Assembly (NCBI GenBank): GCA_004323695.1 | Contig: SCRU01000013.1 | Location: forward strand, 1 to 64,000 | DNA: 64,000 nucleotides | Direction of reading: 5' to 3' | Origin: Burkholderiaceae bacterium | Lineage (GTDB): Bacteria > Pseudomonadota > Gammaproteobacteria > Burkholderiales > Burkholderiaceae_C | In this document: piece after piece, positions 1 to 64,000 of the stretch | Position numbering within the stretch: position 1 is the first letter of the stretch | How the letters are laid out: each line of letters begins with the position of its first letter | Position numbers and translations under genes: made by a program | The notes under the pieces: generated by a model | Told to the model about the DNA's origin: nothing | Databases searched by the model: none | The model's input: only the letters and a program-made list of their open reading frames with translations

Positions 1-493
1 CCAGACCCTGGCGCTGATCGATGCCGCCCGGGCCGAACTGGAGGGCCAGGGCGTGCCTTGCGGCCCGGTCAAGCTGGGCGCCATGATCGAGATACCCGCC
101 GCCGCCCTGATGCTCAAGCTGTTCCTCCAACACTTCGACTTTCTCTCGATCGGCACGAACGACCTGATCCAGTACACGCTGGCGATCGACCGCGCCGACG
201 AGGCCGTGGCCCACCTGTACGACCCCTTGCATCCGGCGGTGCTGCGCCTGGTGGCGGACACCATCGCCGAATGCAATGCGCAGGGCAAGGGCGTGACGGT
301 GTGCGGCGAGATGGCGGGTGATCCGACCCATACCCGGCTGTTGCTGGGGATGGGCCTGCGCAGCTTTTCCATGCACCCGGCGCAGATCCTGGCGGTCAAA
401 CAGGAAGTGCTGCGCTCGGACACGTCCCGCCTGGAGCCGTGGGCGCAAAGGGTGATCGCATCGGACGATCCGGCCTCGGTGCTGAACACCTGA
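1..493 (+). CDS. ptsI: PTS enzyme I C-terminal part (5' end outside window)
   Basis: This is the C-terminal end of phosphoenolpyruvate-protein phosphotransferase (enzyme I), the cytoplasmic enzyme that takes phosphate from PEP and passes it to HPr. The frame is open from base 2, so the start lies before the window. The visible part holds the family signatures of the TIM-barrel PEP-binding domain: GAMIEIPAAA, then FLSIGTNDLIQYTLAIDR, then the catalytic-cysteine motif VCGEMAGDP near visible residue 102. It ends with the normal short tail. The next gene is convergent, only 12 bases away, and no terminator is evident between them. The family assignment is secure; which PTS it serves cannot be judged here. 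Confidence 0.95.
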   Translation, partial: QTLALIDAARAELEGQGVPCGPVKLGAMIEIPAAALMLKLFLQHFDFLSIGTNDLIQYTLAIDRADEAVAHLYDPLHPAVLRLVADTIAECNAQGKGVTVCGEMAGDPTHTRLLLGMGLRSFSMHPAQILAVKQEVLRSDTSRLEPWAQRVIASDDPASVLNT

Positions 494-505
494 CCCGACA
501 GGCGG

Positions 506-1327
506 CTAGCGCGCGCGTGTACCCACCAGCGCGGCGCCCACGATCATCACGGCCGCCAGCGCGATCGACGGGGTTGGCCAGTCCCCGCGCAGCAACAGCA
601 GCAGCAGCGTGGACAACAACGGCGTCAGGAAACTCAACAAGCCAATGCTGCGCGCATCGCCCCGTTTCAGCGCCGCGTCCCACAGGAAAAACGCGCCGCC
701 GAGCGGACCCGCTCCCATGAGCGCGATCAGCAGCCAGTCCTGTCCGCTGAGCGTGGCTGGCGGCTCCAGCACGGCGTGGCACAGGAGCGCAAGCAGACCC
801 GAGATGGCCGCGAAGCCGCCGATCGCCGCGGTCGGGAACCGGGCCACGCGCTGGGTCAGCAGCGAGTAGCTGGCCCAGATGAAGGCCGATCCGGCGGCCG
901 GCAGATAGCCCCAGGCGAAGCCCGGCTCCAGCGTGCGCCCGCCCGCAATCGCGATGGCCGCGCCGGCAAAGCCGACCAGTGCGGCGATGACGTGCAGCGG
1001 CGCGAGCTGCACACCGCGCAACAGCACCGGCGCCAGCACCACCATCAGCAGCGGCCACAGATAGTTCACCAGATTGGCTTGCACCGGTGGCGCATGGCGC
1101 AGGGCAATGAACAGCAGGAAATGAAAACCGAACAGGCCGTACACGCCCAGCGCCAGCGTCGCGGGCGGCACACGCCATTGCGCAAACCGTGGCCAGGCCG
1201 GAATGCTGCCGATCAGCAGCGCCAGGCCGGTCAGCAAAAATGGCGGGACGTGGCGCAGCGTGACGCCCAGCGACGCCAGCGTGGCCCACAGCGCGATCGC
1301 GCCCAGCGCATACAGGTTCGCCAGCAT
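506..1327 (-). CDS. DMT/EamA-family exporter, YddG-like
   Basis: A 273-residue inner-membrane protein with about ten hydrophobic segments, typical of the drug/metabolite transporter superfamily. VNYLWP in segment four and FIWASYS at the start of the second half match the YddG aromatic amino-acid exporter branch, so export of amino acids or similar metabolites is the best guess. The reading frame stays open upstream to 1501, overlapping lipB. The upstream 58 residues are Arg/Pro-rich and unlike the family, so ATG 1327, directly before the first membrane segment (MLANLYALGAIALWAT), was chosen; its RBS is weak. It lies downstream of lipB on the same strand, where lipA would often be found. Confidence 0.8.
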   Translation of the reverse strand: MLANLYALGAIALWATLASLGVTLRHVPPFLLTGLALLIGSIPAWPRFAQWRVPPATLALGVYGLFGFHFLLFIALRHAPPVQANLVNYLWPLLMVVLAPVLLRGVQLAPLHVIAALVGFAGAAIAIAGGRTLEPGFAWGYLPAAGSAFIWASYSLLTQRVARFPTAAIGGFAAISGLLALLCHAVLEPPATLSGQDWLLIALMGAGPLGGAFFLWDAALKRGDARSIGLLSFLTPLLSTLLLLLLRGDWPTPSIALAAVMIVGAALVGTRAR

Positions 1328-1443
1328 CAGGCCGATGTGGCAGCGGCGAGCCGGTTCCGGCCGCTCTGGGCATCGCGCATCGTGGCGTGGGGAACGGTTT
1401 CGGCGTTGTTCATGGTGTGCTTTGGCGGCGGTTCCGTGTCCGC

Positions 1444-2148
1444 TCACGGACTCAGGTAGGTCTGCAATTGGCGGCTCAATACCTCGGCGGCTTCCCGCCA
1501 ACTGGCCGGGACCCCGATTGTAGAAAGATCCACTGTTTGCAGCCCCGCGTAGCCGCAGGGGTTGATGCGCGAGAACGGTTCCAGGTCCATCGCCACGTTC
1601 AGCGCCACGCCGTGGTAGGTGCAGCGGCGACTCACCTTGATGCCGAGCGCGGCGATCTTGCCGAGGCCCTGGAAGTCGGGAGACTGGTTAACTGGAATCT
1701 GACCCCCATTGTTTTTCTGCGGCCGTTGCGGCAAAAGCGCGTGCGAGCCCGGATCGTCCAGCCGTACATAAATGCCCGGCGCGCCCGCGACGCGCAGCCC
1801 CGTAACCCCAAAATGCACCAGCGTCTGGAGCACGGCCTGCTCGATGCGGTACACGTATTCCTTGATGAAGTAACCGGCGCGGCCGAGGTCAATCAGCGGA
1901 TACGCCACGACCTGCCCCGGCCCGTGGTAGGTGACCTGGCCGCCCCGGTTGGTGGCGATCACGGGAATGCCGCCGGGGTTCAGAATGTGCTCCGATTTGC
2001 CCGCCAGTCCTTGCGTATAAACGGCAGGATGCTCACAAATCCATAGTTCATCAGGAGTATCGGGCGTGCGCGCGGCGGTGAACGCCTGCATCGCCGCATA
2101 GGTGGGCAGGTAATCGGCCCGGCCCAGGTAGGTGACTTTAATAGCCAT
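1444..2148 (-). CDS. lipB: Octanoyl-[ACP]:protein N-octanoyltransferase
   Basis: LipB moves octanoyl from acyl carrier protein to the lipoyl domains of 2-oxoacid dehydrogenases and GcvH, the first step of lipoate synthesis in the cytoplasm. Family motifs are intact: [12 protein letters not shown], the catalytic lysine in [13 protein letters not shown], and the catalytic cysteine in RRCTYHG. Length is 234 residues. Between GAPGIYV and LGKIAA there is a long loop; part of it is clade-typical, but the stretch [13 protein letters not shown] looks foreign (see the repeat entry). The start codon is only 8 bases from the stop of the upstream res gene, so no promoter of its own is visible. lipA is absent from the window. 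Confidence 0.95.
1675..1717 (-). repeat. Possible REP-like short repeat inserted in frame in lipB
   Basis: On the coding strand of lipB this segment contains GGGGGTCAGATTCCAGTTAA. To my recollection it resembles short interspersed elements of the GGGGTCAGATT type found in many Proteobacteria. It encodes the [14 protein letters not shown] part of the LipB loop and keeps the frame open. Only one copy was noticed here, so its repeat status is inferred rather than seen. Confidence 0.35.
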
Positions 2149-2156
2149 TTATCGCT

Positions 2157-4856
2157 TCAAGACTTCAGGGCCGTCCGGATCTGGGCCGCCATGTCCATGC
2201 CGTTGAGCGTCTTTTCGACCATCACAAAGCGCTGCCCCGTGGTCTGTGCCCAGCGCTCGCCGACCAGGCGTTTTTCGCGCGAGTCGTCATTGGTGACGTA
2301 GGCGTCGCCCTTGTACTCGACCACCAGCAGCCGCCCGTCATGCAACTCGGCCACGAAGTCCGGGTAAAAGTAGTCGGTGGCGGTCGGCAGCCAGAAGGCG
2401 AACTCCGGCAGTTGTTCCAGATTGCGCACCCAGTGTTTCACGGCGCTCTCGCGGTCCAGCGCCACGGCGCATTCAAATTCCTCGCCTTCGGACTTCAGCT
2501 TGGCAATCTGCGGGTAATAGTGTTTCTCGAACTGCCAGCGCCCGCTGTAAGCCTGCCGAACCGGGTAGCGCCCCTTGCGGAACTCGAAGGTCCAGGCGGC
2601 GTCGCAAGTCAGTTGGGCGTCGGTGCGGCCAAACAGCAGGTTCTGAAAGCCTTGCTGGCGCGCGCCGGCAACCACGCTGTCGATGCGTTTCGAAATCATC
2701 TGCCCGAGCTGGAAGCGCGAGCGAATCAGGCCCGTCAGCGTCAGGCCGCGCTGGTGCAGCAGTTGCGACACCAGCTTTTGCACATAAGCCTGTGTCTCCA
2801 GTTGGGTCAGCCCGCCCCGCCGCACCTGCGCCTCCAGCGCGATCACCAGATCCTGCTCGGTGGCATCGGTAGCCACCGCGTCCAGCGACAGCTGCGCCGC
2901 ATCCGCCTGCTTCAGGCGCACGCGCTCGCCTTCCAGGTAAATCTCGAACAAATCGCTTTGCTGCACCAGATTGAAGCCCGGCAGTTCGGGGCGCGCATCG
3001 GCGCGCAGCAGGTCGAACTCGATCAGCTCGCCCAGCGTCTCGCGTTCGATCAGCTCCAGCTCGCCCTGCACGCGCACGCACAGTTGGGGGATGGCCGCGA
3101 ACGGCACGTCCCGCTCGGCCGGCGAGCGCAGCGCGTGCAGCCGCGCATCGTGCTGGTCGAACTGCTGCTCAAGCCCCGGCTTGTCCGCGCTGGCCGCGAT
3201 CGAAAATATCGCTTCCCGCGTCGCCTCGGTCACCGGCCCGGTGACGCGTAGCCGCACCGGTTCGCCTTCGGCGCTGCCCGCCAGCACCTGCACGTCGGGC
3301 TGTGCCTGCAGCGCGGCGCGCACCGCGCCGGCGTCCTGCGCGGCCAGCTCCAGCTCCAGGGTCAATGTCTTTTCCGCGTGCGCGGCCGCAGGCAGCCCCC
3401 CCGCGCTGCCAAACAAATCGCGCTCATCGGGAAGCAGCACGCTGGCCGCGCTCAGGGCGTCGAAGCCCATGCCCTGGGTCAGGCTGTCCACCAGCGAATG
3501 GGCCGCCTCTGAGAAACTGCGTGCAATCACATGCGCATACGCCTTGTTCAGCGCCGGGCTCCTGCGCCTTTGGGCGTAGGGCATGCGCAGTACCCGCCCC
3601 ATGAGCTGCTCCACCGCCTGGTTGCTGCGCAGGTTTTGCAGCGAACACAGCACATAGGCAAACGAGCAGTCCCAGCCCTCCTTGAGCGCATCCACGGTAA
3701 TCACGTAGCGCACCGGGCACGCGGGGTCGAACAGGTTCACCCCGTCCAGCTCGCGCTGCGTGCCGGTGGCCACGGCAATTTCGCGCTCGTCGATATGGTG
3801 CGTGTCGATCAGGTGCTGCTTGAGCACCTGCGCCGTCGCTTCGCCGCCCTTGTCCTGCGCCTGAAACAGCGCAATCGGCCGCACATAGCGCGGTTCGTGC
3901 GCCGCCTCCGCCTCCAGCTGCGTGCGCCGCAAGAGCGCATCGCGCACCGCGTCCTGCCAGCCGGTTTCGTGCTCGGCCAGCATGATGGGCAGCTTGATCA
4001 TGTCCTCGGCTTCGAGCTGGCGCGCCGACACGCTGTACAGCACGTTGGTCAGCTTGGGCACCGGCGTGGCCGTCAGGTCCAGCACGCAGCTCGGGCGGAT
4101 GCCGCGCAGCATGGCCAGCGACAGCGGCGTCTTGGCGTTGTGCGCCTCGTCCACGATGACGATGGGCTGCTGCCAGGCCAGCCAGTTGGCCAGCGAGGTC
4201 TTCACGCGGCCCAGGTCCGCGCGGCTCAGGAAGCTCTGGTTCTCGTCCGCCAGGTCGGCTTCTTCCACGCAGGCCAGCCCGCGCCCGGCCGCCTGCTGCG
4301 GTGTGAGGTTCAGGCTTTTAAAGTGTGTTTCCCACGCCTCGCTCGTCGCGTACACGCGCCGACCCGCCTTGTTGCTCACGCGAAAGCTCTGGATGGTGGC
4401 CACCACGACCACCGCCTTGCGGCCAAAGTCCTGCGGCGGCACCGTGTGAAGCGCGTCCAGCTCGCACACCACGAAGCGGTCGCCGTAGCTGTTTTTCAGC
4501 GCCGCCTGGTAGGCGTGCCCCGGCGTTTGCAGCGCCGCCAGCGTCTGGCTGCGAATCGTGTCGCTGGGCACCAGCCACAGCGCGAGCGGAAAATCCCTAT
4601 GGCTCCAAGCCTGCGCGATGCGCGCAATGGCGTGCGACGCCAGCAAGGTCTTGCCGCCGCCGGTGGGAATGCGCAGGCACACGGTGGGCACTTCGCCCAG
4701 CTCGTCGCTGCGGTACGGCACGCCGGGGTTGCCGCCGTCGCGCTGCATGGCGTGCGCCCAGGCCGCCTCCAGGCCCATGGTTTCGGCCTGCCGCAAGAAA
4801 AGCGCCATCGCCTCCAGCGCGGCGCTCTGGTAGGTCTTGAGAGAGAAGGTGGTCAT
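2157..4856 (-). CDS. Type III restriction-type helicase-nuclease (Res-like)
   Basis: A large SF2 DEAD-like helicase with a C-terminal nuclease, 899 residues, fitting the restriction subunit of type III R-M systems, which translocates or slides along DNA and cuts when target sites lack methylation. Walker A is RIPTGGGKT (Lys 69), the DEAH box is IVIVDEAHNAK near 236-239, and motif III is LTATP near 262. The helicase C-terminal part holds VEQLMGRVLRMPYA. A PD-(D/E)XK nuclease is visible near the end: PD at 832-833 and EYK at 847-849. The open frame begins at 4883, but ATG 4856 (MTTFSLKTYQ) matches the usual N-terminus. It is the last gene of the island. A matching Mod gene lies two genes upstream. 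Confidence 0.85.
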   Translation of the reverse strand: MTTFSLKTYQSAALEAMALFLRQAETMGLEAAWAHAMQRDGGNPGVPYRSDELGEVPTVCLRIPTGGGKTLLASHAIARIAQAWSHRDFPLALWLVPSDTIRSQTLAALQTPGHAYQAALKNSYGDRFVVCELDALHTVPPQDFGRKAVVVVATIQSFRVSNKAGRRVYATSEAWETHFKSLNLTPQQAAGRGLACVEEADLADENQSFLSRADLGRVKTSLANWLAWQQPIVIVDEAHNAKTPLSLAMLRGIRPSCVLDLTATPVPKLTNVLYSVSARQLEAEDMIKLPIMLAEHETGWQDAVRDALLRRTQLEAEAAHEPRYVRPIALFQAQDKGGEATAQVLKQHLIDTHHIDEREIAVATGTQRELDGVNLFDPACPVRYVITVDALKEGWDCSFAYVLCSLQNLRSNQAVEQLMGRVLRMPYAQRRRSPALNKAYAHVIARSFSEAAHSLVDSLTQGMGFDALSAASVLLPDERDLFGSAGGLPAAAHAEKTLTLELELAAQDAGAVRAALQAQPDVQVLAGSAEGEPVRLRVTGPVTEATREAIFSIAASADKPGLEQQFDQHDARLHALRSPAERDVPFAAIPQLCVRVQGELELIERETLGELIEFDLLRADARPELPGFNLVQQSDLFEIYLEGERVRLKQADAAQLSLDAVATDATEQDLVIALEAQVRRGGLTQLETQAYVQKLVSQLLHQRGLTLTGLIRSRFQLGQMISKRIDSVVAGARQQGFQNLLFGRTDAQLTCDAAWTFEFRKGRYPVRQAYSGRWQFEKHYYPQIAKLKSEGEEFECAVALDRESAVKHWVRNLEQLPEFAFWLPTATDYFYPDFVAELHDGRLLVVEYKGDAYVTNDDSREKRLVGERWAQTTGQRFVMVEKTLNGMDMAAQIRTALKS

Positions 4857-4994
4857 GGGGTAGAGCGAAGATTGATTACGCAATAACTCAACAAGCTAAA
4901 CAAAGATAACTTATTGAATTAATACAGATTTTTAGATTTGTCAGGGAGCAAAAGTTGTTTAAGTTCCGGATTCAGACCAGGCAATAAACAATCC
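4857..4994. other. AT-rich intergenic gap inside the island
   Basis: This 138-base gap separates the AlbA/Schlafen-type gene from res. It is visibly richer in A and T than the surrounding DNA. It probably holds the res promoter, since the other island genes are nearly contiguous, but no convincing -35/-10 pair was found. No reading frame is supported here. Confidence 0.4.
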
Positions 4995-6683
4995 TCAGAT
5001 CTTGATCCGCCATATGGCACCCGATCCGCGCGCCGGGCCCGAGGGACTGACCTCAATGAACGTCCCTTCCAGCCCTCGCAAGCGCAGCGCTGTACGCAAG
5101 TTTTTGACCTTCGTCTCTTTCTCTTTCGGGGTCAGCACTGCCGGCAATTTGTCAATAACCAGCTGGCGCAACTGGTCGCCGGAAGCAGGGCCGAGTTTCA
5201 GGCGGCTGACGATGGCCCGTTTGTAGTAATCGTCGTCCATCCCCTTGTTCAAGACATACTGATTTTCCGTCTTGGTGAACGTGGCGACTGCGGCAGACAC
5301 GATCAGATTCGGTTTGCGCCCAGTGATCAAGCCTTTGCGTCGCAACAACGCCGCTTGCTCATCGGCGATGCGTTCCTTTTTTTGCACCCGATCCAGCCAC
5401 ACGACTTGTTCAATCGGCAAGTCGGTGCTTTCCATCAGCATTCGGCTGTAGTTCTCGTCAAGCTGCTGTCCATAGATGGTGAGAACGACGTGGCTGGGCG
5501 TCGATTTTTCGTAATCTGGCAACGGCAAGAAACGCTTGCGCTGTTCTTGAAACATTTCACGAATACCGAACCCGGCCGAATCGATCATTCCGATGCTGCG
5601 CATCGCGTTGGCCAGCCAGGGGTTGCGGTAACTGCCGGGAACTTTGCTGGTCACGGCGTAGTCCGTGGCCTCCCCGTCAAAGAAAGCGCCCGCACTTTGA
5701 AACTCAAGGCGATTGATTGATTCTTCCACCACGACGCGTTCCCCGCGCTCGTAGTCCTGGTGGGCAATGCAGTTATGCAATGCTTCGAGAATCACTCGTG
5801 TTTCGTACTTGGGCAACTCCACCGCAAGCAGGCTGGTGGCCGGGAAGAGTTTGATGTTGGGGTTGCGCACCTGGCGCAGCAATTCGCTTGAGGCCAGCAG
5901 GAAGGGGGGGTGAAAATGTCTGACGGCCCGCTCATCGAGCAAGCGCCACACCATCTCGGCCGGATGTTGCAGCTTATGGGTGGATTCCGGCTTGCCAAGC
6001 AAGAGCAAGGCGGCGCGCGTCAATATGCCATTGGCGCCCAAGCGAGCCCTGTCCAGAAATTCGGTGTCCGTCCATTGCCCGATGTCGCTTGCCCAACGCT
6101 CTTGCGAATTCTTGGCGGCAAACTGTTTCCGTGCAAGTTGCAATGCCTGGCTGTCGAGGTCGTCCAAGGTCGCGCCGGGAACCGGCACCGCACTCCAGTC
6201 CTGGCCGCTCAACGCCTCCGAAAGAATGGCCTGGTGTCTGTCGGTGCGAAGCTCGGTGAGTGAATCGCCGTCCCGTTGCCACGCCTTGTCGTGCGCATAG
6301 ACCGGCTGCCGGGGCGAATGACGTGGCACGTGCACCAGCCACACCGTCGCTGCTGTGTCGCTGGTTCGCAGCACCTCCACGCGCAAGCCCATCGAAGGCA
6401 GGTTCGGCGTCTTGCCAAGAATGCGATGAACGACATTCTCCGGCGTGTAGTCGGCAAAGTCCCGAATGCCCGTGATCTCAAGCGTGCGGTCGCGCACCCC
6501 AATGACCAGACAGCCACCGTCCATGTTGGCAAGCGCTGAAACGTAGGACACGAGATCCTCGCCCTTGCGACCGGACACGTTCGATCTCAGGCTCGCCCAT
6601 TCCTTCCACTCAAAGCGTTCGTTCTCCTTGGGATAGTGCTGCCTGAGGAAAGCCTGCAACTGGCTTGCGGTCATGTCGTTCAT
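4995..6683 (-). CDS. AlbA/Schlafen-domain ATP-binding protein
   Basis: A 562-residue protein whose N-terminus (FEWKEW, then a region with MDGGCLVIGVRDRTLEITGI) is the AlbA_2/Schlafen-type domain, often described as a divergent AAA or ATP-binding putative transcriptional regulator. The middle part, with ALHNCIAHQDYERGERVVVEE, is typical of the following ATP-binding region in these proteins. The tail is basic and may be a winged helix. Such proteins often accompany restriction-modification genes, but their task there is not established. It starts 1 base after the stop of mod and is therefore co-translated with it. ATG 6683 is used; ATG 6674 is an alternative. Confidence 0.75.
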   Translation of the reverse strand: MNDMTASQLQAFLRQHYPKENERFEWKEWASLRSNVSGRKGEDLVSYVSALANMDGGCLVIGVRDRTLEITGIRDFADYTPENVVHRILGKTPNLPSMGLRVEVLRTSDTAATVWLVHVPRHSPRQPVYAHDKAWQRDGDSLTELRTDRHQAILSEALSGQDWSAVPVPGATLDDLDSQALQLARKQFAAKNSQERWASDIGQWTDTEFLDRARLGANGILTRAALLLLGKPESTHKLQHPAEMVWRLLDERAVRHFHPPFLLASSELLRQVRNPNIKLFPATSLLAVELPKYETRVILEALHNCIAHQDYERGERVVVEESINRLEFQSAGAFFDGEATDYAVTSKVPGSYRNPWLANAMRSIGMIDSAGFGIREMFQEQRKRFLPLPDYEKSTPSHVVLTIYGQQLDENYSRMLMESTDLPIEQVVWLDRVQKKERIADEQAALLRRKGLITGRKPNLIVSAAVATFTKTENQYVLNKGMDDDYYKRAIVSRLKLGPASGDQLRQLVIDKLPAVLTPKEKETKVKNLRTALRLRGLEGTFIEVSPSGPARGSGAIWRIKI

Positions 6684-6684
6684 G

Positions 6685-8322
6685 TCACCGCGCCTGCAAG
6701 TCGTAGGGAATCTGCCTGAAGGTCACGCCCGCGGCAGCCAGCCGCGCCGGGCCGACGCGCACCGACTCGCCATACACCCGCAGCGGCGTGCCGGCCGGCG
6801 CGAGCTCGCGGTGCAGCGCCAGCAGGGCCGCCAGCACCTCGCGCGTGAGCACATTGCCGCTGGCCGGTCGCCGGTCTTTCAGAATGCCGTTGAACAGCAG
6901 GTAGCAGGCGAATTTGGGTGTTTTTGTGAATGAAATAGGCAGTTCGCCCTTATAGGACGGGTCAATATCGCTATTGTATTGATAGTGCGTGCCCAGATAG
7001 GGCGTGTCGGGCCGGGCGGCGCCGGGCTGCGGCGATGGCGCGTACCCCGGCCAGGCCGTGCCGGTTTCCTGCTGCCAGACAAAGGCCGCCAGCGTGGCAA
7101 AGCGCACCTCGGGGTGGATGCGGCCCTGCGCGTTGAACACCGGCGCGCCCAGTCGCATGAAGCGAAAGCCGCCGCCGCCCTGCCAGCCCAGCGCCTGGCT
7201 GATGCCGCCTTGTTCGCCATCAATGACTTTTTGCAGGCGCGGCAGGCAGTGCGTGGCGGCGTGCTCGCCCATCTCGATGCCGATCCAGCGCCGGCCCATC
7301 TTGTGGGCCACGGCAGCGGTGGTGCCAGAGCCGAGGAAGCTGTCGAGGACGAGGTCGCCGGGGTTGGTAGCGATGTGGAGGATGCGCTGGAGCAGGCGTT
7401 CGGGTTTAGGCGTGCCGAAACTGGTTTCGCCGCCAAACAGCGTGTTGGCTTCTTTTTTGGCTTCATCGGTGTGGCCGACTTCCTCCGAAGGCCACCATGT
7501 CCAAGGCGCAAGCCCGGGGACTTCCGACAAATAGCGAATGATGTTGGGCTGCGCGTCGCCGTTCTTGCCAAAGTAAATTCGATTCTCTCGAAGCGAGCGC
7601 TCGTAGGTGGCTTTGGCAATACCCCAGCATCGACCATCTGGCGGGAAATACGACTTGCCGCTAGGCGTGACAACTTCGTAGAACTGCTCTGGCGTTGCAT
7701 GGCCTGCTTGCGCCGTCATTGGCACGGGGCGCCAACGGCCCTTGGGATCATTGTTAGGGTTACGGTAGACCTTGGCCTGTTCCTCGTTCATCGGCACGAG
7801 ATTGCGTTCGCGCTTGAACCGGTCCGGACTGCGCGCGTAGACATGCAAGTAGTCATGCACGTCGCCAATGGCTTCGCGGTTTTCCCGCGAGTAGCGTTTC
7901 TGCCAGACGCAGCTCGCCACGAAATTCCCCCGCCCAAACACCTCATCCATCAGCACCTTGAGGTAATGCCCCTCGTTGTCGTCGATGGTCACCCAGATGG
8001 AGCCGTCCTCGGCCAGCAGCTCGCGCAGCAGTTGCAGGCGCGGCAGCATCATCGACAGCCACTGCGCATGCTCCAGGTTGTCGTCGTAGTGCTCGAAGGC
8101 GCTTCGGGTGTTGTAGGGCGGGTCGATGAAGATGCACTTGACCTGCCCGCGGTAGAACGGCAGCAGCGCCTTGAGCGCTTCCAGGTTGTCGCCCTGGATG
8201 AGCAGGTTGTCCGGTGCCTGACGCGCGTCGCCGTGGCTGGACACGGGTTCCAGCAGGCGGTAGGGCACCTGGTCGGCGGTGGTGAAGGCTTGGGCGCGGT
8301 TGAGCCAGTCGAGGGTGGGCAT
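6685..8322 (-). CDS. Type III-like adenine DNA methyltransferase (Mod)
   Basis: A 545-residue site-specific DNA methyltransferase predicted to make N6-methyladenine and to protect the host from the Res-like protein encoded downstream. Motif IV is DPPYNT (67-72), preceded by NLLIQGDNLEAL. The SAM-binding motif FLGSG (329-333) follows it, so the order is that of beta-class enzymes such as Mod of type III systems. The region between, roughly 140-300, should be the target-recognition domain, and its base composition looks more AT-rich than the flanks. ATG 8322 lies 9 bases after the fic stop. The recognition sequence cannot be read from the protein. Confidence 0.9.
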   Translation of the reverse strand: MPTLDWLNRAQAFTTADQVPYRLLEPVSSHGDARQAPDNLLIQGDNLEALKALLPFYRGQVKCIFIDPPYNTRSAFEHYDDNLEHAQWLSMMLPRLQLLRELLAEDGSIWVTIDDNEGHYLKVLMDEVFGRGNFVASCVWQKRYSRENREAIGDVHDYLHVYARSPDRFKRERNLVPMNEEQAKVYRNPNNDPKGRWRPVPMTAQAGHATPEQFYEVVTPSGKSYFPPDGRCWGIAKATYERSLRENRIYFGKNGDAQPNIIRYLSEVPGLAPWTWWPSEEVGHTDEAKKEANTLFGGETSFGTPKPERLLQRILHIATNPGDLVLDSFLGSGTTAAVAHKMGRRWIGIEMGEHAATHCLPRLQKVIDGEQGGISQALGWQGGGGFRFMRLGAPVFNAQGRIHPEVRFATLAAFVWQQETGTAWPGYAPSPQPGAARPDTPYLGTHYQYNSDIDPSYKGELPISFTKTPKFACYLLFNGILKDRRPASGNVLTREVLAALLALHRELAPAGTPLRVYGESVRVGPARLAAAGVTFRQIPYDLQAR

Positions 8323-8331
8323 GGGGGCTTT

Positions 8332-9513
8332 TCAGGATGAGGGCGCAGCTTGCGCATCGAAAGTGCTTTGCACCGTTTCGCGGTGGAACAGGTCCATGTA
8401 GGGCTGGTAGCGGTACAGGCGATGCCGCTCCTGGCCGGTGATTTCTTTCAGCCAGCTGCGCGTCTGGAAATCATCGAGCAGTTTGAGGGCCGTGGGCGTG
8501 CTGCAGCCGATGGCCGCCGTCACGCGTTTGGCCGACACCAGGGGTTGTTGGTACAAATGGTCCAGCAGTTTGAGGGCCTTGGCATTCGTGCCGATGGCGC
8601 CGCGGTGTGATTCGCGCAGCGCCACGATGTCGTGCGCCGTGCGGGTGGCGGCGCGGGCGGTCTGGCTCATGCCGCGCAAAAAGAACTTGAGCCAGGGCTC
8701 CCAGTGCCCCTGCGCGCGGATGGCGCTGAGGCGGTCGTAATATTCGGCGCGGTGCGCCTTCAAGAAAACCGACAGGTACAGCAGGGGGCGCGACAGGGCC
8801 TGTTCCTCGCACAGCATCAGGGTGATCAGGAGCCGGCCGACCCGCCCGTTGCCGTCCAGAAAAGGATGGATGGTTTCAAACTGGGCGTGCGCCAGGCCGC
8901 AGCGAATCAGCAGCGGGACGCTGGACTTGCCTTCGTGCAGAAATTTTTCGAGTGCGCCCAGCGTCTGCATCAAGGCGTGCGGGGGCGGCGGCACGAATGC
9001 GGCCGTGGCCAGCGTGCTGCCCTGGCCGCCGATCCAGTTTTGCGTGCGGCGAAATTCCCCGGGGGATTTTTCGCCGCCGCGCACACCGTGCATCAGCTCG
9101 TCATGAATTTCGCGCAGCAGGCGCAGGCTGAGCGGAAAGCCTTCGCCCAGGCGCTTGAGGCCGTGGTTCATGGCGCGCACGTAATTGACGACTTCCTCGA
9201 TGTCCTTGGGGGCATCGCCATGGGCGCTGTCGGCCTCGAACGCCAGCACATCTTCCAGCGTGCTTTGCGTGCCCTCGATTTGCGACGACAGCACGGCCTC
9301 GTGCTTGACATACATCGCCACAAACAGGTCGGGGTTGGGCAGCAGGGTGGCGATCGCGTCCAGCCGCGCGAGGTTGCGGTCGGCGTTGGACAGCGCGGTG
9401 CGCAGTTCGCCGTCGTAATCAATGTCCGGCGCGGGCGGCAAGGGTTCGGGCAAAAACGCCTGATAGCCCGTGGCCTGCTGCAGGTAGCGGCCCGCTCGCT
9501 GGTGGTTGGTCAT
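8332..9513 (-). CDS. Fic-domain protein, class II with inhibitory helix
   Basis: A 393-residue Fic protein. Fic enzymes usually AMPylate a target protein. The active-site motif is complete: HPFLDGNGRVGR at 216-227. Before it, SSQIEG (76-81) matches the (S/T)xxxE(G/N) inhibitory helix, which places it in class II, where the helix sits in the same chain and blocks ATP binding until released. A Fic_N-type region precedes the core, and the C-terminal 100 residues look like a winged helix-turn-helix, a common layout. It is the first gene of the island operon. The open frame runs to a TTG at 9549, but ATG 9513 is the plausible start. Its target is unknown. Confidence 0.9.
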   Translation of the reverse strand: MTNHQRAGRYLQQATGYQAFLPEPLPPAPDIDYDGELRTALSNADRNLARLDAIATLLPNPDLFVAMYVKHEAVLSSQIEGTQSTLEDVLAFEADSAHGDAPKDIEEVVNYVRAMNHGLKRLGEGFPLSLRLLREIHDELMHGVRGGEKSPGEFRRTQNWIGGQGSTLATAAFVPPPPHALMQTLGALEKFLHEGKSSVPLLIRCGLAHAQFETIHPFLDGNGRVGRLLITLMLCEEQALSRPLLYLSVFLKAHRAEYYDRLSAIRAQGHWEPWLKFFLRGMSQTARAATRTAHDIVALRESHRGAIGTNAKALKLLDHLYQQPLVSAKRVTAAIGCSTPTALKLLDDFQTRSWLKEITGQERHRLYRYQPYMDLFHRETVQSTFDAQAAPSS

Positions 9514-9637
9514 GGGTGCTGAATTTGAATTAGCCGCCCATGATATCAAAATAAGTAAACTAAATTGCCCAAAACTTTAATAAAATCGATTTGGCAGATC
9601 GCTTGTTAAAACCTGGCGCCATGAGGCCTGTGTCTAT

Positions 9638-9928
9638 TTACAGCACCATCTTCACCATCGGATGCGTGGACAGCGTGCGGTAGAGCTCGTCGAGCTGTTC
9701 GCGCGAGGTCGCGGTCACGGTCACGGTGATGCCCAGGTAGTTGCCGGCCCGGCTGTCGCGCAACTCGATGGTGGCGGCGTCGAAGCTCGGGTCGAACTGT
9801 TCGACGATGCGGGTGATGGCATGCACGAAGCCGTCGGCCTTGGCACCCATGATCTTGATGGGGAATGCGCTCGGGTACTCGATCAGCGAGTCCTTGCGGG
9901 GATCGGGAGGCGGTGGGGGGGTGCTCAT
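9638..9928 (-). CDS. DUF493/YbeD family protein
   Basis: A 96-residue cytoplasmic protein with the ACT-like fold signature of the DUF493 (YbeD) family: FPIKIMGAKADGFVHAI and the end STHPMVKMVL. These small proteins are encoded next to lipB in very many Proteobacteria and are thought to be linked to lipoate metabolism, although the biochemical role is not settled. It overlaps the stop of the aminotransferase gene by 4 bases and is translationally coupled to it. Downstream, where lipB is expected, the four-gene island begins. Confidence 0.9.
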   Translation of the reverse strand: MSTPPPPPDPRKDSLIEYPSAFPIKIMGAKADGFVHAITRIVEQFDPSFDAATIELRDSRAGNYLGITVTVTATSREQLDELYRTLSTHPMVKMVL

Positions 9929-10815
9929 GGTCGGGATGCGGCGATCTTGGCCTGTTGGTACCCGGCGTACAGCCGGGTGTAGATGGGGCCGGGCACGCCG
10001 GCGCCGACGGGCTGGCCGTCCAGCCGCGTGACGGCCAGCACCTCCTTGGTGGCGGAGGACAGCAGCAGTTCGTCGGCATCGAACACTTCTTCGCGGCTGA
10101 TGCGGCGCAACTCGAAGGCGATGCCCGCGGCGCGGCAGAGCTCCTCGATCAGGCCGTAGCGAATGCCCTCCAGCACCAGGTTGTCCCTGGGCGAGCCCCT
10201 GACGGTGCCGTCCTTCACGACCCAGACGTTGCTGGCCGCGGCCTCGCTCAGGAAGCCATCGCGGAACATCACGGTCTCCAGCGCGCCGGCGTCCACGCTG
10301 ATTTGCCGCGCGAACACGGCGCCGAGCAGGCTGGTGCTCTTGATGTGCGCCTTTTCCCAGCGGAAGTCGCTGGCCGTGACGCAGGCCGCGCCCGCGCGCC
10401 GCAATTCGGGTGGCACCGGCTTCATGGCGTTGCTCATCACGAACACGGTGGGCGTGAGGCCCTCCAGCATCGCATGCTCGCGCAGCGCCACGCCGCGGGT
10501 CACCTGGATGTAGATCAGTTGATCAGTGTTTCGAAGGTTAGCCCCCGTCGATCGGGCATAGTCCGCTATCAATTTGGTAATCACCTCGCGCCACTGCGCA
10601 TGCGTGAGCGGGTTCGCGATGCGCAATTCGGCGAGCGAGCGGCCGAGCCGCGCCATGTGCTGATCGAACCGGAACGGCTGGCCGCCATACACCGGCACGA
10701 CTTCATAAACACCATCGCCCAGGATGAAGCCGCGGTCCATGACGCTGATCTTCGCGTCCTGCAGCGCCGTGAATTCGCCGTTCAGGTAGCACGGCAGGCT
10801 GGGCAACTCGTTCAT
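9925..10815 (-). CDS. Class IV aminotransferase (D-amino-acid/branched-chain type)
   Basis: A 296-residue PLP enzyme of the fold-type IV aminotransferases. The PLP lysine lies in HIKSTSLL, and the conserved glutamate in the following EAAASNVWVV segment. The early motif SVMDRGFILGDGVYEVVPVY is characteristic. Both D-alanine and branched-chain aminotransferases share these motifs; the setting next to DUF493 and lipB is the one in which betaproteobacterial genomes usually annotate D-amino-acid transaminase (dat). The frame continues upstream to 11094, but ATG 10815 overlaps the upstream stop as ATGA and matches the normal N-terminus. Confidence 0.88.
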   Translation of the reverse strand: MNELPSLPCYLNGEFTALQDAKISVMDRGFILGDGVYEVVPVYGGQPFRFDQHMARLGRSLAELRIANPLTHAQWREVITKLIADYARSTGANLRNTDQLIYIQVTRGVALREHAMLEGLTPTVFVMSNAMKPVPPELRRAGAACVTASDFRWEKAHIKSTSLLGAVFARQISVDAGALETVMFRDGFLSEAAASNVWVVKDGTVRGSPRDNLVLEGIRYGLIEELCRAAGIAFELRRISREEVFDADELLLSSATKEVLAVTRLDGQPVGAGVPGPIYTRLYAGYQQAKIAASRP

Positions 10816-11258
10816 CGCAAAAACAGCATGGCCGCGATCGCCAGCCATCCGAGCGCGAAGTTGATCACCACCAGCGGGTGGATTTTTGCCATTTGCCCGC
10901 TCGCCTGCGGCCAGTTGGCCTGCGCCACCGCCTGCTGCAGACGCCGCGCGGGGCCGAAGTGCAGGTGGCCCAAGATCGCAAACATCAAGATGCCGATGCC
11001 CATCATCATGTGCCAGCCGACGGGGGCGTTTTTCATGCCGGCCGCGCCCAGCATGTAAGCGCCGCTGGCGGCCAACAAGGCCACGCTGATCCATGCGATC
11101 GGCAAAAATCGCGCCAGCACACCGGCCAGCAAAGGCAGGCGCGCCGGCGGCGGCAATTGCGCCGTGGCGACCGGGCGCAGCGCCAGCAGCATGAACGTCA
11201 TGCCGCCGAGCCAGGTGATGGCGCCGATCAGGTGCAGGTATCGGGCAAGCAGTTCCAT
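10812..11258 (-). CDS. CopD-like integral membrane protein
   Basis: A 148-residue protein with four hydrophobic segments. The first segment, YLHLIGAITWLGGMTFM, carries the histidine-tryptophan pattern of CopD-family membrane proteins, and further histidines lie at segment ends (GWHMMMG and LGHLHFG). The exact role is unknown; some relatives are linked to copper or haem. The open frame extends to 11399, but ATG 11258 directly precedes the first membrane segment. It is the first gene of a minus-strand unit with the aminotransferase and DUF493, divergent from the atp operon. Confidence 0.7.
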   Translation of the reverse strand: MELLARYLHLIGAITWLGGMTFMLLALRPVATAQLPPPARLPLLAGVLARFLPIAWISVALLAASGAYMLGAAGMKNAPVGWHMMMGIGILMFAILGHLHFGPARRLQQAVAQANWPQASGQMAKIHPLVVINFALGWLAIAAMLFLR

Positions 11259-11378
11259 GGAGCAGCCTTGGTGAAGTTTGGATTGGGTGGCGAATTGTGA
11301 CGCGGCCCGCAAAGCATTCTTCGGGTGCCTGGGTTCTCGGGCGAGCCGAAAACGGGCTGGGCGGCTGATTTTTCTAAG

Positions 11379-11384
11379 TATAAT
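11379..11384 (+). promoter_or_regulatory. Candidate -10 box of the atp operon
   Basis: A perfect TATAAT lies 68 bases before the atpI start. The hexamer about 17 bases upstream is CTGGGC, a poor -35. It is the best sigma-70-like element in the 193-base gap between the divergent CopD-like gene and atpI. Transcription start is untested. Confidence 0.35.
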
Positions 11385-11451
11385 TAATGGCTTTGCCAAG
11401 TAAATTATTAGCGTTGCAGAGTGAGCAGTTGTAACTTGCGTGTAATCTGGG

Positions 11452-11925
11452 GTGCTTCAAGGCATCGCTTCGGTGTTTGAAGACGACTCGGACGATCGCG
11501 ATTTTGTTCCCCTGACACGTGAGCAGGCGGCGCGGCTTCGGGAAGCCCATCCGGCTCTTTCCCCCTGGTGGGTGGTGGCGGGGCAACTGGTGGTTGGCTT
11601 GCTGGTGGCGCTGCTGGCCTGGGGCTGGACAGGTCGGCAAAATGCCGGGTTGTCGGCGGCTTATGGCGCGTTGGCTGTGGTCATCCCTGCCGCCTTGTTC
11701 GCACGGGGCCTGACGAGCCGGTTTTCGTCTGCCAATGCCGCTGCGGCGGTCGTTGGTTTGTTTGTATGGGAAACGGTCAAGGTGGCCGTCACGATCGGAA
11801 TGCTGATCGCGGCGCCGCGGCTGGTGAGGGGTTTGAGCTGGCCGGCGCTGCTGCTGGGTCTGGCCGCGGGTCTGAGTGTTTATTGGGTTGCACTTGTGGT
11901 GCGCCCGAAACGAAAAACAGGTTGA
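11452..11925 (+). CDS. atpI: ATP synthase accessory subunit I
   Basis: A 157-residue membrane protein with four hydrophobic segments, in the first position of the atp operon. AtpI is not part of the finished enzyme; it has been implicated in assembly of the c-ring and in magnesium handling. It begins with GTG (MLQGIASVFEDD when read as Met). Sequence is weakly conserved in this family, so the call rests on size, topology and position directly before atpB. It ends 10 bases before the atpB start. Confidence 0.85.
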   Translation: MLQGIASVFEDDSDDRDFVPLTREQAARLREAHPALSPWWVVAGQLVVGLLVALLAWGWTGRQNAGLSAAYGALAVVIPAALFARGLTSRFSSANAAAAVVGLFVWETVKVAVTIGMLIAAPRLVRGLSWPALLLGLAAGLSVYWVALVVRPKRKTG

Positions 11926-11935
11926 AGAGAGAACG

Positions 11936-12820
11936 ATGTCCATCGAAGCTAGTAATCCTTCGGCGAGTGAATACATTGCGCACCACCTGACGCAATGGCA
12001 GACCCATCAGCAGGTGGGGCTTGTCAATTTCTCGATTCTCAACATCGACTCGGTGATTGTCTCGGCGCTGCTGGGTGTGCTGGGCGTGTTCTTTCTATGG
12101 CGCGCGGCACGGCGCGCCACCCCCGGGGTGCCCGGTCGCTTCCAGGCCGCGGTGGAGATTCTGGTCGAAATGGTGGATACGCAGGCCAAGTCGATCGTGC
12201 ACAACGCCAAAAGCCGCAAGATGGTGGCGCCACTGGCATTGGTCGTGTTTGTCTGGGTGACGCTGCTCAATGCCATGGACCTGGTGCCCGTGGATTTTCT
12301 GCCATCGCTGTGGCGCTGGGTTTACGGGCTGGCCGGCGGGGATCCGCACCACGCCTATTTGCGCGTCGTGCCCACGGCCGACCTGTCGGTGTCGATGGGC
12401 ATGGCGGTGTCGGTGCTGGTGCTCAGCCTGTTCTACAACATCAAGATCAAGGGGCTCGGCGGCTGGCTGCACGAACTGGTGTGCGCGCCTTTCGGCACCA
12501 GCAAGAACCCGGTATTCGCGCTGCTGCTCGGCGTCGTGAATCTGGCGATGCAGCTGATCGAGTTCGTCTCCAAGACGTTCTCGCATGGCATGCGGCTGTT
12601 CGGCAACATGTATGCGGGCGAGTTGCTCTTCATGCTGATCGCCCTGCTGGGCGGGTCCTGGGCGTTCTCGTTTGCGCCATCGAACCTGGTCCTGTTGCTG
12701 CTGCACGTGGTGCTGGGTTGGGCATGGTCCGTGTTCGATATCCTGGTCATCGTCCTGCAGGCTTTCGTGTTCATGATGCTGACCCTGGTTTATATCGGGC
12801 AGGCGCATGACTCGCACTGA
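11936..12820 (+). CDS. atpB: F0 ATP synthase subunit a
   Basis: Subunit a, 294 residues, forms the proton half-channels against the c-ring in the inner membrane. The essential arginine is in SHGMRLFGNMYAGE, followed by the conserved long hydrophobic helix. ATG 11936 has a GAAGAGAG ribosome site just upstream; the reading frame continues back to 11876 inside atpI, without family similarity. The N-terminus (SEYIAHHLTQWQ) is that of betaproteobacterial AtpB. Confidence 0.97.
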   Translation: MSIEASNPSASEYIAHHLTQWQTHQQVGLVNFSILNIDSVIVSALLGVLGVFFLWRAARRATPGVPGRFQAAVEILVEMVDTQAKSIVHNAKSRKMVAPLALVVFVWVTLLNAMDLVPVDFLPSLWRWVYGLAGGDPHHAYLRVVPTADLSVSMGMAVSVLVLSLFYNIKIKGLGGWLHELVCAPFGTSKNPVFALLLGVVNLAMQLIEFVSKTFSHGMRLFGNMYAGELLFMLIALLGGSWAFSFAPSNLVLLLLHVVLGWAWSVFDILVIVLQAFVFMMLTLVYIGQAHDSH

Positions 12821-12836
12821 TTTTCGGTTTGGTTGA

Positions 12837-13142
<306 letters not shown>

Positions 13143-13177
13143 GCGTCCTGCCTGCGTCCCGCTAAGGAGGATTGACT

Positions 13178-13648
13178 GTGAACATTAATGGAACACTGGT
13201 GGCGCAAGCCATCGTCTTCGCATTGCTGGTGTTGTTCACGATGAAATTCGTGTGGCCGCCGATCGCTGCCGCGCTGGATGAGCGTGCCAGCAAGATCGCC
13301 GACGGCCTCGCGGCTGCCGAGAAGGCCAAGTCCGAGCTTTCCTCCGCGAACCAGCGGGTGGAGACCGAACTGGCGCAGTCGCGCACGGAGTCCGCGGCCC
13401 GCCTCGCGGATGCCGAGCGTCGCGGCCAGGCCATCGTGGAAGAGGCCAAAGCAAAGGCGGCCGAGGAAGCTGGCAAGATCGTTGCGGCCGCCAAGGCGGA
13501 AGCCGAACTGCAGACCGTGAAGGCGCGCGAGACCCTGCGTGAGCAGGTCGCCACGCTGGCGGTCAAGGGTGCCGAGCAGATCTTGCGCAAGGAAGTCGAT
13601 GCCGGCGTCCACGCGAGCCTCCTCAACCAGTTGAAGACCGAGTTGTGA
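13178..13648 (+). CDS. atpF: F0 ATP synthase subunit b
   Basis: Subunit b, 156 residues: one N-terminal membrane helix ([20 protein letters not shown]) and a long charged alanine-rich coiled coil that forms the peripheral stalk. GTG 13178 is chosen because AGGAGG at 13165-13170 sits 7 bases before it; the TTG at 13172 would leave no spacing. This gives [10 protein letters not shown], the usual start in the clade. It ends 9 bases before atpH. Confidence 0.96.
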
Positions 13649-13657
13649 GAGGCGTCC

Positions 13658-14188
13658 ATGGCTGAATTCGCCACCATTGCCCGGCCCTACGCGGAAGCCT
13701 TGTTCAAGGCGTCGTCTTCGGATCTGTCGTCTGTCGAAAACTGGGTGGAAGAACTGGCGTCCATTGCCTCCAATCCCGAACTGCAGCAATTTGCCGACAA
13801 CCCGAAGGTGCCGGCAAGCCAGGTGTTCGATTTGATGACCGGCGTCGCCAAATCAAGGCTCGATGACGCGGCCCGCAATTTTCTTCGTGTGGTGATCGAA
13901 AACGGCCGCCTGGCGGTGCTGCCCGAAATCGCGGCGCAGTTCCGGGCCTTGAAGAATGCCCGAAGCGGCTCTTCCGACGCCGTGGTCTACAGTGCCTTTC
14001 CGATCGACAGCGCTGCGCTGGCGGACGTTGCTGCACTGCTGGAAAAGCGCTTTGACCGCAAACTCAACGTGTCGGTGACGCTGCAGCCCGAATTGATCGG
14101 CGGCATTCGCGTGGTGGTTGGCGACGAAGTGCTTGACACCTCCGTCAAGGCCCGTCTGGAACAAATGAAACTGGCTCTCACGGCCTGA
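13658..14188 (+). CDS. atpH: F1 ATP synthase subunit delta
   Basis: Subunit delta, 176 residues, links F1 to the peripheral stalk. Typical elements are the start [12 protein letters not shown], the middle [18 protein letters not shown], and the C-terminal [23 protein letters not shown]. It lies in the standard operon position between atpF and atpA. Confidence 0.97.
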
Positions 14189-14237
14189 GGCGCAAGCCTC
14201 AGGTTGTTGGCCGAACTAACGAAAGAAGGAAAGAGTC

Positions 14238-15791
14238 ATGCAACTCAATCCCGCAGAAATTTCTGAACTGATCAAGAGCCGTATCGAAGGCCTGTCCGCC
14301 AGCGCCGACATCCGCAACCAGGGGACGGTCGTGTCCGTGACGGACGGTATTTGCCGCATCCACGGCCTGTCGGACGTGATGCAGGGCGAGATGCTCGAAT
14401 TTCCCGCTGGCAGCGACGGCGTCCCTGTTTACGGCCTGGCGCTGAACCTCGAGCGCGACTCGGTCGGCTCGGTGATTCTGGGTGAATACGAACACATCTC
14501 CGAAGGCGACACCGTCAAGTGCACCGGCCGCATTCTGGAAGTCCCGGTCGGGCCCGAGTTGCTGGGCCGCGTGGTGAACGCGCTGGGCCAGCCGATCGAC
14601 GGCAAGGGCCCGATCAACGCGAAGATGACGGACGTGATCGAAAAGGTCGCGCCCGGCGTGATTTCGCGTCAGTCGGTGGACCAGCCGATGCAGACCGGCC
14701 TCAAGTCCATCGACTCGATGGTGCCGGTGGGCCGCGGCCAGCGCGAACTGATCATTGGCGACCGCCAGACTGGCAAGACCGCGGTGGCGATCGATGCGAT
14801 CATCAACCAGAAGGGTCAGAACATGACCTGCATCTACGTCGCCATCGGGCAGAAGGCGTCGTCGGTGAAAAACGTGGTGCGCGCACTCGAGCAGGCGGGC
14901 GCCATGGCGTACACCATCGTGGTAGCCGCGACCGCGTCCGAGTCGGCGGCGATGCAGTATGTGAGCGCCTACTCGGGCTGCACCATGGGCGAGTATTTCC
15001 GCGACCGCGGCCAGGACGCGCTGATCGTCTATGACGATCTGTCCAAGCAGGCCGTGGCGTACCGTCAGGTCTCGCTGCTGCTGCGTCGTCCGCCGGGCCG
15101 CGAAGCCTACCCTGGCGACGTGTTCTATCTGCACAGCCGGCTGCTCGAGCGCGCGGCCCGCGTGAACGAAAAGTACGTGGAAGACTTCACCAAGGGCGAG
15201 GTCAAGGGCAAAACCGGCTCGCTCACCGCGCTGCCCATCATCGAGACGCAGGCCGGCGACGTTTCCGCGTTCGTGCCCACCAACGTGATCTCGATCACCG
15301 ATGGTCAGATTTTCCTGGAAACCAACCTGTTCAACGCCGGTATCCGGCCGGCCATCAACGCCGGCATCTCCGTGTCGCGGGTCGGCAGTTCGGCGCAGAC
15401 CAAGATCATCAAGGGCCAGTCGGGCGGCATCCGCACCGACCTGGCGCAATACCGTGAACTGGCCGCGTTTGCGCAGTTCGCCTCCGATCTGGACGAAGCG
15501 ACCCGCAAGCAGCTCGACCGCGGCGCCCGCGTGACCGAGTTGCTCAAGCAGGCCCAGTACAGCCCGCTGCCGATCAGCCTGATGGCTGCATCGCTGTTCG
15601 CTGTGAACAAGGGATTCATGGACGACATTGCCGTGAACAAGGTGCTGGCGTTCGAGGCGGGCCTGCATGCCCATCTGAAGGACAAGCACGCGGCCCTGCT
15701 GGCCAAGCTCGAAGCTGCCCGCGCGATGGACAAGGATGCCGAGACCGAATTGAACGACGCCACGGCGGCGTTCAAGAAGTCGTTTGCCTAG
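14238..15791 (+). CDS. atpA: F1 ATP synthase subunit alpha
   Basis: Subunit alpha, 517 residues, holds the non-catalytic nucleotide sites of the F1 hexamer. Walker A is GDRQTGKT with Lys 180. The N-terminal beta-barrel motif [13 protein letters not shown] and the C-terminal bundle are complete. The start has a GAAAGAG ribosome site. A 496-codon open frame on the opposite strand is a composition shadow. Confidence 0.99.
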
Positions 15792-15854
15792 GCCGCTCCA
15801 GCGCGCGAGAAATCACGACAGAGTTGGCAGGCGTTAGAGGCACAAGGGGCACAT

Positions 15855-16748
15855 ATGGCAGCAGGCAAGGAACTACGCACCAAGATAAAGTCGGTGGAAA
15901 ACACCAAGAAGATCACCAAGGCGATGGAGATGATCTCGGTGTCCAAGATGCGCAAGGCGCAGGATCGCATGCGCGCCGCGCGCCCATACAGCGAGAAGGT
16001 GCGCAACATCGCTGCGAACCTGGGGCAGGCCACGCCCGAGTATGTCCATGCATTCATGAAGACCTCCGAGGATGCGAAGGTCGTCGGCTTCGTGGTGGTC
16101 ACCACCGACAAGGGCCTGTGCGGCGGCCTGAACACGAACCTGTTCCGGGCCATCACGGCGAAGCTGCGCGAAACGCAGGCGGCAGGCAAAACGGCGCAAA
16201 GTGTGGCGATCGGCGGCAAGGGCCTGGGGTTCCTGAATCGCATCGGAGCGCCGGTGGTGTCGCAGGTCACACATCTGGGCGACAAGCCGCATCTGGACAA
16301 GCTGATCGGCCCGGTCAAGGTCTTGCTGGACGCGTATGCCCGCGGCGAACTGGCGGCGGTCCACCTCTGCTACAACCGGTTCGTCAGCACCATGAAGCAG
16401 GAGCCCGTGGTCGAGCAATTGCTGCCGCTGTCGCACGCGACGATCAAGGCGCAGTCGGATGCCAGCGAAGCGGTCAGCGGCACCCGGCACAGCTGGGATT
16501 ACATCTACGAGCCCGATGCGCAAGCGGTCATCGACGATCTGCTGGTGCGCTATGTGGAGGCGCTGGTGTACCAGGCCGTGGCGGAGAACACCGCGTCCGA
16601 GCATTCCGCCCGCATGGTGGCCATGAAGGCAGCGACCGACAACGCCGGCAACGTGATTGCCGAGCTCAAGCTGATTTACAACAAGACGCGGCAGGCGGCG
16701 ATCACGAAGGAACTTTCGGAGATCGTGGCGGGCGCGGCGGCGGTTTAA
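15855..16748 (+). CDS. atpG: F1 ATP synthase subunit gamma
   Basis: Subunit gamma, 297 residues, the central rotating shaft. The N-terminal helix [19 protein letters not shown] and the C-terminal helix with [20 protein letters not shown] are the conserved coiled-coil parts; the central Rossmann-like part has [13 protein letters not shown]. It sits 63 bases after atpA. Confidence 0.98.
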
Positions 16749-18179
<1,431 letters not shown>

Positions 18180-18191
18180 GGGGTGACCCAC

Positions 18192-18608
18192 ATGACCACC
18201 ATCCACGTGGATGTTGTCAGCGCCGAAGAATCCATCTATTCGGGCGAGGCCCGGTTCGTGGCGCTGCCTGGCGCGGCCGGCGAGCTGGGGATCTACCCGC
18301 GCCACACGCCGCTGATCACCCGCATCAAGCCGGGCTCGGTGCGTATCGAGAAGCCTGATGGCAGCGAGGAATTCATCTTTGTCGCCGGCGGCATCCTGGA
18401 AGTGCAGCCGAACTGCGTGACCGTGCTGTCCGATACCGCCATTCGCGGCAAGGACCTGGACGACCAGAAGGCGAATGCCGCCAAGGCGGCGGCCGAGGAA
18501 GCGCTGAAAAACGCCAAGGACGATATCGATATCGCCAAGGCCCAATCCGAGCTGTACGTGATTGCGGCCGAGATCGCGGCATTGCGCCGGTACCGGCAGA
18601 AGAAGTAG
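18192..18608 (+). CDS. atpC: F1 ATP synthase subunit epsilon
   Basis: Subunit epsilon, 138 residues: N-terminal beta sandwich ([30 protein letters not shown] cut across the family pattern at 6-35) and a C-terminal two-helix hairpin that can inhibit ATP hydrolysis. ATG 18192 is preferred over the upstream GTG 18183 because AAGGGG of the atpD end fits it as a ribosome site. It is the last gene of the operon. Confidence 0.97.
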
Positions 18609-18636
18609 CGCGGGTTCGCCCGCCGGCTCGAACCCA

Positions 18637-18667
18637 GGCCCCGGTCGGACCTCCGACCGGGGCCTTT
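18637..18667 (+). terminator. Rho-independent terminator of the atp operon
   Basis: A perfect 13-base inverted repeat, GGCCCCGGTCGGA at 18637-18649 and its complement at 18652-18664, is followed by TTT. It lies 28 bases after the atpC stop. The T run is short, but the stem is very strong. Confidence 0.8.
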
Positions 18668-18701
18668 GTCATGCACGTGTGCCTTGCCAGGAGCGCCCCA
18701 C

Positions 18702-18707
18702 TACAAT
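18702..18707 (+). promoter_or_regulatory. Candidate -10 box with leaderless start
   Basis: TACAAT ends 7 bases before the ATG at 18715, so transcription would begin at or next to the start codon. No consensus -35 is found at 16-18 bases, and no Shine-Dalgarno sequence precedes the ATG. A leaderless mRNA is possible. Confidence 0.3.
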
Positions 18708-18714
18708 TTATCGC

Positions 18715-19293
18715 ATGGTTTTCGGCAACTCCTGGATCGGCGACGATGCGCGCGAGCACGCGGCCCGGTTGCTTGTGATGGCGCCGGGCCTGGTGGAATT
18801 GAGCCCGGCCGACGCGCGCGAGGTGGTCGGTTACATGCGCCCGCAACGCGTCCCGTCGGGCTCCGTGCTGATCCGGGAAGGCGAGGCGACCGATGTCGAC
18901 GCCATGATGCTGATCCTGCAGGGCGAGGTCACGGTGGAGTACGAGGTGTCCGCACCGCACGAGACCATGGTCGTGTCGATCATGGGGCCGGGCGGCCTGA
19001 TCGGCGAAATGGGTCTGCTCGACGGCTCACCGCGTTCAGCTACCTGCACGGCAACGACGGAGCTGGCCGTGGCGGTGCTGGGACGCGACGCGCTGCGCCA
19101 GATGATCGAGGAATGCCCGGACGTGGCGGCGCGGCTGCTGTTGAGCATCTCCACGCGCCTGTCGGATCACTTGCGCGAGTCCAACCGCAAGCTGCGCACC
19201 TTTGCGCAGTTGAGCCGGGCGCTGCAGCAGGAACTGGATGCGACCCACGCGGTGAATCTGCGACTGCTCGGCGCCGCGGCGCCCAAGACCTGA
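18715..19293 (+). CDS. Cyclic-nucleotide-binding-domain protein without HTH
   Basis: A 192-residue protein with one cNMP-binding (CRP/FNR-type) beta-barrel, shown by SGSVLIREGEATDVDAMMLI, then GEMGLLDGSPRSATCTA, then the following alpha helix. Unlike CRP there is no DNA-binding helix-turn-helix after the barrel; the last 40 residues are a charged helix. It is thus more likely a sensor or partner protein than a transcription factor, although loss of the HTH cannot be told from original design. A frame open upstream to 18562 overlaps the atp terminator and was rejected. Confidence 0.8.
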   Translation: MVFGNSWIGDDAREHAARLLVMAPGLVELSPADAREVVGYMRPQRVPSGSVLIREGEATDVDAMMLILQGEVTVEYEVSAPHETMVVSIMGPGGLIGEMGLLDGSPRSATCTATTELAVAVLGRDALRQMIEECPDVAARLLLSISTRLSDHLRESNRKLRTFAQLSRALQQELDATHAVNLRLLGAAAPKT

Positions 19294-19308
19294 ACGGGTG
19301 GCGCCGCG

Positions 19309-19830
19309 CTAGCGCAGGAGGGGTGCGTTCGGCAATTCGTTGCGGTGCACCTGCCCCGGCTGCAGCGGAAAATACTGCACCAGCAGGGCAGACACTTCTT
19401 CCAGCGCCTGCGTGAGGCCATCCTCGAAACGCCGCTCGCGGAACGCGCCCGCCATGCGCCGGGCCATGGCCTGCCATTGCGGCGTGGAGACGTGCCGGTT
19501 CAGACCCCGATCCGCGACCAGTTCAACGGCGCGCTCGGCCAGCAGCAAATAGATCAGCACGCCGTTGTTGGCCTCGGTATCCCAGACCCGCAACTCGCCA
19601 AACAGGGCTACGGCACGGGCGTGTGCGAGATGCGCCGTGGACGCGTCGCGCCACAGTGCGTGCAGCGGCAGGCTGGCTTCCACACAAATGCGGATCTGCC
19701 CGTTGTGACGCTGTTCGCTCGCGGCCACGCGCTGTCCGAGCCGCTGCGCCATCGCAGGGGGAATCGCGCGGCGCGCGTGCGACTCTTCGAACCACAGGTG
19801 GCGCAGGATTCTGGTGAAGCGGCTTGGCAT
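19309..19830 (-). CDS. TPM-domain protein
   Basis: A 173-residue protein with the TPM domain: RVAASEQRHNGQIRICVEASLP, ALFGELRVWDTEANNGVLIY and LVADRGLNRHVSTPQW fall in order. TPM proteins are poorly understood; some are phosphatases and some take part in photosystem repair in plants. No signal peptide is present, so it may be cytoplasmic or attached to the YgcG-like partner. ATG 19830 has GGAG upstream and lies 13 bases after the stop of the neighbouring TPM gene. It is the last gene of the lemA unit. Confidence 0.85.
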   Translation of the reverse strand: MPSRFTRILRHLWFEESHARRAIPPAMAQRLGQRVAASEQRHNGQIRICVEASLPLHALWRDASTAHLAHARAVALFGELRVWDTEANNGVLIYLLLAERAVELVADRGLNRHVSTPQWQAMARRMAGAFRERRFEDGLTQALEEVSALLVQYFPLQPGQVHRNELPNAPLLR

Positions 19831-19843
19831 GTCTTTTCTGCTC

Positions 19844-20749
19844 CTACCAACTGCCGCTGGCGCCGCCGCCGCCGAAGTCGCCCCCGCCGCCCGAGCCAAA
19901 GCCGCCCCCGCCCCCACCTCCGAACCCGCCGCCGCCAAAACCTCCGAAGCCCCCGAGACCGCCGCCCATGAACCCGCCGCGCCCGCCCGCCAGGCCGGCC
20001 AGCAATACAAACAGCAGCGCCAGCGCGGCTGCCAGTGCCGCGACCAGCACGCTGGAGGTGGCGAGCAGCGCGAGTACCCCGACGCCGCCACCCGTGAGCA
20101 GGGCGCCCAGCTTGCGTCCGAACACGCTGCGCGCCACCGAGCCGGCCACCGGCACTGCGAAGAACAGGAAGATCGCCAGATTGGTCCACTGAAAGTCGCC
20201 CGCACCCGAACCGGTTTGCCGCTGGGGCGCCGGCGCCGGCAGCGGCTCGCCGTTGATGAGCGCCGTGATCTGGTCCACCCCCGCATTCAGCCCGCCCGCG
20301 AAGTCGCCGCGCCTGAAAGCGGGCGTGATCGCGTCTTCGATGATCCGGTTCGCCGCCAGGTCGGGAATCGCGCCTTCCAGCGTCTTGGCGACCTCGATGC
20401 GCACCCGGTGGTCGTCTTTCGCCACGACCAGCAGCAGGCCGTCGCCCACGCCCTTGCGGCCGATCTTCCAGCTGTTGCCGACGCGGTTCGCATAGCTTGC
20501 GATATCCTCCGGCCGGGTCGTGGGCACCATCAAGACGACGACCTGGGATCCCTTGCCTTGTTCCAGCGCCGCGAGTTTCGCCTCCAGCGCCTGCCGCTGC
20601 GCGTCGGTCAGCGTGCCGGTGTGGTCGATGACGTGGCCGGTAAGCGCCGGCACCGGCTGTACCGACTGCGCCCGCGGTGCCGCGGCAGGCAAGGCGATAA
20701 CTATAAATAATATAGCTATCTTAAGCCATCGGATAAGGGCCAGCGGCAC
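19844..20749 (-). CDS. TPM-domain membrane protein with glycine-rich tail (YgcG-like)
   Basis: A 301-residue secreted or membrane-anchored protein. Residues 1-28 are a signal sequence. A TPM domain follows (VIDHTGTLTDAQRQALEAKL, then DGLLLVVAKDDHRVRIEVAKTLEGAIPD at about 108-135, cut here at the family motif). Two to three membrane segments lie near 195-265. The last 40 residues are almost only Gly, Phe and Ser. This layout is typical of YgcG-type proteins encoded with LemA; the role of the glycine tail is unknown. The start lies 9 bases before the lemA stop region. Confidence 0.88.
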   Translation of the reverse strand: MPLALIRWLKIAILFIVIALPAAAPRAQSVQPVPALTGHVIDHTGTLTDAQRQALEAKLAALEQGKGSQVVVLMVPTTRPEDIASYANRVGNSWKIGRKGVGDGLLLVVAKDDHRVRIEVAKTLEGAIPDLAANRIIEDAITPAFRRGDFAGGLNAGVDQITALINGEPLPAPAPQRQTGSGAGDFQWTNLAIFLFFAVPVAGSVARSVFGRKLGALLTGGGVGVLALLATSSVLVAALAAALALLFVLLAGLAGGRGGFMGGGLGGFGGFGGGGFGGGGGGGFGSGGGGDFGGGGASGSW

Positions 20750-20758
20750 TTTTCGTCC

Positions 20759-21355
20759 CTATTTCTGGTTGAAATCAACCGTCGGCGGGGCCGAGATCTG
20801 CGTCTCGTTCTGCACCGTGAAAGTGGGCTTGGGCGCGTAGTGGAACATCATCGCGGTCAGGTTCGTCGGAAAGCTGCGCGCGAGCACGTTGTACGCCTGC
20901 ACGGCCTGGATATAGCGGCCGCGCGCCACCGTGATGCGGTTCTCGGTGCCTTCGAGCGTCACGCGCAGGTCGCGAAAGGCCTGGTTCGCCTGCAGCGTCG
21001 GGTAGTTTTCCGACACCGCCATCAGCCGCGACAGCGCGCCCGTCAACTGGCCCTGGGCCTGTTCGAACTTCTGGAACGCCGCGGGGTCATTCAGCGTTTC
21101 GGGCGTGACCTGGATCGAGGTCGCCCGGGCGCGCGCCTCGACCACCTTGGTCAGCGTGTCCTGCTCGAAATTGGCCTGACCCTTGACCGTTGCCACGATA
21201 TTGGGCACCAGGTCGGCGCGCCGCTGGTACTGGTTCAGCACCTCGCTCCAGGTGGACTTGGTCTGCTCGTCGAGCCGTTGGAAATCGTTGTAGCCGCAGC
21301 CGCCGAGGCTGCTCACGGCCAGCACGGTCATGAGAAGGAGAAGCCAGCGTTTCAT
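20759..21355 (-). CDS. lemA: LemA-family lipoprotein
   Basis: A 198-residue LemA protein. The N-terminus carries a lipobox (SSLGGCGYN), so here it should be lipid-anchored; the rest is a helical bundle with YNDFQRLDEQTKSTWSEVLN and QYQRRADLVPNIVATVKG, the family core. LemA genes almost always precede TPM-domain genes, as here. Function is not settled; envelope stress or membrane protein processing has been suggested. A GGAAC ribosome site precedes ATG 21355. It heads a three-gene minus-strand unit. Confidence 0.92.
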   Translation of the reverse strand: MKRWLLLLMTVLAVSSLGGCGYNDFQRLDEQTKSTWSEVLNQYQRRADLVPNIVATVKGQANFEQDTLTKVVEARARATSIQVTPETLNDPAAFQKFEQAQGQLTGALSRLMAVSENYPTLQANQAFRDLRVTLEGTENRITVARGRYIQAVQAYNVLARSFPTNLTAMMFHYAPKPTFTVQNETQISAPPTVDFNQK

Positions 21356-21469
21356 AGGTTCCTTTTTTGGGCAAGCGGGTGTGCCTGGCGCAAGACGTTA
21401 GCATAGATGGGGCGCCGCCGGCCGCCTTCAGCGATCGCCTCTGGCGGCGCCACAAACAGGTAAACCACC

Positions 21470-21919
21470 ATGCCCAAAGCCAGACCCCCTTCCGCCATCG
21501 TCGCCGGCTCGGCCGACGATATCGAAGCCGCGTTCTACGAAGCGCTGCAAACGGCGGACATCGACAAGCTCATGGCCTGCTGGGCCGACGAGGACGAGAT
21601 CGTCTGCGTTCACCCCGGCGGAGCGCGCCTGATCGGTGCCGCCGCGATCCGTGCCGGCTTCGATGCGATCTTCGCGAACGGCAGCATTCGCGTGCGGCCG
21701 CAGCAGGTACGCAGGGTCGAATCGCTCGCCAGCGCGGTGCACAGCCTGGTCGAGAGCATCGAGGTCATGACGCCGCAGGGCCCGGTCGCGGCGCACGTCA
21801 TCGCCACGAATATCTACCACCGCGTCGCCCAGGGCTGGCGCCTGGTGGCGCACCACGCGAGCCCCGCTACCGCGCAGGAGCTGCGCGAAGACGGCGCCGC
21901 GCCCCCCGTGCTGCATTGA
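21470..21919 (+). CDS. SnoaL/NTF2-like fold protein
   Basis: A 149-residue protein with the cone-shaped NTF2-like fold pattern: ADDIEAAFYEALQTADIDKLMACWADEDEIVCVHPGG is split over residues 15-51, and the end reads ATNIYHRVAQGWRLVAHHAS. It matches the DUF4440/SnoaL-like group of small ketosteroid-isomerase-like proteins. Substrate and role are unknown. It is divergent from lemA by 114 bases, and no strong promoter pair was found there. Confidence 0.75.
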   Translation: MPKARPPSAIVAGSADDIEAAFYEALQTADIDKLMACWADEDEIVCVHPGGARLIGAAAIRAGFDAIFANGSIRVRPQQVRRVESLASAVHSLVESIEVMTPQGPVAAHVIATNIYHRVAQGWRLVAHHASPATAQELREDGAAPPVLH

Positions 21920-21982
21920 GTCATTGCCGCTGATCTGAATGAAAAGAAATCGCTAGCCCTTTTCATATAAACATTGTTTGCA

Positions 21983-22984
21983 ATGAATTATGTAGCACCC
22001 TGGTGGCTGCCCGGCGGCAACCTGCAGACCATTTGGCCAGCCCTGTACGCGCGCCGCGTGGCCGGCGCGCCGGTGTGCTACCGGCGCGAGCGCTGGGACA
22101 CGCCCGACGGAGACTTCATCGACGTTGATTTCGGCGCCTGGCCGTGTGTGGCCGACGCACCTTGCGTGGTGTTGTTTCACGGGCTGGAAGGCTCCTCGCG
22201 CAGTCATTACGCCGAAGCGTTTGCCGGATTCGCGCGCGCGCAGGGCATGGCCTTTGCGGTGCCGCATTTCCGCGGCTGCAGCGGCCAGATCAACCTGGCG
22301 CCGCGCGCCTATCACTCCGGTGATTTCGAGGAGATCGACTGGATCCTGCGGCGCTTGCGCGAGCAGCAGCGGGCGCGGGGCGGCGGCGCCCTGGTGGCGG
22401 TCGGAGTCTCGATGGGCGGCAATGTGCTGATGCGCTGGGCCGAGGAAATGGGCACCCAGGCGGGGGACGTGGCGGGCGCGCTGGCCGCGGTGAGCGCGCC
22501 GCTGGATCTCGCGGCAAGCGGCCACGCCATCGGGCGCGGCTTCAACCGGCAGGTCTATACCCGCATGTTCCTGCGCACCATGGTGCCCAAGGCGCTGCGC
22601 AAGCTGGCGCAGCATCCCGGCCTGTTCAGCCGCGAGCGCCTGCTGGCGGTGCGCGACCTGTATGAATTCGACAATGTATTCACTGCGCCGCTGCATGGTT
22701 TTCGCGGCACCGACGATTACTGGCACCGCGCCTCGGCCAGGCCGCAGTTGCGCCGGATTCGCATTCCCGCGCTGCTGCTGAACGCACACAACGATCCGTT
22801 CGTGCCGGCCACCTCGTTGCCGCGCGCGGACGAGGTGTCTGCGTCCGTGACGCTGTGGCAGTGCATGCAGGGGGGGCATGTGGGCTTCGCCCAGGGGCGC
22901 TGCCCGCCGGGCGACGCGCATTTCATCCCGCAGGCGGTCGGCGGCTGGCTGGCGTCGCGTGTGGGTGCTATCGTGACTTTGTGA
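21983..22984 (+). CDS. YheT-family alpha/beta hydrolase
   Basis: A 333-residue alpha/beta hydrolase of the YheT group (putative esterases). The N-terminal signature WWLPGGNLQTIWPAL is present. The oxyanion segment is FHGLEGSSRSHYAEAF, the nucleophile serine is in GVSMGGN, the acid in LNAHNDPFVP, and the histidine in QGGHVGF. The natural substrate is unknown. ATG 21983 is used; TTG 21974 is in frame but adds only three residues. No clear ribosome site precedes it. It ends 6 bases before the next gene. Confidence 0.88.
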   Translation: MNYVAPWWLPGGNLQTIWPALYARRVAGAPVCYRRERWDTPDGDFIDVDFGAWPCVADAPCVVLFHGLEGSSRSHYAEAFAGFARAQGMAFAVPHFRGCSGQINLAPRAYHSGDFEEIDWILRRLREQQRARGGGALVAVGVSMGGNVLMRWAEEMGTQAGDVAGALAAVSAPLDLAASGHAIGRGFNRQVYTRMFLRTMVPKALRKLAQHPGLFSRERLLAVRDLYEFDNVFTAPLHGFRGTDDYWHRASARPQLRRIRIPALLLNAHNDPFVPATSLPRADEVSASVTLWQCMQGGHVGFAQGRCPPGDAHFIPQAVGGWLASRVGAIVTL

Positions 22985-22990
22985 GGTCTC

Positions 22991-23539
22991 ATGGATGACA
23001 TGGTTCTACAGGCGCTGGCCAAGTGGCCGAACGTGCCCCATTGCTACGGCTGGCTCGGGCTGGATGCGCGCGGCCAGTGGTACATGCGCGACGACCGTGC
23101 CCAGGCGGCAGGGCCGTTTGCCGGCGGCACGCCGGCTTCCAGGGGTTCGCTGCTGCGGCATGAAAAGCTGCTCGAATTCATCCATCGCAACTACGAGGCC
23201 GATGCGCGTGGCCAGTGGTTTTTCCAGAACGGGCCGCAGCGCGTTTATGTGGAACTCGAAGCCACGCCGCTGGTCTGGCGCGTGAATGCGGACTTTTCGA
23301 TCGTCGCGCACACCGGACGGCGCGCGCAGGTCCGGCGCTGCGTGCTCGATGACGAGGGGCGCCTGTACCTCGATGCCGACCTGGGCCTGGGCCTGGTGCA
23401 TACGCTCGACATGGGGCAGGCCGCCGACGCGGTGGAGCAGGGCCTGTGGCTGCCAGAGCCGGTCGTCGCGAGCGAACTGCCGACCCGGTTCGGCTACGTG
23501 CGCAGCCCGGCCGCTTGCCAGAACCCCGGAGAGCTGTAA
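22991..23539 (+). CDS. Conserved hypothetical protein of Burkholderiales
   Basis: A 182-residue protein with no membrane segment and no known catalytic motif. Features are an N-terminal ALAKWPNVPHCYGWLGLDARGQW and a repeated D-A-R-G-Q-W pattern (near residues 25 and 74), which suggests two related beta-hairpin units. I recall similar proteins annotated as a DUF family in Comamonadaceae, but cannot name the number with certainty. It is probably co-transcribed with the YheT-like gene, 6 bases upstream, and is closed by a terminator. Confidence 0.7.
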   Translation: MDDMVLQALAKWPNVPHCYGWLGLDARGQWYMRDDRAQAAGPFAGGTPASRGSLLRHEKLLEFIHRNYEADARGQWFFQNGPQRVYVELEATPLVWRVNADFSIVAHTGRRAQVRRCVLDDEGRLYLDADLGLGLVHTLDMGQAADAVEQGLWLPEPVVASELPTRFGYVRSPAACQNPGEL

Positions 23540-23592
23540 AAACCGCAGCTAACTGTTGTTACCCAGCAAGGGGAAACCACGAATTCAATCGT

Positions 23593-23622
23593 AAAAAAAG
23601 CCGGTCATCGACCGGCTTTTTT
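23593..23622. terminator. Bidirectional rho-independent terminator
   Basis: The stem GCCGGTC (23600-23606) and GACCGGC (23610-23616) is flanked by an A run on the left and a T run on the right. It thus serves both converging units: the hypothetical gene ending at 23539 and the cytochrome gene ending at 23648. Confidence 0.9.
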
Positions 23623-23647
23623 GGAGGACAGACCTGGACTGCCGCGA

Positions 23648-24214
23648 TTACTTGGCCGCGTTCACCATGTATTCCACGGCGGCCTTGATCTCGGCGTCGG
23701 AGGCGTTCGAGCCGCCCCGTGGCGGCATGGGGCCGAGACCGTGGATGGCAGCCGCTACCAATGTGTCCAGGCCGGTGGCGATGCGCGGGGCCCAGTCGGC
23801 CTTGTTGCCGAACTTGGGTGCGCCCAGCACGCCGGTCGCGTGACAGGCGAAGCAGGTTTCCTTGTAGCGCGTTTCACCCGCGTTGGCGGGAAGTGCTCCG
23901 CTGGTTGCCGACGATGCCACCGCGACCCCGGATGCCGGCGCGGCCGCGGCGGATGCGGCCTCTGCCTGGGCCGCCGCGGCCTGGGTGGCGTCGAGCACCG
24001 TCACTGCGCCGACCTTCTGAATGCGCGCGTCCACCAGCTGCTCGGTGTCGCCGGCACCGGCCGCCGGCATGTTGGCCGAGGTGATGTAGTAGACGATGCC
24101 GATGATGGTGAAGATCGGAACCACGAAGGCGAAAAACACCGTGACCAGAAGCTGCTTCGGGGTCTTGATTGGACCGCTGTGATCCGTGTCGTCGGCGTGG
24201 CTGTTGTCGCTCAT
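23648..24214 (-). CDS. Membrane-anchored cytochrome c5-type protein
   Basis: A 188-residue protein: a short cytoplasmic N-terminus, one membrane helix (about 22-46), an Ala-rich linker (about 75-112), then a class I cytochrome c domain facing the periplasm. The haem site is CFACH (Cys 121, Cys 124, His 125), and the axial methionine is Met 163 in GPMPPRGG, a pattern of the c5 family. It probably shuttles electrons to a terminal oxidase. It is divergent from fabA. Confidence 0.88.
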
Positions 24215-24238
24215 GGCGTCCTCAGAAAATCAGGGGCT

Positions 24239-24266
24239 TTGAAATCGATTGCCGCACGATTATAAC
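24239..24266 (+). promoter_or_regulatory. Candidate fabA promoter
   Basis: TTGAAA (24239-24244) and TATAAC (24261-24266) are separated by 16 bases, which would give a leader of about 145 bases before fabA. On the other strand the same spot reads TATAAT, so it could also serve the cytochrome gene, but no -35 was seen for that direction. Confidence 0.4.
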
Positions 24267-24417
24267 GACCGCCCCTGGGCAAAGCCGTTGGCCTGGCTTG
24301 CGTTGCGTGGCGGCCGGCCTCACGCAACGACTGGGCGCCCGGCGCGATCAATGGGAGATAATTGCCGCCAGCCCGGCGCGAGCGGCGACATTCAAACAAT
24401 CGAGGCGATCAATACAG

Positions 24418-24933
24418 ATGGAAAAGCAGCACAGTTTCACGCGCGAGGAATTGTTGAAGTCCGGCCGGGGGGAACTGTACGGGCCCAAGAACGCGCAGTT
24501 GCCGCTGCCCAACATGCTGATGATGGATCGCATCACCCTGATTACCGACCAGGGCGGCGCGCACGGAAAGGGCGAGATCGTTGCGGAGCTCGACATTCAT
24601 CCCGACCTGTGGTTTTTTGCTTGCCATTTCCAGGGCGACCCGGTCATGCCCGGCTGCCTCGGGCTGGATGCCATGTGGCAGCTTTTGGGGTTTTATCTGT
24701 GCTGGATGGGCGGGCCGGGCAAGGGCCGCGCGCTGGGCGTGGGGGAAGTCAAATTCACCGGCCAGGTGCTGCCCACTGCGAAAAAAGTCATCTACCGGAT
24801 CGCCATCAAGAGGGTAGTCATGCGCAAGCTGGTGCTGGGTATCGCCGACGCCACCATGGAGGTGGACGGGAAGGTGATTTACGAGGCAGCCGACCTGCGC
24901 GTGGGCCTGTTTGCCTCTCCCGAGAGCTTTTGA
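24418..24933 (+). CDS. fabA: 3-hydroxydecanoyl-ACP dehydratase/isomerase
   Basis: FabA, 171 residues, dehydrates 3-hydroxydecanoyl-ACP and isomerises the trans-2 product to cis-3-decenoyl-ACP, the branch point of unsaturated fatty acid synthesis. The catalytic pair is His 70 in [14 protein letters not shown] and Asp 84 in LGLDAMW, at the same numbers as in E. coli. ATG 24418 gives the normal N-terminus [12 protein letters not shown]; the open frame to 24169 overlaps the cytochrome gene and is not coding. It is followed 11 bases later by fabB. Confidence 0.98.
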
Positions 24934-24944
24934 GGGTCGCATCG

Positions 24945-26165
24945 ATGAAACGAGTCGTCGTCACCGGATTGGGCATTGTCTCCAGCATCGGGAACAACCG
25001 GCAGGAAGTGGTGGATTCACTGCGGCAGGGGCGCTCGGGGATCGCGTTTTCCGAGGTCTACCGCGACATGGGGTTTCGCAGCCACGTGCATGGTCCGATC
25101 AACCTGGATCTGGACCAATGCATCGACCGCAAGATCAAACGCTTCATGGGGGACGGCGCGGCGTTCAACTACATCGCGATGCAGCAGGCGATCGACGATG
25201 CCGGCATGGCGGAGTCCGAGGTGTCGAATTTCCGCACCGGCCTGGTCATGGGCTCGGGCGGGCCGTCCACCTCGAATCTGGTGGAGGCCGCGGATATTCT
25301 GCGCAGCAAGGGGATCCGCAAGGTGGGTCCCTACATGGTGCCCCGAACCATGTCCAGCACCAACACCGCCTGTCTCGCGACGCCCTACAAGATCCGGGGC
25401 GTGAACTACTCGATCAGCTCCGCCTGCGCGACCAGCGCGCATTGCATCGGCCACGCGATGGAACTGATCCAGATGGGCAAGCAGGACGTGGTGTTTGCGG
25501 GGGGCGGCGAAGAGGTGCACTGGACCATGTCGCTGCTGTTCGACGCCATGGGGGCGCTATCGTCCAAATACAACGACGCGCCCGCCACGGCCTCTCGCCC
25601 CTATGACGCAAGCCGGGACGGATTTGTCATCTCGGGCGGCGGCGGCGTGCTGGTGATGGAAGAGTTGGAGCATGCCCGGGCCCGGGGCGCCAGGATCTAT
25701 GCGGAATTGACCGGCTACGGAGCCACTTCGGATGGCTATGACATGGTGCAACCTTCTGGCGAAGGCGCGGTGCGCTGCATGCAGCAGGCCATGGCGACGG
25801 TCACGGGCAAGATCGACTACGTGAATGCGCATGGCACCAGTACCCCGGTCGGAGACACCAAGGAACTGGAGGCCCTGCGGCTGGTGTTCGGCGAGCAGGG
25901 GGTGCCGTGGGTCAGCTCCACCAAGTCCCTGACCGGTCATGCGCTCGGTGCCGCGGGGGTGAACGAGGCCATTTATTCGCTGCTGATGATGCAGGAGAAT
26001 TTCCTCAGCGCGTCGGCCAATATCACCGATCTCGATCCGGCCGCCGCAGGCATTCCGATTGTGCGCGAGCGTCAGGACAACGTGACGCTCAATACCATCA
26101 TGTCGAACAGTTTCGGCTTTGGCGGGACCAATGCCACGCTGATTTTCCAGCGCTATAACGGCTAG
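24945..26165 (+). CDS. fabB: 3-oxoacyl-ACP synthase I
   Basis: FabB, 406 residues, condenses malonyl-ACP with cis-3-decenoyl-ACP and longer chains, working directly after FabA. The Cys-His-His triad is complete: Cys 161 in [12 protein letters not shown], His 296 in [11 protein letters not shown], His 332 in [11 protein letters not shown]. The C-terminal [11 protein letters not shown] is present. The fabAB pair explains cis-unsaturated fatty acid synthesis. It converges on sauT with a 21-base gap, and no clear terminator is seen. Confidence 0.98.
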
Positions 26166-26186
26166 CGCCAACACGAGGCGCCCGCG

Positions 26187-27710
26187 TCAGCCGGGTGGCG
26201 TCAGCAGCTTCAGGCGCTGCACTTTTCCGGACGGGCCGCGCGGCAGTTCACCGACGAAGCGCAGCACCTTGGGTGTCTTGAAGGGGCCGAGATGCTCGAT
26301 GCAGAAAGCGCGCAATTCGTCCTCGCTGCACAGCGATCCTTCCCGCAGCACCACGCAGGCCATGATCTCCTGGCCGTAATGCTTGTCGGGAATGCCGACC
26401 GCCGCGGCCTCCAGCACGCTCGGGTGTGCCAGCAGTGCTTCGTCGATTTCGCGCGGTGCAATGTTCTCGCCGCCCTTGATGATCAGCTCCTTGATGCGTC
26501 CCGTGACAAAGAAAAAGCCGTCGGCATCGACATGCCCGAGGTCGCCCGTGCGCAGCCAGCCATCCGGCGTGAAGCTGGCGCGCGTGGCCTCCGGGTTCTT
26601 GTAATAGCCACGCATCACGTTGGGCCCGCGGATCACGAGCTCGCCGGTAGCGCCGATGGGTATCGGCGAGAGGCTGGCGTCAACGATCCGGGCTTCACAG
26701 CCGCTGGCCCGGCCGACCGCGCCATGCTTGCGCCGTGCGGCGTCCAGCGGGTTTGAAAACGAGGGCGCCGCCGTTTCGGTCAGCCCCATTGTCTCGATGA
26801 TCCCGATGCCGAATTTGTCCTCGAACGCGCGGTGGTGCTCGGGCGGCAGCGCGGCCGATGCCGAGCGGCAAAAGCGGATGCGCAAGGTTTGTTCGCGCTC
26901 GGGCGCCGCGCCTTCCAGCAGATACGAGATCATGGTTGGAACGACGTTGATCCAGGTGCATCCGGTCGTGCAGGCCTGAGCCCAGAAGCGTCCCGCCGAG
27001 AACTTTGGCGGCAGCACCAGGCTGCTACCCGTGGCAAGCGGCGCGAGCATCGTGACCACGAACGCATTGATGTGGTACAGCGGCAGCACCGCGAGCACGC
27101 GATCCTGGTGGTCCAGCGCATGCTCGGCGCCGATGGCCTGCGCGTTCGCGGTCAGGTTGGCCTGCGTCAGCATCACGCCTTTGGGCACGCCGGTGGTGCC
27201 CGAGGTGTACATCAGCAGGGCGATGGCATCGGGCGCCGGTGGCGGAAGGTCATCCTCGTCGTGAATTCTTCCTGCCGTGGACAATGCACCCGCATTCGGG
27301 GGGCAGACCATCACGGCCACTGGACGCTCGACCGGGGCGAGCAACTCGCGAACCCGTTGCTCCCACTCGGGAGCGACGCACACCAGGCTGCAGTCCGAGT
27401 GCACCAGCACATGGCGCATCTGCTCGGGCTGGGACAGCAGATTCACCGGGTTCACGGTGAATCCGCCGTGCATGGCGCCCAGCAAAAGCTGCAGCGTCAG
27501 CAGGCCGTTGGGCATGACCAGCGACACCGTATCGCCGGGCCGCGCGCCATGGGCTCTCAGCAGCGCTGCGACGTGCCGGCATGAACGGGCCAGCTGCCCG
27601 AAACTAATGGCTTGGTTGGTCTCGGTCGCCAATGCGAACATCGCTTGCGGCCGCGCCAGCGCCTGCTGTTCGATCAACTCCCGAACGGTCGTTGATGGCG
27701 GGGCGTTCAT
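26187..27710 (-). CDS. sauT: AMP-forming acyl-CoA ligase, probable sulfoacetate-CoA ligase
   Basis: A 507-residue adenylate-forming enzyme. The P-loop-like motif YTSGTTGVPKGV, motif GLTETAAP, motif GWLRTGDLG and the C-terminal KELIIKGGENIAPREID with the last lysine in GKVQR are all intact, so it should be active. By itself the family does not tell the substrate. Lying in one operon with an acylating aldehyde dehydrogenase and an MFS carrier, next to xsc, it matches SauT of Cupriavidus necator, which makes sulfoacetyl-CoA from sulfoacetate. It overlaps the sauS stop by 4 bases. An acyl-CoA ligase for another acid remains possible. Confidence 0.72.
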   Translation of the reverse strand: MNAPPSTTVRELIEQQALARPQAMFALATETNQAISFGQLARSCRHVAALLRAHGARPGDTVSLVMPNGLLTLQLLLGAMHGGFTVNPVNLLSQPEQMRHVLVHSDCSLVCVAPEWEQRVRELLAPVERPVAVMVCPPNAGALSTAGRIHDEDDLPPPAPDAIALLMYTSGTTGVPKGVMLTQANLTANAQAIGAEHALDHQDRVLAVLPLYHINAFVVTMLAPLATGSSLVLPPKFSAGRFWAQACTTGCTWINVVPTMISYLLEGAAPEREQTLRIRFCRSASAALPPEHHRAFEDKFGIGIIETMGLTETAAPSFSNPLDAARRKHGAVGRASGCEARIVDASLSPIPIGATGELVIRGPNVMRGYYKNPEATRASFTPDGWLRTGDLGHVDADGFFFVTGRIKELIIKGGENIAPREIDEALLAHPSVLEAAAVGIPDKHYGQEIMACVVLREGSLCSEDELRAFCIEHLGPFKTPKVLRFVGELPRGPSGKVQRLKLLTPPG

Positions 27711-29167
27711 GATTTGCCGAACCTGTCAAAAAACGCTCCGAAAATATCGCGCTCGCTCGGCACGCATTCGGGAATCGGTCGAGAAATGCGGGTGATGTTC
27801 AGGTAATGGCGGTAGTTCATGTTGTCCGAAAAATTGTTCTTGCCCCAGGTGCCGCAACCCATCGAGAGAGAGAAGGGAAGCCCGTTATCGAAGCTGCCGC
27901 CGGTGGCGATGCAGTGTGCCTGGTCCACGATCACGCGAGAGACTGGCAGCGTGAGACCCAGCTGCAAGGCGCGTTCGGGCCTGGCGCTGTGCAGCCCGAC
28001 CGAGTGCCCCGCACCTTCGTAGGCATAGATACGTCCGACCGTGGCCGCTGCTTCGTCGAAGTTGCGTGTGGTATAAATGGCCAGCACCGGACTCAGCTTT
28101 TCCCCGGAAAATGGATGATCGTGGCCCACGCCGTCTTCCGTCACCATGAGGATGCGCGGGTTGCCCCGCGCGATGGCGAGCCAGGTGTCCCTATCCCTTG
28201 CATCAAGCGCGGCTGCAGTCTCTGCAATCACGCGTGCCGACTTGCCGGTCACGGCGGCCGACAGCTTGCCTTCCGGCCACATCACGGACTGCAGCGTCGC
28301 CTTCTGGGTGGGGTTGAGCAGCACGGCTCCACGCGCTTCCAGTGCGGCCAGCATGGCTGCGCGCACCGCGTCGACGAGTACCAGGCTGTTCTCGGACGAG
28401 CAACTGGTGGCGTTGTCGAAAGTCTTGGAACGCACGATGCGATCGGCGGCCAGCGCAACATCGGCCGTTTCGTCGACGATGCCGGCGACGTTGCCGGCTC
28501 CCACGCCGAAGGCCGGCGTGCCGCTGGCATAGGCTGCGCGCACGTTGGCTTGCGAGCCGGTAGCCACTACCAGGTCGCACAGCCGCATGAGTTCCGCAGT
28601 CGACTGTTTGCTGACGGGCGACGGCAGCAACTGCACCAGGTCGCGGGGCGCGCCAATTCGGTCGAGTTGTGCGTGTATGAATTCGATCAGCCGGGCGCAG
28701 GTAGACCAGCCTTTGGGTGAGGGCGCGACGATGACCGCGTTACGGCCCTTGAGCGCATTGATGATCTTGTTGGCTGGCGTTGCGCCGGGGTTGGTGGAGG
28801 GCGTGATGGCACACACGACGCCCACTGGCCGTGCGATCTCGGTCAGGCCGCGCGCCGGGTCTTCGGCGATGACGCCGACCGAGCGGGCACCGTGCAGGTC
28901 GCGCAGCAGGCCAAAGGTCTTGCGGTAGTTCTTGGCAATCTTGTCCTCGACATTCCCGATACCGGTATCGGCCACCGACATTTCTGCAAGTTCTCGATTG
29001 CGTGTGGGCTCCATAATCGCCCAGCCTGCGGCGGTGACCACCGTGTCGACCTGTTCCTGGGACCAGGTTTCATAAATGCGCTGCGCCGCGCGGGCGCGCT
29101 CGACCAGCGAGGCAATCGGCGTCATTGCAGTGGATGAACCGCTGGGGTTCTCATCGTGTTGTGTCAT
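27707..29167 (-). CDS. sauS: Acylating aldehyde dehydrogenase, probable sulfoacetaldehyde dehydrogenase
   Basis: A 486-residue CoA-acylating aldehyde dehydrogenase. The N-terminal part reads AQRIYETWSQEQVDTVV, the NAD-binding part has PTNP-like TPSTNPGATPANKIINAL, and the catalytic cysteine is Cys 256 in DNATSCSSEN. This branch (AdhE/EutE/SucD-like) converts acyl-CoA and NAD(P)H to the aldehyde or the reverse. Beside sauT, sauU and xsc it fits SauS, which reduces sulfoacetyl-CoA to sulfoacetaldehyde. ATG 29167 has AAGGTG upstream; the frame is open to 29218 but that part is unlike the family. Confidence 0.75.
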   Translation of the reverse strand: MTQHDENPSGSSTAMTPIASLVERARAAQRIYETWSQEQVDTVVTAAGWAIMEPTRNRELAEMSVADTGIGNVEDKIAKNYRKTFGLLRDLHGARSVGVIAEDPARGLTEIARPVGVVCAITPSTNPGATPANKIINALKGRNAVIVAPSPKGWSTCARLIEFIHAQLDRIGAPRDLVQLLPSPVSKQSTAELMRLCDLVVATGSQANVRAAYASGTPAFGVGAGNVAGIVDETADVALAADRIVRSKTFDNATSCSSENSLVLVDAVRAAMLAALEARGAVLLNPTQKATLQSVMWPEGKLSAAVTGKSARVIAETAAALDARDRDTWLAIARGNPRILMVTEDGVGHDHPFSGEKLSPVLAIYTTRNFDEAAATVGRIYAYEGAGHSVGLHSARPERALQLGLTLPVSRVIVDQAHCIATGGSFDNGLPFSLSMGCGTWGKNNFSDNMNYRHYLNITRISRPIPECVPSERDIFGAFFDRFGKS

Positions 29168-29248
29168 TGGTTTCACCTTGTTGTTTGCATGGATGATGTC
29201 GACCGATCCGGTGGCCACCCGCCCGAGACCCTGCTGCGGTGGTGGATG

Positions 29249-30538
29249 TCATCCGGCCGGGATTTCGACTTTGGGCATCAGGGGACGATCGCCCACCTTG
29301 CGCGTCGGATCGATGAACAACGCGCCGACGATGCCGACGACGAGCAAAAGCGCGGACACCGCGAACGGCACCTGATAGCTGCCAGTCGTCTGGATCAGAA
29401 AGCCGAAGACAATGGGCGAAATCATGCCCGCAACACCGAACCCGGTGTTCATCATGCCACCGGCCGTGCCGGCGTAGGCGCCGGCGATATCCATTGGCAA
29501 GCTCCACAACACGGCATTGGTCAGTTCGAGGAAGAAGAACGATGCTGAGAGCAGGGCGACCGCCATCAGCGGACTTTTCGTTCCGACCACCGGCAGGATG
29601 AACGCCAGCGAGCCGCCGAGACCGAGAACCAGCATCGCGCGACGTGCGATCTTGAGGTTGCCGGTGCGCTTGTAGATCGTATCGGAGACGACTCCACCCA
29701 GCGTATCGCCGACCACGCCGGCCAGCAAGGGCAGCGAAGCAAAGAGCGCGAGTTGCTTCAGGTCGAACCCGCGCGCGTCTTTCAGGTAGGAAGGCAGCCA
29801 GGTCAGGAACACCCACAGCGACCAGCCATAACAGAAGTCGACAAAGGTGACCAGCCACATCTTGCGAATCATTTCAGCCCAAGGCGTCTTGCCTTTGGAT
29901 GTGGACTTCATCCGCGCGGTGTCAACACCAATTTCCTTCAACTCGCCCTGGGTGATCCATTTGTGCTCGACGGGCGTGTTGCGGAAGAACCAGACATAAA
30001 GCGCGGTCCAGAGCAGGCTCAGGACACCGAGCGCGATGAATGCCTCCCGCCAGCCGTACAGCGCGACGATACCAATCACGATCGGCGGTGTTACCGCACC
30101 ACCGAGGCGGGCGAAACTGTGCGTGATACCTTGAGCGAAGCCGCGTTCAGTGGCAGGTAACCAGAACGTGAAGGCACGAGTTGCGGTCGGGAATGCGCCG
30201 CCTTCGCCAATGCCCAGCACAAAGCGGAAAATCAGGAGCGAACTCAAACCCCAGGCAAACCCGCAAAGGATGGTGGCGATTGCCCAGATGATGCTGAGCA
30301 CCGTGAGCACCAGCCGCGGGCCAAATTTATCGGCGCACCAGCCGCCAACGATCTGCAGCGCGGCATAGGGAAACGCGAACGCGGAGAACACAACACCCAG
30401 TTCCGTTGGCGTCAGTCCGAACTCCTTGCGGATGAAGGGCGCGGCCACCGATATGTTGACGCGATCGATGTAGGCAATGAAATACAGCAGGCACATGATC
30501 GCCAGGATCAGGTGTCGAACTTTGAATAATCGCTTCAT
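29249..30538 (-). CDS. sauU: MFS transporter, probable sulfoacetate importer
   Basis: A 429-residue major facilitator with twelve predicted helices. The signature after helix 1 is YFIAYIDRVNISVAAP, and the loop between helices 2 and 3 holds GGWCADKFGPR, as in the anion:cation symporter branch that takes up organic acids such as glucarate and phthalate. As the first gene of the sauUST unit it is the best candidate for sulfoacetate uptake. ATG 30538 has GAGGAG upstream; the in-frame extension to 30589 overlaps operator DNA and was not used. Confidence 0.75.
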   Translation of the reverse strand: MKRLFKVRHLILAIMCLLYFIAYIDRVNISVAAPFIRKEFGLTPTELGVVFSAFAFPYAALQIVGGWCADKFGPRLVLTVLSIIWAIATILCGFAWGLSSLLIFRFVLGIGEGGAFPTATRAFTFWLPATERGFAQGITHSFARLGGAVTPPIVIGIVALYGWREAFIALGVLSLLWTALYVWFFRNTPVEHKWITQGELKEIGVDTARMKSTSKGKTPWAEMIRKMWLVTFVDFCYGWSLWVFLTWLPSYLKDARGFDLKQLALFASLPLLAGVVGDTLGGVVSDTIYKRTGNLKIARRAMLVLGLGGSLAFILPVVGTKSPLMAVALLSASFFFLELTNAVLWSLPMDIAGAYAGTAGGMMNTGFGVAGMISPIVFGFLIQTTGSYQVPFAVSALLLVVGIVGALFIDPTRKVGDRPLMPKVEIPAG

Positions 30539-30583
30539 GCGGTCTCCTCGCGCCACTGGGGCATCGGACTGGGCGTCAGTAAA

Positions 30584-30619
30584 TTCCAATAAATGGAACG
30601 ATGTATTATTATTTGGAAC
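30584..30619. promoter_or_regulatory. Candidate IclR-1 operator before sauU
   Basis: A perfect inverted repeat TTCCA-ATAAA-TGGAA spans 30584-30598, and TGGAAC recurs exactly 20 bases on (30594 and 30614). The 9-mer GAACGATGT here (30596-30604) is found again upstream of the IclR gene at 31533-31541. The element overlaps the expected transcription start of sauU, which suits repression. Confidence 0.55.
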
Positions 30620-30621
30620 TC

Positions 30622-30650
30622 ATGGTAAGACGCAGCTTGTGTGCGATCAA
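30622..30650 (-). promoter_or_regulatory. Promoter of the sauUST operon
   Basis: Read on the minus strand: TTGATC (30650-30645), 17 bases, TACCAT (30627-30622). Transcription should start near 30615, about 77 bases before the sauU ATG and inside the candidate operator. Confidence 0.55.
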
Positions 30651-30740
30651 TAGGGATAACCCGTAGCACTTGTCTGGAAATTGCAAAGGGGGCTCGCTGC
30701 GGCGTACCCCGCAACGCCATGCCGTCAAAACGGGGGCGCG

Positions 30741-31493
30741 CTAGCTTCGGTAACCCAGCGCGTTGCTGGCGTTGCGCGCACAGTTCATCAGCTGTTCGGA
30801 GAAGCTGCGCGCTTGGGAAGTGGTGAACCGAATCGCCGGAACGCTCATGCCGACCGCGGCCACCGCGGCCCCGTGCGCGTTGAACAGGGGCACGCCCAGA
30901 CCGCAGACGCCGCGGCGCCATTCCTCGAGATTCTCGGCGTAGCCACGTGTTCGGGTGCGCTCCAGATCGGCATGAAGAGCGTCAAAGTCGGTCAGACTGT
31001 TCGGTGTGTGGGCGACCAGGGTACCGAGTCGTTGCCGCAATGCGCTCACGTCCAGCCGCGCCGCGGCAAGCAACGCCTTTCCGGATGCAGCGCAATAGGC
31101 TGGCGCCCGCCCCCCGACGCGGGAGTAAGCCGCCACCGGCAGCGGACTGTCGAACTTGTCAAGATAGACAATCTCGGCCCCCTCGAGGGTGGCGAGGTGA
31201 ATGGTTTCCCCCGTTGCTTGCGCGAGCAACGCGAGGTGCGGCCGTACCAGGGTCTTGATGTCGGCGGCGTCGCTGATCAACGTGCCAAGCTCAAACAACC
31301 GCAGACTGGCCCGATACGCGCTGGTGCTTCTATCTTGAACGGCCCACCCACACTCAACCAGTGTCTGCAAGGTCCGGTGCGCGTTACTGCGTGCCAGGCC
31401 AAAGGCCTGCGCCACATCCGTGACGCGGCAGTCACGCTGTTGCCGTGCGAGCCATTCAATCACGGCCAGGCCTTTGGCCAGAGTGGAGTCCAT
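30741..31493 (-). CDS. IclR-family regulator (SauR-like position)
   Basis: A 250-residue IclR regulator: an N-terminal winged helix (KGLAVIEWLARQQRDCRVTD, then AFGLARSNAHRTLQTLVECG) and a C-terminal effector domain with GGRAPAYCAASGKALLA. It precedes sauUST on the same strand with a 202-base gap that holds a promoter and operator. Placed like SauR of Cupriavidus, it probably responds to sulfoacetate or a derivative; whether it represses or activates is not shown, though the operator position suggests repression. Confidence 0.85.
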   Translation of the reverse strand: MDSTLAKGLAVIEWLARQQRDCRVTDVAQAFGLARSNAHRTLQTLVECGWAVQDRSTSAYRASLRLFELGTLISDAADIKTLVRPHLALLAQATGETIHLATLEGAEIVYLDKFDSPLPVAAYSRVGGRAPAYCAASGKALLAAARLDVSALRQRLGTLVAHTPNSLTDFDALHADLERTRTRGYAENLEEWRRGVCGLGVPLFNAHGAAVAAVGMSVPAIRFTTSQARSFSEQLMNCARNASNALGYRS

Positions 31494-31532
31494 AAGATGA
31501 CGCTGAATTTTAGGGAACTGTCCCAGGACTTC

Positions 31533-31547
31533 GAACGATGTTCCATT
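31533..31547. promoter_or_regulatory. Candidate autoregulatory IclR-1 site
   Basis: GAACGATGTTC is a palindrome (GAAC-GAT-GTTC), 31533-31543, and continues as TTCCATT. It shares GAACGATGT with the sauU operator. It lies 40 bases upstream of the IclR start codon. Confidence 0.45.
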
Positions 31548-31616
31548 CTATGAGGCGCCAGGACGCCAGACCGCGGACTTTCTGAACCCGTCGATCAGTG
31601 CTGCCATTCCGGCGTC

Positions 31617-33341
31617 TCAGCGTCTCCCGTGCCCGGCGATCAGATCGATCATCTCCCGGAACATCTGGTTGCCGGTAGAGCCGGCCAGGTCGAGCACGTG
31701 GCTGCGGCTGTAGTAGGGACTCAGGTCGAGCCCGACTCCCACGCCAAAGATTTCGACCATGCTGCTAGCCTCGACATTCTGTACCACGCCGCGCAGGTGG
31801 TGATCGAGGTAGTGTGCGTCATTCGCCAGGTTAGTGGCACTGTCCATCGGTGACCCGTCGGACAGCACGAGTAGCAGCTTGCGGTCTTCCGTACGCCCGG
31901 CCAGCCGCCGGCAGGCCCAGGTGACCGCTTCACCGTCAATGCCCTCACGGAACAGGTCACCTTTGAGCAGGGCCGCCATGCCGGGGCGGGCGTGCTGCCA
32001 GCGAGTGCCAGCATCCTTGAAGACCAGATGAAGGACCTCGTTGAGCCGGCCCGGGTGCAGTGGTCGACCGGCCCGAATCCAGTCGCGCTGCGCCAGCCCG
32101 CCATTCCATGCCCCCGTTGTGAAGCCGAGGACTTCGGTGGTCACGCCTGCCTGTTCCAGCGCACGCACCAATACGTCGACCAGCATCGCGACCGACTCGA
32201 TGTGTTCCCTCATCGAACCCGAACAATCGACCAGGACGGTCAGCACGCAGTTGGCAGCCGGCTCGATGTGCTCGGTGCGAAATAGTCGACGTTCGGTTGG
32301 CGAGGCGACCAGCAGGGCCAGGCGGCGTCCATCAATGTAGCCCTCCTCCTGGCCGCCATCCCAACCGTCGCGCGCCGGGACCGCAAGCAACTCGCGCAAC
32401 TCGCGCGCCAGCCGCGCAACGTTCACGCCCTGGCCGGCGACGCGGGCATCGAGTCGGGCCCGCAGCTCTTTCAGCAATTCGGCGCGCACCAGCGAGGCGG
32501 CAAGGCATTCACGGTCGTAGGCGCTGGTGTAGATCCGATAGCCGTCATCGGCGGTTTCCAGCACGCGACTTCGGCCCGACGCTGCGGTATGCACCGGTTC
32601 GGTCAGGTCGCCTTCCGTTTCGATCACGAGGCCGAACACCGCTCGCGCGTTGTCATCATCATCGTCGGCGGAAAGCGGCGGGGTGTCGTCGGTGACGCCT
32701 GAGCGAAGCATCCCTGCGACCGTTCGGGCAACGCCCAGCGCATGCACCGCATAAGCGGCCTGCGCAGAGCGTGTCCGGCGCAAACCGGCAAGGTCGTGCC
32801 CCAGCAGTGGCGCAAGCGCGCCACGCGTCGCCTCCAGCAGGTCTTCGGTCGCTTCAAGGACCCTTTCACCCGTGACACGCGCGCGGCAAATCTGCGCCAC
32901 CGTGTAAAGCAGGATGCCGCGCGCGCCGTCGGTCAGGCCGGAATGGTGAAACGCGAGCGACCATGCTTCGAAACGGTGCCTGAGGTTGTGTGCGATGCCG
33001 GGCATGTTGGCCGGCACGAGCGCCTCGACGCGGATCTGTTCAAGCAAATCGAATACCAGCCGCTCAACCGGATCGGTCGGGCACAGACTTTGATGCAGCG
33101 CGCCATCACTTTTCGAAAGGCGTAGTGCCAAACCGTCGGCGGCGCCTCGAAACGAAACGAAATCATCGGTGTCCAGCGAAGGATGCAAATGCGGCGCGAA
33201 CAGTGGCAGTGCCCTTCGCCCCCGGTGCAAGCGGCGCGCACGAAAGTGCAAATCAGCCTCGCCGCTCAACGCACGAATGGCGGCAGCACAAAGTTCTTCC
33301 ACACGTTGCTGGTGGCGTGCCCTGAGCTGGGTTTCGCTCAT
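31617..33341 (-). CDS. cobT: Cobaltochelatase subunit CobT-like VWA protein
   Basis: A 574-residue protein of the CobT family. The N-terminal half is helical with an acidic patch (SADDDDDNAR); the C-terminal von Willebrand A domain has the MIDAS motif VDCSGSM, and the later aspartate is in LSDGSPMD. CobT is the large partner of the CobS ring, which with CobN inserts cobalt in aerobic B12 synthesis. No cobN or other cobalamin gene is nearby, so its client here is unclear. ATG 33341 starts 4 bases after the cobS stop. The frame is open to 33443, inside cobS, and not supported. Confidence 0.85.
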   Translation of the reverse strand: MSETQLRARHQQRVEELCAAAIRALSGEADLHFRARRLHRGRRALPLFAPHLHPSLDTDDFVSFRGAADGLALRLSKSDGALHQSLCPTDPVERLVFDLLEQIRVEALVPANMPGIAHNLRHRFEAWSLAFHHSGLTDGARGILLYTVAQICRARVTGERVLEATEDLLEATRGALAPLLGHDLAGLRRTRSAQAAYAVHALGVARTVAGMLRSGVTDDTPPLSADDDDDNARAVFGLVIETEGDLTEPVHTAASGRSRVLETADDGYRIYTSAYDRECLAASLVRAELLKELRARLDARVAGQGVNVARLARELRELLAVPARDGWDGGQEEGYIDGRRLALLVASPTERRLFRTEHIEPAANCVLTVLVDCSGSMREHIESVAMLVDVLVRALEQAGVTTEVLGFTTGAWNGGLAQRDWIRAGRPLHPGRLNEVLHLVFKDAGTRWQHARPGMAALLKGDLFREGIDGEAVTWACRRLAGRTEDRKLLLVLSDGSPMDSATNLANDAHYLDHHLRGVVQNVEASSMVEIFGVGVGLDLSPYYSRSHVLDLAGSTGNQMFREMIDLIAGHGRR

Positions 33342-33345
33342 CGAC

Positions 33346-34326
33346 TCACGAGTCCTTGTGGGTGATCTGGTACGACTCGTCGAGCTCCTGATCAAAGCAG
33401 CGCTGGAAGTACTCGGCAACCACTGGCCGTTCGGCCTCGTCACACTTGTTCACGAACGAGAGGCGAAAAGCCAGCGCGGGATCCTGAAATATCTCGATAT
33501 TTTCGGCCCAGGTGATCACGGTGCGCGGCGACATCAATGTCGACAGGTCCCCTGCCGCGAAGCCCTTGCGGGTCAGGTCGGCCACCGCGACCATCGCCTG
33601 CACAAGCGACGTACCGGTCGTGCCGGAGAGCGATGGCACACGCGCCTGCACGATCGCCACCTCCTCGTCACGTGGCAGATAGTTGAGCGATGCGACAATG
33701 TTCCAGCGGTCAATTTGCGCATGGTTCAGCCGCTGGGCCCCATGGTACAAGCCGTTCAGGTTGCCAAGCCCGACGGTGTTGGCCGTCGCGAACAGTCGAA
33801 AGTAGGGGTGCGGCCGGAGCACCCTGTTCTGATCCATCAGCGTGAACTTGCCGTCGCGCTCCAGAATCCGCTGGATTACGAACATCACGTCGGGTCGGCC
33901 TGCATCGTACTCGTCAAAGATCAGTGCAACCGGGCGTTGCAGGGCCCAGGGCACGATGCCCTCCTGGAACTCTGTGACCTGCTGACCGTCACGCAGTATC
34001 ACCGCGTCCTTGCCCACCAGATCGAGCCGGCTGATGTGGCCATCGAGATTGACACGAACACAGGGCCAATTCAGTCGAGCGGCCACTTGCTCGATGTGTG
34101 TGGATTTCCCGGTGCCGTGCAGGCCTTGCACCATGACACGCCGGTCGCGCGTGAAGCCGGCGAGGATGGCGAGAGTCACGGCCGGGTTAAAGCGGTACAC
34201 CGCGTCAATGTCGGGTACATGATCGTCGCGCTCACTGAAAGCGGGCACCCTCAGGTCGGAGTCGATTCCAAAAACCTCCCGTGCGGAAAGCAGGCGGTCG
34301 GGCTGGAGGGCGGCGGTGTCGGTCAT
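33346..34326 (-). CDS. cobS: Cobaltochelatase subunit CobS-like AAA+ ATPase
   Basis: A 326-residue AAA+ ATPase very close to CobS: AREVFGIDSDLRVPAFSE at the start, Walker A QGLHGTGKSTHIEQVAARL, the unmistakable LNWPCVRVNLDGHISRLDLVG region, Walker B ALIFDEYDAGRPDVMF, and ATANTVGLG for sensor 1. Six CobS form a ring that acts with CobT. MoxR/VWA pairs of similar design load metal cofactors into other enzymes. It lies 14 bases after the IclR-2 gene and is co-transcribed with it. Confidence 0.92.
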   Translation of the reverse strand: MTDTAALQPDRLLSAREVFGIDSDLRVPAFSERDDHVPDIDAVYRFNPAVTLAILAGFTRDRRVMVQGLHGTGKSTHIEQVAARLNWPCVRVNLDGHISRLDLVGKDAVILRDGQQVTEFQEGIVPWALQRPVALIFDEYDAGRPDVMFVIQRILERDGKFTLMDQNRVLRPHPYFRLFATANTVGLGNLNGLYHGAQRLNHAQIDRWNIVASLNYLPRDEEVAIVQARVPSLSGTTGTSLVQAMVAVADLTRKGFAAGDLSTLMSPRTVITWAENIEIFQDPALAFRLSFVNKCDEAERPVVAEYFQRCFDQELDESYQITHKDS

Positions 34327-34340
34327 GGGGGCTTTCCGGA

Positions 34341-35135
34341 TTACGTGCCCGCATCAATGCGGCTCAGTGCCAGAGCGGCGCCATTCAGCGCTGGCAGCCA
34401 TTGCCTGGCTTTCTCGACGTTGGCTCGAATGGTCGGCGCCTGAACGGCGACGCACAGATTGGACGGCCCGCTATCGCGCGGAACCAGCACGGCAATGCAC
34501 ATCAGGCCGGGCAGAAACTCCTCCCGGTCGAACGCGTAGCCATCCTTGCGCGCTCGCAGGATTTCGAGTTCCAGGCGATCAAGATCCGTGTGAGTTTGGG
34601 CGGTGCATTTTTCCAGTGGCGCGTGAGCCAGCAATCGCCGGCGCTGGGCTGCACTCATCTGTGTCAACAGGATTTTGCCGCTGGCTGAGCAGTGAACCGG
34701 AACGCGCGAGCCCGCGCGCAAAAAGAAGCGCAATGGTGCCGACGTCTCGACCCGGTCGAGGTAGATCACTTCGTCGCCAGACAGAGACGTGATGTTGCAG
34801 CTTTCACCGACCTCTTCGACCAGTTTCTTCAACACGGTGTGGCGCGCGCCGCGGTGACTGTCGTTCAAAAGCAGGTCTTCTGCCAGGCGCCGCAAGCGGG
34901 TGCCGGTGCCGTAGTGACGACCATCGACCTCGCGCTGCAACAGACCCGCGGATTCCAACTGCTGCAGCATCCGGTGCAGCGTTGGTTTGGGCAGACTGGT
35001 CTCCTCGACGAGGCTTTGCAGCGAGTAACGCTGGTCTTTGGCGGCAATCACTTCGAGCAGGGCGAACAGACGCATGGTGGGCGTGTCCCCATTCGGTTCA
35101 ATCACCGTTGGCCTGATGTGCTGGACGCTTTTCAT
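34341..35135 (-). CDS. IclR-family regulator, divergent from xsc
   Basis: A 264-residue IclR regulator. The winged helix covers about 20-85 (MRLFALLEVIAAKDQRYSLQ, then LPKPTLHRMLQQLESAGLL), and the effector domain contains GSRVPVHCSASGKILLTQ. It is divergent from the xsc operon across 165 bases and heads the unit with cobS and cobT. TCGGAA repeats in the gap are its likely sites. A sulfonate or sulfoacetaldehyde-derived effector is probable but not shown. Confidence 0.88.
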   Translation of the reverse strand: MKSVQHIRPTVIEPNGDTPTMRLFALLEVIAAKDQRYSLQSLVEETSLPKPTLHRMLQQLESAGLLQREVDGRHYGTGTRLRRLAEDLLLNDSHRGARHTVLKKLVEEVGESCNITSLSGDEVIYLDRVETSAPLRFFLRAGSRVPVHCSASGKILLTQMSAAQRRRLLAHAPLEKCTAQTHTDLDRLELEILRARKDGYAFDREEFLPGLMCIAVLVPRDSGPSNLCVAVQAPTIRANVEKARQWLPALNGAALALSRIDAGT

Positions 35136-35156
35136 AGTGGCATGAATATATCAAAA

Positions 35157-35262
35157 TTCCGAAAATCAGTACATGGCGTATCGTTTTGTAAATATTTATT
35201 GACCGAATGTTCGCGCTGGCTTATAGTCAACATGCAAAAAATCGGAACTTGACGTATCGGAA
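35157..35262. promoter_or_regulatory. Candidate IclR-2 operators in the IclR-xsc gap
   Basis: TTCCGA at 35157-35162 (complement TCGGAA) lies just before the IclR-2 start. ATCGGAA occurs twice, at 35241-35247 and 35256-35262, exactly 15 bases apart, directly behind the predicted xsc transcription start. The arrangement suits one regulator acting on both genes. Confidence 0.55.
35199..35227 (+). promoter_or_regulatory. Promoter of the xsc operon
   Basis: TTGACC (35199-35204) and TATAGT (35222-35227) are 17 bases apart, a near-consensus sigma-70 promoter. Start is expected near 35234, about 67 bases before the xsc ATG and next to the ATCGGAA repeats. Confidence 0.75.
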
Positions 35263-35300
35263 TTCATTTTTTGACAGCATTCACAAGGAGATACCGCATC

Positions 35301-37127
35301 ATGAGTCAAATGCCAGCCGCCACCGCCCCTGCCCGCACCGTCGTCAGCGGCGTGCAGAAGATGACCCCCTCTGAAGCCTTTGTCGAGACGATGGTCGCCA
35401 ATGGCGTGACCGACATGTTCGGCATCATGGGTTCGGCCTTCATGGACGCGATGGATATTTTTGCCCCTGCCGGCATCCGGCTGATTCCAGTGGTGCACGA
35501 GCAAGGTGCGGGTCACATGGCCGATGGTTATGCCCGGGTCAGTGGCCGACATGGCCTGGTGATCGGCCAAAACGGACCGGGCATCAGCAATTGCGTCACC
35601 GCCATTGCGGCTGCCTACTGGGCCCACTCGCCCGTCGTGATCGTGACGCCCGAGACGGGCACCACGGGGATCGGCCTTGGGGGTTTCCAGGAGGCCAATC
35701 AGTTACCGATGTTCCAGGAGTTCACCAAGTACCAGGGCCATGTGACCCACCCGGCGCGCATGGCCGAATACACTGGCCGCTGCTTCGACCGGGCCATGTC
35801 GGACATGGGGCCAACCCAGCTGAATATTCCGCGTGACTATTTCTACGGCGAGATCAACGCCGAGATTCCGAAGCCAAGTCGGCTGGATCGTGGCGCCGGC
35901 GGTGCAGCAAGCCTCAACGCGGCAGCCGAGTTGCTGGCCAAGGCCAAGTTCCCCGTGATATTGGCTGGGGGCGGCGTGGTCATGGGCGATGCCGTTGAAG
36001 AGTGCAAGGTTCTGGCTGAACGCCTCGGCGCGCCGGTGGTCACCGGCTACCTGCGCAACGACGCCTTCCCCGCGAGTCATCCGCTGTGGTGTGGCCCGCT
36101 GGGTTACCAAGGTTCCAAGGCCGCCATGAAGCTGATTGCGAAGGCCGACGTGGTGGTTGCGCTGGGCTCGCGCATGGGTCCCTTCGGTACCCTGCCGCAG
36201 CACGGCATGGATTATTGGCCCAAGACGGCCAAGATCATCCAGATTGAGGCAGACCATACCAACCTGGGTTTGGTGAAAAAGATCTCGGTCGGCATCTGTG
36301 GCGATGCCAAGGCTGCCGCTGCGGCGTTGAGTGGCCTCATTGCGGGACGTACGCTGGTTTGCGATGCCAGCAAAGCGCAGCGTGCCGACGAAATCAAGGC
36401 CGAGAAAGCCGCTTGGGAAAAAGAGCTCGATGGCTGGACGCATGAGAAGGATCCGTTCAGTCTGGACATGATCGCCGAGCAGAAGAAGGAAAAAACGCCG
36501 ACGGGCGGCGAGTACCTGCATCCGCGCCAGGTCTTGCGCGAACTTGAGAAAGCCATGCCGCCAGACGTGATGGTGTCCACGGACATCGGCAATATCAATT
36601 CGATTTCGAACAGCTATCTGCGTTTCGAGAAGCCCCGCAGTTTCTTTGCTGCCATGAGCTTCGGTAACTGCGGCTATGCGTTCCCGACCATCATCGGCGC
36701 GAAGGTGGCGGCTCCGCACCGGCCCGCGGTCTCGTATGCCGGTGACGGCGCCTGGGGGATGAGCCTGATGGAGACGATGACGTGTGTGCGCCACAACATC
36801 CCGGTCACGGCGGTGGTGTTCCACAACCGCCAATGGGGCGCAGAGAAGAAAAATCAGGTCGACTTCTATAACCGCCGTTTCGTGGCGGGCGAGCTGGACA
36901 ACCAGAGCTTTGCCGGCATCGCCAAGGCGATGGGGGCCGAAGGCATCGTTGTTGACAAGCTCGAAGACGTGGGCCCGGCGCTCAAGAAGGCGATCGACAT
37001 GCAGATGAATCAGGGCAAGACCTGCATCATCGAGATCATGTGCACGCGTGAACTCGGGGATCCGTTCCGACGCGACGCCTTGTCCAAGCCGGTTCGTTTT
37101 CTCGAAAAATACAAAGATTACGTCTAA
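35301..37127 (+). CDS. xsc: Sulfoacetaldehyde acetyltransferase
   Basis: Xsc, 608 residues, a thiamine-diphosphate enzyme that turns sulfoacetaldehyde plus phosphate into acetyl phosphate plus sulfite, the common cleavage step for taurine, isethionate and sulfoacetate. The ThDP-activating glutamate is Glu 67 in VVHEQGAGHMADGYAR; the cofactor motif runs from GDGAWG (481) to N509 in FHNRQWG. The N-terminal MTPSEAFVETMVANGVTDMF and the C-terminal MCTRELGDPFRRDALSKP are those of Xsc rather than of acetolactate synthase. ATG 35301 has AAGGAG 10 bases upstream; the frame back to 35271 is untranslated leader. It is followed by pta and sulfite oxidation genes, as the product set demands. Confidence 0.96.
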   Translation: MSQMPAATAPARTVVSGVQKMTPSEAFVETMVANGVTDMFGIMGSAFMDAMDIFAPAGIRLIPVVHEQGAGHMADGYARVSGRHGLVIGQNGPGISNCVTAIAAAYWAHSPVVIVTPETGTTGIGLGGFQEANQLPMFQEFTKYQGHVTHPARMAEYTGRCFDRAMSDMGPTQLNIPRDYFYGEINAEIPKPSRLDRGAGGAASLNAAAELLAKAKFPVILAGGGVVMGDAVEECKVLAERLGAPVVTGYLRNDAFPASHPLWCGPLGYQGSKAAMKLIAKADVVVALGSRMGPFGTLPQHGMDYWPKTAKIIQIEADHTNLGLVKKISVGICGDAKAAAAALSGLIAGRTLVCDASKAQRADEIKAEKAAWEKELDGWTHEKDPFSLDMIAEQKKEKTPTGGEYLHPRQVLRELEKAMPPDVMVSTDIGNINSISNSYLRFEKPRSFFAAMSFGNCGYAFPTIIGAKVAAPHRPAVSYAGDGAWGMSLMETMTCVRHNIPVTAVVFHNRQWGAEKKNQVDFYNRRFVAGELDNQSFAGIAKAMGAEGIVVDKLEDVGPALKKAIDMQMNQGKTCIIEIMCTRELGDPFRRDALSKPVRFLEKYKDYV

Positions 37128-37131
37128 CCGC

Positions 37132-37149
37132 CAAGGCAGCAACGCCTTG
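37132..37149 (+). other. Small hairpin after xsc
   Basis: CAAGGC-agcaac-GCCTTG forms a 6-base stem just behind the xsc stop, without a T run. It may mark an RNA processing or stability point that separates high xsc expression from the genes downstream. It is weak evidence alone. Confidence 0.25.
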
Positions 37150-37288
37150 CAGTGGGTCTGGTCTAGCTGCTTTCCAGCGCGCGAATGCCCTCCGGCTTTC
37201 TCCGCGCGTGAGGTGCCGCGCAGCCGCCGCCGAGGATACAGGAGGGCCGTAGCGTTGGAACACAGACCGTGCCCACCAGGAGCAACTC

Positions 37289-38716
37289 ATGAAGGACGAA
37301 TCGCACGCCTCAAGCGGTCTGCAGCATAGCCTGAAGCAGCGGCACATGACGATGATCGCCCTGGGCGGTGTCATCGGTGCCGGCCTGTTTGTCGGCAGTG
37401 GTGTAGTCATACAGGAGGCGGGTCCCGCAGCCGTTATCTCGTTTCTGATCACTGGCGTGATCGTGGTGCTGGTGATGCAGATGCTGGGTGAAATGGCCTG
37501 TGCATTGCCTGCCGTCGGCTCCTTCTACGAGTACGCCCGGCTCGCCTGGAGCGACCGCCCGGCGTTTGGTGAGATGGCCGGCTTCCTGACGGGCTGGATG
37601 TACTGGTACTTCTGGGTCATCGTCGTCGCGCTGGAAGCCGTCGCCGGCGCGGCCATCGTGCAATACTGGCTGCCTGATGTTCCTGGCTGGATCATCAGCC
37701 TGACGCTGCTGGTTTTGCTGACCCTGACCAATCTGATCTCCGTGAAATCATTTGGAGAGTTCGAGTTCTGGTTTGCGTCGATCAAGGTCGCGGCCATCAT
37801 CGTGTTTTTGTTCCTGGGCGGACTCTATGTTATGGGGCTGTGGCCCGGGGTTTCAGCCAGTGTGGGCAACCTCACGGCGCACGGCGGCTTCGCTCCAAAG
37901 GGCATCGTCCCCATATTGACCGGAGCCGTCGCGGCGACCGGCTTCTATTTCGGTGCCGAGATCGTCTGTATTGCGGCGGCCGAGACGGCGGAGCCGGTCA
38001 AGGCCGTCGCCAAGGCAACCCGTTCCGTCATCACGCGGGTGCTGGTGTTCTACGTTGGCTCCGTGTTCCTCGTCGTATGCCTGGTGCCGTGGGACTCGGT
38101 CGGCATGAAAGCGCCCTATGTGAGCGCGCTCAATGTAGTGGGCATCAAGGCGGCGGCGGAGGTCATGAATGCCGTCATCCTGACTGCAGTGTTGTCGGCG
38201 CTGAACTCGGGGCTGTACGCGTCGTCAAGAATGCTGTTTGCGTTGACCCGGCGTGGCGACGCGCCACGTGCTGTGGCCAAACTGAGCCGCAACGGAGTGC
38301 CGATCCGTGCGATCCTGATCGGTACCCTGTTTGGCTACGTGACCGTGATCATGTCCTATGTCTCGCCGGACACGGTGTTCGCGTTCCTGGTGAATTCCTA
38401 CGGCACGGTGGCACTCTTTGTCTATATCCTGATCGCGGTCTCTCAATTGCGTCTGCGCGCACGGCTCGAGCGGGAGGATCCGGCGCGGCTGCGTGTCAGG
38501 ATGTGGTTTTATCCCTACCTGACCTATGTGACGATCTTTGCAATGCTCGCAATCGTCGTGGCCATGTGGTTCATCCCAGAACAGCGTAAACCCCTGTTGC
38601 TGGGGATCGCCAGCCTCGGTATTCTGGTGGTGGCCCACGGAGTGCGCTTGGTTTGGGGCGCGAAACCACAGATCGATACCCTTGCGCAAGAACCTCATGG
38701 CTATCAGGAAATCTAG
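37289..38716 (+). CDS. APC/AAT-family amino-acid permease
   Basis: A 475-residue permease with about twelve membrane helices. Helix 1 has MIALGGVIGAGLFVGSG, the substrate-binding glycine-rich motif of the family, and the AAT-type segment GFYFGAEIVCIAAAETAEP follows later. Relatives such as GabP carry GABA and other amino acids. Located between xsc and pta it is likely to import an amino-sulfonate such as taurine or homotaurine, but this is inferred from position only. AGGAG lies 6 bases before ATG 37289. The 161-base gap to xsc holds no gene. Confidence 0.85.
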   Translation: MKDESHASSGLQHSLKQRHMTMIALGGVIGAGLFVGSGVVIQEAGPAAVISFLITGVIVVLVMQMLGEMACALPAVGSFYEYARLAWSDRPAFGEMAGFLTGWMYWYFWVIVVALEAVAGAAIVQYWLPDVPGWIISLTLLVLLTLTNLISVKSFGEFEFWFASIKVAAIIVFLFLGGLYVMGLWPGVSASVGNLTAHGGFAPKGIVPILTGAVAATGFYFGAEIVCIAAAETAEPVKAVAKATRSVITRVLVFYVGSVFLVVCLVPWDSVGMKAPYVSALNVVGIKAAAEVMNAVILTAVLSALNSGLYASSRMLFALTRRGDAPRAVAKLSRNGVPIRAILIGTLFGYVTVIMSYVSPDTVFAFLVNSYGTVALFVYILIAVSQLRLRARLEREDPARLRVRMWFYPYLTYVTIFAMLAIVVAMWFIPEQRKPLLLGIASLGILVVAHGVRLVWGAKPQIDTLAQEPHGYQEI

Positions 38717-38737
38717 CCCTATCGCCGCGGACCTCCC

Positions 38738-39700
38738 ATGAACGAGGATCTTCAGCAGCCTGACCCGCGCAACTCAGCGGTCGCGCACCCGCGGCTCGAC
38801 GAGCTCATACGGCGCGCGCGCGAACGGGCAGGTACCCGGGCAATGACGGTGGGTCTGGTATATCCGTGCGACAACCTTGCCGTGGACGCGGCTGCCCAGA
38901 TCGTTGCTGCCGGTATTGCCCGTCCGATATTGATTGGCCCGGCGCAGTCCATCGCCCGCGCTGCCGGGGCGGCTGGTGTGGATGTCGCGCAGATCGAAAT
39001 CATCGATACGCCCAACGCTGGGCCCGAAGCGGCACTGCGCGCGACCACGCTGGCGCGCGAGGGCGTCCTTGGCGCGCTGATGAAGGGAGCGTTGCATACC
39101 GATGAGCTGATGTCGGCCGTCGTGAACAAGGCGTCGGGATTGCGTGGTGATTCGCGCATCAGCCACGCGTTCGTGTTCGACCTGCCACGCTATCCGAAGC
39201 TTCTCGCGCTGGCCGATTGCGTCGTCAACATTGCGCCCAATCTCCAGACCAAGCGTGACATCGTGGGTAATGCCATCGCACTGTTGCAACGCATCGGCAT
39301 TGCACAACCCAAAGTCGGCATCGTCGCGGCGGTCGAGACTGTAAATCCGGCGATTCCCGCGACCGTTGATGCCCAGGCGCTGGCCCAGATGGCTCGGCAG
39401 GGCGCGTGGCCGGGCGCACTGGTGGAAGGCCCTCTCGGCTTCGACAATGCAATCTCCGCCGAGGCAGCGCGTATCAAGAAGATAGACTCGCAGGTGAGTG
39501 GCGATGCAGACTTGTTGATTATGCCGGACCTCAATGCCGGAAATATGCTGTACAAGAGCTTTAATTACATTGGCGGTGGCGACTGCGCTGGCCTGGTACT
39601 GGGAGCCAAGGTACCTGTGGTGCTGACTTCGCGCGCGGATTCGCTGCATTCCCGCATGGCGTCAGTGGCGCTGGCGGTGCTTGCGTCCTTACCCTTTTGA
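38738..39700 (+). CDS. pta: Phosphate acetyltransferase
   Basis: A 320-residue phosphotransacetylase of the short Pta/Ptb type. It should turn the acetyl phosphate made by Xsc into acetyl-CoA for the glyoxylate or TCA cycle. Family marks are VGLVYPCDNLAVDAAAQI near the start, the GALMKGALHTDELMSAVV region, and SGDADLLIMPDLNAGNMLYK with GLVLGAKVPVVLTSRAD at the end, forming the phosphate and CoA site. The pairing xsc-pta is found in nearly all Xsc pathways. Its stop overlaps the start region of the next gene. No strong ribosome site precedes ATG 38738, so coupling to the permease 21 bases upstream is likely. Confidence 0.93.
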   Translation: MNEDLQQPDPRNSAVAHPRLDELIRRARERAGTRAMTVGLVYPCDNLAVDAAAQIVAAGIARPILIGPAQSIARAAGAAGVDVAQIEIIDTPNAGPEAALRATTLAREGVLGALMKGALHTDELMSAVVNKASGLRGDSRISHAFVFDLPRYPKLLALADCVVNIAPNLQTKRDIVGNAIALLQRIGIAQPKVGIVAAVETVNPAIPATVDAQALAQMARQGAWPGALVEGPLGFDNAISAEAARIKKIDSQVSGDADLLIMPDLNAGNMLYKSFNYIGGGDCAGLVLGAKVPVVLTSRADSLHSRMASVALAVLASLPF

Positions 39701-39729
39701 CGACTCTCTCGAACGCCCAAGGATCTGCT

Positions 39730-42684
39730 GTGCTCAAGTTTCTTTCCAGCGAACCTCTTCACAATCCGCTTGCGCCGCCAATGCCGGCGGCTACGACCGA
39801 GATCAAGACCACGACCTGCTACATGTGTGCCTGCCGCTGCGGCATTCGCGTGCATCTGCGCGATGGTGAGGTCCGTTACATCGACGGCAACCCGAATCAC
39901 CCATTGAACCAGGGCGTTATCTGCGCGAAGGGGTCGTCGGGCATCATGAAGCAATACTCGCCCGCGCGGCTGACCCGGCCGCTGCGCCGCAAGCCCGATG
40001 CGGATCGCGGGACGGCGACGTTCGAGCCGATCTCGTGGGAGGAGACATTCGATATCCTCGAAAAGCGCCTTAGGCAGCTGCGCGCCACCGATCCCAAGCG
40101 CTTCGCCCTGTTCACGGGCCGCGACCAGATGCAGGCCTTGACGGGCCTCTTCGCCAAGCAATATGGCACGCCGAACTATGCCGCGCATGGTGGCTTTTGT
40201 TCGTCCAACATGGCCGCCGGGATGATCTACACCATGGGCGGCTCATTTTGGGAATTCGGCGGCCCCGATCTCGACAGCGCGAAGCTCTTCGTCATGATCG
40301 GTACCGCCGAAGACCATCATTCGAACCCCCTGAAGATCGCCATTTCGAAGTTCAAGCGCGAGGGCGGCCGGTTTGTGTCGATCAATCCGGTACGTACCGG
40401 GTATTCGGCGGTTGCCGACGAGTGGGTGCCGATTCGGCCGGGCACCGATGGCGCGCTCTTCATGGCGTTGATCCACGAGTTGATCGCCAAGGATCTTTAT
40501 GACCGCCCATTCATCGCCCGCTTCTCGAATGCCGGGGAACTCGTCAACACGGATTCCGACAGTGACGCTTTCGGCCTGTTCGTGCAGGACGAGGCGAGCG
40601 CCGTGGGCAACCCGTTGTACCCGCAAAACAAGATGTGGTGGGACCGCCATGGCGGGCGCGCTGTCAAAACCCACACGCCGGGTGCGGAGCCGTGTCTGAC
40701 GGGTGAATTCATGCTGCCGGACGGGACGCCGGTCAAGCCGGCGTTTCAGTTGCTGCAAGAACAGGTTCAGACCTGCACGCCCGAGTGGGCCGAAGACATT
40801 ACCGGGATTCCTGCGGCCAACATCCGGCGCCTGGCGCTCGAGATGGGTGTCGCCGCCCGGGATCACAAGATTGTGTTGCCGATACGCTGGACCGACGCCT
40901 GGGGTGAGACGCACGACACCGTCACCGGAAATCCGGTCGCGTTCCATGCCATGCGCGGTCTCGCGGCGCATTCGAACGGGTTTCAGACCATCCGCGCGCT
41001 GGCAGTTCTCATGTCGCTGCTCGGCACCATCGATCGGCCCGGCGGCTTTCGCCACAAGGCGCCCTACCCGCGCGCGGTTCCGCCATCGGCCAAGCCGCCG
41101 AACAGTCCGGATCAAGTCAAGCCGAACACGCCGCTGCCGGTGGGGCCACTGGGCTGGCCGGCCGCGCCAGAGGATTTGTTCATCGATGACGACGGTGGCC
41201 CGATACGCATCGACAAGGCATTTTCGTGGGAATACCCGCTCGCCGTGCACGGGTTGATGCACAGTGTGATCACCAATGCATGGCGTGGCGACCCCTACAC
41301 GATCGATACGTTGATGATTTTCATGGCAAACATGGCGTGGAATTCCTCCATGAACACCACGGAAGTTCGTCAGATGCTGCAGGACAAGCACACTGCCGGC
41401 CCCCAGAACGGTGAGTACAAGATTCCGTTCATTGTGGTGTGTGACGCATTCGAGTCCGAGATGACGGCTTTCGCGGATCTGATCTTGCCCGACACGACCT
41501 ATCTGGAACGGCACGACGCCATGTCAATGCTCGACCGGCCCATTTCCGAATTCGATGGTCCGATTGATTCGGTGCGCGTGCCCGTCTTGCCGCCCACCGG
41601 CGAATGCAAGCCGTTCCAGGAAGTGCTGATTGAACTGGCGAGTCGGCTGAAGCTCCCGGCCTTCACGGCTGCTGACGGCACGCGCAAGTTTAAAGACTAT
41701 CCTGATTTCATCGTTAACTTTCAGACTGCCCCGGACTCCGGCACCGGCTTTCTGATCGGCTGGCGCGGCAAGAACGGGGACAAGGCGATTGTCGGAGAGC
41801 CGAACCCAAACCAGTGGGAACAGTACGCGAAGAACAATTGTGTATTCCATCACACCATGGACGAATCGCTGCAGTACATGCGCAATTGCAATGGTCCGTA
41901 TTTGAAGTGGGCGCAGGAAAATGGACTGCGCAAATTCAAGGAGCCGATCGTCATCCAGTTGTATTCGGACGTGATGCAGAAATTTCGTCTTGCCGCGCAA
42001 GGCAAGACGAAAGGTCGCCAGCCGCCCGATCATCTGCGCGAACGGATCGCACGCCACTTCGATCCGTTGCCGTTCTGGTGTGCTCCGCTGGAGCACGAAG
42101 TGTCTGACACGGCGAAATATCCGCTGGCAGCGATCACGCAGCGGCCGATGGCCATGTATCACTCCTGGGATTCACAGAATGCATGGTTGCGCCAGATTCA
42201 CGCCGAGAACTACCTCTTCATCAATCCGGGCATGGCTGCGGCCTCTGGCATCGAGGACGGTGGCTGGATCTATGTTGAGTCACAATGGGGAAAAGTTCGC
42301 TGCATGGCTCGCTATAGCGAGGCAGTGGAACCCGGAACGGTGTGGACCTGGAACGCGATCGGCAAGGCCACCGGAGCGTGGAGCCTGGGGCCCGATGCAA
42401 ACGAGTCGCAAAGAGGCTTCCTGTTGAACCACCTGATTGCCGACGAGTTGCCCGCGGTGCGCGGGCGTATATCGAACTCGGATCCGATTACCGGACAAGC
42501 GGCGTGGTACGACGTGCGCGTGCGGGTTTACCCTGCCGAAGCCGATGCCCAAACGACGTTGCCGCAGTTCGCTGCGATGCCCACGCTGCCGGGGACGGCA
42601 AACCCCGTCAAACGTGCATTTCAGGCGTATTTTGCGGGACGGGGTGAATCCGGTGCCTCGCACAAGGGAGCGAAAAGATCATGA
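39730..42684 (+). CDS. soeA: Sulfite dehydrogenase molybdopterin subunit (SoeA-like)
   Basis: A 984-residue DMSO-reductase-family enzyme with Mo-bisPGD. The N-terminal [4Fe-4S] site is CYMCACRC (Cys 30, 33, 37) plus Cys 65 in GVICAKGSSG. The probable molybdenum ligand is Cys 157 in HGGFCSSNMAAG, as in the PsrA/PhsA branch. No twin-arginine signal exists, so it stays in the cytoplasm, as known for SoeABC of Allochromatium. With soeB and soeC directly behind and xsc upstream, oxidation of sulfite to sulfate is the evident job. GTG 39730 with AAGGA 6 bases before it was chosen; TTG 39697 overlapping the pta stop and ATG 39781 are alternatives. Another oxyanion substrate cannot be excluded by sequence. 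Confidence 0.88.
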   Translation: MLKFLSSEPLHNPLAPPMPAATTEIKTTTCYMCACRCGIRVHLRDGEVRYIDGNPNHPLNQGVICAKGSSGIMKQYSPARLTRPLRRKPDADRGTATFEPISWEETFDILEKRLRQLRATDPKRFALFTGRDQMQALTGLFAKQYGTPNYAAHGGFCSSNMAAGMIYTMGGSFWEFGGPDLDSAKLFVMIGTAEDHHSNPLKIAISKFKREGGRFVSINPVRTGYSAVADEWVPIRPGTDGALFMALIHELIAKDLYDRPFIARFSNAGELVNTDSDSDAFGLFVQDEASAVGNPLYPQNKMWWDRHGGRAVKTHTPGAEPCLTGEFMLPDGTPVKPAFQLLQEQVQTCTPEWAEDITGIPAANIRRLALEMGVAARDHKIVLPIRWTDAWGETHDTVTGNPVAFHAMRGLAAHSNGFQTIRALAVLMSLLGTIDRPGGFRHKAPYPRAVPPSAKPPNSPDQVKPNTPLPVGPLGWPAAPEDLFIDDDGGPIRIDKAFSWEYPLAVHGLMHSVITNAWRGDPYTIDTLMIFMANMAWNSSMNTTEVRQMLQDKHTAGPQNGEYKIPFIVVCDAFESEMTAFADLILPDTTYLERHDAMSMLDRPISEFDGPIDSVRVPVLPPTGECKPFQEVLIELASRLKLPAFTAADGTRKFKDYPDFIVNFQTAPDSGTGFLIGWRGKNGDKAIVGEPNPNQWEQYAKNNCVFHHTMDESLQYMRNCNGPYLKWAQENGLRKFKEPIVIQLYSDVMQKFRLAAQGKTKGRQPPDHLRERIARHFDPLPFWCAPLEHEVSDTAKYPLAAITQRPMAMYHSWDSQNAWLRQIHAENYLFINPGMAAASGIEDGGWIYVESQWGKVRCMARYSEAVEPGTVWTWNAIGKATGAWSLGPDANESQRGFLLNHLIADELPAVRGRISNSDPITGQAAWYDVRVRVYPAEADAQTTLPQFAAMPTLPGTANPVKRAFQAYFAGRGESGASHKGAKRS

Positions 42685-43520
42685 TCCATTGGCTCCAGGA
42701 TTTGATCAAGAGCAATGCGGTAGCCGATGTCCCGGCGCGCGCCCCGGCACTGCCACCGAAGGCTGCGAAAAGTGTTCGGGCCCAGCCAGGCGAGACGCTC
42801 GCAAAGCAGTTGGCGCTCGTTATCGATCTGAACGTCTGCGTCGGCTGCCATGCCTGCGTGACGTCCTGCAAGGAATGGAACACCTCGGGATCGGCCGGAC
42901 CGTTGGCCGATGAGCACGCTTATGGTGCCGATCCGACGGGGACGTTCTTCAACCGGGTGCAGACCTACGAAGCCGGCACCTTCCCCGGCACCGAGACGAT
43001 CCACTTCCCGAAGAGTTGCCTGCATTGTGAAGATCCGCCGTGTGTCCCGGTATGCCCGACCGGGGCCAGCTACAAACGCAAGGAAGACGGCATCGTGCTG
43101 GTCGACTACGACAAGTGCATCGCATGCAAGTATTGCGCCTGGGCCTGCCCGTACGGCGCCCGCGAGATCGACGAAGAGCGGCAGGTTATGACCAAGTGCA
43201 CTCTTTGCGTCGACCGCATTTACGACGAGAGCATGCCCAAGGAGGACCGCAAGCCGGCATGCGTGAAGGCCTGCCCCACCGGAGCCCGCTTGTTCGGTGA
43301 CGTGAAGGATCCGGACTCGGAGGTCTCCAGGGCGATCCGTGAGCGGGGAGGTTACGCGCTGATGCCCGAATGGGAGACTCAGCCTGCCAATCGATATCTG
43401 CCGCGCCGCCCGACGGACGCGGTCGATGCCAACCGGCCCGAGACGTGGAAGGACTCCCGCGCGACCGAGTCTGAAGCGGGCATGCACACCAGTGCGAGCC
43501 GGCCATCGACAAGCCACTGA
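42681..43520 (+). CDS. soeB: Sulfite dehydrogenase iron-sulfur subunit (SoeB-like)
   Basis: A 279-residue ferredoxin-like electron carrier with sixteen cysteines for four [4Fe-4S] clusters: Cys 53, 56, 59, 63; 113, 116, 121, 125; 146, 149, 152, 156; 173, 176, 194, 198. This matches the DmsB/SoeB pattern. It passes electrons from the molybdenum subunit to the membrane subunit. The ATG overlaps the soeA stop (ATGA), so the two are made in equal amounts. The last 60 residues are a polar tail without cysteines. Confidence 0.92.
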   Translation: MIHWLQDLIKSNAVADVPARAPALPPKAAKSVRAQPGETLAKQLALVIDLNVCVGCHACVTSCKEWNTSGSAGPLADEHAYGADPTGTFFNRVQTYEAGTFPGTETIHFPKSCLHCEDPPCVPVCPTGASYKRKEDGIVLVDYDKCIACKYCAWACPYGAREIDEERQVMTKCTLCVDRIYDESMPKEDRKPACVKACPTGARLFGDVKDPDSEVSRAIRERGGYALMPEWETQPANRYLPRRPTDAVDANRPETWKDSRATESEAGMHTSASRPSTSH

Positions 43521-43550
43521 AGCTGATTGATACCAGAAGGGCAGGGCACC

Positions 43551-44474
43551 ATGAATCCGGCGTTTTCCGTCATTATTTTCACAACCATCGCTGGTGCCGC
43601 CCAAGGCATGGTGGTCGCTCTCGCCGTTGCTGTGCTCTCCGGTGTCGGCGTGTCGACAAGTTTCCTGAGCCTCGCGTTGATGGTCGCGGCGGTGATGCTG
43701 CTGGTCGGTCTCGGCGCCTCGTTCGCGCACCTGGGGCATCCCGAGCGTGCCTGGCGCTCGGTCCTGATGTGGCGCACTTCGTGGTTATCACGCGAGGTCA
43801 TCGCCCTGCCGACCTTCATTGCTATCAATGTACTTTGGTGGCTGGCCTTGCGCATGGATGTGAATACGATGTGGCTGCCACTTGCGGCGCTCGTGCTGGC
43901 TGCGCTGCTTTGGTATTGCACCGCAATGATCTACGCTTGCCTGCGATTCATCGAGGAGTGGGCGCAGCCACTGACCCTGGTCAACTTTGTACTGATCGGA
44001 CTGTCGTCGGGACTCGTGCTGGCTTGCGCACTCGGCGCGCTGATGGGCGAGGCTCGCTTCGTACGGCTCGCTGGCCCGTGTGCGCTGATCGTGACGCTGG
44101 GGGCTTGGGCCACACGCATGCTGTCGCTTCGTCACAATGCCACGTTGAAGCACAAGTCGACCTTGCAGTCCGCCACCGGCATCAAGTCCGCAACGCTGGT
44201 GCAGAAGTCCATGGGTATGTCGGCTGGTTCCTTCAATACCCGCGAGTTCTTTCATGGACGCAGCAAGTCAGCGTTGAGACACGTGAGGCTGGCTTTCATC
44301 TTGTTTGGCTTTGCGCTACCCGCTTTGCTGGCGCTGTGGGGCGTGATCAGCGGCGGTGCGCTAGCCTGGGTGCTGGGGGTGCTTCTTCAGATACCTGGCT
44401 TGCTTGCCGAGCGCTGGTTCTTCTTTGCGCAGGCGAGGCACCCGCAGAACTTGTACTACCAGGTCGTCTCGTAA
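43551..44474 (+). CDS. soeC: Sulfite dehydrogenase membrane anchor (SoeC/DmsC-like)
   Basis: A 307-residue integral membrane protein with eight predicted helices, of the DmsC type. MNPAFSVIIFTTIAGAAQG at the start, GASFAHLGHPERAWRS and SWLSREVI in the second and third segments are typical. It anchors SoeAB to the inner face of the membrane and should hand electrons to quinone. ATG 43551 is preceded by AGAAGGGCAGGG. A short upstream in-frame ATG (43527) was not used. The gap to soeB is 30 bases. Confidence 0.9.
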   Translation: MNPAFSVIIFTTIAGAAQGMVVALAVAVLSGVGVSTSFLSLALMVAAVMLLVGLGASFAHLGHPERAWRSVLMWRTSWLSREVIALPTFIAINVLWWLALRMDVNTMWLPLAALVLAALLWYCTAMIYACLRFIEEWAQPLTLVNFVLIGLSSGLVLACALGALMGEARFVRLAGPCALIVTLGAWATRMLSLRHNATLKHKSTLQSATGIKSATLVQKSMGMSAGSFNTREFFHGRSKSALRHVRLAFILFGFALPALLALWGVISGGALAWVLGVLLQIPGLLAERWFFFAQARHPQNLYYQVVS

Positions 44475-44539
44475 GCCATCGGCAAGACGCGACCACGACT
44501 TGCGGCATCGAAGGTCATCAACCTGATAGGAGTGTCACT

Positions 44540-44752
44540 ATGGTTCGAAGCTGGCCTAGTTTGCTCATCGGTTTCCTGATCCCCATGGTCCTGATCGTCG
44601 GCGGCATATTGGTTCTGGGACCGCTTCACGTCGTGGTCGCGGATTTCCCGCTGGTGTTCATCTGGATTTTTGCGTGCATGCCTTTGACATGGCTGTGTCT
44701 GTGGATTAGCTGGCGTTTCTTCGATCGCAAGTTCTATTTCAGTGAGGAGTGA
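44540..44752 (+). CDS. DUF3311 small membrane protein
   Basis: A 70-residue protein with two membrane helices (about 7-28 and 36-60) and a charged end. Such DUF3311 proteins are regularly encoded directly before a sodium:solute symporter, as here, and probably act as its small subunit. AGGAG lies 7 bases before ATG 44540. It ends 5 bases before the symporter gene. Confidence 0.8.
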   Translation: MVRSWPSLLIGFLIPMVLIVGGILVLGPLHVVVADFPLVFIWIFACMPLTWLCLWISWRFFDRKFYFSEE

Positions 44753-44757
44753 CACCA

Positions 44758-46215
44758 ATGGTTGTCGCCATCGTCGCCGGCATAGTGATCATCATCACCC
44801 TTGGTGTTGCGCTCTACGCGAGTCATGGGCACAGCAGGAGCAACATCAGCGAGTTTCTGGTGGGCGGGCGCTCGTTTCCCGCATGGCTGGTGTTCTTTCT
44901 TGCCGTGGGCGAGGTCTACAGCATCGGAACGCTGCTCGGGTTCCCGGGGGGCATTTATGCCAGGGGGGCGAGCTACGGCGTCTGGTTCATCGGCTACATC
45001 TTGCTCGCCTACGTGTTTGGCTATTTCTGGGGCCCGCTGATCTGGCGTGCTGGCAAAAAATACGATGCGATGACGCCGCCAGATATCCTGCGGCATCATT
45101 ACGACAGCCCGGCACTCGAAATCGTTGCGTGCGTCGCTTTGCTCATCGCACTGGTACCGTGGGGCATGTACCAGTTCATCGGGCTGCAGGCGGTACTTCA
45201 GTTGATGGGACTGAATCTGTCGCCCGTGCAGACGATGATTGTTTCCGGCATCCTGGCGTTCATTTATGTCGCAGTGTCTGGCATGCGGTCTCCCGCATTC
45301 ATTTCGCTGATCAAGGACACATTGATGGTTTTCGCAGTGATGGCCGTGGGGGTCGGTGCGCTGTTTGCCGTCGGCAAGACAGGGGTGCAGGCCGATGCGA
45401 TGCATCCGCAAGAGGCGCTTTCTGCCGCCATGACAACCATACGCGGATCGAGCATGACCTTCACCATCAGTACGGTCCTGTTTCAAGCGATGGTCTTCTA
45501 TCTTGCGCTGGGGATCAGCTATCTCCTGCCTGCCAAGTCCGAAGCCGCAGTCAAGAGGGCCACTGTCTGGATGCCTCTTTACATGCTGATTTACCCGTTG
45601 CTCACGTTTGTGTCGTTTTTTGCATTGCGACATTATCCGGCTGTGAAGAACCCTAATACCATTTTCATGGTCGTCGCTCGCGCCGAACTACCCGACTGGG
45701 CGCTTGGACTGGTTGCCAGTGGCGCGCTGTTATCCGGTTTGCTCGTGCTGGCGGTTACCGCATTGTCAATTGGTGCGCTGGTCACCCGGAATCTGTTGCC
45801 GCATGACCTTCCGTCGAACGTGCAGCGCCGCTGGAGCACGCTGTTTGTGGCGATATTCCTGGTCGTGGCAGCGCTGCTGAATCTGTATGCGGCGCAACTG
45901 ATGCTGATCATCCTCACAATTTTCTACGGCCTGGCGGCGCAGATCGCCCCTTCGATGATCGCTGTTTTGTTTGTGCGGCGATTGCCTGCGGCTGCCATCA
46001 CGGCCGGAATGGTGGTCGGCGTGGTGCTCTCGGTGGTGCTGTATCTGCATGGCCCCCAGTCTATCGGTGGACTCAACAGCGGTGTCATTTCGACAGGTGC
46101 GAACGTGCTGATCCTGTTGATCTGGCGACTGGTTGCGCCGGGAGCCGAGCGGGAGCCCATTGTTCTGTACAGACCCTCTGACCGTGGCCGTACTACTACC
46201 ACCGTGCGCTCATGA
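44758..46215 (+). CDS. Sodium:solute symporter family protein
   Basis: A 485-residue SSS-family carrier with about thirteen helices. ISEFLVGGRSFPAWLVF near the N-terminus and GGIYARGASYGVWFIGY are family marks. Last in the xsc-soe operon, it may import a sulfonate or carry an anion product; the family normally imports with sodium. No TSUP-type sulfite or sulfate exporter is seen in the operon, so the route of sulfate out of the cell is open. ATG 44758 has GAGGAG 8 bases upstream. Confidence 0.82.
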   Translation: MVVAIVAGIVIIITLGVALYASHGHSRSNISEFLVGGRSFPAWLVFFLAVGEVYSIGTLLGFPGGIYARGASYGVWFIGYILLAYVFGYFWGPLIWRAGKKYDAMTPPDILRHHYDSPALEIVACVALLIALVPWGMYQFIGLQAVLQLMGLNLSPVQTMIVSGILAFIYVAVSGMRSPAFISLIKDTLMVFAVMAVGVGALFAVGKTGVQADAMHPQEALSAAMTTIRGSSMTFTISTVLFQAMVFYLALGISYLLPAKSEAAVKRATVWMPLYMLIYPLLTFVSFFALRHYPAVKNPNTIFMVVARAELPDWALGLVASGALLSGLLVLAVTALSIGALVTRNLLPHDLPSNVQRRWSTLFVAIFLVVAALLNLYAAQLMLIILTIFYGLAAQIAPSMIAVLFVRRLPAAAITAGMVVGVVLSVVLYLHGPQSIGGLNSGVISTGANVLILLIWRLVAPGAEREPIVLYRPSDRGRTTTTVRS

Positions 46216-46286
46216 AGCATGGTCGACTTGGTCGTCAGTCGCACCGCGGTCCCGACTGATGATGGAGAATTCGCGGTTGCTAGCGC

Positions 46287-46312
46287 TCAATCCGAGCCAC
46301 GGCTCGAATTGA
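46287..46312. terminator. Possible hairpin between converging operons
   Basis: TCAATCCGAGCC (46287-46298) and GGCTCGAATTGA (46301-46312) form a 12-base stem with one mismatch. It lies between the ends of the symporter gene and the cobW-like gene. No T run follows, so termination efficiency is doubtful. Confidence 0.35.
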
Positions 46313-46373
46313 TGTTAGTGTTGCCGTAGACTTTCTCGCGAGCGGCCAAGTGCAGGGCTCGGCCGCGCAGGCG

Positions 46374-47351
46374 TCACGCCGCCTCTTGTCGGCCTTCTGA
46401 GGAATTCGCCCCGAAGATTGACCCGAGCAACTGCGCCGGCAAGCTCTGCCGCAACCCAATCGCGACTACTGCAGCGCCGCCAGTCGGTGCCACATTCGCC
46501 TTGCGCAGGGAGCCATGGCGGCCAGCAAACTGCAGTTCGGCCCAGTCATGCTCGTCGCTGCGCAGGATGCCCTTCAGACGCAGCACGCCTGCAGGCATGT
46601 CGCGCAACAACGCACGCAGGTCGGCCGCCGGGAAAACCCGTGTCGGACGACATGACCAAGTATCGAATTGGGTGCCATGGGCTGGATCGTCGTGTTCGTG
46701 GGCGTGACTACCCTCGGCATGCTCGTGCGGATCGCGGTGCGCCGGCGCGTCGGGCAGTGCCAGGCCGCTGAGCATCGGCAGCGGCACGCGCGCTTGTGTG
46801 GTCTCGAACTGCGGCGTGGCTCCGGCGATCGACGCGATCCAGTCACGCACGCGGGCGCGCTCGTCGTCCGCCGCGCGGTCGCATTGATTGACGACGATCA
46901 GATCGGCCGCTTTCAGCTGGCGTTCCAGCGTGTCGGACAGGAGCGGGTCGCGTGACTGTGCCAGCGCGACGCTTGCGTCAACCAGCACGACCACGCCGTC
47001 CAGGCTCAGTCCGGGGTCGGCACGGCCCATTTGCGCGATCCGCCATGGATCGGACACGCCACTGGCTTCGACCACCACCGCGTCGAATGGTGGCGTGGCC
47101 TCAAGCACGCGGATCAGGGCGCGGGTCAGGTCGTCGCCGATCTGGCAGCAGACGCAGCCGTTGGTCAGGGCCACCGTGTCGCCCGATGTCGATGCGATCA
47201 GGTCCGCGTCAATGTTGATGGCGCCGAAGTCGTTCACCAGCACTGCCATGCGTACGCCCCTGGCGTTGCTCAGCCAGTAGTTCAGCAAAGTGGTTTTTCC
47301 GGATCCGAGAAAGCCGCCGATCACCGTCAGCGGCAGGCGCTTTTTCGTCAT
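46374..47351 (-). CDS. CobW/COG0523 GTP-dependent metallochaperone
   Basis: A 325-residue G3E GTPase. The P-loop is GGFLGSGKTTLLN, the metal site CVCC is in LTNGCVCCQIGDDL, and a histidine-rich linker (DPHEHAEGSHAHEHDD) lies near 205-220. Such proteins deliver zinc or other metals to client enzymes. Its start lies 7 bases after the stop of a metal-dependent amidohydrolase gene, the most likely client. It is the last gene of the dipeptide-type ABC operon. A link with CobST is conceivable but not indicated. Confidence 0.88.
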   Translation of the reverse strand: MTKKRLPLTVIGGFLGSGKTTLLNYWLSNARGVRMAVLVNDFGAINIDADLIASTSGDTVALTNGCVCCQIGDDLTRALIRVLEATPPFDAVVVEASGVSDPWRIAQMGRADPGLSLDGVVVLVDASVALAQSRDPLLSDTLERQLKAADLIVVNQCDRAADDERARVRDWIASIAGATPQFETTQARVPLPMLSGLALPDAPAHRDPHEHAEGSHAHEHDDPAHGTQFDTWSCRPTRVFPAADLRALLRDMPAGVLRLKGILRSDEHDWAELQFAGRHGSLRKANVAPTGGAAVVAIGLRQSLPAQLLGSIFGANSSEGRQEAA

Positions 47352-47358
47352 TCGAGCC

Positions 47359-49029
47359 TCACCCCTTGCGAGCTTCGAACACCCGGCCAGACAGCACTGT
47401 GCCCCATACCCGCACGTCCTTCAGCGCCATCGGATCCACTGCAAGCGGGTCATCTTCGAGCACACAAAAGTCGGCACGTTTACCACACTCGATGCTACCA
47501 ATTTCTTGGTCGAGTTTGAGCGTCCACGCCGGCCCCAGCGTGATTGCATGCAATGCCTGTGGCACGCTGATGCGCTGCGTCTCGCCCAGCACACGCCCGG
47601 ACGGAGTGACGCGATTGACCGCACACCAAGCCGTGAACAAAGGGCCGAGCGGCGTGACCGGAGCGTCGGAATGGATGGCGAGCGGCACGCCGGCCGCCAG
47701 CGCGCTGGCGCAGGCATCCATGCGGTGCGCGCGATCGGGTCCCATCGTCATCTCGAAGTGCTGGTCGCCCCAGTACCAGATGTGGTTGGTAAAGAGGTTG
47801 GCACACAGGCCCAGGGTGGCCATACGGCGGAACAGCGGCGCGTCGATCATCTGCCCGTGTTGCAAGGTGTGGCGATGATCGGGCCGTGGCGCACGCGTGA
47901 GCACGCGTTCGATCGCGTTGATGGCGACTTCGCTGGCCTCGTCAGCATTCGTGTGCGTATGGATCAACAGGCCCGCGCGGTGATAAGTCTCGAAATCGAC
48001 CTCGTATTGCGCTGGCGCAGTGACCCAGATGCCGTTCGGCGCGCCGTTGAAATATCCCGGCCAGCGCAACCGCGCCGAGAAGCCCTGAATCGATCCGTCG
48101 AGCATCATTTTCACGAGGCCATAGCGCAGTCTGTCGGTATTGCGAGAAACCAGACCTTTCACATGCTCGGCCCCGAGCGCAGCACCATGCGTGCCATGAA
48201 AGGCCTGGAACGCGGGCAGGATGCGGATGCTGCAATCGTCATCGGCAAGCGCCGATTCGAGGACCTTGCAATCGGCATCCGTGAGCCTGTTGACCAGGTC
48301 CGTCGCGGTCGTCACGCCCTGCATGCACGCGAGCGCGGCGAACGAGCGCACACCGTCCTCGGTCATCGGCGCGAGTACCCCGGTCTCGCCGATCTTGCGC
48401 ACCACCAGGAACATGGCGGCAGGCTCCTGCAACTCGCCTGTGGGCTCGCCGGCGTTCGCGCCGCCCTGGAACTTGACAACGCCTTCGACCTCGTTGTCAC
48501 GCGTGATATCGGCCAGCCGCAGCATCGCCGAGTTCACATTCATCATGTGTCCGTTGGCGTTGGTCACCACGATCCGGCGTGTTTTGCTGACACGGTCGAG
48601 GTGCTCCACCGTCATGCGTTCCCCGCCGAAGTAGATCGGGTCGAACCCCCACGCGATCAACGGCTCAGCGTCGCCCTTGCCGGCAGCGCGCATTTGCGCG
48701 TCGACTTCGCTCAAACGCGCCACCACCGCGTCCATCGACCGCAAGCCACGCCAGACCTTGCCGTTTGGATCGCGCCGGTCGAACCAGCCGAGGTAGTGCA
48801 TGTCCCACACGCTGCCTTCCTTCAGGTGGCAGTGTCCTTCGACCAGGCCGGGCATCAGCACCTTGTCTGCGAAGCGCCCGTCGAGCGTGTAGGTGCCCCA
48901 CGCGTGCATGCGATCGAGGTCGCCGACCGCAAGGATGCGCCCGTCACGCACCGCAACGTGCGTGGCCTCGGGTTGCATCGGGTTCATTGTGATGATCTTG
49001 CGGGCGGAATAGACGGTTGTGTTAGTCAT
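47359..49029 (-). CDS. YtcJ-like amidohydrolase
   Basis: A 556-residue metal-dependent amidohydrolase (amidohydrolase_3 group). The HxH metal site is H66 and H68 in GLVEGHCHLK; later ligands are in LIHTHTNADEA, LQHGQMID and HSDAPVTPLGPL. Known relatives cleave N-acyl or N-formyl bonds and similar amides, but the substrate cannot be read from sequence. In an operon with an oligopeptide-type ABC importer and a metallochaperone, in the middle of a sulfonate locus, it may release an aminosulfonate from an imported conjugate (inference). The frame is open to 49128 within dppF; ATG 49029 fits the family start. Confidence 0.82.
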   Translation of the reverse strand: MTNTTVYSARKIITMNPMQPEATHVAVRDGRILAVGDLDRMHAWGTYTLDGRFADKVLMPGLVEGHCHLKEGSVWDMHYLGWFDRRDPNGKVWRGLRSMDAVVARLSEVDAQMRAAGKGDAEPLIAWGFDPIYFGGERMTVEHLDRVSKTRRIVVTNANGHMMNVNSAMLRLADITRDNEVEGVVKFQGGANAGEPTGELQEPAAMFLVVRKIGETGVLAPMTEDGVRSFAALACMQGVTTATDLVNRLTDADCKVLESALADDDCSIRILPAFQAFHGTHGAALGAEHVKGLVSRNTDRLRYGLVKMMLDGSIQGFSARLRWPGYFNGAPNGIWVTAPAQYEVDFETYHRAGLLIHTHTNADEASEVAINAIERVLTRAPRPDHRHTLQHGQMIDAPLFRRMATLGLCANLFTNHIWYWGDQHFEMTMGPDRAHRMDACASALAAGVPLAIHSDAPVTPLGPLFTAWCAVNRVTPSGRVLGETQRISVPQALHAITLGPAWTLKLDQEIGSIECGKRADFCVLEDDPLAVDPMALKDVRVWGTVLSGRVFEARKG

Positions 49030-49064
49030 GGTGAAGTTGGCATTGCGAAAATGAGAAAGAGGGA

Positions 49065-50132
49065 TCAGGCCGCGGGCATCGCAAGAGGAGCGTGGGGCCG
49101 GCCATCGACCAGGTCGACACGACGACACCGCACCCAGTGGTCGCTGGCTATTTCACGCAGCGGCGGCAGCTCGGACACGCAAGCTGGCTCCGCCACCGGA
49201 CAACGTCCTGCGAAGCGACAGCCCGCTGGCGGGTTGATCGGACTCGGTGGGTCGCCACTGAGCTTGATTCGTTGGGCGGCGTGCTTGCGCCCGCCGTGGA
49301 CAGTGGGCACCGCCGACATCAGCGCCACGCTATACGGGTGCAACGGGCTCGCGAAGAAGGCCTTGCGCGGCGCGCGCTCGACAATCTGACCCAGGTACAT
49401 CACCGCGATGTCGTCGCAAATGTGCTCGACCACGGCCATGTCGTGCGAGATGAAAAGGTAGGTCAAGCCGAGCTCGCGCTGGAGCCGTGCAAGTAGATTC
49501 AGGATCTGGGCACGGATCGCGATATCCAGTGCGGACACCGGCTCGTCGCATACAACCAGTTCAGGGTTTGTGGCCAACGCTCGTGCAATGTTGATGCGCT
49601 GGCGTTGGCCACCGGAAAACTGGTGTGGGAAAAGGTGCTGCTGCTCTGGCCGAAGGCCCACAGCGTTGAAGAGCTCTGCGACACGTTCGATGCGCTGCGC
49701 CGGCGTTCCCACCTGCATCAGGTCGAGCGGGGCACGCACGGTCGCGCCAGCGCGCTCGCGTGGGTTCAGCGACGAGAAAGGGTCCTGGAAGATGATCTGC
49801 AGGCGTGCGCGCGCCTTGCGCAGTGCTTCACCTTCGAGCGCGCCGAGGTTGGTGTCGCCGAGCTGGATGTGCCCGGCGGTGATTGGCGACAGGCGCATCA
49901 CCGCGAGTGCGGTGGTGGTCTTGCCCGAGCCGGATTCGCCTACGACCGCCAGTGTCGTGCCGCGTGCGATGTCAAACGTCACGCCATCGACAGCCCTGAC
50001 CACTTCGGGAGCCTGAAACCAGCCCGATTTATTGCGCGGAAAGTGGACGTGCAAGTCACTGACCGACAGCAGCTTGCCTGATGCCGCAGCTATTGGCTCG
50101 GTGTGCAATGCGGGTTTTGCCATCGTCGTCAT
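49065..50132 (-). CDS. Oligopeptide-type ABC transporter ATPase (DppF-like)
   Basis: A 355-residue ABC ATPase. Walker A GESGSGKTTTA, the signature FSGGQRQRINIARAL, and Walker B LVVCDEPVSALD are intact; the C-terminal cysteine-rich part (GCRFAGRCPVAEPAC) is the oligo/dipeptide-binding-ATPase extension found in DppF/OppF. It overlaps the DppD-like stop by 4 bases. It powers the importer together with the DppD-like protein. Confidence 0.93.
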   Translation of the reverse strand: MTTMAKPALHTEPIAAASGKLLSVSDLHVHFPRNKSGWFQAPEVVRAVDGVTFDIARGTTLAVVGESGSGKTTTALAVMRLSPITAGHIQLGDTNLGALEGEALRKARARLQIIFQDPFSSLNPRERAGATVRAPLDLMQVGTPAQRIERVAELFNAVGLRPEQQHLFPHQFSGGQRQRINIARALATNPELVVCDEPVSALDIAIRAQILNLLARLQRELGLTYLFISHDMAVVEHICDDIAVMYLGQIVERAPRKAFFASPLHPYSVALMSAVPTVHGGRKHAAQRIKLSGDPPSPINPPAGCRFAGRCPVAEPACVSELPPLREIASDHWVRCRRVDLVDGRPHAPLAMPAA

Positions 50133-51166
50133 GCGGCCACTGCCGTATCCAGCGCATGCAGCCAGCAGGCTACACCGTGCGCGCCGCTGTCGGCTGCAGG
50201 TACCGCTTGCGCACCGGCCACGAACATCGGCGGTACTTGCACGGCGCAGTGCGGCATCGCGTGAGGGCAGCGTTCACGAAACGCACAGCCGCTGCCCAGC
50301 TCCCAGATGGAAGGCACAACGCCCGTGATCTCGGCGAGGTCCACGCGCTCGTGCTGCAGGCTGCTGCCAAGTTCGGGCAGGCAATCGATCAGGCCCTGGG
50401 TGTAGGGATGACCCGGTTGCGACACAACCTCGTCGGTCGTGCCCTGCTCGATCACCCGGCCGGCGTACATCACGATCACCCGATCGGCCATTTCGGCAAT
50501 GGCTCCCATGTCGTGCGTGATGAGTATGATCGCAGTCCCTTTTTCGCGCTGCAGCTCGCGCAACAAGTCGAATATCTGCGCCTGCACCGTGACGTCCAGG
50601 GCCGTGGTGGGCTCATCCGCGATCAGAATGTCGGGACGGCACGCCAACGCCATTGCAATCATGACGCGCTGGCGCATGCCACCTGAAAGTTGATGGGGGT
50701 ACTCGTCGACGCGCCGCTCCGGGGCAGGGATGCCAACCTGCTGCAGCATCTCGATCGTGCGCGCGCGCGCCGCGGCGGTGTCCAGCCCCGCGTGCAATCG
50801 CAGCGACTCGCCAATCTGATTGCCGACGGTGAACACCGGGTTCAGCGCCGTCATGGGTTCCTGGAAAATCATCGAAATGCGATTGCCGCGCACTTTGCGC
50901 ATCTGGGCTTCGTCGGCCTGCACCAAATCCTGCCCCTGGAAAAGCACTCGCCCTCCACTGATGTTACCGGGCGGCGAGGGTATGAGCCGCAGCAACGCCA
51001 GCGCCGTCATGCTCTTGCCACAACCCGATTCACCGACCACGCCCAGCGTCTCGCCGCTCTTCAGTTCGAAATCGACGCCGTTCAGCACCAGCGCCTTGCC
51101 TCGGCGGGTCTTGAATTCCACGCGCAGGTCTTCGACCTGAAGCAGCGGTGCACTGGCGCTCGCCAT
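50129..51166 (-). CDS. Oligopeptide-type ABC transporter ATPase (DppD-like)
   Basis: A 345-residue ABC ATPase. Walker [12 protein letters not shown], the signature [15 protein letters not shown] and Walker [13 protein letters not shown] are present; the cysteine-rich C-terminus ([15 protein letters not shown]) is typical of DppD/OppD. ATG 51166 shares one base with the stop of the upstream permease gene. The longer frame to 51448 lies inside that permease gene. Confidence 0.93.
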
Positions 51167-52074
51167 TAACGTTCCCTCAGCTTCGGGTTGAGCGCATCGT
51201 TGAGGCCATCGCCGATCAGGCTGATGGCCAGCACGGTGATGAAAATCGCCAGCCCCGGAAAAGTCACGGCCCACCAGCACGACAGCACATAGGGCTGGCT
51301 CGCGCCAATCATCAAACCCCAGCTCATCTGGTTTGGATCGCTCAAACCGAGGAACGACAACCCCGCGGCAAACAGAATTGCACCTCCGATCGCCAGCGCG
51401 GATGAGACGATCAGCGGTGGCAGCGCGTTCGGCAGAATCACTTTCCACATGATGCGCGCGTTACCCGCACCGATGGCTCGCTCGGCACGCACGAACTCGA
51501 GATTCCGGAACCGGAAGAATTCGGCGCGGGTCAGGCGCGCGGTGCCGGGCCAGATGACGATGCCGATGGCAATGGTGACGGTGACCGGCGTTGGCGTGAA
51601 GAGCGACACTACCACCATCGCGAACAGGAGTGCCGGCAGCACCTGGAAAAATTCCATAATGCGCATCAGGATCGCGTCAACTTTCCCGCCGTAGTAGCCT
51701 GCGAACGCACCCAAGGTGATGCCAATGAGCACCGAGAGCGCTGCCGCAAATGCGCCCACCAGCAAGGTCGCACGGCCACCGTAGACGAGGGTTGTGAATA
51801 CGTCGCGGCCGAGGTAGTCGGTGCCCAGCCAGGCTCCGGCGCTAAAGGGCGGCGTGAACGGTGCCGCGCTGATCGCAAACGGGTCGGCATCCAGCACCCA
51901 GGGCCCGGCAATGGACACAATCACCACGATCAGAAGCAGCACGATGCCTGCAATGGCCGAGGGATTGCGCAAAAACATGCGCAGCGCCTCGGCGCCCGGG
52001 CTTTCGACTTTGAGTGTTGGCCGCTCGGGAGCGGCTACGGCGGCTGCAGTAACCGGGACTAAGGGCGAGCTCAT
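51166..52074 (-). CDS. Oligopeptide-type ABC permease (DppC-like)
   Basis: A 302-residue inner-membrane permease with six helices. The N-terminal cytoplasmic piece is followed by FLRNPSAIAGIVLLLIVVIV, then LGTDYLGRDVFTTLVYGGR, the hallmark of DppC/NikC, and the EAA loop ERAIGAGNARIMWKVILPNA. It overlaps the DppB-like stop by 4 bases (ATGA at 52074). Confidence 0.93.
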   Translation of the reverse strand: MSSPLVPVTAAAVAAPERPTLKVESPGAEALRMFLRNPSAIAGIVLLLIVVIVSIAGPWVLDADPFAISAAPFTPPFSAGAWLGTDYLGRDVFTTLVYGGRATLLVGAFAAALSVLIGITLGAFAGYYGGKVDAILMRIMEFFQVLPALLFAMVVVSLFTPTPVTVTIAIGIVIWPGTARLTRAEFFRFRNLEFVRAERAIGAGNARIMWKVILPNALPPLIVSSALAIGGAILFAAGLSFLGLSDPNQMSWGLMIGASQPYVLSCWWAVTFPGLAIFITVLAISLIGDGLNDALNPKLRER

Positions 52075-53045
52075 GATGTCCTCATTCGAGGGTCGATCCA
52101 TCGATAACAAAGGTCGGTCAGAAGGTTCATCACGACGACGACGATGGACGATAGCAACAGCAAGCCGAGGATGGTCGGGTAATCACGCCGTAGCACGGAG
52201 TCAAATGCGAGGCGGCCGAGGCCCGGCCAGTTGAAAACAGTTTCGACCAGGATCGCGCCGGAGAGCACATTGCCGAACTGCATCCCCAGGATGGTGATCA
52301 CCGGCATCAGGGCGTTGCGCAGAGCATGTTTGTACAGTACAACCCCATCGGATAAGCCCTTGGCGCGCGCCGTTCGAATGAAATCCGATCCCAGTACATC
52401 GAGTGTCGATGAGCGAGCCAGCCGGCTGTATTGCGCCAGGTAGATCAGGCTCAGTGACGTCATGGGCAGCACCAAATGGTACAGGACGTCCACGGCCGCT
52501 TTCAGGCCACCACCACTCGCATCGATGGCGTGCATGCCCGAAACCGGCAGGATGGGGACGACCGATGCAAACAGGATCATCAACATGATCCCGGTCCAGA
52601 ACACGGGGGCTGCAAAGCCGAACATGGATAACACGGTGATGCACTGCGACAACAGTCCGTTCGGTTTGCGAGCCGAGAGCACCCCCAACGCCGTCCCCAG
52701 AACAAACGCAAACAGCACCGAACTCAGCACCAGCAACAAGGTGGCCGACAGGCGCTGCATTACGAGGTGCGAGACCGGCTGGTTAAAAAAATACGAGTAA
52801 CCGAGATCCCCGTGCAGCACCTTGTCGAGATACACGCCGAGTTGCACCGGCAGCGGTTTGTCAAGACCGTACTGGGTACGCAGTTGCGCCATCAACTCGG
52901 GTGACATGCCGCCACTGGCGCCCGCGATGGTGGCCACCGGATCACCCGGGGCGGCATGCACCAGCACAAAATTGAGTACCACGACCGCGAGCACCAGGGC
53001 AATGCCCTGGAGCAGGCGGGAGAGCAGCGCGCGCGCGAATTTCAT
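52071..53045 (-). CDS. Oligopeptide-type ABC permease (DppB-like)
   Basis: A 324-residue permease with six helices. The DppB/NikB pattern is clear: NFVLVHAAPGDPVATIAG near the N-terminus, YGLDKPLPVQLGVYL, and the EAA loop RTARAKGLSDGVVLYKHALR. It is the first membrane gene after the binding-protein gene, 72 bases downstream of it. Confidence 0.94.
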   Translation of the reverse strand: MKFARALLSRLLQGIALVLAVVVLNFVLVHAAPGDPVATIAGASGGMSPELMAQLRTQYGLDKPLPVQLGVYLDKVLHGDLGYSYFFNQPVSHLVMQRLSATLLLVLSSVLFAFVLGTALGVLSARKPNGLLSQCITVLSMFGFAAPVFWTGIMLMILFASVVPILPVSGMHAIDASGGGLKAAVDVLYHLVLPMTSLSLIYLAQYSRLARSSTLDVLGSDFIRTARAKGLSDGVVLYKHALRNALMPVITILGMQFGNVLSGAILVETVFNWPGLGRLAFDSVLRRDYPTILGLLLLSSIVVVVMNLLTDLCYRWIDPRMRTS

Positions 53046-53117
53046 GTGGGGTCGTCCGGACTCTTTAGAGCGGTTGTGCGCTGAGGGGCCCGTCTAAACG
53101 GCGTCGGAAGCAGGGTC

Positions 53118-54713
53118 TTACGTGAGGTAGACCTCATCGTAAGGCGACATTGGCCCCCAGATGGTTGTTGGTACATTACCGACCTTTTTGCCGGTCACGG
53201 TGTGGTACGGAATCACATTGATGTAGTCGATGGGCAGGTCGTCGGTCACAATCTTCTGGAACGTGGCGTAGTAGGCCTTGCGTACCGTCGGGTCGAGAGT
53301 GGTGGCCGCATCGTTCAGGAGTTCGTCGACCTTCGGATTTCGGTACGACATTGTGTTGGTCCAGACGATTGGTTTGATATTGGTCGACAGGTAAGTGCGG
53401 GCCACGCCAATCACGGGATCGCCCCAGTTGAAGACAATATCCATCGCCAGATCGAAATCGTGGGTCGCCATGCGCTTGGCCCAACTCGGGAAGTCGGCCG
53501 AGGTACGGACTTCAACTGCAATGCCGACCTTTTTTAGCTGGCCGCGGATGTATTCGGCCACGGTCTTTTGCTGGTCATCTACGCCCGGCAGGTAGTCGAT
53601 TGTCAGCTTGAATCGCTCGCCGTTTGCTCCCACCTTGTACCCGGCGGCGTCGAGCATGGCGGCAGCTTTTTTCAGATCATAGGGATACCGGTGGAGATCC
53701 TGTGTCGCGAACGGACTGCTGGCAATGATGGGGCCATCGTCCGGCACCGCAAACCCTCCCATGAGCGCTTTGGTGATGAAGTTCTTGTCGATCGCGGTGG
53801 CGATGGCCCTGCGCACCTGAACGTCGGAGAGCGGCTTCTTGGCGGTGTTGAACTCCATCCAGTTCAGCGCGCCAATGCCTTCATAGCCCCTGGCCGTAAG
53901 TGTGAATTGCTTTTCGTTGGCCAGGCGTCGCAAGTCCGTCGGCACGCTGACAAAGGGCATCATATTGATGTCGCCGCGCTCCAGGCTTAGCATCAGGCTG
54001 GCACTATCAGGGTTGATGCTGATGATGACCTTGTCCAGATAGGGCTTGCCGGGCAGGAAGAATTTGTCAAAGCGCTCCATCACGATGCGCTGACTGGGGT
54101 TGAACTCGACAACCTTGAAGGGCCCCGAGCCAATCACATTCACCGAATTGCGTGGATGGGTCAGCAGGCTCTGTCCGTCATCGTAAATATGCTTGGGCAG
54201 GATGGGGCATAGCGCAGGCGACATGCACAGCAGCAAGGCTGGATGCGGTGTGCTCGTCTGAATCACGGCAGTGTGCGCGTCGGGAGTGTCGACCCGCACG
54301 ACCGGCGCCATCATCGTCTTGAAGGGGTGATTCGCCTTGATCGCCATCACGGTGAATGCAACGTCGGCCGAGGTGACGGGCTGGCCGTCGTGGAACAGCG
54401 CGTTCTTGCGCAGGTTCAGCGTCAGCGACTTGCCGTCCTCGGCCATCTTCCACGATTCCGCCAGATAGGGCTGGGGGTTCCATTTGTCGTCGAAGCGCAG
54501 CGGGCTCGCGAAGATCTGGGTGGAAGGCATTGCGGTAGCGACGCCCGATTGAACTGCACCATTGAGATGTCGCGGCACCTGGGTGGTGCCGAGTACGAAA
54601 GTACCCCCACGTTTGGGCTCCTCTGCCAAGGCTGACAACGGAAACGTGCCTGCGGCGGCGGCCAGCAGCGCAAAGTCTAATGTCTGGCGGCGAGTGAAGC
54701 GGGGATTCATCAT
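53118..54713 (-). CDS. Extracellular solute-binding protein, family 5
   Basis: A 531-residue periplasmic binding protein of the oligopeptide/dipeptide/nickel/opine family. The N-terminus MMNPRFTRRQTLDFALLAAA is a twin-arginine-type signal with cleavage after a small-residue stretch near 32. The core has AESWKMAEDGKSLTLNLRKN and DVAFTVMAI, typical of family 5. The ligand is unknown. ATG 54713 has GGAG 8 bases upstream. It leads the operon down to the cobW-like gene, and a GCCAG-repeat element lies 88 bases upstream. Confidence 0.92.
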   Translation of the reverse strand: MMNPRFTRRQTLDFALLAAAAGTFPLSALAEEPKRGGTFVLGTTQVPRHLNGAVQSGVATAMPSTQIFASPLRFDDKWNPQPYLAESWKMAEDGKSLTLNLRKNALFHDGQPVTSADVAFTVMAIKANHPFKTMMAPVVRVDTPDAHTAVIQTSTPHPALLLCMSPALCPILPKHIYDDGQSLLTHPRNSVNVIGSGPFKVVEFNPSQRIVMERFDKFFLPGKPYLDKVIISINPDSASLMLSLERGDINMMPFVSVPTDLRRLANEKQFTLTARGYEGIGALNWMEFNTAKKPLSDVQVRRAIATAIDKNFITKALMGGFAVPDDGPIIASSPFATQDLHRYPYDLKKAAAMLDAAGYKVGANGERFKLTIDYLPGVDDQQKTVAEYIRGQLKKVGIAVEVRTSADFPSWAKRMATHDFDLAMDIVFNWGDPVIGVARTYLSTNIKPIVWTNTMSYRNPKVDELLNDAATTLDPTVRKAYYATFQKIVTDDLPIDYINVIPYHTVTGKKVGNVPTTIWGPMSPYDEVYLT

Positions 54714-54800
54714 TTGCAAAACTCCTGAACAGTAAGCATTTGAGATTGCCCCACGAAGGAGGCACTGTCAACCATGCAAACGCCCAACCGGAGGTCGGAT

Positions 54801-54834
54801 GAAGGAGCCAGTGACGAGGAATCTATGGAGCCAG
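54801..54834 (-). promoter_or_regulatory. MocR-type operator before the dipeptide-type ABC operon
   Basis: GAAGGAGCCAG begins the element, and a second GCCAG starts exactly 23 bases after the first (54807 and 54830). It aligns with elements at 56791 and 61150. It is about 88 bases upstream of the binding-protein start. Confidence 0.55.
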
Positions 54835-54875
54835 AGCGTCCCAACGTGGGAGTTAACGGCCCCGGCAGTTCCGAA

Positions 54876-56315
54876 TCATTTCTCGTCCTGAAACCAGTAC
54901 CACTTGTACAGGAAACGCTGGCCCAGGCGGCGGAAAGGGGCAAAAGCTTGCGAACGCACCAGGCCGAACATATTTGGATACTCCAGCGGCGAGTCGTAGA
55001 TAGGGAGCTTGAACACCTCACGCCCAGCGTCCTGACCCGCCACGCGTTCGGCCAGCCGCTTGCCGGCCCAAGTTGAGAACGACACGCCGTTGCCGCCATA
55101 GCCTACTGCGTACCAGACGTTTTGCGCCGGGTCGGGTTGGGTAATGCGCGGCATCATGTCGTGCGCCACGTCGACCCAGCCCCACCAGGAGTAGTCGATC
55201 TGGATGCCTGCGAGCGGCGGGAATTTGCGTGCAATCCCGTCGGTGAGCAGTTTCAGATGGACCGGGTCCTCGGCGTCGGCACCTGTGACAGCGCTTCGGC
55301 TGCCGAGCTGCAGGCGATTCCCTTTCAACAGGCGGTAATAAAAGCGCAGCGTGCGGGTGTCCGTCATAAAAGTCTGCGAACGAAAGTTGCAGGCTTTCAT
55401 CTCGGCGTCTGTCAGCACGCGTGTCACCACCGAGTTCGACAAGATCGGCAAAATCTTGTTTTTCAACAACGGATTCAGGCGCTGGCCGGTATATCCGCCA
55501 GTGCACACCGCAACGCGCTTGGCACGCACGGTACCTCCAGGAGTGCGAAGATAATGCACCCCGTTTTGCGTCCCCCAGCCCTGGACCGGACTGGCGGTGT
55601 GAACCTTGACTCCAAGGGATCGCGCCCTGCGGAGCAGCCCGAAAGTGAGCTTGAGAGGATGGACGCCAACGCCTTCGGCCTCGAGCATCGCGCCCGCATT
55701 TTCGCGCTCGTCGCAGTAGTCGCGCCGCACCTCTTCGACGCTGAGCATGCGCGTTTGATAGCCAAACATCTCGCGCATGACGCGGGCCTCCTCGCGCAGG
55801 TACTCCAGTTTTTCGGGCCGGTGTGCCAGATAAAGATGGCCGCCATCGAAGGCGTCGCAGTCGATTTCGTTGGTCAGCGCCTTGAAATTCTCGAAGCCGG
55901 TCCGGATCTCGATATCGAGTTTCTTTGCTACGTCCAGTCCCCAGCGGGCTATCCATTGTGAGCGTTTGAGCCGGCCACTCGCATTCTGGCCCTGGCCACC
56001 GCTGCGACTCGAGCAGCCCCACGATTCCTGGTTTGCTTCCAGCACGAGAGCCTGAATGCCGTGCTCCTGTGCGAGGTACAGGGCTGTGGAAATGCCGGTC
56101 GAGCCGGAGCCGATAATCACGACGTCGGCGTCCGTGTCGTGCGTGATCGGGCCGTCATCTTCCGGTGGCGTGCCGGCGCTGGCGACCCAGTAGGTCGGCG
56201 CGTAGGCGCGGCCGGTTCCCGGGTTGGGCGCAACGAGGGGGTCGTATTGTGGGTCGTAGCGTTTGTCGGCGGGCAAGTCTCCGCTCGAGCTGTTCAGGGT
56301 TTGAGTCAACGCCAT
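54876..56315 (-). CDS. DAO-family FAD oxidoreductase (amine oxidase/dehydrogenase-like)
   Basis: A 479-residue flavoprotein of the DadA/PuuB type. The FAD site GSGSTG (69-74) is in DADVVIIGSGSTGISTALYL, and CSSRSGGQGQNASGR follows as in gamma-glutamylputrescine oxidase-like enzymes. The N-terminal YWVASAGTPP is another mark of that group. It probably oxidises a primary or secondary amine to an aldehyde; in this setting taurine or an N-substituted taurine giving sulfoacetaldehyde is the attractive substrate (inference). ATG 56315 has GGAG upstream. It follows the NTF2-like gene by 13 bases and shares its promoter. Confidence 0.82.
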   Translation of the reverse strand: MALTQTLNSSSGDLPADKRYDPQYDPLVAPNPGTGRAYAPTYWVASAGTPPEDDGPITHDTDADVVIIGSGSTGISTALYLAQEHGIQALVLEANQESWGCSSRSGGQGQNASGRLKRSQWIARWGLDVAKKLDIEIRTGFENFKALTNEIDCDAFDGGHLYLAHRPEKLEYLREEARVMREMFGYQTRMLSVEEVRRDYCDERENAGAMLEAEGVGVHPLKLTFGLLRRARSLGVKVHTASPVQGWGTQNGVHYLRTPGGTVRAKRVAVCTGGYTGQRLNPLLKNKILPILSNSVVTRVLTDAEMKACNFRSQTFMTDTRTLRFYYRLLKGNRLQLGSRSAVTGADAEDPVHLKLLTDGIARKFPPLAGIQIDYSWWGWVDVAHDMMPRITQPDPAQNVWYAVGYGGNGVSFSTWAGKRLAERVAGQDAGREVFKLPIYDSPLEYPNMFGLVRSQAFAPFRRLGQRFLYKWYWFQDEK

Positions 56316-56328
56316 GACAATCTCCGGA

Positions 56329-56730
56329 TTATCTGGCTGCCGGCAGATTCGGCCGGGCTTTGCGGAATGCATTCTTCACGGCGATCTTGCCGTTTTTGAG
56401 GGTAAACAGGTCGACGCCATCGGCCTCGATCCGGCTACCGTCGGCCGCCGTACCGGTGAACGTCCATTGCGAGACGCCGAAGTCTCCGTCGACAAAGTGC
56501 TGCCCGTTGATCCACTGCGCATCTGGCACCGCTTGCCAGGCGCCAGCAAAGGCCTTTCGTACCGCGTCCCTGCCGCTGAAGCGGGTACCACAAGCATCGG
56601 ATCCGCCGATGGACTGGAACACGCAGTCGTCGCTCATAAAGCTCATGAGCGCATCAACGTCGTGGCGGTTCCAGGCGTCACTGAAAGCGGCCAGTGTGGC
56701 GGCGGTGAAGGGTTTGGGGTTTTCGCTCAT
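56329..56730 (-). CDS. NTF2/SnoaL-like protein
   Basis: A 133-residue protein with the NTF2-like fold: AFSDAWNRHDVDALMSFMSDD, then GRDAVRKAFAGAW and GVDLFTLKNGKIAVKNAF. The group contains isomerases, dehydratases and binding proteins; no catalytic assignment is possible. AGGAG precedes ATG 56730. It is the first gene of the unit with the FAD oxidoreductase and is divergent from the MocR regulator gene by 127 bases. The frame open to 57048 is opposite mocR and not coding. Confidence 0.82.
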   Translation of the reverse strand: MSENPKPFTAATLAAFSDAWNRHDVDALMSFMSDDCVFQSIGGSDACGTRFSGRDAVRKAFAGAWQAVPDAQWINGQHFVDGDFGVSQWTFTGTAADGSRIEADGVDLFTLKNGKIAVKNAFRKARPNLPAAR

Positions 56731-56790
56731 TGGTGCTCCTGAGGGTTTGATAACAATATTCAACAAGCATAGACAGCTTGACCGTGGTGC

Positions 56791-56824
56791 GATAGGGCCA
56801 GATGACCGGATTCGGGCGTGCCAG
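56791..56824. promoter_or_regulatory. MocR-type operator in the divergent mocR gap
   Basis: GATAGGGCCAG begins the element, with GCCAG at 56797 and again at 56820, 23 bases apart, and ATTCGG between them. A further CTGGCCCAA lies at 56844-56852, just before the mocR start. Position suits control of both divergent units. Confidence 0.6.
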
Positions 56825-56857
56825 CATGAATAGGCGGTGTAAACTGGCCCAAGCATC

Positions 56858-58369
56858 ATGGCCAATCCGCTAGCTACCCAGTGGGCGCAACTGTTCGTGC
56901 TGCCCGATGAACCTGCGCTGCCGCTGCAGACCAGGTTGCGGCTCGCCATCGTTCGCCCGATTCTTGACGGGCGTCTGAACGCGGGAGCCACGATGCCGTC
57001 GTCGCGCGAATTGTCATCGCGGCTGGGGTTGAGCCGCAACACCGTCACTGCGGCCTACCTGCAGTTGATGGACGAAGGTTTCCTGGAGGCGCGCCCACGC
57101 AGTGGTGTGTTCGTGGCGCCGAATGCTCGCCCGGTTTCCGCCGCGCAAGCCCAGCCGCAGAATGACACGGCCCGGTTTCCACCGGACTGGACCGCGCGTG
57201 TACTGCGTTCACTGACGGATCGTCCCCCACTGGCCAAACCCGAACAATGGCGTGCCTACCCGTATCCTTTCGTCTACGGGACGTACGATCCGCAACTGTT
57301 TCCTACCGAAGATTTCCGCGAATGCTGCGTGCGCAGTCTGGCGCGCGCACAACTGCCGCATTGGACGCTGGATTTCGAAACTGGCGACGTCATTGACTTG
57401 ATCGAGCAAATCCGCACCCGGCTTCTTCCCCAGCGCGGCGTGTTTGCGTTGAAAGAGGAAATCATGGTCACCGTTGGCGCCCAGCATGCGTATTACCTGC
57501 TTGCTGACGCCCTGTTCGACGATCGGACCCGCGTGGGCCTGGAGGAGCCTGGTCATCCGCATGCGCGCAACAGTTTCGCGCTGCGCAAGCCGAAGTGGGT
57601 CGAACTGCCGGTGGACGACAACGGCGTGGTCGTGGCGGGGCTGCCGGAGCTGGACTATCTGTTCGTCACGCCGTCGCACCAGAGTCCGACCACGGTGACA
57701 CTCAGTCTCGACCGGCGTCGGTGCTTGCTGCGCGAGGCCGGGCAGCGGGACTTCGTGATCATCGAGGACGACTATGAGGCGGAGAATCTGTACGCTGGAG
57801 AACCGATGCCGGCGCTGAAAAGCCTGGACCCCAGTGGCCGGGTGATTTACATCGGCTCGGTCTCGAAAAGTCTTTCGCCGGTGCTGCGGCTGGGTTACAT
57901 TGTCGCTCCTCAGGCGCTGATCAAGGAACTGCGCGTGATCCGGCACGCCATGGTGCGGCACCCCAGCGCATTTCTGCAACATGCCTATGCGCTATTCCTG
58001 TCGCTCGGCCATCATGATTCTCATGCGCGGCGTGTCAACGCGGCGATGCAGGAGCGGCTCGAACTGGCCGCGCGGGCGCTGCGTGAACATCTGCCGGCGT
58101 TCGAGTTCACGCTCCCACAGGGAGGGGCCTCCATTTGGGTGCGAGCGCCGGCCTGGGTCGATGCCGACGAGCTCGCGCTGCTGGCGCGTGGCCATGGCGT
58201 GCTGATTGAGGCCGGCCCGGTTTTTTTTTCCAAGCCTCCCTATCCGTGTCCGTTCTTCCGGTTGCGACTCTCTTCCATCGTGGCTGCGCAGATCCCCGCG
58301 GGTGTGCGCGCGCTGGCGCTCGCCGTTGATGAGCTGGCTCAGGGGCGGGGTGCTCGGTCGTCGGGATAA
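56858..58369 (+). CDS. MocR/GntR-type regulator with aminotransferase domain (TauR/PdxR-like)
   Basis: A 503-residue chimera. Residues 20-90 are a GntR winged helix (LNAGATMPSSRELSSRLGLS, then TVTAAYLQLMDEGFLEARP). The rest is a fold-type I aminotransferase domain with the PLP lysine in YIGSVSKSLSPVLRLGYIV and IIEDDYEAEN before it. Regulators of this class sense amines through PLP: PdxR senses PLP, GabR GABA, and TauR taurine. Between the FAD oxidase unit and tauCAB a taurine-type ligand is likely. A shared operator (entries at 54801, 56791, 61150) supports a local regulon. Confidence 0.88.
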   Translation: MANPLATQWAQLFVLPDEPALPLQTRLRLAIVRPILDGRLNAGATMPSSRELSSRLGLSRNTVTAAYLQLMDEGFLEARPRSGVFVAPNARPVSAAQAQPQNDTARFPPDWTARVLRSLTDRPPLAKPEQWRAYPYPFVYGTYDPQLFPTEDFRECCVRSLARAQLPHWTLDFETGDVIDLIEQIRTRLLPQRGVFALKEEIMVTVGAQHAYYLLADALFDDRTRVGLEEPGHPHARNSFALRKPKWVELPVDDNGVVVAGLPELDYLFVTPSHQSPTTVTLSLDRRRCLLREAGQRDFVIIEDDYEAENLYAGEPMPALKSLDPSGRVIYIGSVSKSLSPVLRLGYIVAPQALIKELRVIRHAMVRHPSAFLQHAYALFLSLGHHDSHARRVNAAMQERLELAARALREHLPAFEFTLPQGGASIWVRAPAWVDADELALLARGHGVLIEAGPVFFSKPPYPCPFFRLRLSSIVAAQIPAGVRALALAVDELAQGRGARSSG

Positions 58370-58376
58370 ATGTCTG

Positions 58377-58394
58377 TGCGGTGCGTGCACCGCA
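58377..58394. terminator. Possible hairpin between mocR and tauB ends
   Basis: TGCGGTGC-gt-GCACCGCA is a perfect 8-base inverted repeat between the converging mocR and tauB genes. No T run follows, so its strength as a terminator is uncertain. Confidence 0.35.
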
Positions 58395-58407
58395 GGCGGC
58401 GCGTCGA

Positions 58408-59157
58408 TCAATGCGAGAGAATCGCCATCGCGCGTTTTTTCAGGTCGAGAAAATGGGCATCGAACGCACTTTCCGCGGTGCGGGGCCGTTTTAGTTCGAT
58501 GGGGGTGTCGAGAGCGACCCGGCCGGGCCGCGCGCTCAACACTACCAGACGCGTACCCAGCACGATGGCTTCGTCAATATCGTGGGTAATGAATACGATC
58601 GTGCAGCGCAACTGTTCCCACAGCGAAACCAGGAAAGTCTGCATGGAACTGCGGGTTTGCGCATCGAGCGCGCCGAACGGCTCGTCCATCAGCAACACCT
58701 TCGGTTTCATGACGAGCGCGCGCGCGATCGCGACGCGTTGTTGCATGCCGCCAGACAATTCATAGGGTTTGTGCGAGGCAAAACCGTCCAGCCCGATCGT
58801 GTGCAGGATGTCAGAGCTGGCCCGCCGCCGCTGCGCCTTGTCGACGCCCTGCAGCGACAGCCCGAATTCAATGTTGTCTGAGACATTGAGCCAGGGATAC
58901 AGCCCCGCCTGCTGGAACACCACCACGCGGTCGGCACCCGGGGTATCCTTTTGCTCGCCGTCGATGAGGATCGAGCCCTTCGACGGCGTGGTCAGTCCGG
59001 CCAGCAGATGCAACAATGTGGTCTTGCCGCAGCCTGAAGAGCCGAGGACCGTGACGAACTCCCCGCCCTCGAACTGCAGGCTGATGTTCTCGAGCGCGGT
59101 GGTAGCACCGAACGTCTTGTACAGCGAATCGATGACAATGTGCACGTTCGGCTCCAC
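58408..59157 (-). CDS. tauB: Taurine/sulfonate-type ABC transporter ATPase
   Basis: A 249-residue ABC ATPase of the nitrate/sulfonate/taurine group. Walker A GSSGCGKTTLLHLLAG, the Q-loop VVVFQQAGLYPWL, the signature LSGGMQQRVAIARAL, and Walker B VLLMDEPFGALD are complete. It starts with GTG at 59157, 8 bases after the tauA stop. Gene order here is C-A-B rather than the usual A-B-C. Confidence 0.82.
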   Translation of the reverse strand: MEPNVHIVIDSLYKTFGATTALENISLQFEGGEFVTVLGSSGCGKTTLLHLLAGLTTPSKGSILIDGEQKDTPGADRVVVFQQAGLYPWLNVSDNIEFGLSLQGVDKAQRRRASSDILHTIGLDGFASHKPYELSGGMQQRVAIARALVMKPKVLLMDEPFGALDAQTRSSMQTFLVSLWEQLRCTIVFITHDIDEAIVLGTRLVVLSARPGRVALDTPIELKRPRTAESAFDAHFLDLKKRAMAILSH

Positions 59158-59165
59158 CGGCGAGA

Positions 59166-60194
59166 TTAATGCGACAGGAATTCCGCGTACTGCGGGGCGA
59201 CGTTGGCGTGGAAATCCGAGACCGGCGACTGGATACGGCCGATCTGCTGCAGCACCTTGGCCGTGTTGACCAGGGTCTGGTAGGTGGCTGAACTCTCGAC
59301 GCTCTTGCCGCTGCCCATGACGTTCTGGCTGGTCTGATCCTTGCCGGAGAAGATTTCGTAGCCGGCCAACTGGGTGCGCGCCATCGGCACGGTCACGCCG
59401 GTTTGTTCAGCCATCACCTGCAGGGACTTTTCTGGATCCTTGATCGTGGCCTGGTAACCCGCGTCAAGCGCGGCGACGAAGCCACGCACCAGATCGGGGT
59501 GCGCCTGGGCCCACTTCGCGTTGGCGATGCATACGTTGTAGCTGGACGCAGTGCGGGGCAGATCGGCGTCGGTCTTGATCACCTTGCCGCCCGCTTCGCG
59601 CAGCGCGCTGAACACCGGATCCCACACGATCGCTGCGTCGATGTTGCCCGTGACCCACGACGTGCGCATTTGCGGCGGCGCCATGTTGATTTGCGTTACC
59701 GCACCATAGGGTACCTTGGCTTCGGCCAGAAACGTGGCAAGTTCGAACGATGCCTGCGATCCGGCAACGATGGCAATTTTGTGCCCCGCAAGACCGGCGA
59801 CGTCCTTGATGCCGCTGTCGGGCTTGACCACGATGCCCGCCGCCTGGGTATAGCGCTCCTGGTTGTACACGATGGTCATTGGCAGCCCCTGCGCGATGGC
59901 GGTCACCAGCGGCGGAACGCCCAGACCACACATGAAGTTCAGGCTGTTCGACGCCAGCGCGCTCATCGCCGCCGGGCCCGAACTGAACATCTTGTACTGA
60001 ACGTTCGCATCGATGTGCTTCTCGAACATTTTCTCGCCCATCGACACCATGTAGGGATCGGCGCCGTTGTTTTCGTAGCCAATGATCACGTCGGGCTTGG
60101 ACGCCGCCGACGCCGGCCCCATCGGGGCGAGCGCGGCGCCGACCACGAGTACGAGCCCGGCCAGTTTGCCCCATCCATCTGATTGCATCATCAT
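59166..60194 (-). CDS. tauA: Taurine/sulfonate-type ABC substrate-binding protein
   Basis: A 342-residue periplasmic binding protein. Residues 1-31 form a signal peptide ending in PASAA. The core resembles TauA/SsuA: ALASNSLNFMCGLGVPPLV, KPDSGIKDVAGLAGHKIAIV, and GNIDAAIVWDPVFSALREAG. Ligand is inferred as taurine or a related sulfonate from family and neighbourhood; nitrate, thiamine-precursor or other ligands occur in the wider family. AAGGAG precedes three successive ATGs (60194, 60191, 60188). Confidence 0.8.
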   Translation of the reverse strand: MMMQSDGWGKLAGLVLVVGAALAPMGPASAASKPDVIIGYENNGADPYMVSMGEKMFEKHIDANVQYKMFSSGPAAMSALASNSLNFMCGLGVPPLVTAIAQGLPMTIVYNQERYTQAAGIVVKPDSGIKDVAGLAGHKIAIVAGSQASFELATFLAEAKVPYGAVTQINMAPPQMRTSWVTGNIDAAIVWDPVFSALREAGGKVIKTDADLPRTASSYNVCIANAKWAQAHPDLVRGFVAALDAGYQATIKDPEKSLQVMAEQTGVTVPMARTQLAGYEIFSGKDQTSQNVMGSGKSVESSATYQTLVNTAKVLQQIGRIQSPVSDFHANVAPQYAEFLSH

Positions 60195-60209
60195 TTATCT
60201 CCTTTTGGT

Positions 60210-61046
60210 TTAGATGTTTCCGCGCCACGGCACCACGGCGCTTTCAATTTTTCGAATGATCAACTCCATGCCGTATCCGATGAGCCCGATGATCACGATG
60301 CCGACGATCACGATGCTTACTTGCAAGGCCTGGCCGGCAAACTGAACCAGCCAGCCCAGGCCGCTACTGGCCGCGATCAATTCGGCTGCAACCAGGCAGG
60401 TCCAGGCGACGCCGATGCCCACACGCATCGCGGTGAAGATCTCCGGCAGTGCCGACGGCAACACCACCTTGCGGAAAATCTGCGCGTTGCTTGCCCCTAG
60501 CGTTCTGGCCACCGAAATGCGCAGTGGCGGCGTGCTCTTCACCCCGGACATGGTGCCGATGATGATCACTGGAATGGTCCCCACCAGGATCAAAACGATC
60601 TTGGGAAGTTCTCCGATGCCGAACCAGACCACCAGCAACGGGATGTACGCGAGCGGCGGCACCGGGCGAACGAACTGCAGCAGAGGATCGATGATGTCGA
60701 AAATGAATTTGTTGCGCGACATCATCAGTCCGATCGGCACGCCGATGACAATCGCGCCGACGAACCCGATGAGGATGCGCAGGCAACTCACATAAATGTC
60801 GGCGGCCAGGGTCTGCCCGCCATAGCCCTGACGCAGGATCTCAACCAGCGACTTCCACACCGCAACCGGCGACGGCAAGGCAAATGCCGGGAAAATGCCG
60901 GCCAGGCTCACCAGCTGCCAGATCACGAGCAAGCCGATGATGACGAGAGTGGTGGCCCAATTGAAACGCAACGCCATCCGATTTTTCGGCTGCGCTTCGG
61001 CTTTCGCCGAGACCGGCTTCGGCGGCGCGGGCGATTCGGATATCAC
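60210..61046 (-). CDS. tauC: Taurine/sulfonate-type ABC permease
   Basis: A 278-residue permease with six helices of the SsuC/TauC type: LPSPVAVWKSLVEIL at the start of the core, and the EAA loop ARTLGASNAQIFRKVVLPSALPEIF. GTG 61046 is used, with AGGAG 7 bases before it. It is the first gene of the C-A-B operon. A GCCAG-repeat operator lies about 104 bases upstream. Confidence 0.85.
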   Translation of the reverse strand: MISESPAPPKPVSAKAEAQPKNRMALRFNWATTLVIIGLLVIWQLVSLAGIFPAFALPSPVAVWKSLVEILRQGYGGQTLAADIYVSCLRILIGFVGAIVIGVPIGLMMSRNKFIFDIIDPLLQFVRPVPPLAYIPLLVVWFGIGELPKIVLILVGTIPVIIIGTMSGVKSTPPLRISVARTLGASNAQIFRKVVLPSALPEIFTAMRVGIGVAWTCLVAAELIAASSGLGWLVQFAGQALQVSIVIVGIVIIGLIGYGMELIIRKIESAVVPWRGNI

Positions 61047-61149
61047 TTGCTACTCCTGTTCATGTATCGCCCCTTTTCTGATTCGCCACGGCCTAATTTG
61101 ACGCTGGGTTGGTGAATGCCCGCAATTTGGCTACTTGCCGCAGAAATTG

Positions 61150-61183
61150 GATAGAGCCAGATCAGGGCATTCGGTTGGGCCAG
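61150..61183 (-). promoter_or_regulatory. MocR-type operator before tauCAB
   Basis: GATAGAGCCAG begins the element; GCCAG occurs at 61156 and 61179, exactly 23 bases apart, with ATTCGG between, matching the mocR site closely. The rest of the 234-base gap (61047-61280) shows no reading frame and no clear -35/-10 pair. Confidence 0.6.
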
Positions 61184-61280
61184 TTCGGACGTGCGGCTTT
61201 CTCGTTTGCAGGTGGAAGATCGAAGGTCAATGTTCAGGGTAAACATCAATCGGGTATTCCCTTGTGTTTTCGGCTCCTTG

Positions 61281-62600
61281 CTACCTGACCTGCGGCGTGG
61301 CGAAGGCGGGCAGATCGCTGGCCGGCTTTGAGCGGCCGATCATCCAGGCGCTCAACGCGGACACCATGCCGGAGAAGAGCACGTACATGCACAACTGCCA
61401 TGGTTGGCCGCCGCCCGACTTGATCAGTGCAGTGGCGATCAGCGGTGTAATGCCCGAGGCGAAGATCCCCGAGAACTGGTACACGAACGAAATGCCGGTG
61501 TAGCGCACCCGGGCGTCGAACAGATCGCAGAACAGGGCTGCCTCCGGGCCATAAATCGAGGAGTACAGAATGCCGAACGGCACGATGATCGCAATCCAGA
61601 TCAGGAGCACGTTGCCGCCGCTTTGCGACATGAGCCAGAAGGCGGGGAAGGCCGATGCAGCGGTAATCAGCGAACCCCACATGTAAACCTTCGGCCGGCT
61701 GATGCGATCGGACATTCGGCCAAAGTAGGGGATCGTGAAAATCATCACCACGGCGGCAGCCATGACGCCGAGCAGTGCCTCGGTGCGGTTCATCTTGATG
61801 GTACTGGTCAGGTAGTTGATCGAGAACACCGCGAAGACGTTAAAGAACACGCCGTCAATGTAACGCGCACCCATTCCTTTCAGGATGTTGCCGGGGTAGC
61901 GCCGGAGCATGTCCATGAAAGGGACGCGCAACTCGGCGTTGTGCGCCTTGACGGCGGCGAATTCGGGGGTCTCCTGCACCTTCAGGCGAATGTACAGCCC
62001 CACGGCCACCATCAGACCCGACAACATGAAGGCGATCCGCCAGCCCCAGGCCAGAAATTGAGCGTTCGTCAACAACGCCGACATGAGCGCGACAACGCCC
62101 GAGGCCAGGCACAGGCCGATCGCGAGGCCGATCTGCGGGAGCGATGCATAAAAGCCCCGCCGGTTCTTCGGCGCGTATTCATACGTCATCAACACCGCGC
62201 CGCCCCACTCGCCGCCGAGGCCCATGCCCTGGAGCACCCGCAAGAGCAGCAGCAGCAACGGCGCGCCGATACCGATCTGTTCGTAGCTGGGGACCAGGCC
62301 GATCAGAAACGTGGCGACTCCCATGATCATCAGCGTCATGATCAACATGCTCTTGCGACCGATCCGGTCGCCAAAGTGACCGAAGATCACGCCGCCCAGA
62401 GGCCGTGTCACGAAGCCGACAGCGAAGGTCGCGTACGCGAGCAGGGTCGAAACGACCGGGTCGTGCGACGGGAAATACAGCTTGTTGAAAACGATGCCAG
62501 CCACCACGCCGTAAAGGAAGAAGTCGTACCACTCAATGGTTGCCCCCACCACCGCAGAGATCACGACCCGGCGGATCGCCATTTCATTTTGCGTGCTCAT
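61281..62600 (-). CDS. MFS transporter of the MHS type, possible isethionate importer
   Basis: A 439-residue metabolite:H+ symporter with twelve helices. The family marks are GATIEWYDFFLYGVVAGIVF in helix 1, RPLGGVIFGHFGDRIGRKS between helices 2 and 3, and GEWGGAVLMTYEYAP after helix 4. Relatives carry shikimate, 2-oxoglutarate or proline. It lies 60 bases after a GMC dehydrogenase gene on the same strand, and that pair resembles the isethionate dehydrogenase plus transporter genes of Cupriavidus. Isethionate is thus a reasonable but unproven substrate. Confidence 0.78.
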   Translation of the reverse strand: MSTQNEMAIRRVVISAVVGATIEWYDFFLYGVVAGIVFNKLYFPSHDPVVSTLLAYATFAVGFVTRPLGGVIFGHFGDRIGRKSMLIMTLMIMGVATFLIGLVPSYEQIGIGAPLLLLLLRVLQGMGLGGEWGGAVLMTYEYAPKNRRGFYASLPQIGLAIGLCLASGVVALMSALLTNAQFLAWGWRIAFMLSGLMVAVGLYIRLKVQETPEFAAVKAHNAELRVPFMDMLRRYPGNILKGMGARYIDGVFFNVFAVFSINYLTSTIKMNRTEALLGVMAAAVVMIFTIPYFGRMSDRISRPKVYMWGSLITAASAFPAFWLMSQSGGNVLLIWIAIIVPFGILYSSIYGPEAALFCDLFDARVRYTGISFVYQFSGIFASGITPLIATALIKSGGGQPWQLCMYVLFSGMVSALSAWMIGRSKPASDLPAFATPQVR

Positions 62601-62660
62601 GTGTTGTCTCCTGTTTTGAATGCCCGATTGGGCGGTTTGTTGTACTGCTCCTCAGACTCG

Positions 62661-64000
62661 TTACCCGGCTTTCGCATCGGCGCGGATCATGTCCACGGCT
62701 TTCTCGGCCATCATCACGGCAGGGGCGTTCGTGTTGCCCGACACCAGCGTTGGCATCACGGAGCAGTCGATGACCCGCAGACCGGCCACGCCGTTCACGC
62801 GCAGCCGCGTGTCGACCACGGCCAAGGGATCGACGCCCATGCGACAGGTGCCGGTGGGATGAAAAATGGTGGCACCGTTGTTGCGGCAGAACTCGAGCAG
62901 GGCATCGTCAGTTGCGTCCTGTGGGCCTGGCTTGACCTCGCGCTTGACATAGGGCCGCATCTCGGCAGATGCCGCGATCGCGCGCGCCGCCTTGACGCCC
63001 GCGACGGCGGTGCGCCGATCCAGTTCGGTGGACAGGTAGTTGGGCTGCATTTCGGGTGGCTCGAAGGGGTCGCTTGAGCGAATCCGGATGTGGCCGCGCG
63101 ATTCGGGCCGCAATTGACAGACCGACATCGTGAAACCGGAGTACGGGTGCACCTTGCCGCCCGCCATGTCGGCCGAGAGTGTGGCCACGTGAAACTGGAT
63201 GTCCGGAGTCAATGCTTCTTGCGCCAGCGCGCGCAGGAAGCAGCCGCCCTGGTTGATGCCCACTGCCAGCGGTCCCGAGCGAAACAGCAGCCATTGAAGG
63301 CCGATCTTCATTTGTCCGGTGAGCGAATTGAGCTGATCGTTCACCGTGATCGGTTTGGTGCACTCGAAGCTCAGGCGAACCTGCAGGTGATCCTGCAAAT
63401 TCTCGCCCACGCCGGGCGCGTCGACCACAACCGGGATGCCGTGCTTGTCCAGCAACGCGCGCGGACCGATGCCCGACAACTGCAGCAGTTGCGGCGACTG
63501 GATCGAACCGGCCGACAGCAGTACCTCGGCATGGCAGCGCGCCTCCTTCATCTGGCCGGCCTGACGGTAGCGCACACCGACCGCGCGCGTGCCGTCCATG
63601 ATCAAACCGGTCGCGAACGCGTCCGTCTCGACGCGCAGATTGCTGCGCCCGCGCGCTGGGGTCAGGTAGGCTTTGGCCGCGCTGCAGCGCCAGCCTCGGT
63701 ACGTCGTCAGTTGGTAATAGCCGGCGCCTTCCTGTCTGGCACCGTTGAAGTCGTCGGTGCGCGGCACTCCGATTTGCTCCGCACCCCGGATGAACGCCTC
63801 GATCAGCTCGTGTCTGGCGCCGATGTCCGACACCTTCAGCGGTCCGTCGCCGCCGTGAAATGGACTCGCGCCGCGCTGATTGCCCTCGGACTTGATGAAG
63901 TACGGCAGCACATCGTCGTATCCCCAGCCCGTGTTGCCGAGTGCGGCCCAGTGGTCGTAGTCTTCGCGCTGACCCCGGATATAAATCAGTCCGTTGATCG
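62661..64000 (-). CDS. GMC oxidoreductase, possible isethionate dehydrogenase (5' end outside window)
   Basis: C-terminal 446 residues of a choline-dehydrogenase-like FAD enzyme; the frame continues past the window edge, so the start and the FAD GxGxxG motif are not visible. The second GMC signature LLSAGSIQSPQLLQLSGIG is present. Catalytic His lies in FHPTGTCRMG, and the paired Asn in SGNTNAPAVMMAEKA. Its type oxidises alcohols to aldehydes. Next to a transporter and in a locus centred on sulfoacetaldehyde, oxidation of isethionate, as by IseJ, is the best hypothesis; choline or another alcohol is the alternative. Confidence 0.85.
   Translation of the reverse strand, partial: INGLIYIRGQREDYDHWAALGNTGWGYDDVLPYFIKSEGNQRGASPFHGGDGPLKVSDIGARHELIEAFIRGAEQIGVPRTDDFNGARQEGAGYYQLTTYRGWRCSAAKAYLTPARGRSNLRVETDAFATGLIMDGTRAVGVRYRQAGQMKEARCHAEVLLSAGSIQSPQLLQLSGIGPRALLDKHGIPVVVDAPGVGENLQDHLQVRLSFECTKPITVNDQLNSLTGQMKIGLQWLLFRSGPLAVGINQGGCFLRALAQEALTPDIQFHVATLSADMAGGKVHPYSGFTMSVCQLRPESRGHIRIRSSDPFEPPEMQPNYLSTELDRRTAVAGVKAARAIAASAEMRPYVKREVKPGPQDATDDALLEFCRNNGATIFHPTGTCRMGVDPLAVVDTRLRVNGVAGLRVIDCSVMPTLVSGNTNAPAVMMAEKAVDMIRADAKAG

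Follow-up and report, generated by a model that had tools for sequence, protein, structure and literature searches.

Three 34-base elements in a 64,000-nucleotide stretch of DNA from a Burkholderiaceae bacterium (the window) are very probably operators of TauR, a MocR-type regulator encoded beside one of them, through which TauR would regulate taurine genes and, probably, N-acetyltaurine genes. The sequence-only reading of this DNA had proposed that three copies of a repeat mark a MocR regulon, and genome scans together with the promoters of relatives supported that proposal. Each element has the form GCCAG-N18-GCCAG, with the GCCAG boxes 23 bases apart, at the positions where that reading had placed them; the distances that it gave to minus-strand starts (88, 61, and 104 bases) are also correct, given that the binding-protein gene starts at the ATG at 54713. 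All three elements are intergenic relative to the called genes:

54801..54834, minus strand: predicted TauR operator of the naaA-like operon, with CTGG boxes along the target strand; kept in congeners G005, G004, and G001.
56791..56824, minus strand: predicted TauR operator between tauX (minus) and tauR (plus), supported by model scans and conservation.
61150..61183, minus strand: predicted TauR operator of tauCAB, supported by model scans; a similar repeat stands before the different tauABC of the congeners.

The window boxes agree with the TauR box consensus, which is reportedly CTGGACYTAA, in CTGG and some later bases, but they have C at position 5 (CTGGC, not CTGGA). TauR operators are described as CTGG direct repeats (PMC5320631), and in the window operators the two direct repeats are separated by a whole number of helical turns, as in the TauR criterion of that paper.

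The bare GCCAG-N18-GCCAG pattern matched three times in the window, both strands included, exactly at these elements; shuffled windows gave a mean of 0.44 matches, and three were reached in 2 of 100 shuffles. In the whole genome (3.8 Mb), the pattern occurred at 76 places versus 13 for a backward control. Because of these 76 occurrences, the bare pair is weak evidence alone, and we rejected it as a nonspecific genome marker. We scanned the genome with two sequence-only models of 34 positions, made from sites upstream of homologous genes at 80 loci of relatives: R1 (55 sites, counting the three of the window) and R2 (52 sites, the window's excluded). The collection of sites held 60 rows, one of which (tauA type, locus L170) was malformed and was dropped; of the 59 usable sites, 55 were used, and four of the tauA type were left out by choice. 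Within the best 150 of 5339 candidates for R1, the three window elements ranked top (E 5e-4 to 1.9e-3; next, 0.68), and the same three ranked top within the best 150 of 4761 candidates for R2 (E 0.0013 to 0.0049; next, 0.55). Thus, as the proposal of a regulon had anticipated, the extended element was not scattered across the genome among these candidates.

To count the repeat in relatives, we looked upstream of homologous targets for boxes 22 or 23 bases apart over the 80 loci, which are interrelated and were selected by regulator similarity, so that the counts are not independent. In the target orientation, the repeat was present at 69 of 75 NTF2-like, 48 of 50 tauA-like, and 11 of 30 binding-protein promoters. 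The same pattern in the opposite orientation was found at none of these promoters over the 80 loci, and control distances (12 to 40) in the target orientation gave means of 1.6, 1.0, and 0.2 matches and maxima of 10, 6, and 2, respectively. Sites with three or fewer mismatches from one already taken, upstream stretches under 150 bases, SBP5 matches below 66% identity, and tauA matches without a nearby tauB were excluded. The expected conservation at orthologous promoters therefore held for tauXY and the tau transporter and only in part for the third operon, at which 11 of 30 promoters had the site.

Three congeners (G001, G004, and G005) have orthologous MocR genes (78 to 86% identity), and all retain both the tauX/tauR site and the site of the binding-protein operon with diverged spacers, and at some sites the first box has T in place of G. 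R1 scans of congeners were noisy, and the model is weak on its own. In G004, two sites of the locus were clear (E 0.0014 and 0.0063) and the third reached 0.23; the three sites of G001 had E values of 0.027, 0.24, and 0.46, the latter two within background. G002 and G003, congeners with no tauR match at 1e-100, gave R1 background only (best E 0.31 and 0.27), and chance R1 matches reached E 0.05 and 0.06 in two genomes of other families without a close tauR (G036 and G037). At 25 loci with more distant tauR homologues (40 to 51% identical, one near 70%), we used a looser pattern in which any fourth box base was allowed. A site for each direction was present at all 17 loci with divergent tauX and tauY, and a site in the target orientation was present at both loci with co-oriented tauXY; the tauX/tauY pair was absent from 6 of the 25. 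Several of these distant boxes are exactly CTGGACYTAA in the same 34-base layout (9 of the 25 loci were inspected, mostly ones missed by the stricter pattern). At L128 and L129, tauR is located elsewhere, yet the site remains with tauXY.

The regulator and the taurine genes of the window are as follows:

56858..58369, plus strand: tauR, GntR winged helix plus aminotransferase domain, MocR subfamily (domain search, Sinorhizobium meliloti orthology).
56329..56730, minus strand: tauX, NTF2/SnoaL-like taurine dehydrogenase subunit, 54% identity to the S. meliloti protein.
54876..56318, minus strand: tauY, FAD (DAO-type) taurine dehydrogenase subunit, 56% identity to the S. meliloti protein.
60210..61046, minus strand: tauC, ABC permease, matched best by the NCBIfam family for taurine TauC, under the curated cut-off.
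59166..60194, minus strand: tauA, sulfonate/taurine-type binding protein; matches under curated cut-offs.
58408..59157, minus strand: tauB, ABC ATPase, matched best by the NCBIfam family for the taurine ATPase, under the curated cut-off.
35271..37127, plus strand: xsc, sulfoacetaldehyde acetyltransferase, the point at which the pathway converges; 1061 bits against a cut-off of 676.
38738..39700, plus strand: pta-like phosphate acyltransferase (profile match).

The earlier guess of a TauR-type regulator was borne out, in that the window protein and the regulator of the S. meliloti tau locus are orthologues; what had been called a chimera is merely the ordinary MocR domain layout. Searched against the whole genome, the tau-locus protein of S. 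meliloti strain ml47 had its top match at 56891-58327 (43%, 6.6e-110; next, 8e-29), and the reverse search with the window TauR retrieved the S. meliloti tau-locus regulator (plasmid records only). SxSK and EDDY motifs are common to the window TauR and the S. meliloti, Cereibacter, and Caballeronia proteins. We take the S. meliloti protein to be TauR from its tau neighbour genes. A PdxR label (NCBIfam equivalog, 331 bits versus a cut-off of 320), which would point to control of vitamin B6 genes, was rejected because above-background sites precede only the taurine and naa-like units among the best 150 of 4761 candidates. By sequence match, the MocR architecture of the window TauR is also that of GabR from Bacillus subtilis, which reportedly has a direct-repeat operator and a dual role; the ligand and target genes of GabR differ from those of TauR.

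The unit previously described as an NTF2-like/FAD oxidoreductase kept its place as a predicted operator target, and its identity was corrected to the taurine dehydrogenase TauXY. In records from S. meliloti and Cereibacter sphaeroides, a MocR gene adjoins tauABC or TRAP genes together with genes for an NTF2-family protein and an FAD oxidoreductase; xsc is part of the annotation of the C. sphaeroides stretch and was matched in that of S. meliloti. TauXY is the dehydrogenase named in PMC5320631, and PMC4254191 assigns TauY to the taurine dehydrogenase as a subunit and gives TauR the role of activator in S. meliloti. Since the FAD and NTF2 proteins of the window are 54 to 56% identical to the reference tau-locus proteins, this naming identifies the unit as TauXY and the regulator as TauR. 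Both tauXY and tauCAB carry a site and xsc lies in the same window, so the predicted targets are taurine genes, although the taurine label of tauCAB stays under the curated cut-offs. The window tauCAB is not orthologous to the tauABC of the congeners (tauA is 26 to 27% identical), and both transporters have the repeat upstream, as if the switch had been retained within the genus while the transporter was exchanged. Unlike the known TauR regulon, no TauR site was found before xsc in this genome, and we therefore rejected TauR control of xsc here; a divergent IclR-type gene is the likelier xsc regulator. Of 17 xsc loci, two (L178 and L189) have a TauR site ahead of xsc, the other 15 being without a clear site.

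The operon that had been described by its family-5 binding protein does carry one of the predicted operators, and its identity can be refined: it looks like an N-acetyltaurine operon, naaABB'CC'ST. All seven structural proteins of the homologous Paracoccus aminovorans locus matched it (42 to 63% identity, naaT over about half its length):

53118..54713, minus strand: naaA-like family-5 binding protein, 52% identical to its homologue in P. aminovorans.
52071..53045, minus strand: naaB-like permease, 57% to P. aminovorans.
51166..52074, minus strand: naaB'-like permease, 63% to P. aminovorans.
50129..51154, minus strand: naaC-like ATPase, 59% to P. aminovorans.
49065..50132, minus strand: naaC'-like ATPase, 62% to P. 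aminovorans.
47359..49029, minus strand: naaS-like amidohydrolase (Amidohydro_3), 51% to P. aminovorans.
46374..47351, minus strand: naaT-like CobW-type GTPase, which we take to be COG0523, a putative metallochaperone; 42% over about half its length.

The binding protein, two permeases, two ATPases, amidohydrolase, and metallochaperone thus make up the same gene set as in the homologous P. aminovorans locus and the naa operon of Ruegeria pomeroyi, the latter as set out in Table 4 of PMC4334477, where naaT is the metallochaperone, naaS the N-acetyltaurine amidohydrolase, naaR a LysR-type gene, and naaABB'CC' the transporter. The P. aminovorans locus has the same set plus a LysR gene, whereas the operon described here has a TauR-type operator instead: no naaR-like LysR gene was found in the window (best E 0.67), and at 1e-8 none was found at any of 35 relatives' loci, several of which end at contig edges and some of which are without transporter genes. 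The members of the TauR regulons published for Comamonadaceae already comprise oppABCDF, COG523, and COG1574 (PMC5320631), and we infer that these members are N-acetyltaurine genes. At 27 of 30 loci, no more than 1 kb separates tauY from the start of the binding-protein operon downstream of it, and 19 of 30 binding-protein promoters are without a site under the counted pattern. Among tauR-less genomes, the naaA upstream region of G002, the sole informative case, is without a CCAG pair; in seven other genomes without a TauR match, no naaA beside an amidohydrolase was found in the stretch examined. The G003 contig ends inside the naa operon. On balance, we favor the view that in Rhodoferax- and Variovorax-like Comamonadaceae TauR took over an N-acetyltaurine operon without naaR, either via its own operator or via read-through from tauXY.

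The sites also have a regular relation to the promoters. We counted offsets from the operator end toward the target and scored the -10 hexamer alone, which gave a clear result, unlike -35/-10 pairs. The best -10 hexamer lay at offset 19 in 18 of 22 tauX and 6 of 8 naaA-type promoters; in tauA-type promoters, the best-scoring -10 was there in 9 of 28, and CAAAGT, CACAGT, or CAGAGT stood exactly there in 16 of 28. A 17-base spacer places the -35 hexamer on the end of the proximal box, where it agrees with TTGACA at 1 to 3 of 6 bases in tauX (n = 22), 2 to 3 in tauA (n = 28), and 1 to 4 in naaA (n = 8) promoters. Scoring of -35/-10 pairs gave a partial peak at -4 (5 of 8 naaA-type, 6 of 28 tauA-type, and 2 of 22 tauX promoters, with three more tauX at -3). 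At the S. meliloti and C. sphaeroides loci, the repeats are of the CTGGA type with a spacing of 22 bases, and the hexamers are TATTTC at offset 19 in the former and CAATAT at offset 18 in the latter; the window boxes are of the CTGGC type and 23 apart. The window itself has the following promoter elements:

56766..56771, minus strand: -10 hexamer TATGCT of tauXY, 19 bases beyond the operator; fits the rule.
56840..56845, plus strand: -10 hexamer TAAACT of tauR, 15 bases beyond the operator on the opposite side.
61124..61129, minus strand: candidate -10 CAAATT of tauC at offset 20, slightly outscored by a hexamer at offset 48.
54743..54771, minus strand: promoter TTGACA-17-CAATCT for the naaA-like operon, lying 29 bases beyond the operator.

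Thus, the window naaA-like promoter breaks the offset-19 rule, and the tauC promoter fits it weakly. The CTGTCAAC block of the naaA-like promoter does not vary among the four sequences compared, those of the window and of three congeners. With this promoter 29 bases further on, activation would come from a more upstream position. The distance of the tauR -10 from the operator varies widely among relatives, and autorepression of tauR is for this reason only possible. The arrangement of operator and -10 is that expected of class II activation.

We propose a mechanism in which TauR binding, the sign of regulation, the ligand, autorepression, and the naa substrate are all predictions. TauR, a GntR/MocR-type protein that has a PLP-type domain, would bind two CTGG-type boxes lying head to tail about two helical turns apart and reading toward the target gene. 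In relatives, many promoters of the tauXY, tauABC, and naaA type have the proximal box over a weak -35 and the -10 fixed 19 bases on, and there TauR would make up for the lacking -35 contact by class II activation. In the presence of taurine, TauR would turn on tauCAB import and the tauXY dehydrogenase and also naa-like N-acetyltaurine import and hydrolysis, and it may repress itself, as the tauX operator borders the -10 of tauR.

Other readings of these sites can be weighed against this one. The 76 genomic occurrences of the bare pattern are what one might cite for chance repeats in GC-rich DNA, a reading contradicted by the orientation-specific conservation in relatives, by the R1 and R2 scans, which rank the window trio first, and by the sites at distant tauR loci; we regard its probability as negligible. 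It is very improbable that the operators belong to another regulator and that the MocR gene is adjacent by chance. IclR-type regulators do occur in such clusters, but the element adjoins tauXY even where the tauR homologue is only about 40 to 50% identical, the two congeners without a tauR match give only background, and the TauR loci of S. meliloti and C. sphaeroides bear their CTGGA-type repeats in the corresponding intergenic stretch.

If TauR does bind these sites, it might still chiefly repress, like many GntR proteins: an operator that covers the -35 can obstruct RNA polymerase, and the shared intergenic site also adjoins the -10 of tauR. Fixed orientation, a constant -10 distance, and a weak -35 are, however, typical of activators, and TauR of S. 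meliloti acts as one according to PMC4254191, which leaves repression improbable. For the naaA-like site in particular, a remnant is conceivable, with only the tauXY and tau transporter sites functional and the operon expressed with tauXY or otherwise. The low count at homologous promoters and the usual position of the operon just downstream of tauY speak for this; the site is nevertheless kept in G001, G004, and G005 despite diverged flanks and scores as well with R2 as the window's other two, and we find the remnant reading doubtful.

Operators of TauR, our preferred reading, make this a known kind of switch: TauR, CTGG repeats, and much of the gene content (tauABC, tauXY, and xsc being common to the window and the TauR regulon) have already been predicted for Comamonadaceae (PMC5320631), and the TauR regulon of Rhodobacter capsulatus and S. 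meliloti has an orthologous regulator and CTGG direct repeats with a spacing of about two helical turns. Apparently new are the shared geometry and the predicted control by TauR of an N-acetyltaurine operon without the LysR regulator NaaR. Among the papers listed by our literature search, none linked TauR to N-acetyltaurine genes as one regulon, and tauR and naa genes are listed apart in one annotation table of PMC4334477. Three short repeats thereby become a testable regulon, and the MocR-type TauR gains a precise promoter geometry, with a box over the -35 and the -10 fixed at 19 bases. The opp, COG1574, and COG523 members, published under the labels of a putative oligopeptide transporter and of COG families, are offered a candidate substrate, and, if the takeover of the naa-like operon by TauR is true, a single taurine sensor would govern the use of both free and acetylated taurine.

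The PdxR label that the product of tauR (56858-58369) attracts is likely a misannotation trap: this MocR-type regulator scores as a PdxR equivalog in NCBIfam, at 331 bits against a cut-off of 320. Other gene sets in the window are as follows.

26187-30589, genes for an AMP-binding enzyme, an aldehyde dehydrogenase and an MFS transporter
34341-39700, xsc (sulfoacetaldehyde acetyltransferase), a divergent IclR-type regulator gene and two further genes, one GABA-permease-like and the other pta-like
61281-64000, genes for an MFS transporter and a GMC oxidoreductase

No predicted TauR site was found before xsc in the window genome, and among 17 xsc loci examined such a site was present at two (L178 and L189). 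In the congener G002, which has no close tauR, the locus L286 retains the naa-like genes for the binding protein, amidohydrolase and metallochaperone; the intervening permease and ATPase genes, and the operator, were not found there within the 17 kb examined.

The trio at 26187-30589 resembles the sulfoacetate (sau) genes, and a set similar to it adjoins taurine genes in a Caballeronia locus (L270). Genes for a molybdopterin oxidoreductase (39697-42684) and a sodium:solute symporter (44749-46215) also lie inside the window's sulfonate cluster, and in L270 a homologue of this symporter (43% identical) adjoins an amidohydrolase/GTPase gene pair.

The MFS and GMC genes, the latter with a reading frame running beyond the window end, are both close to tauR in 6 of the 80 relatives' loci, many of which are stretches that stop short. 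This pair is possibly an isethionate module.
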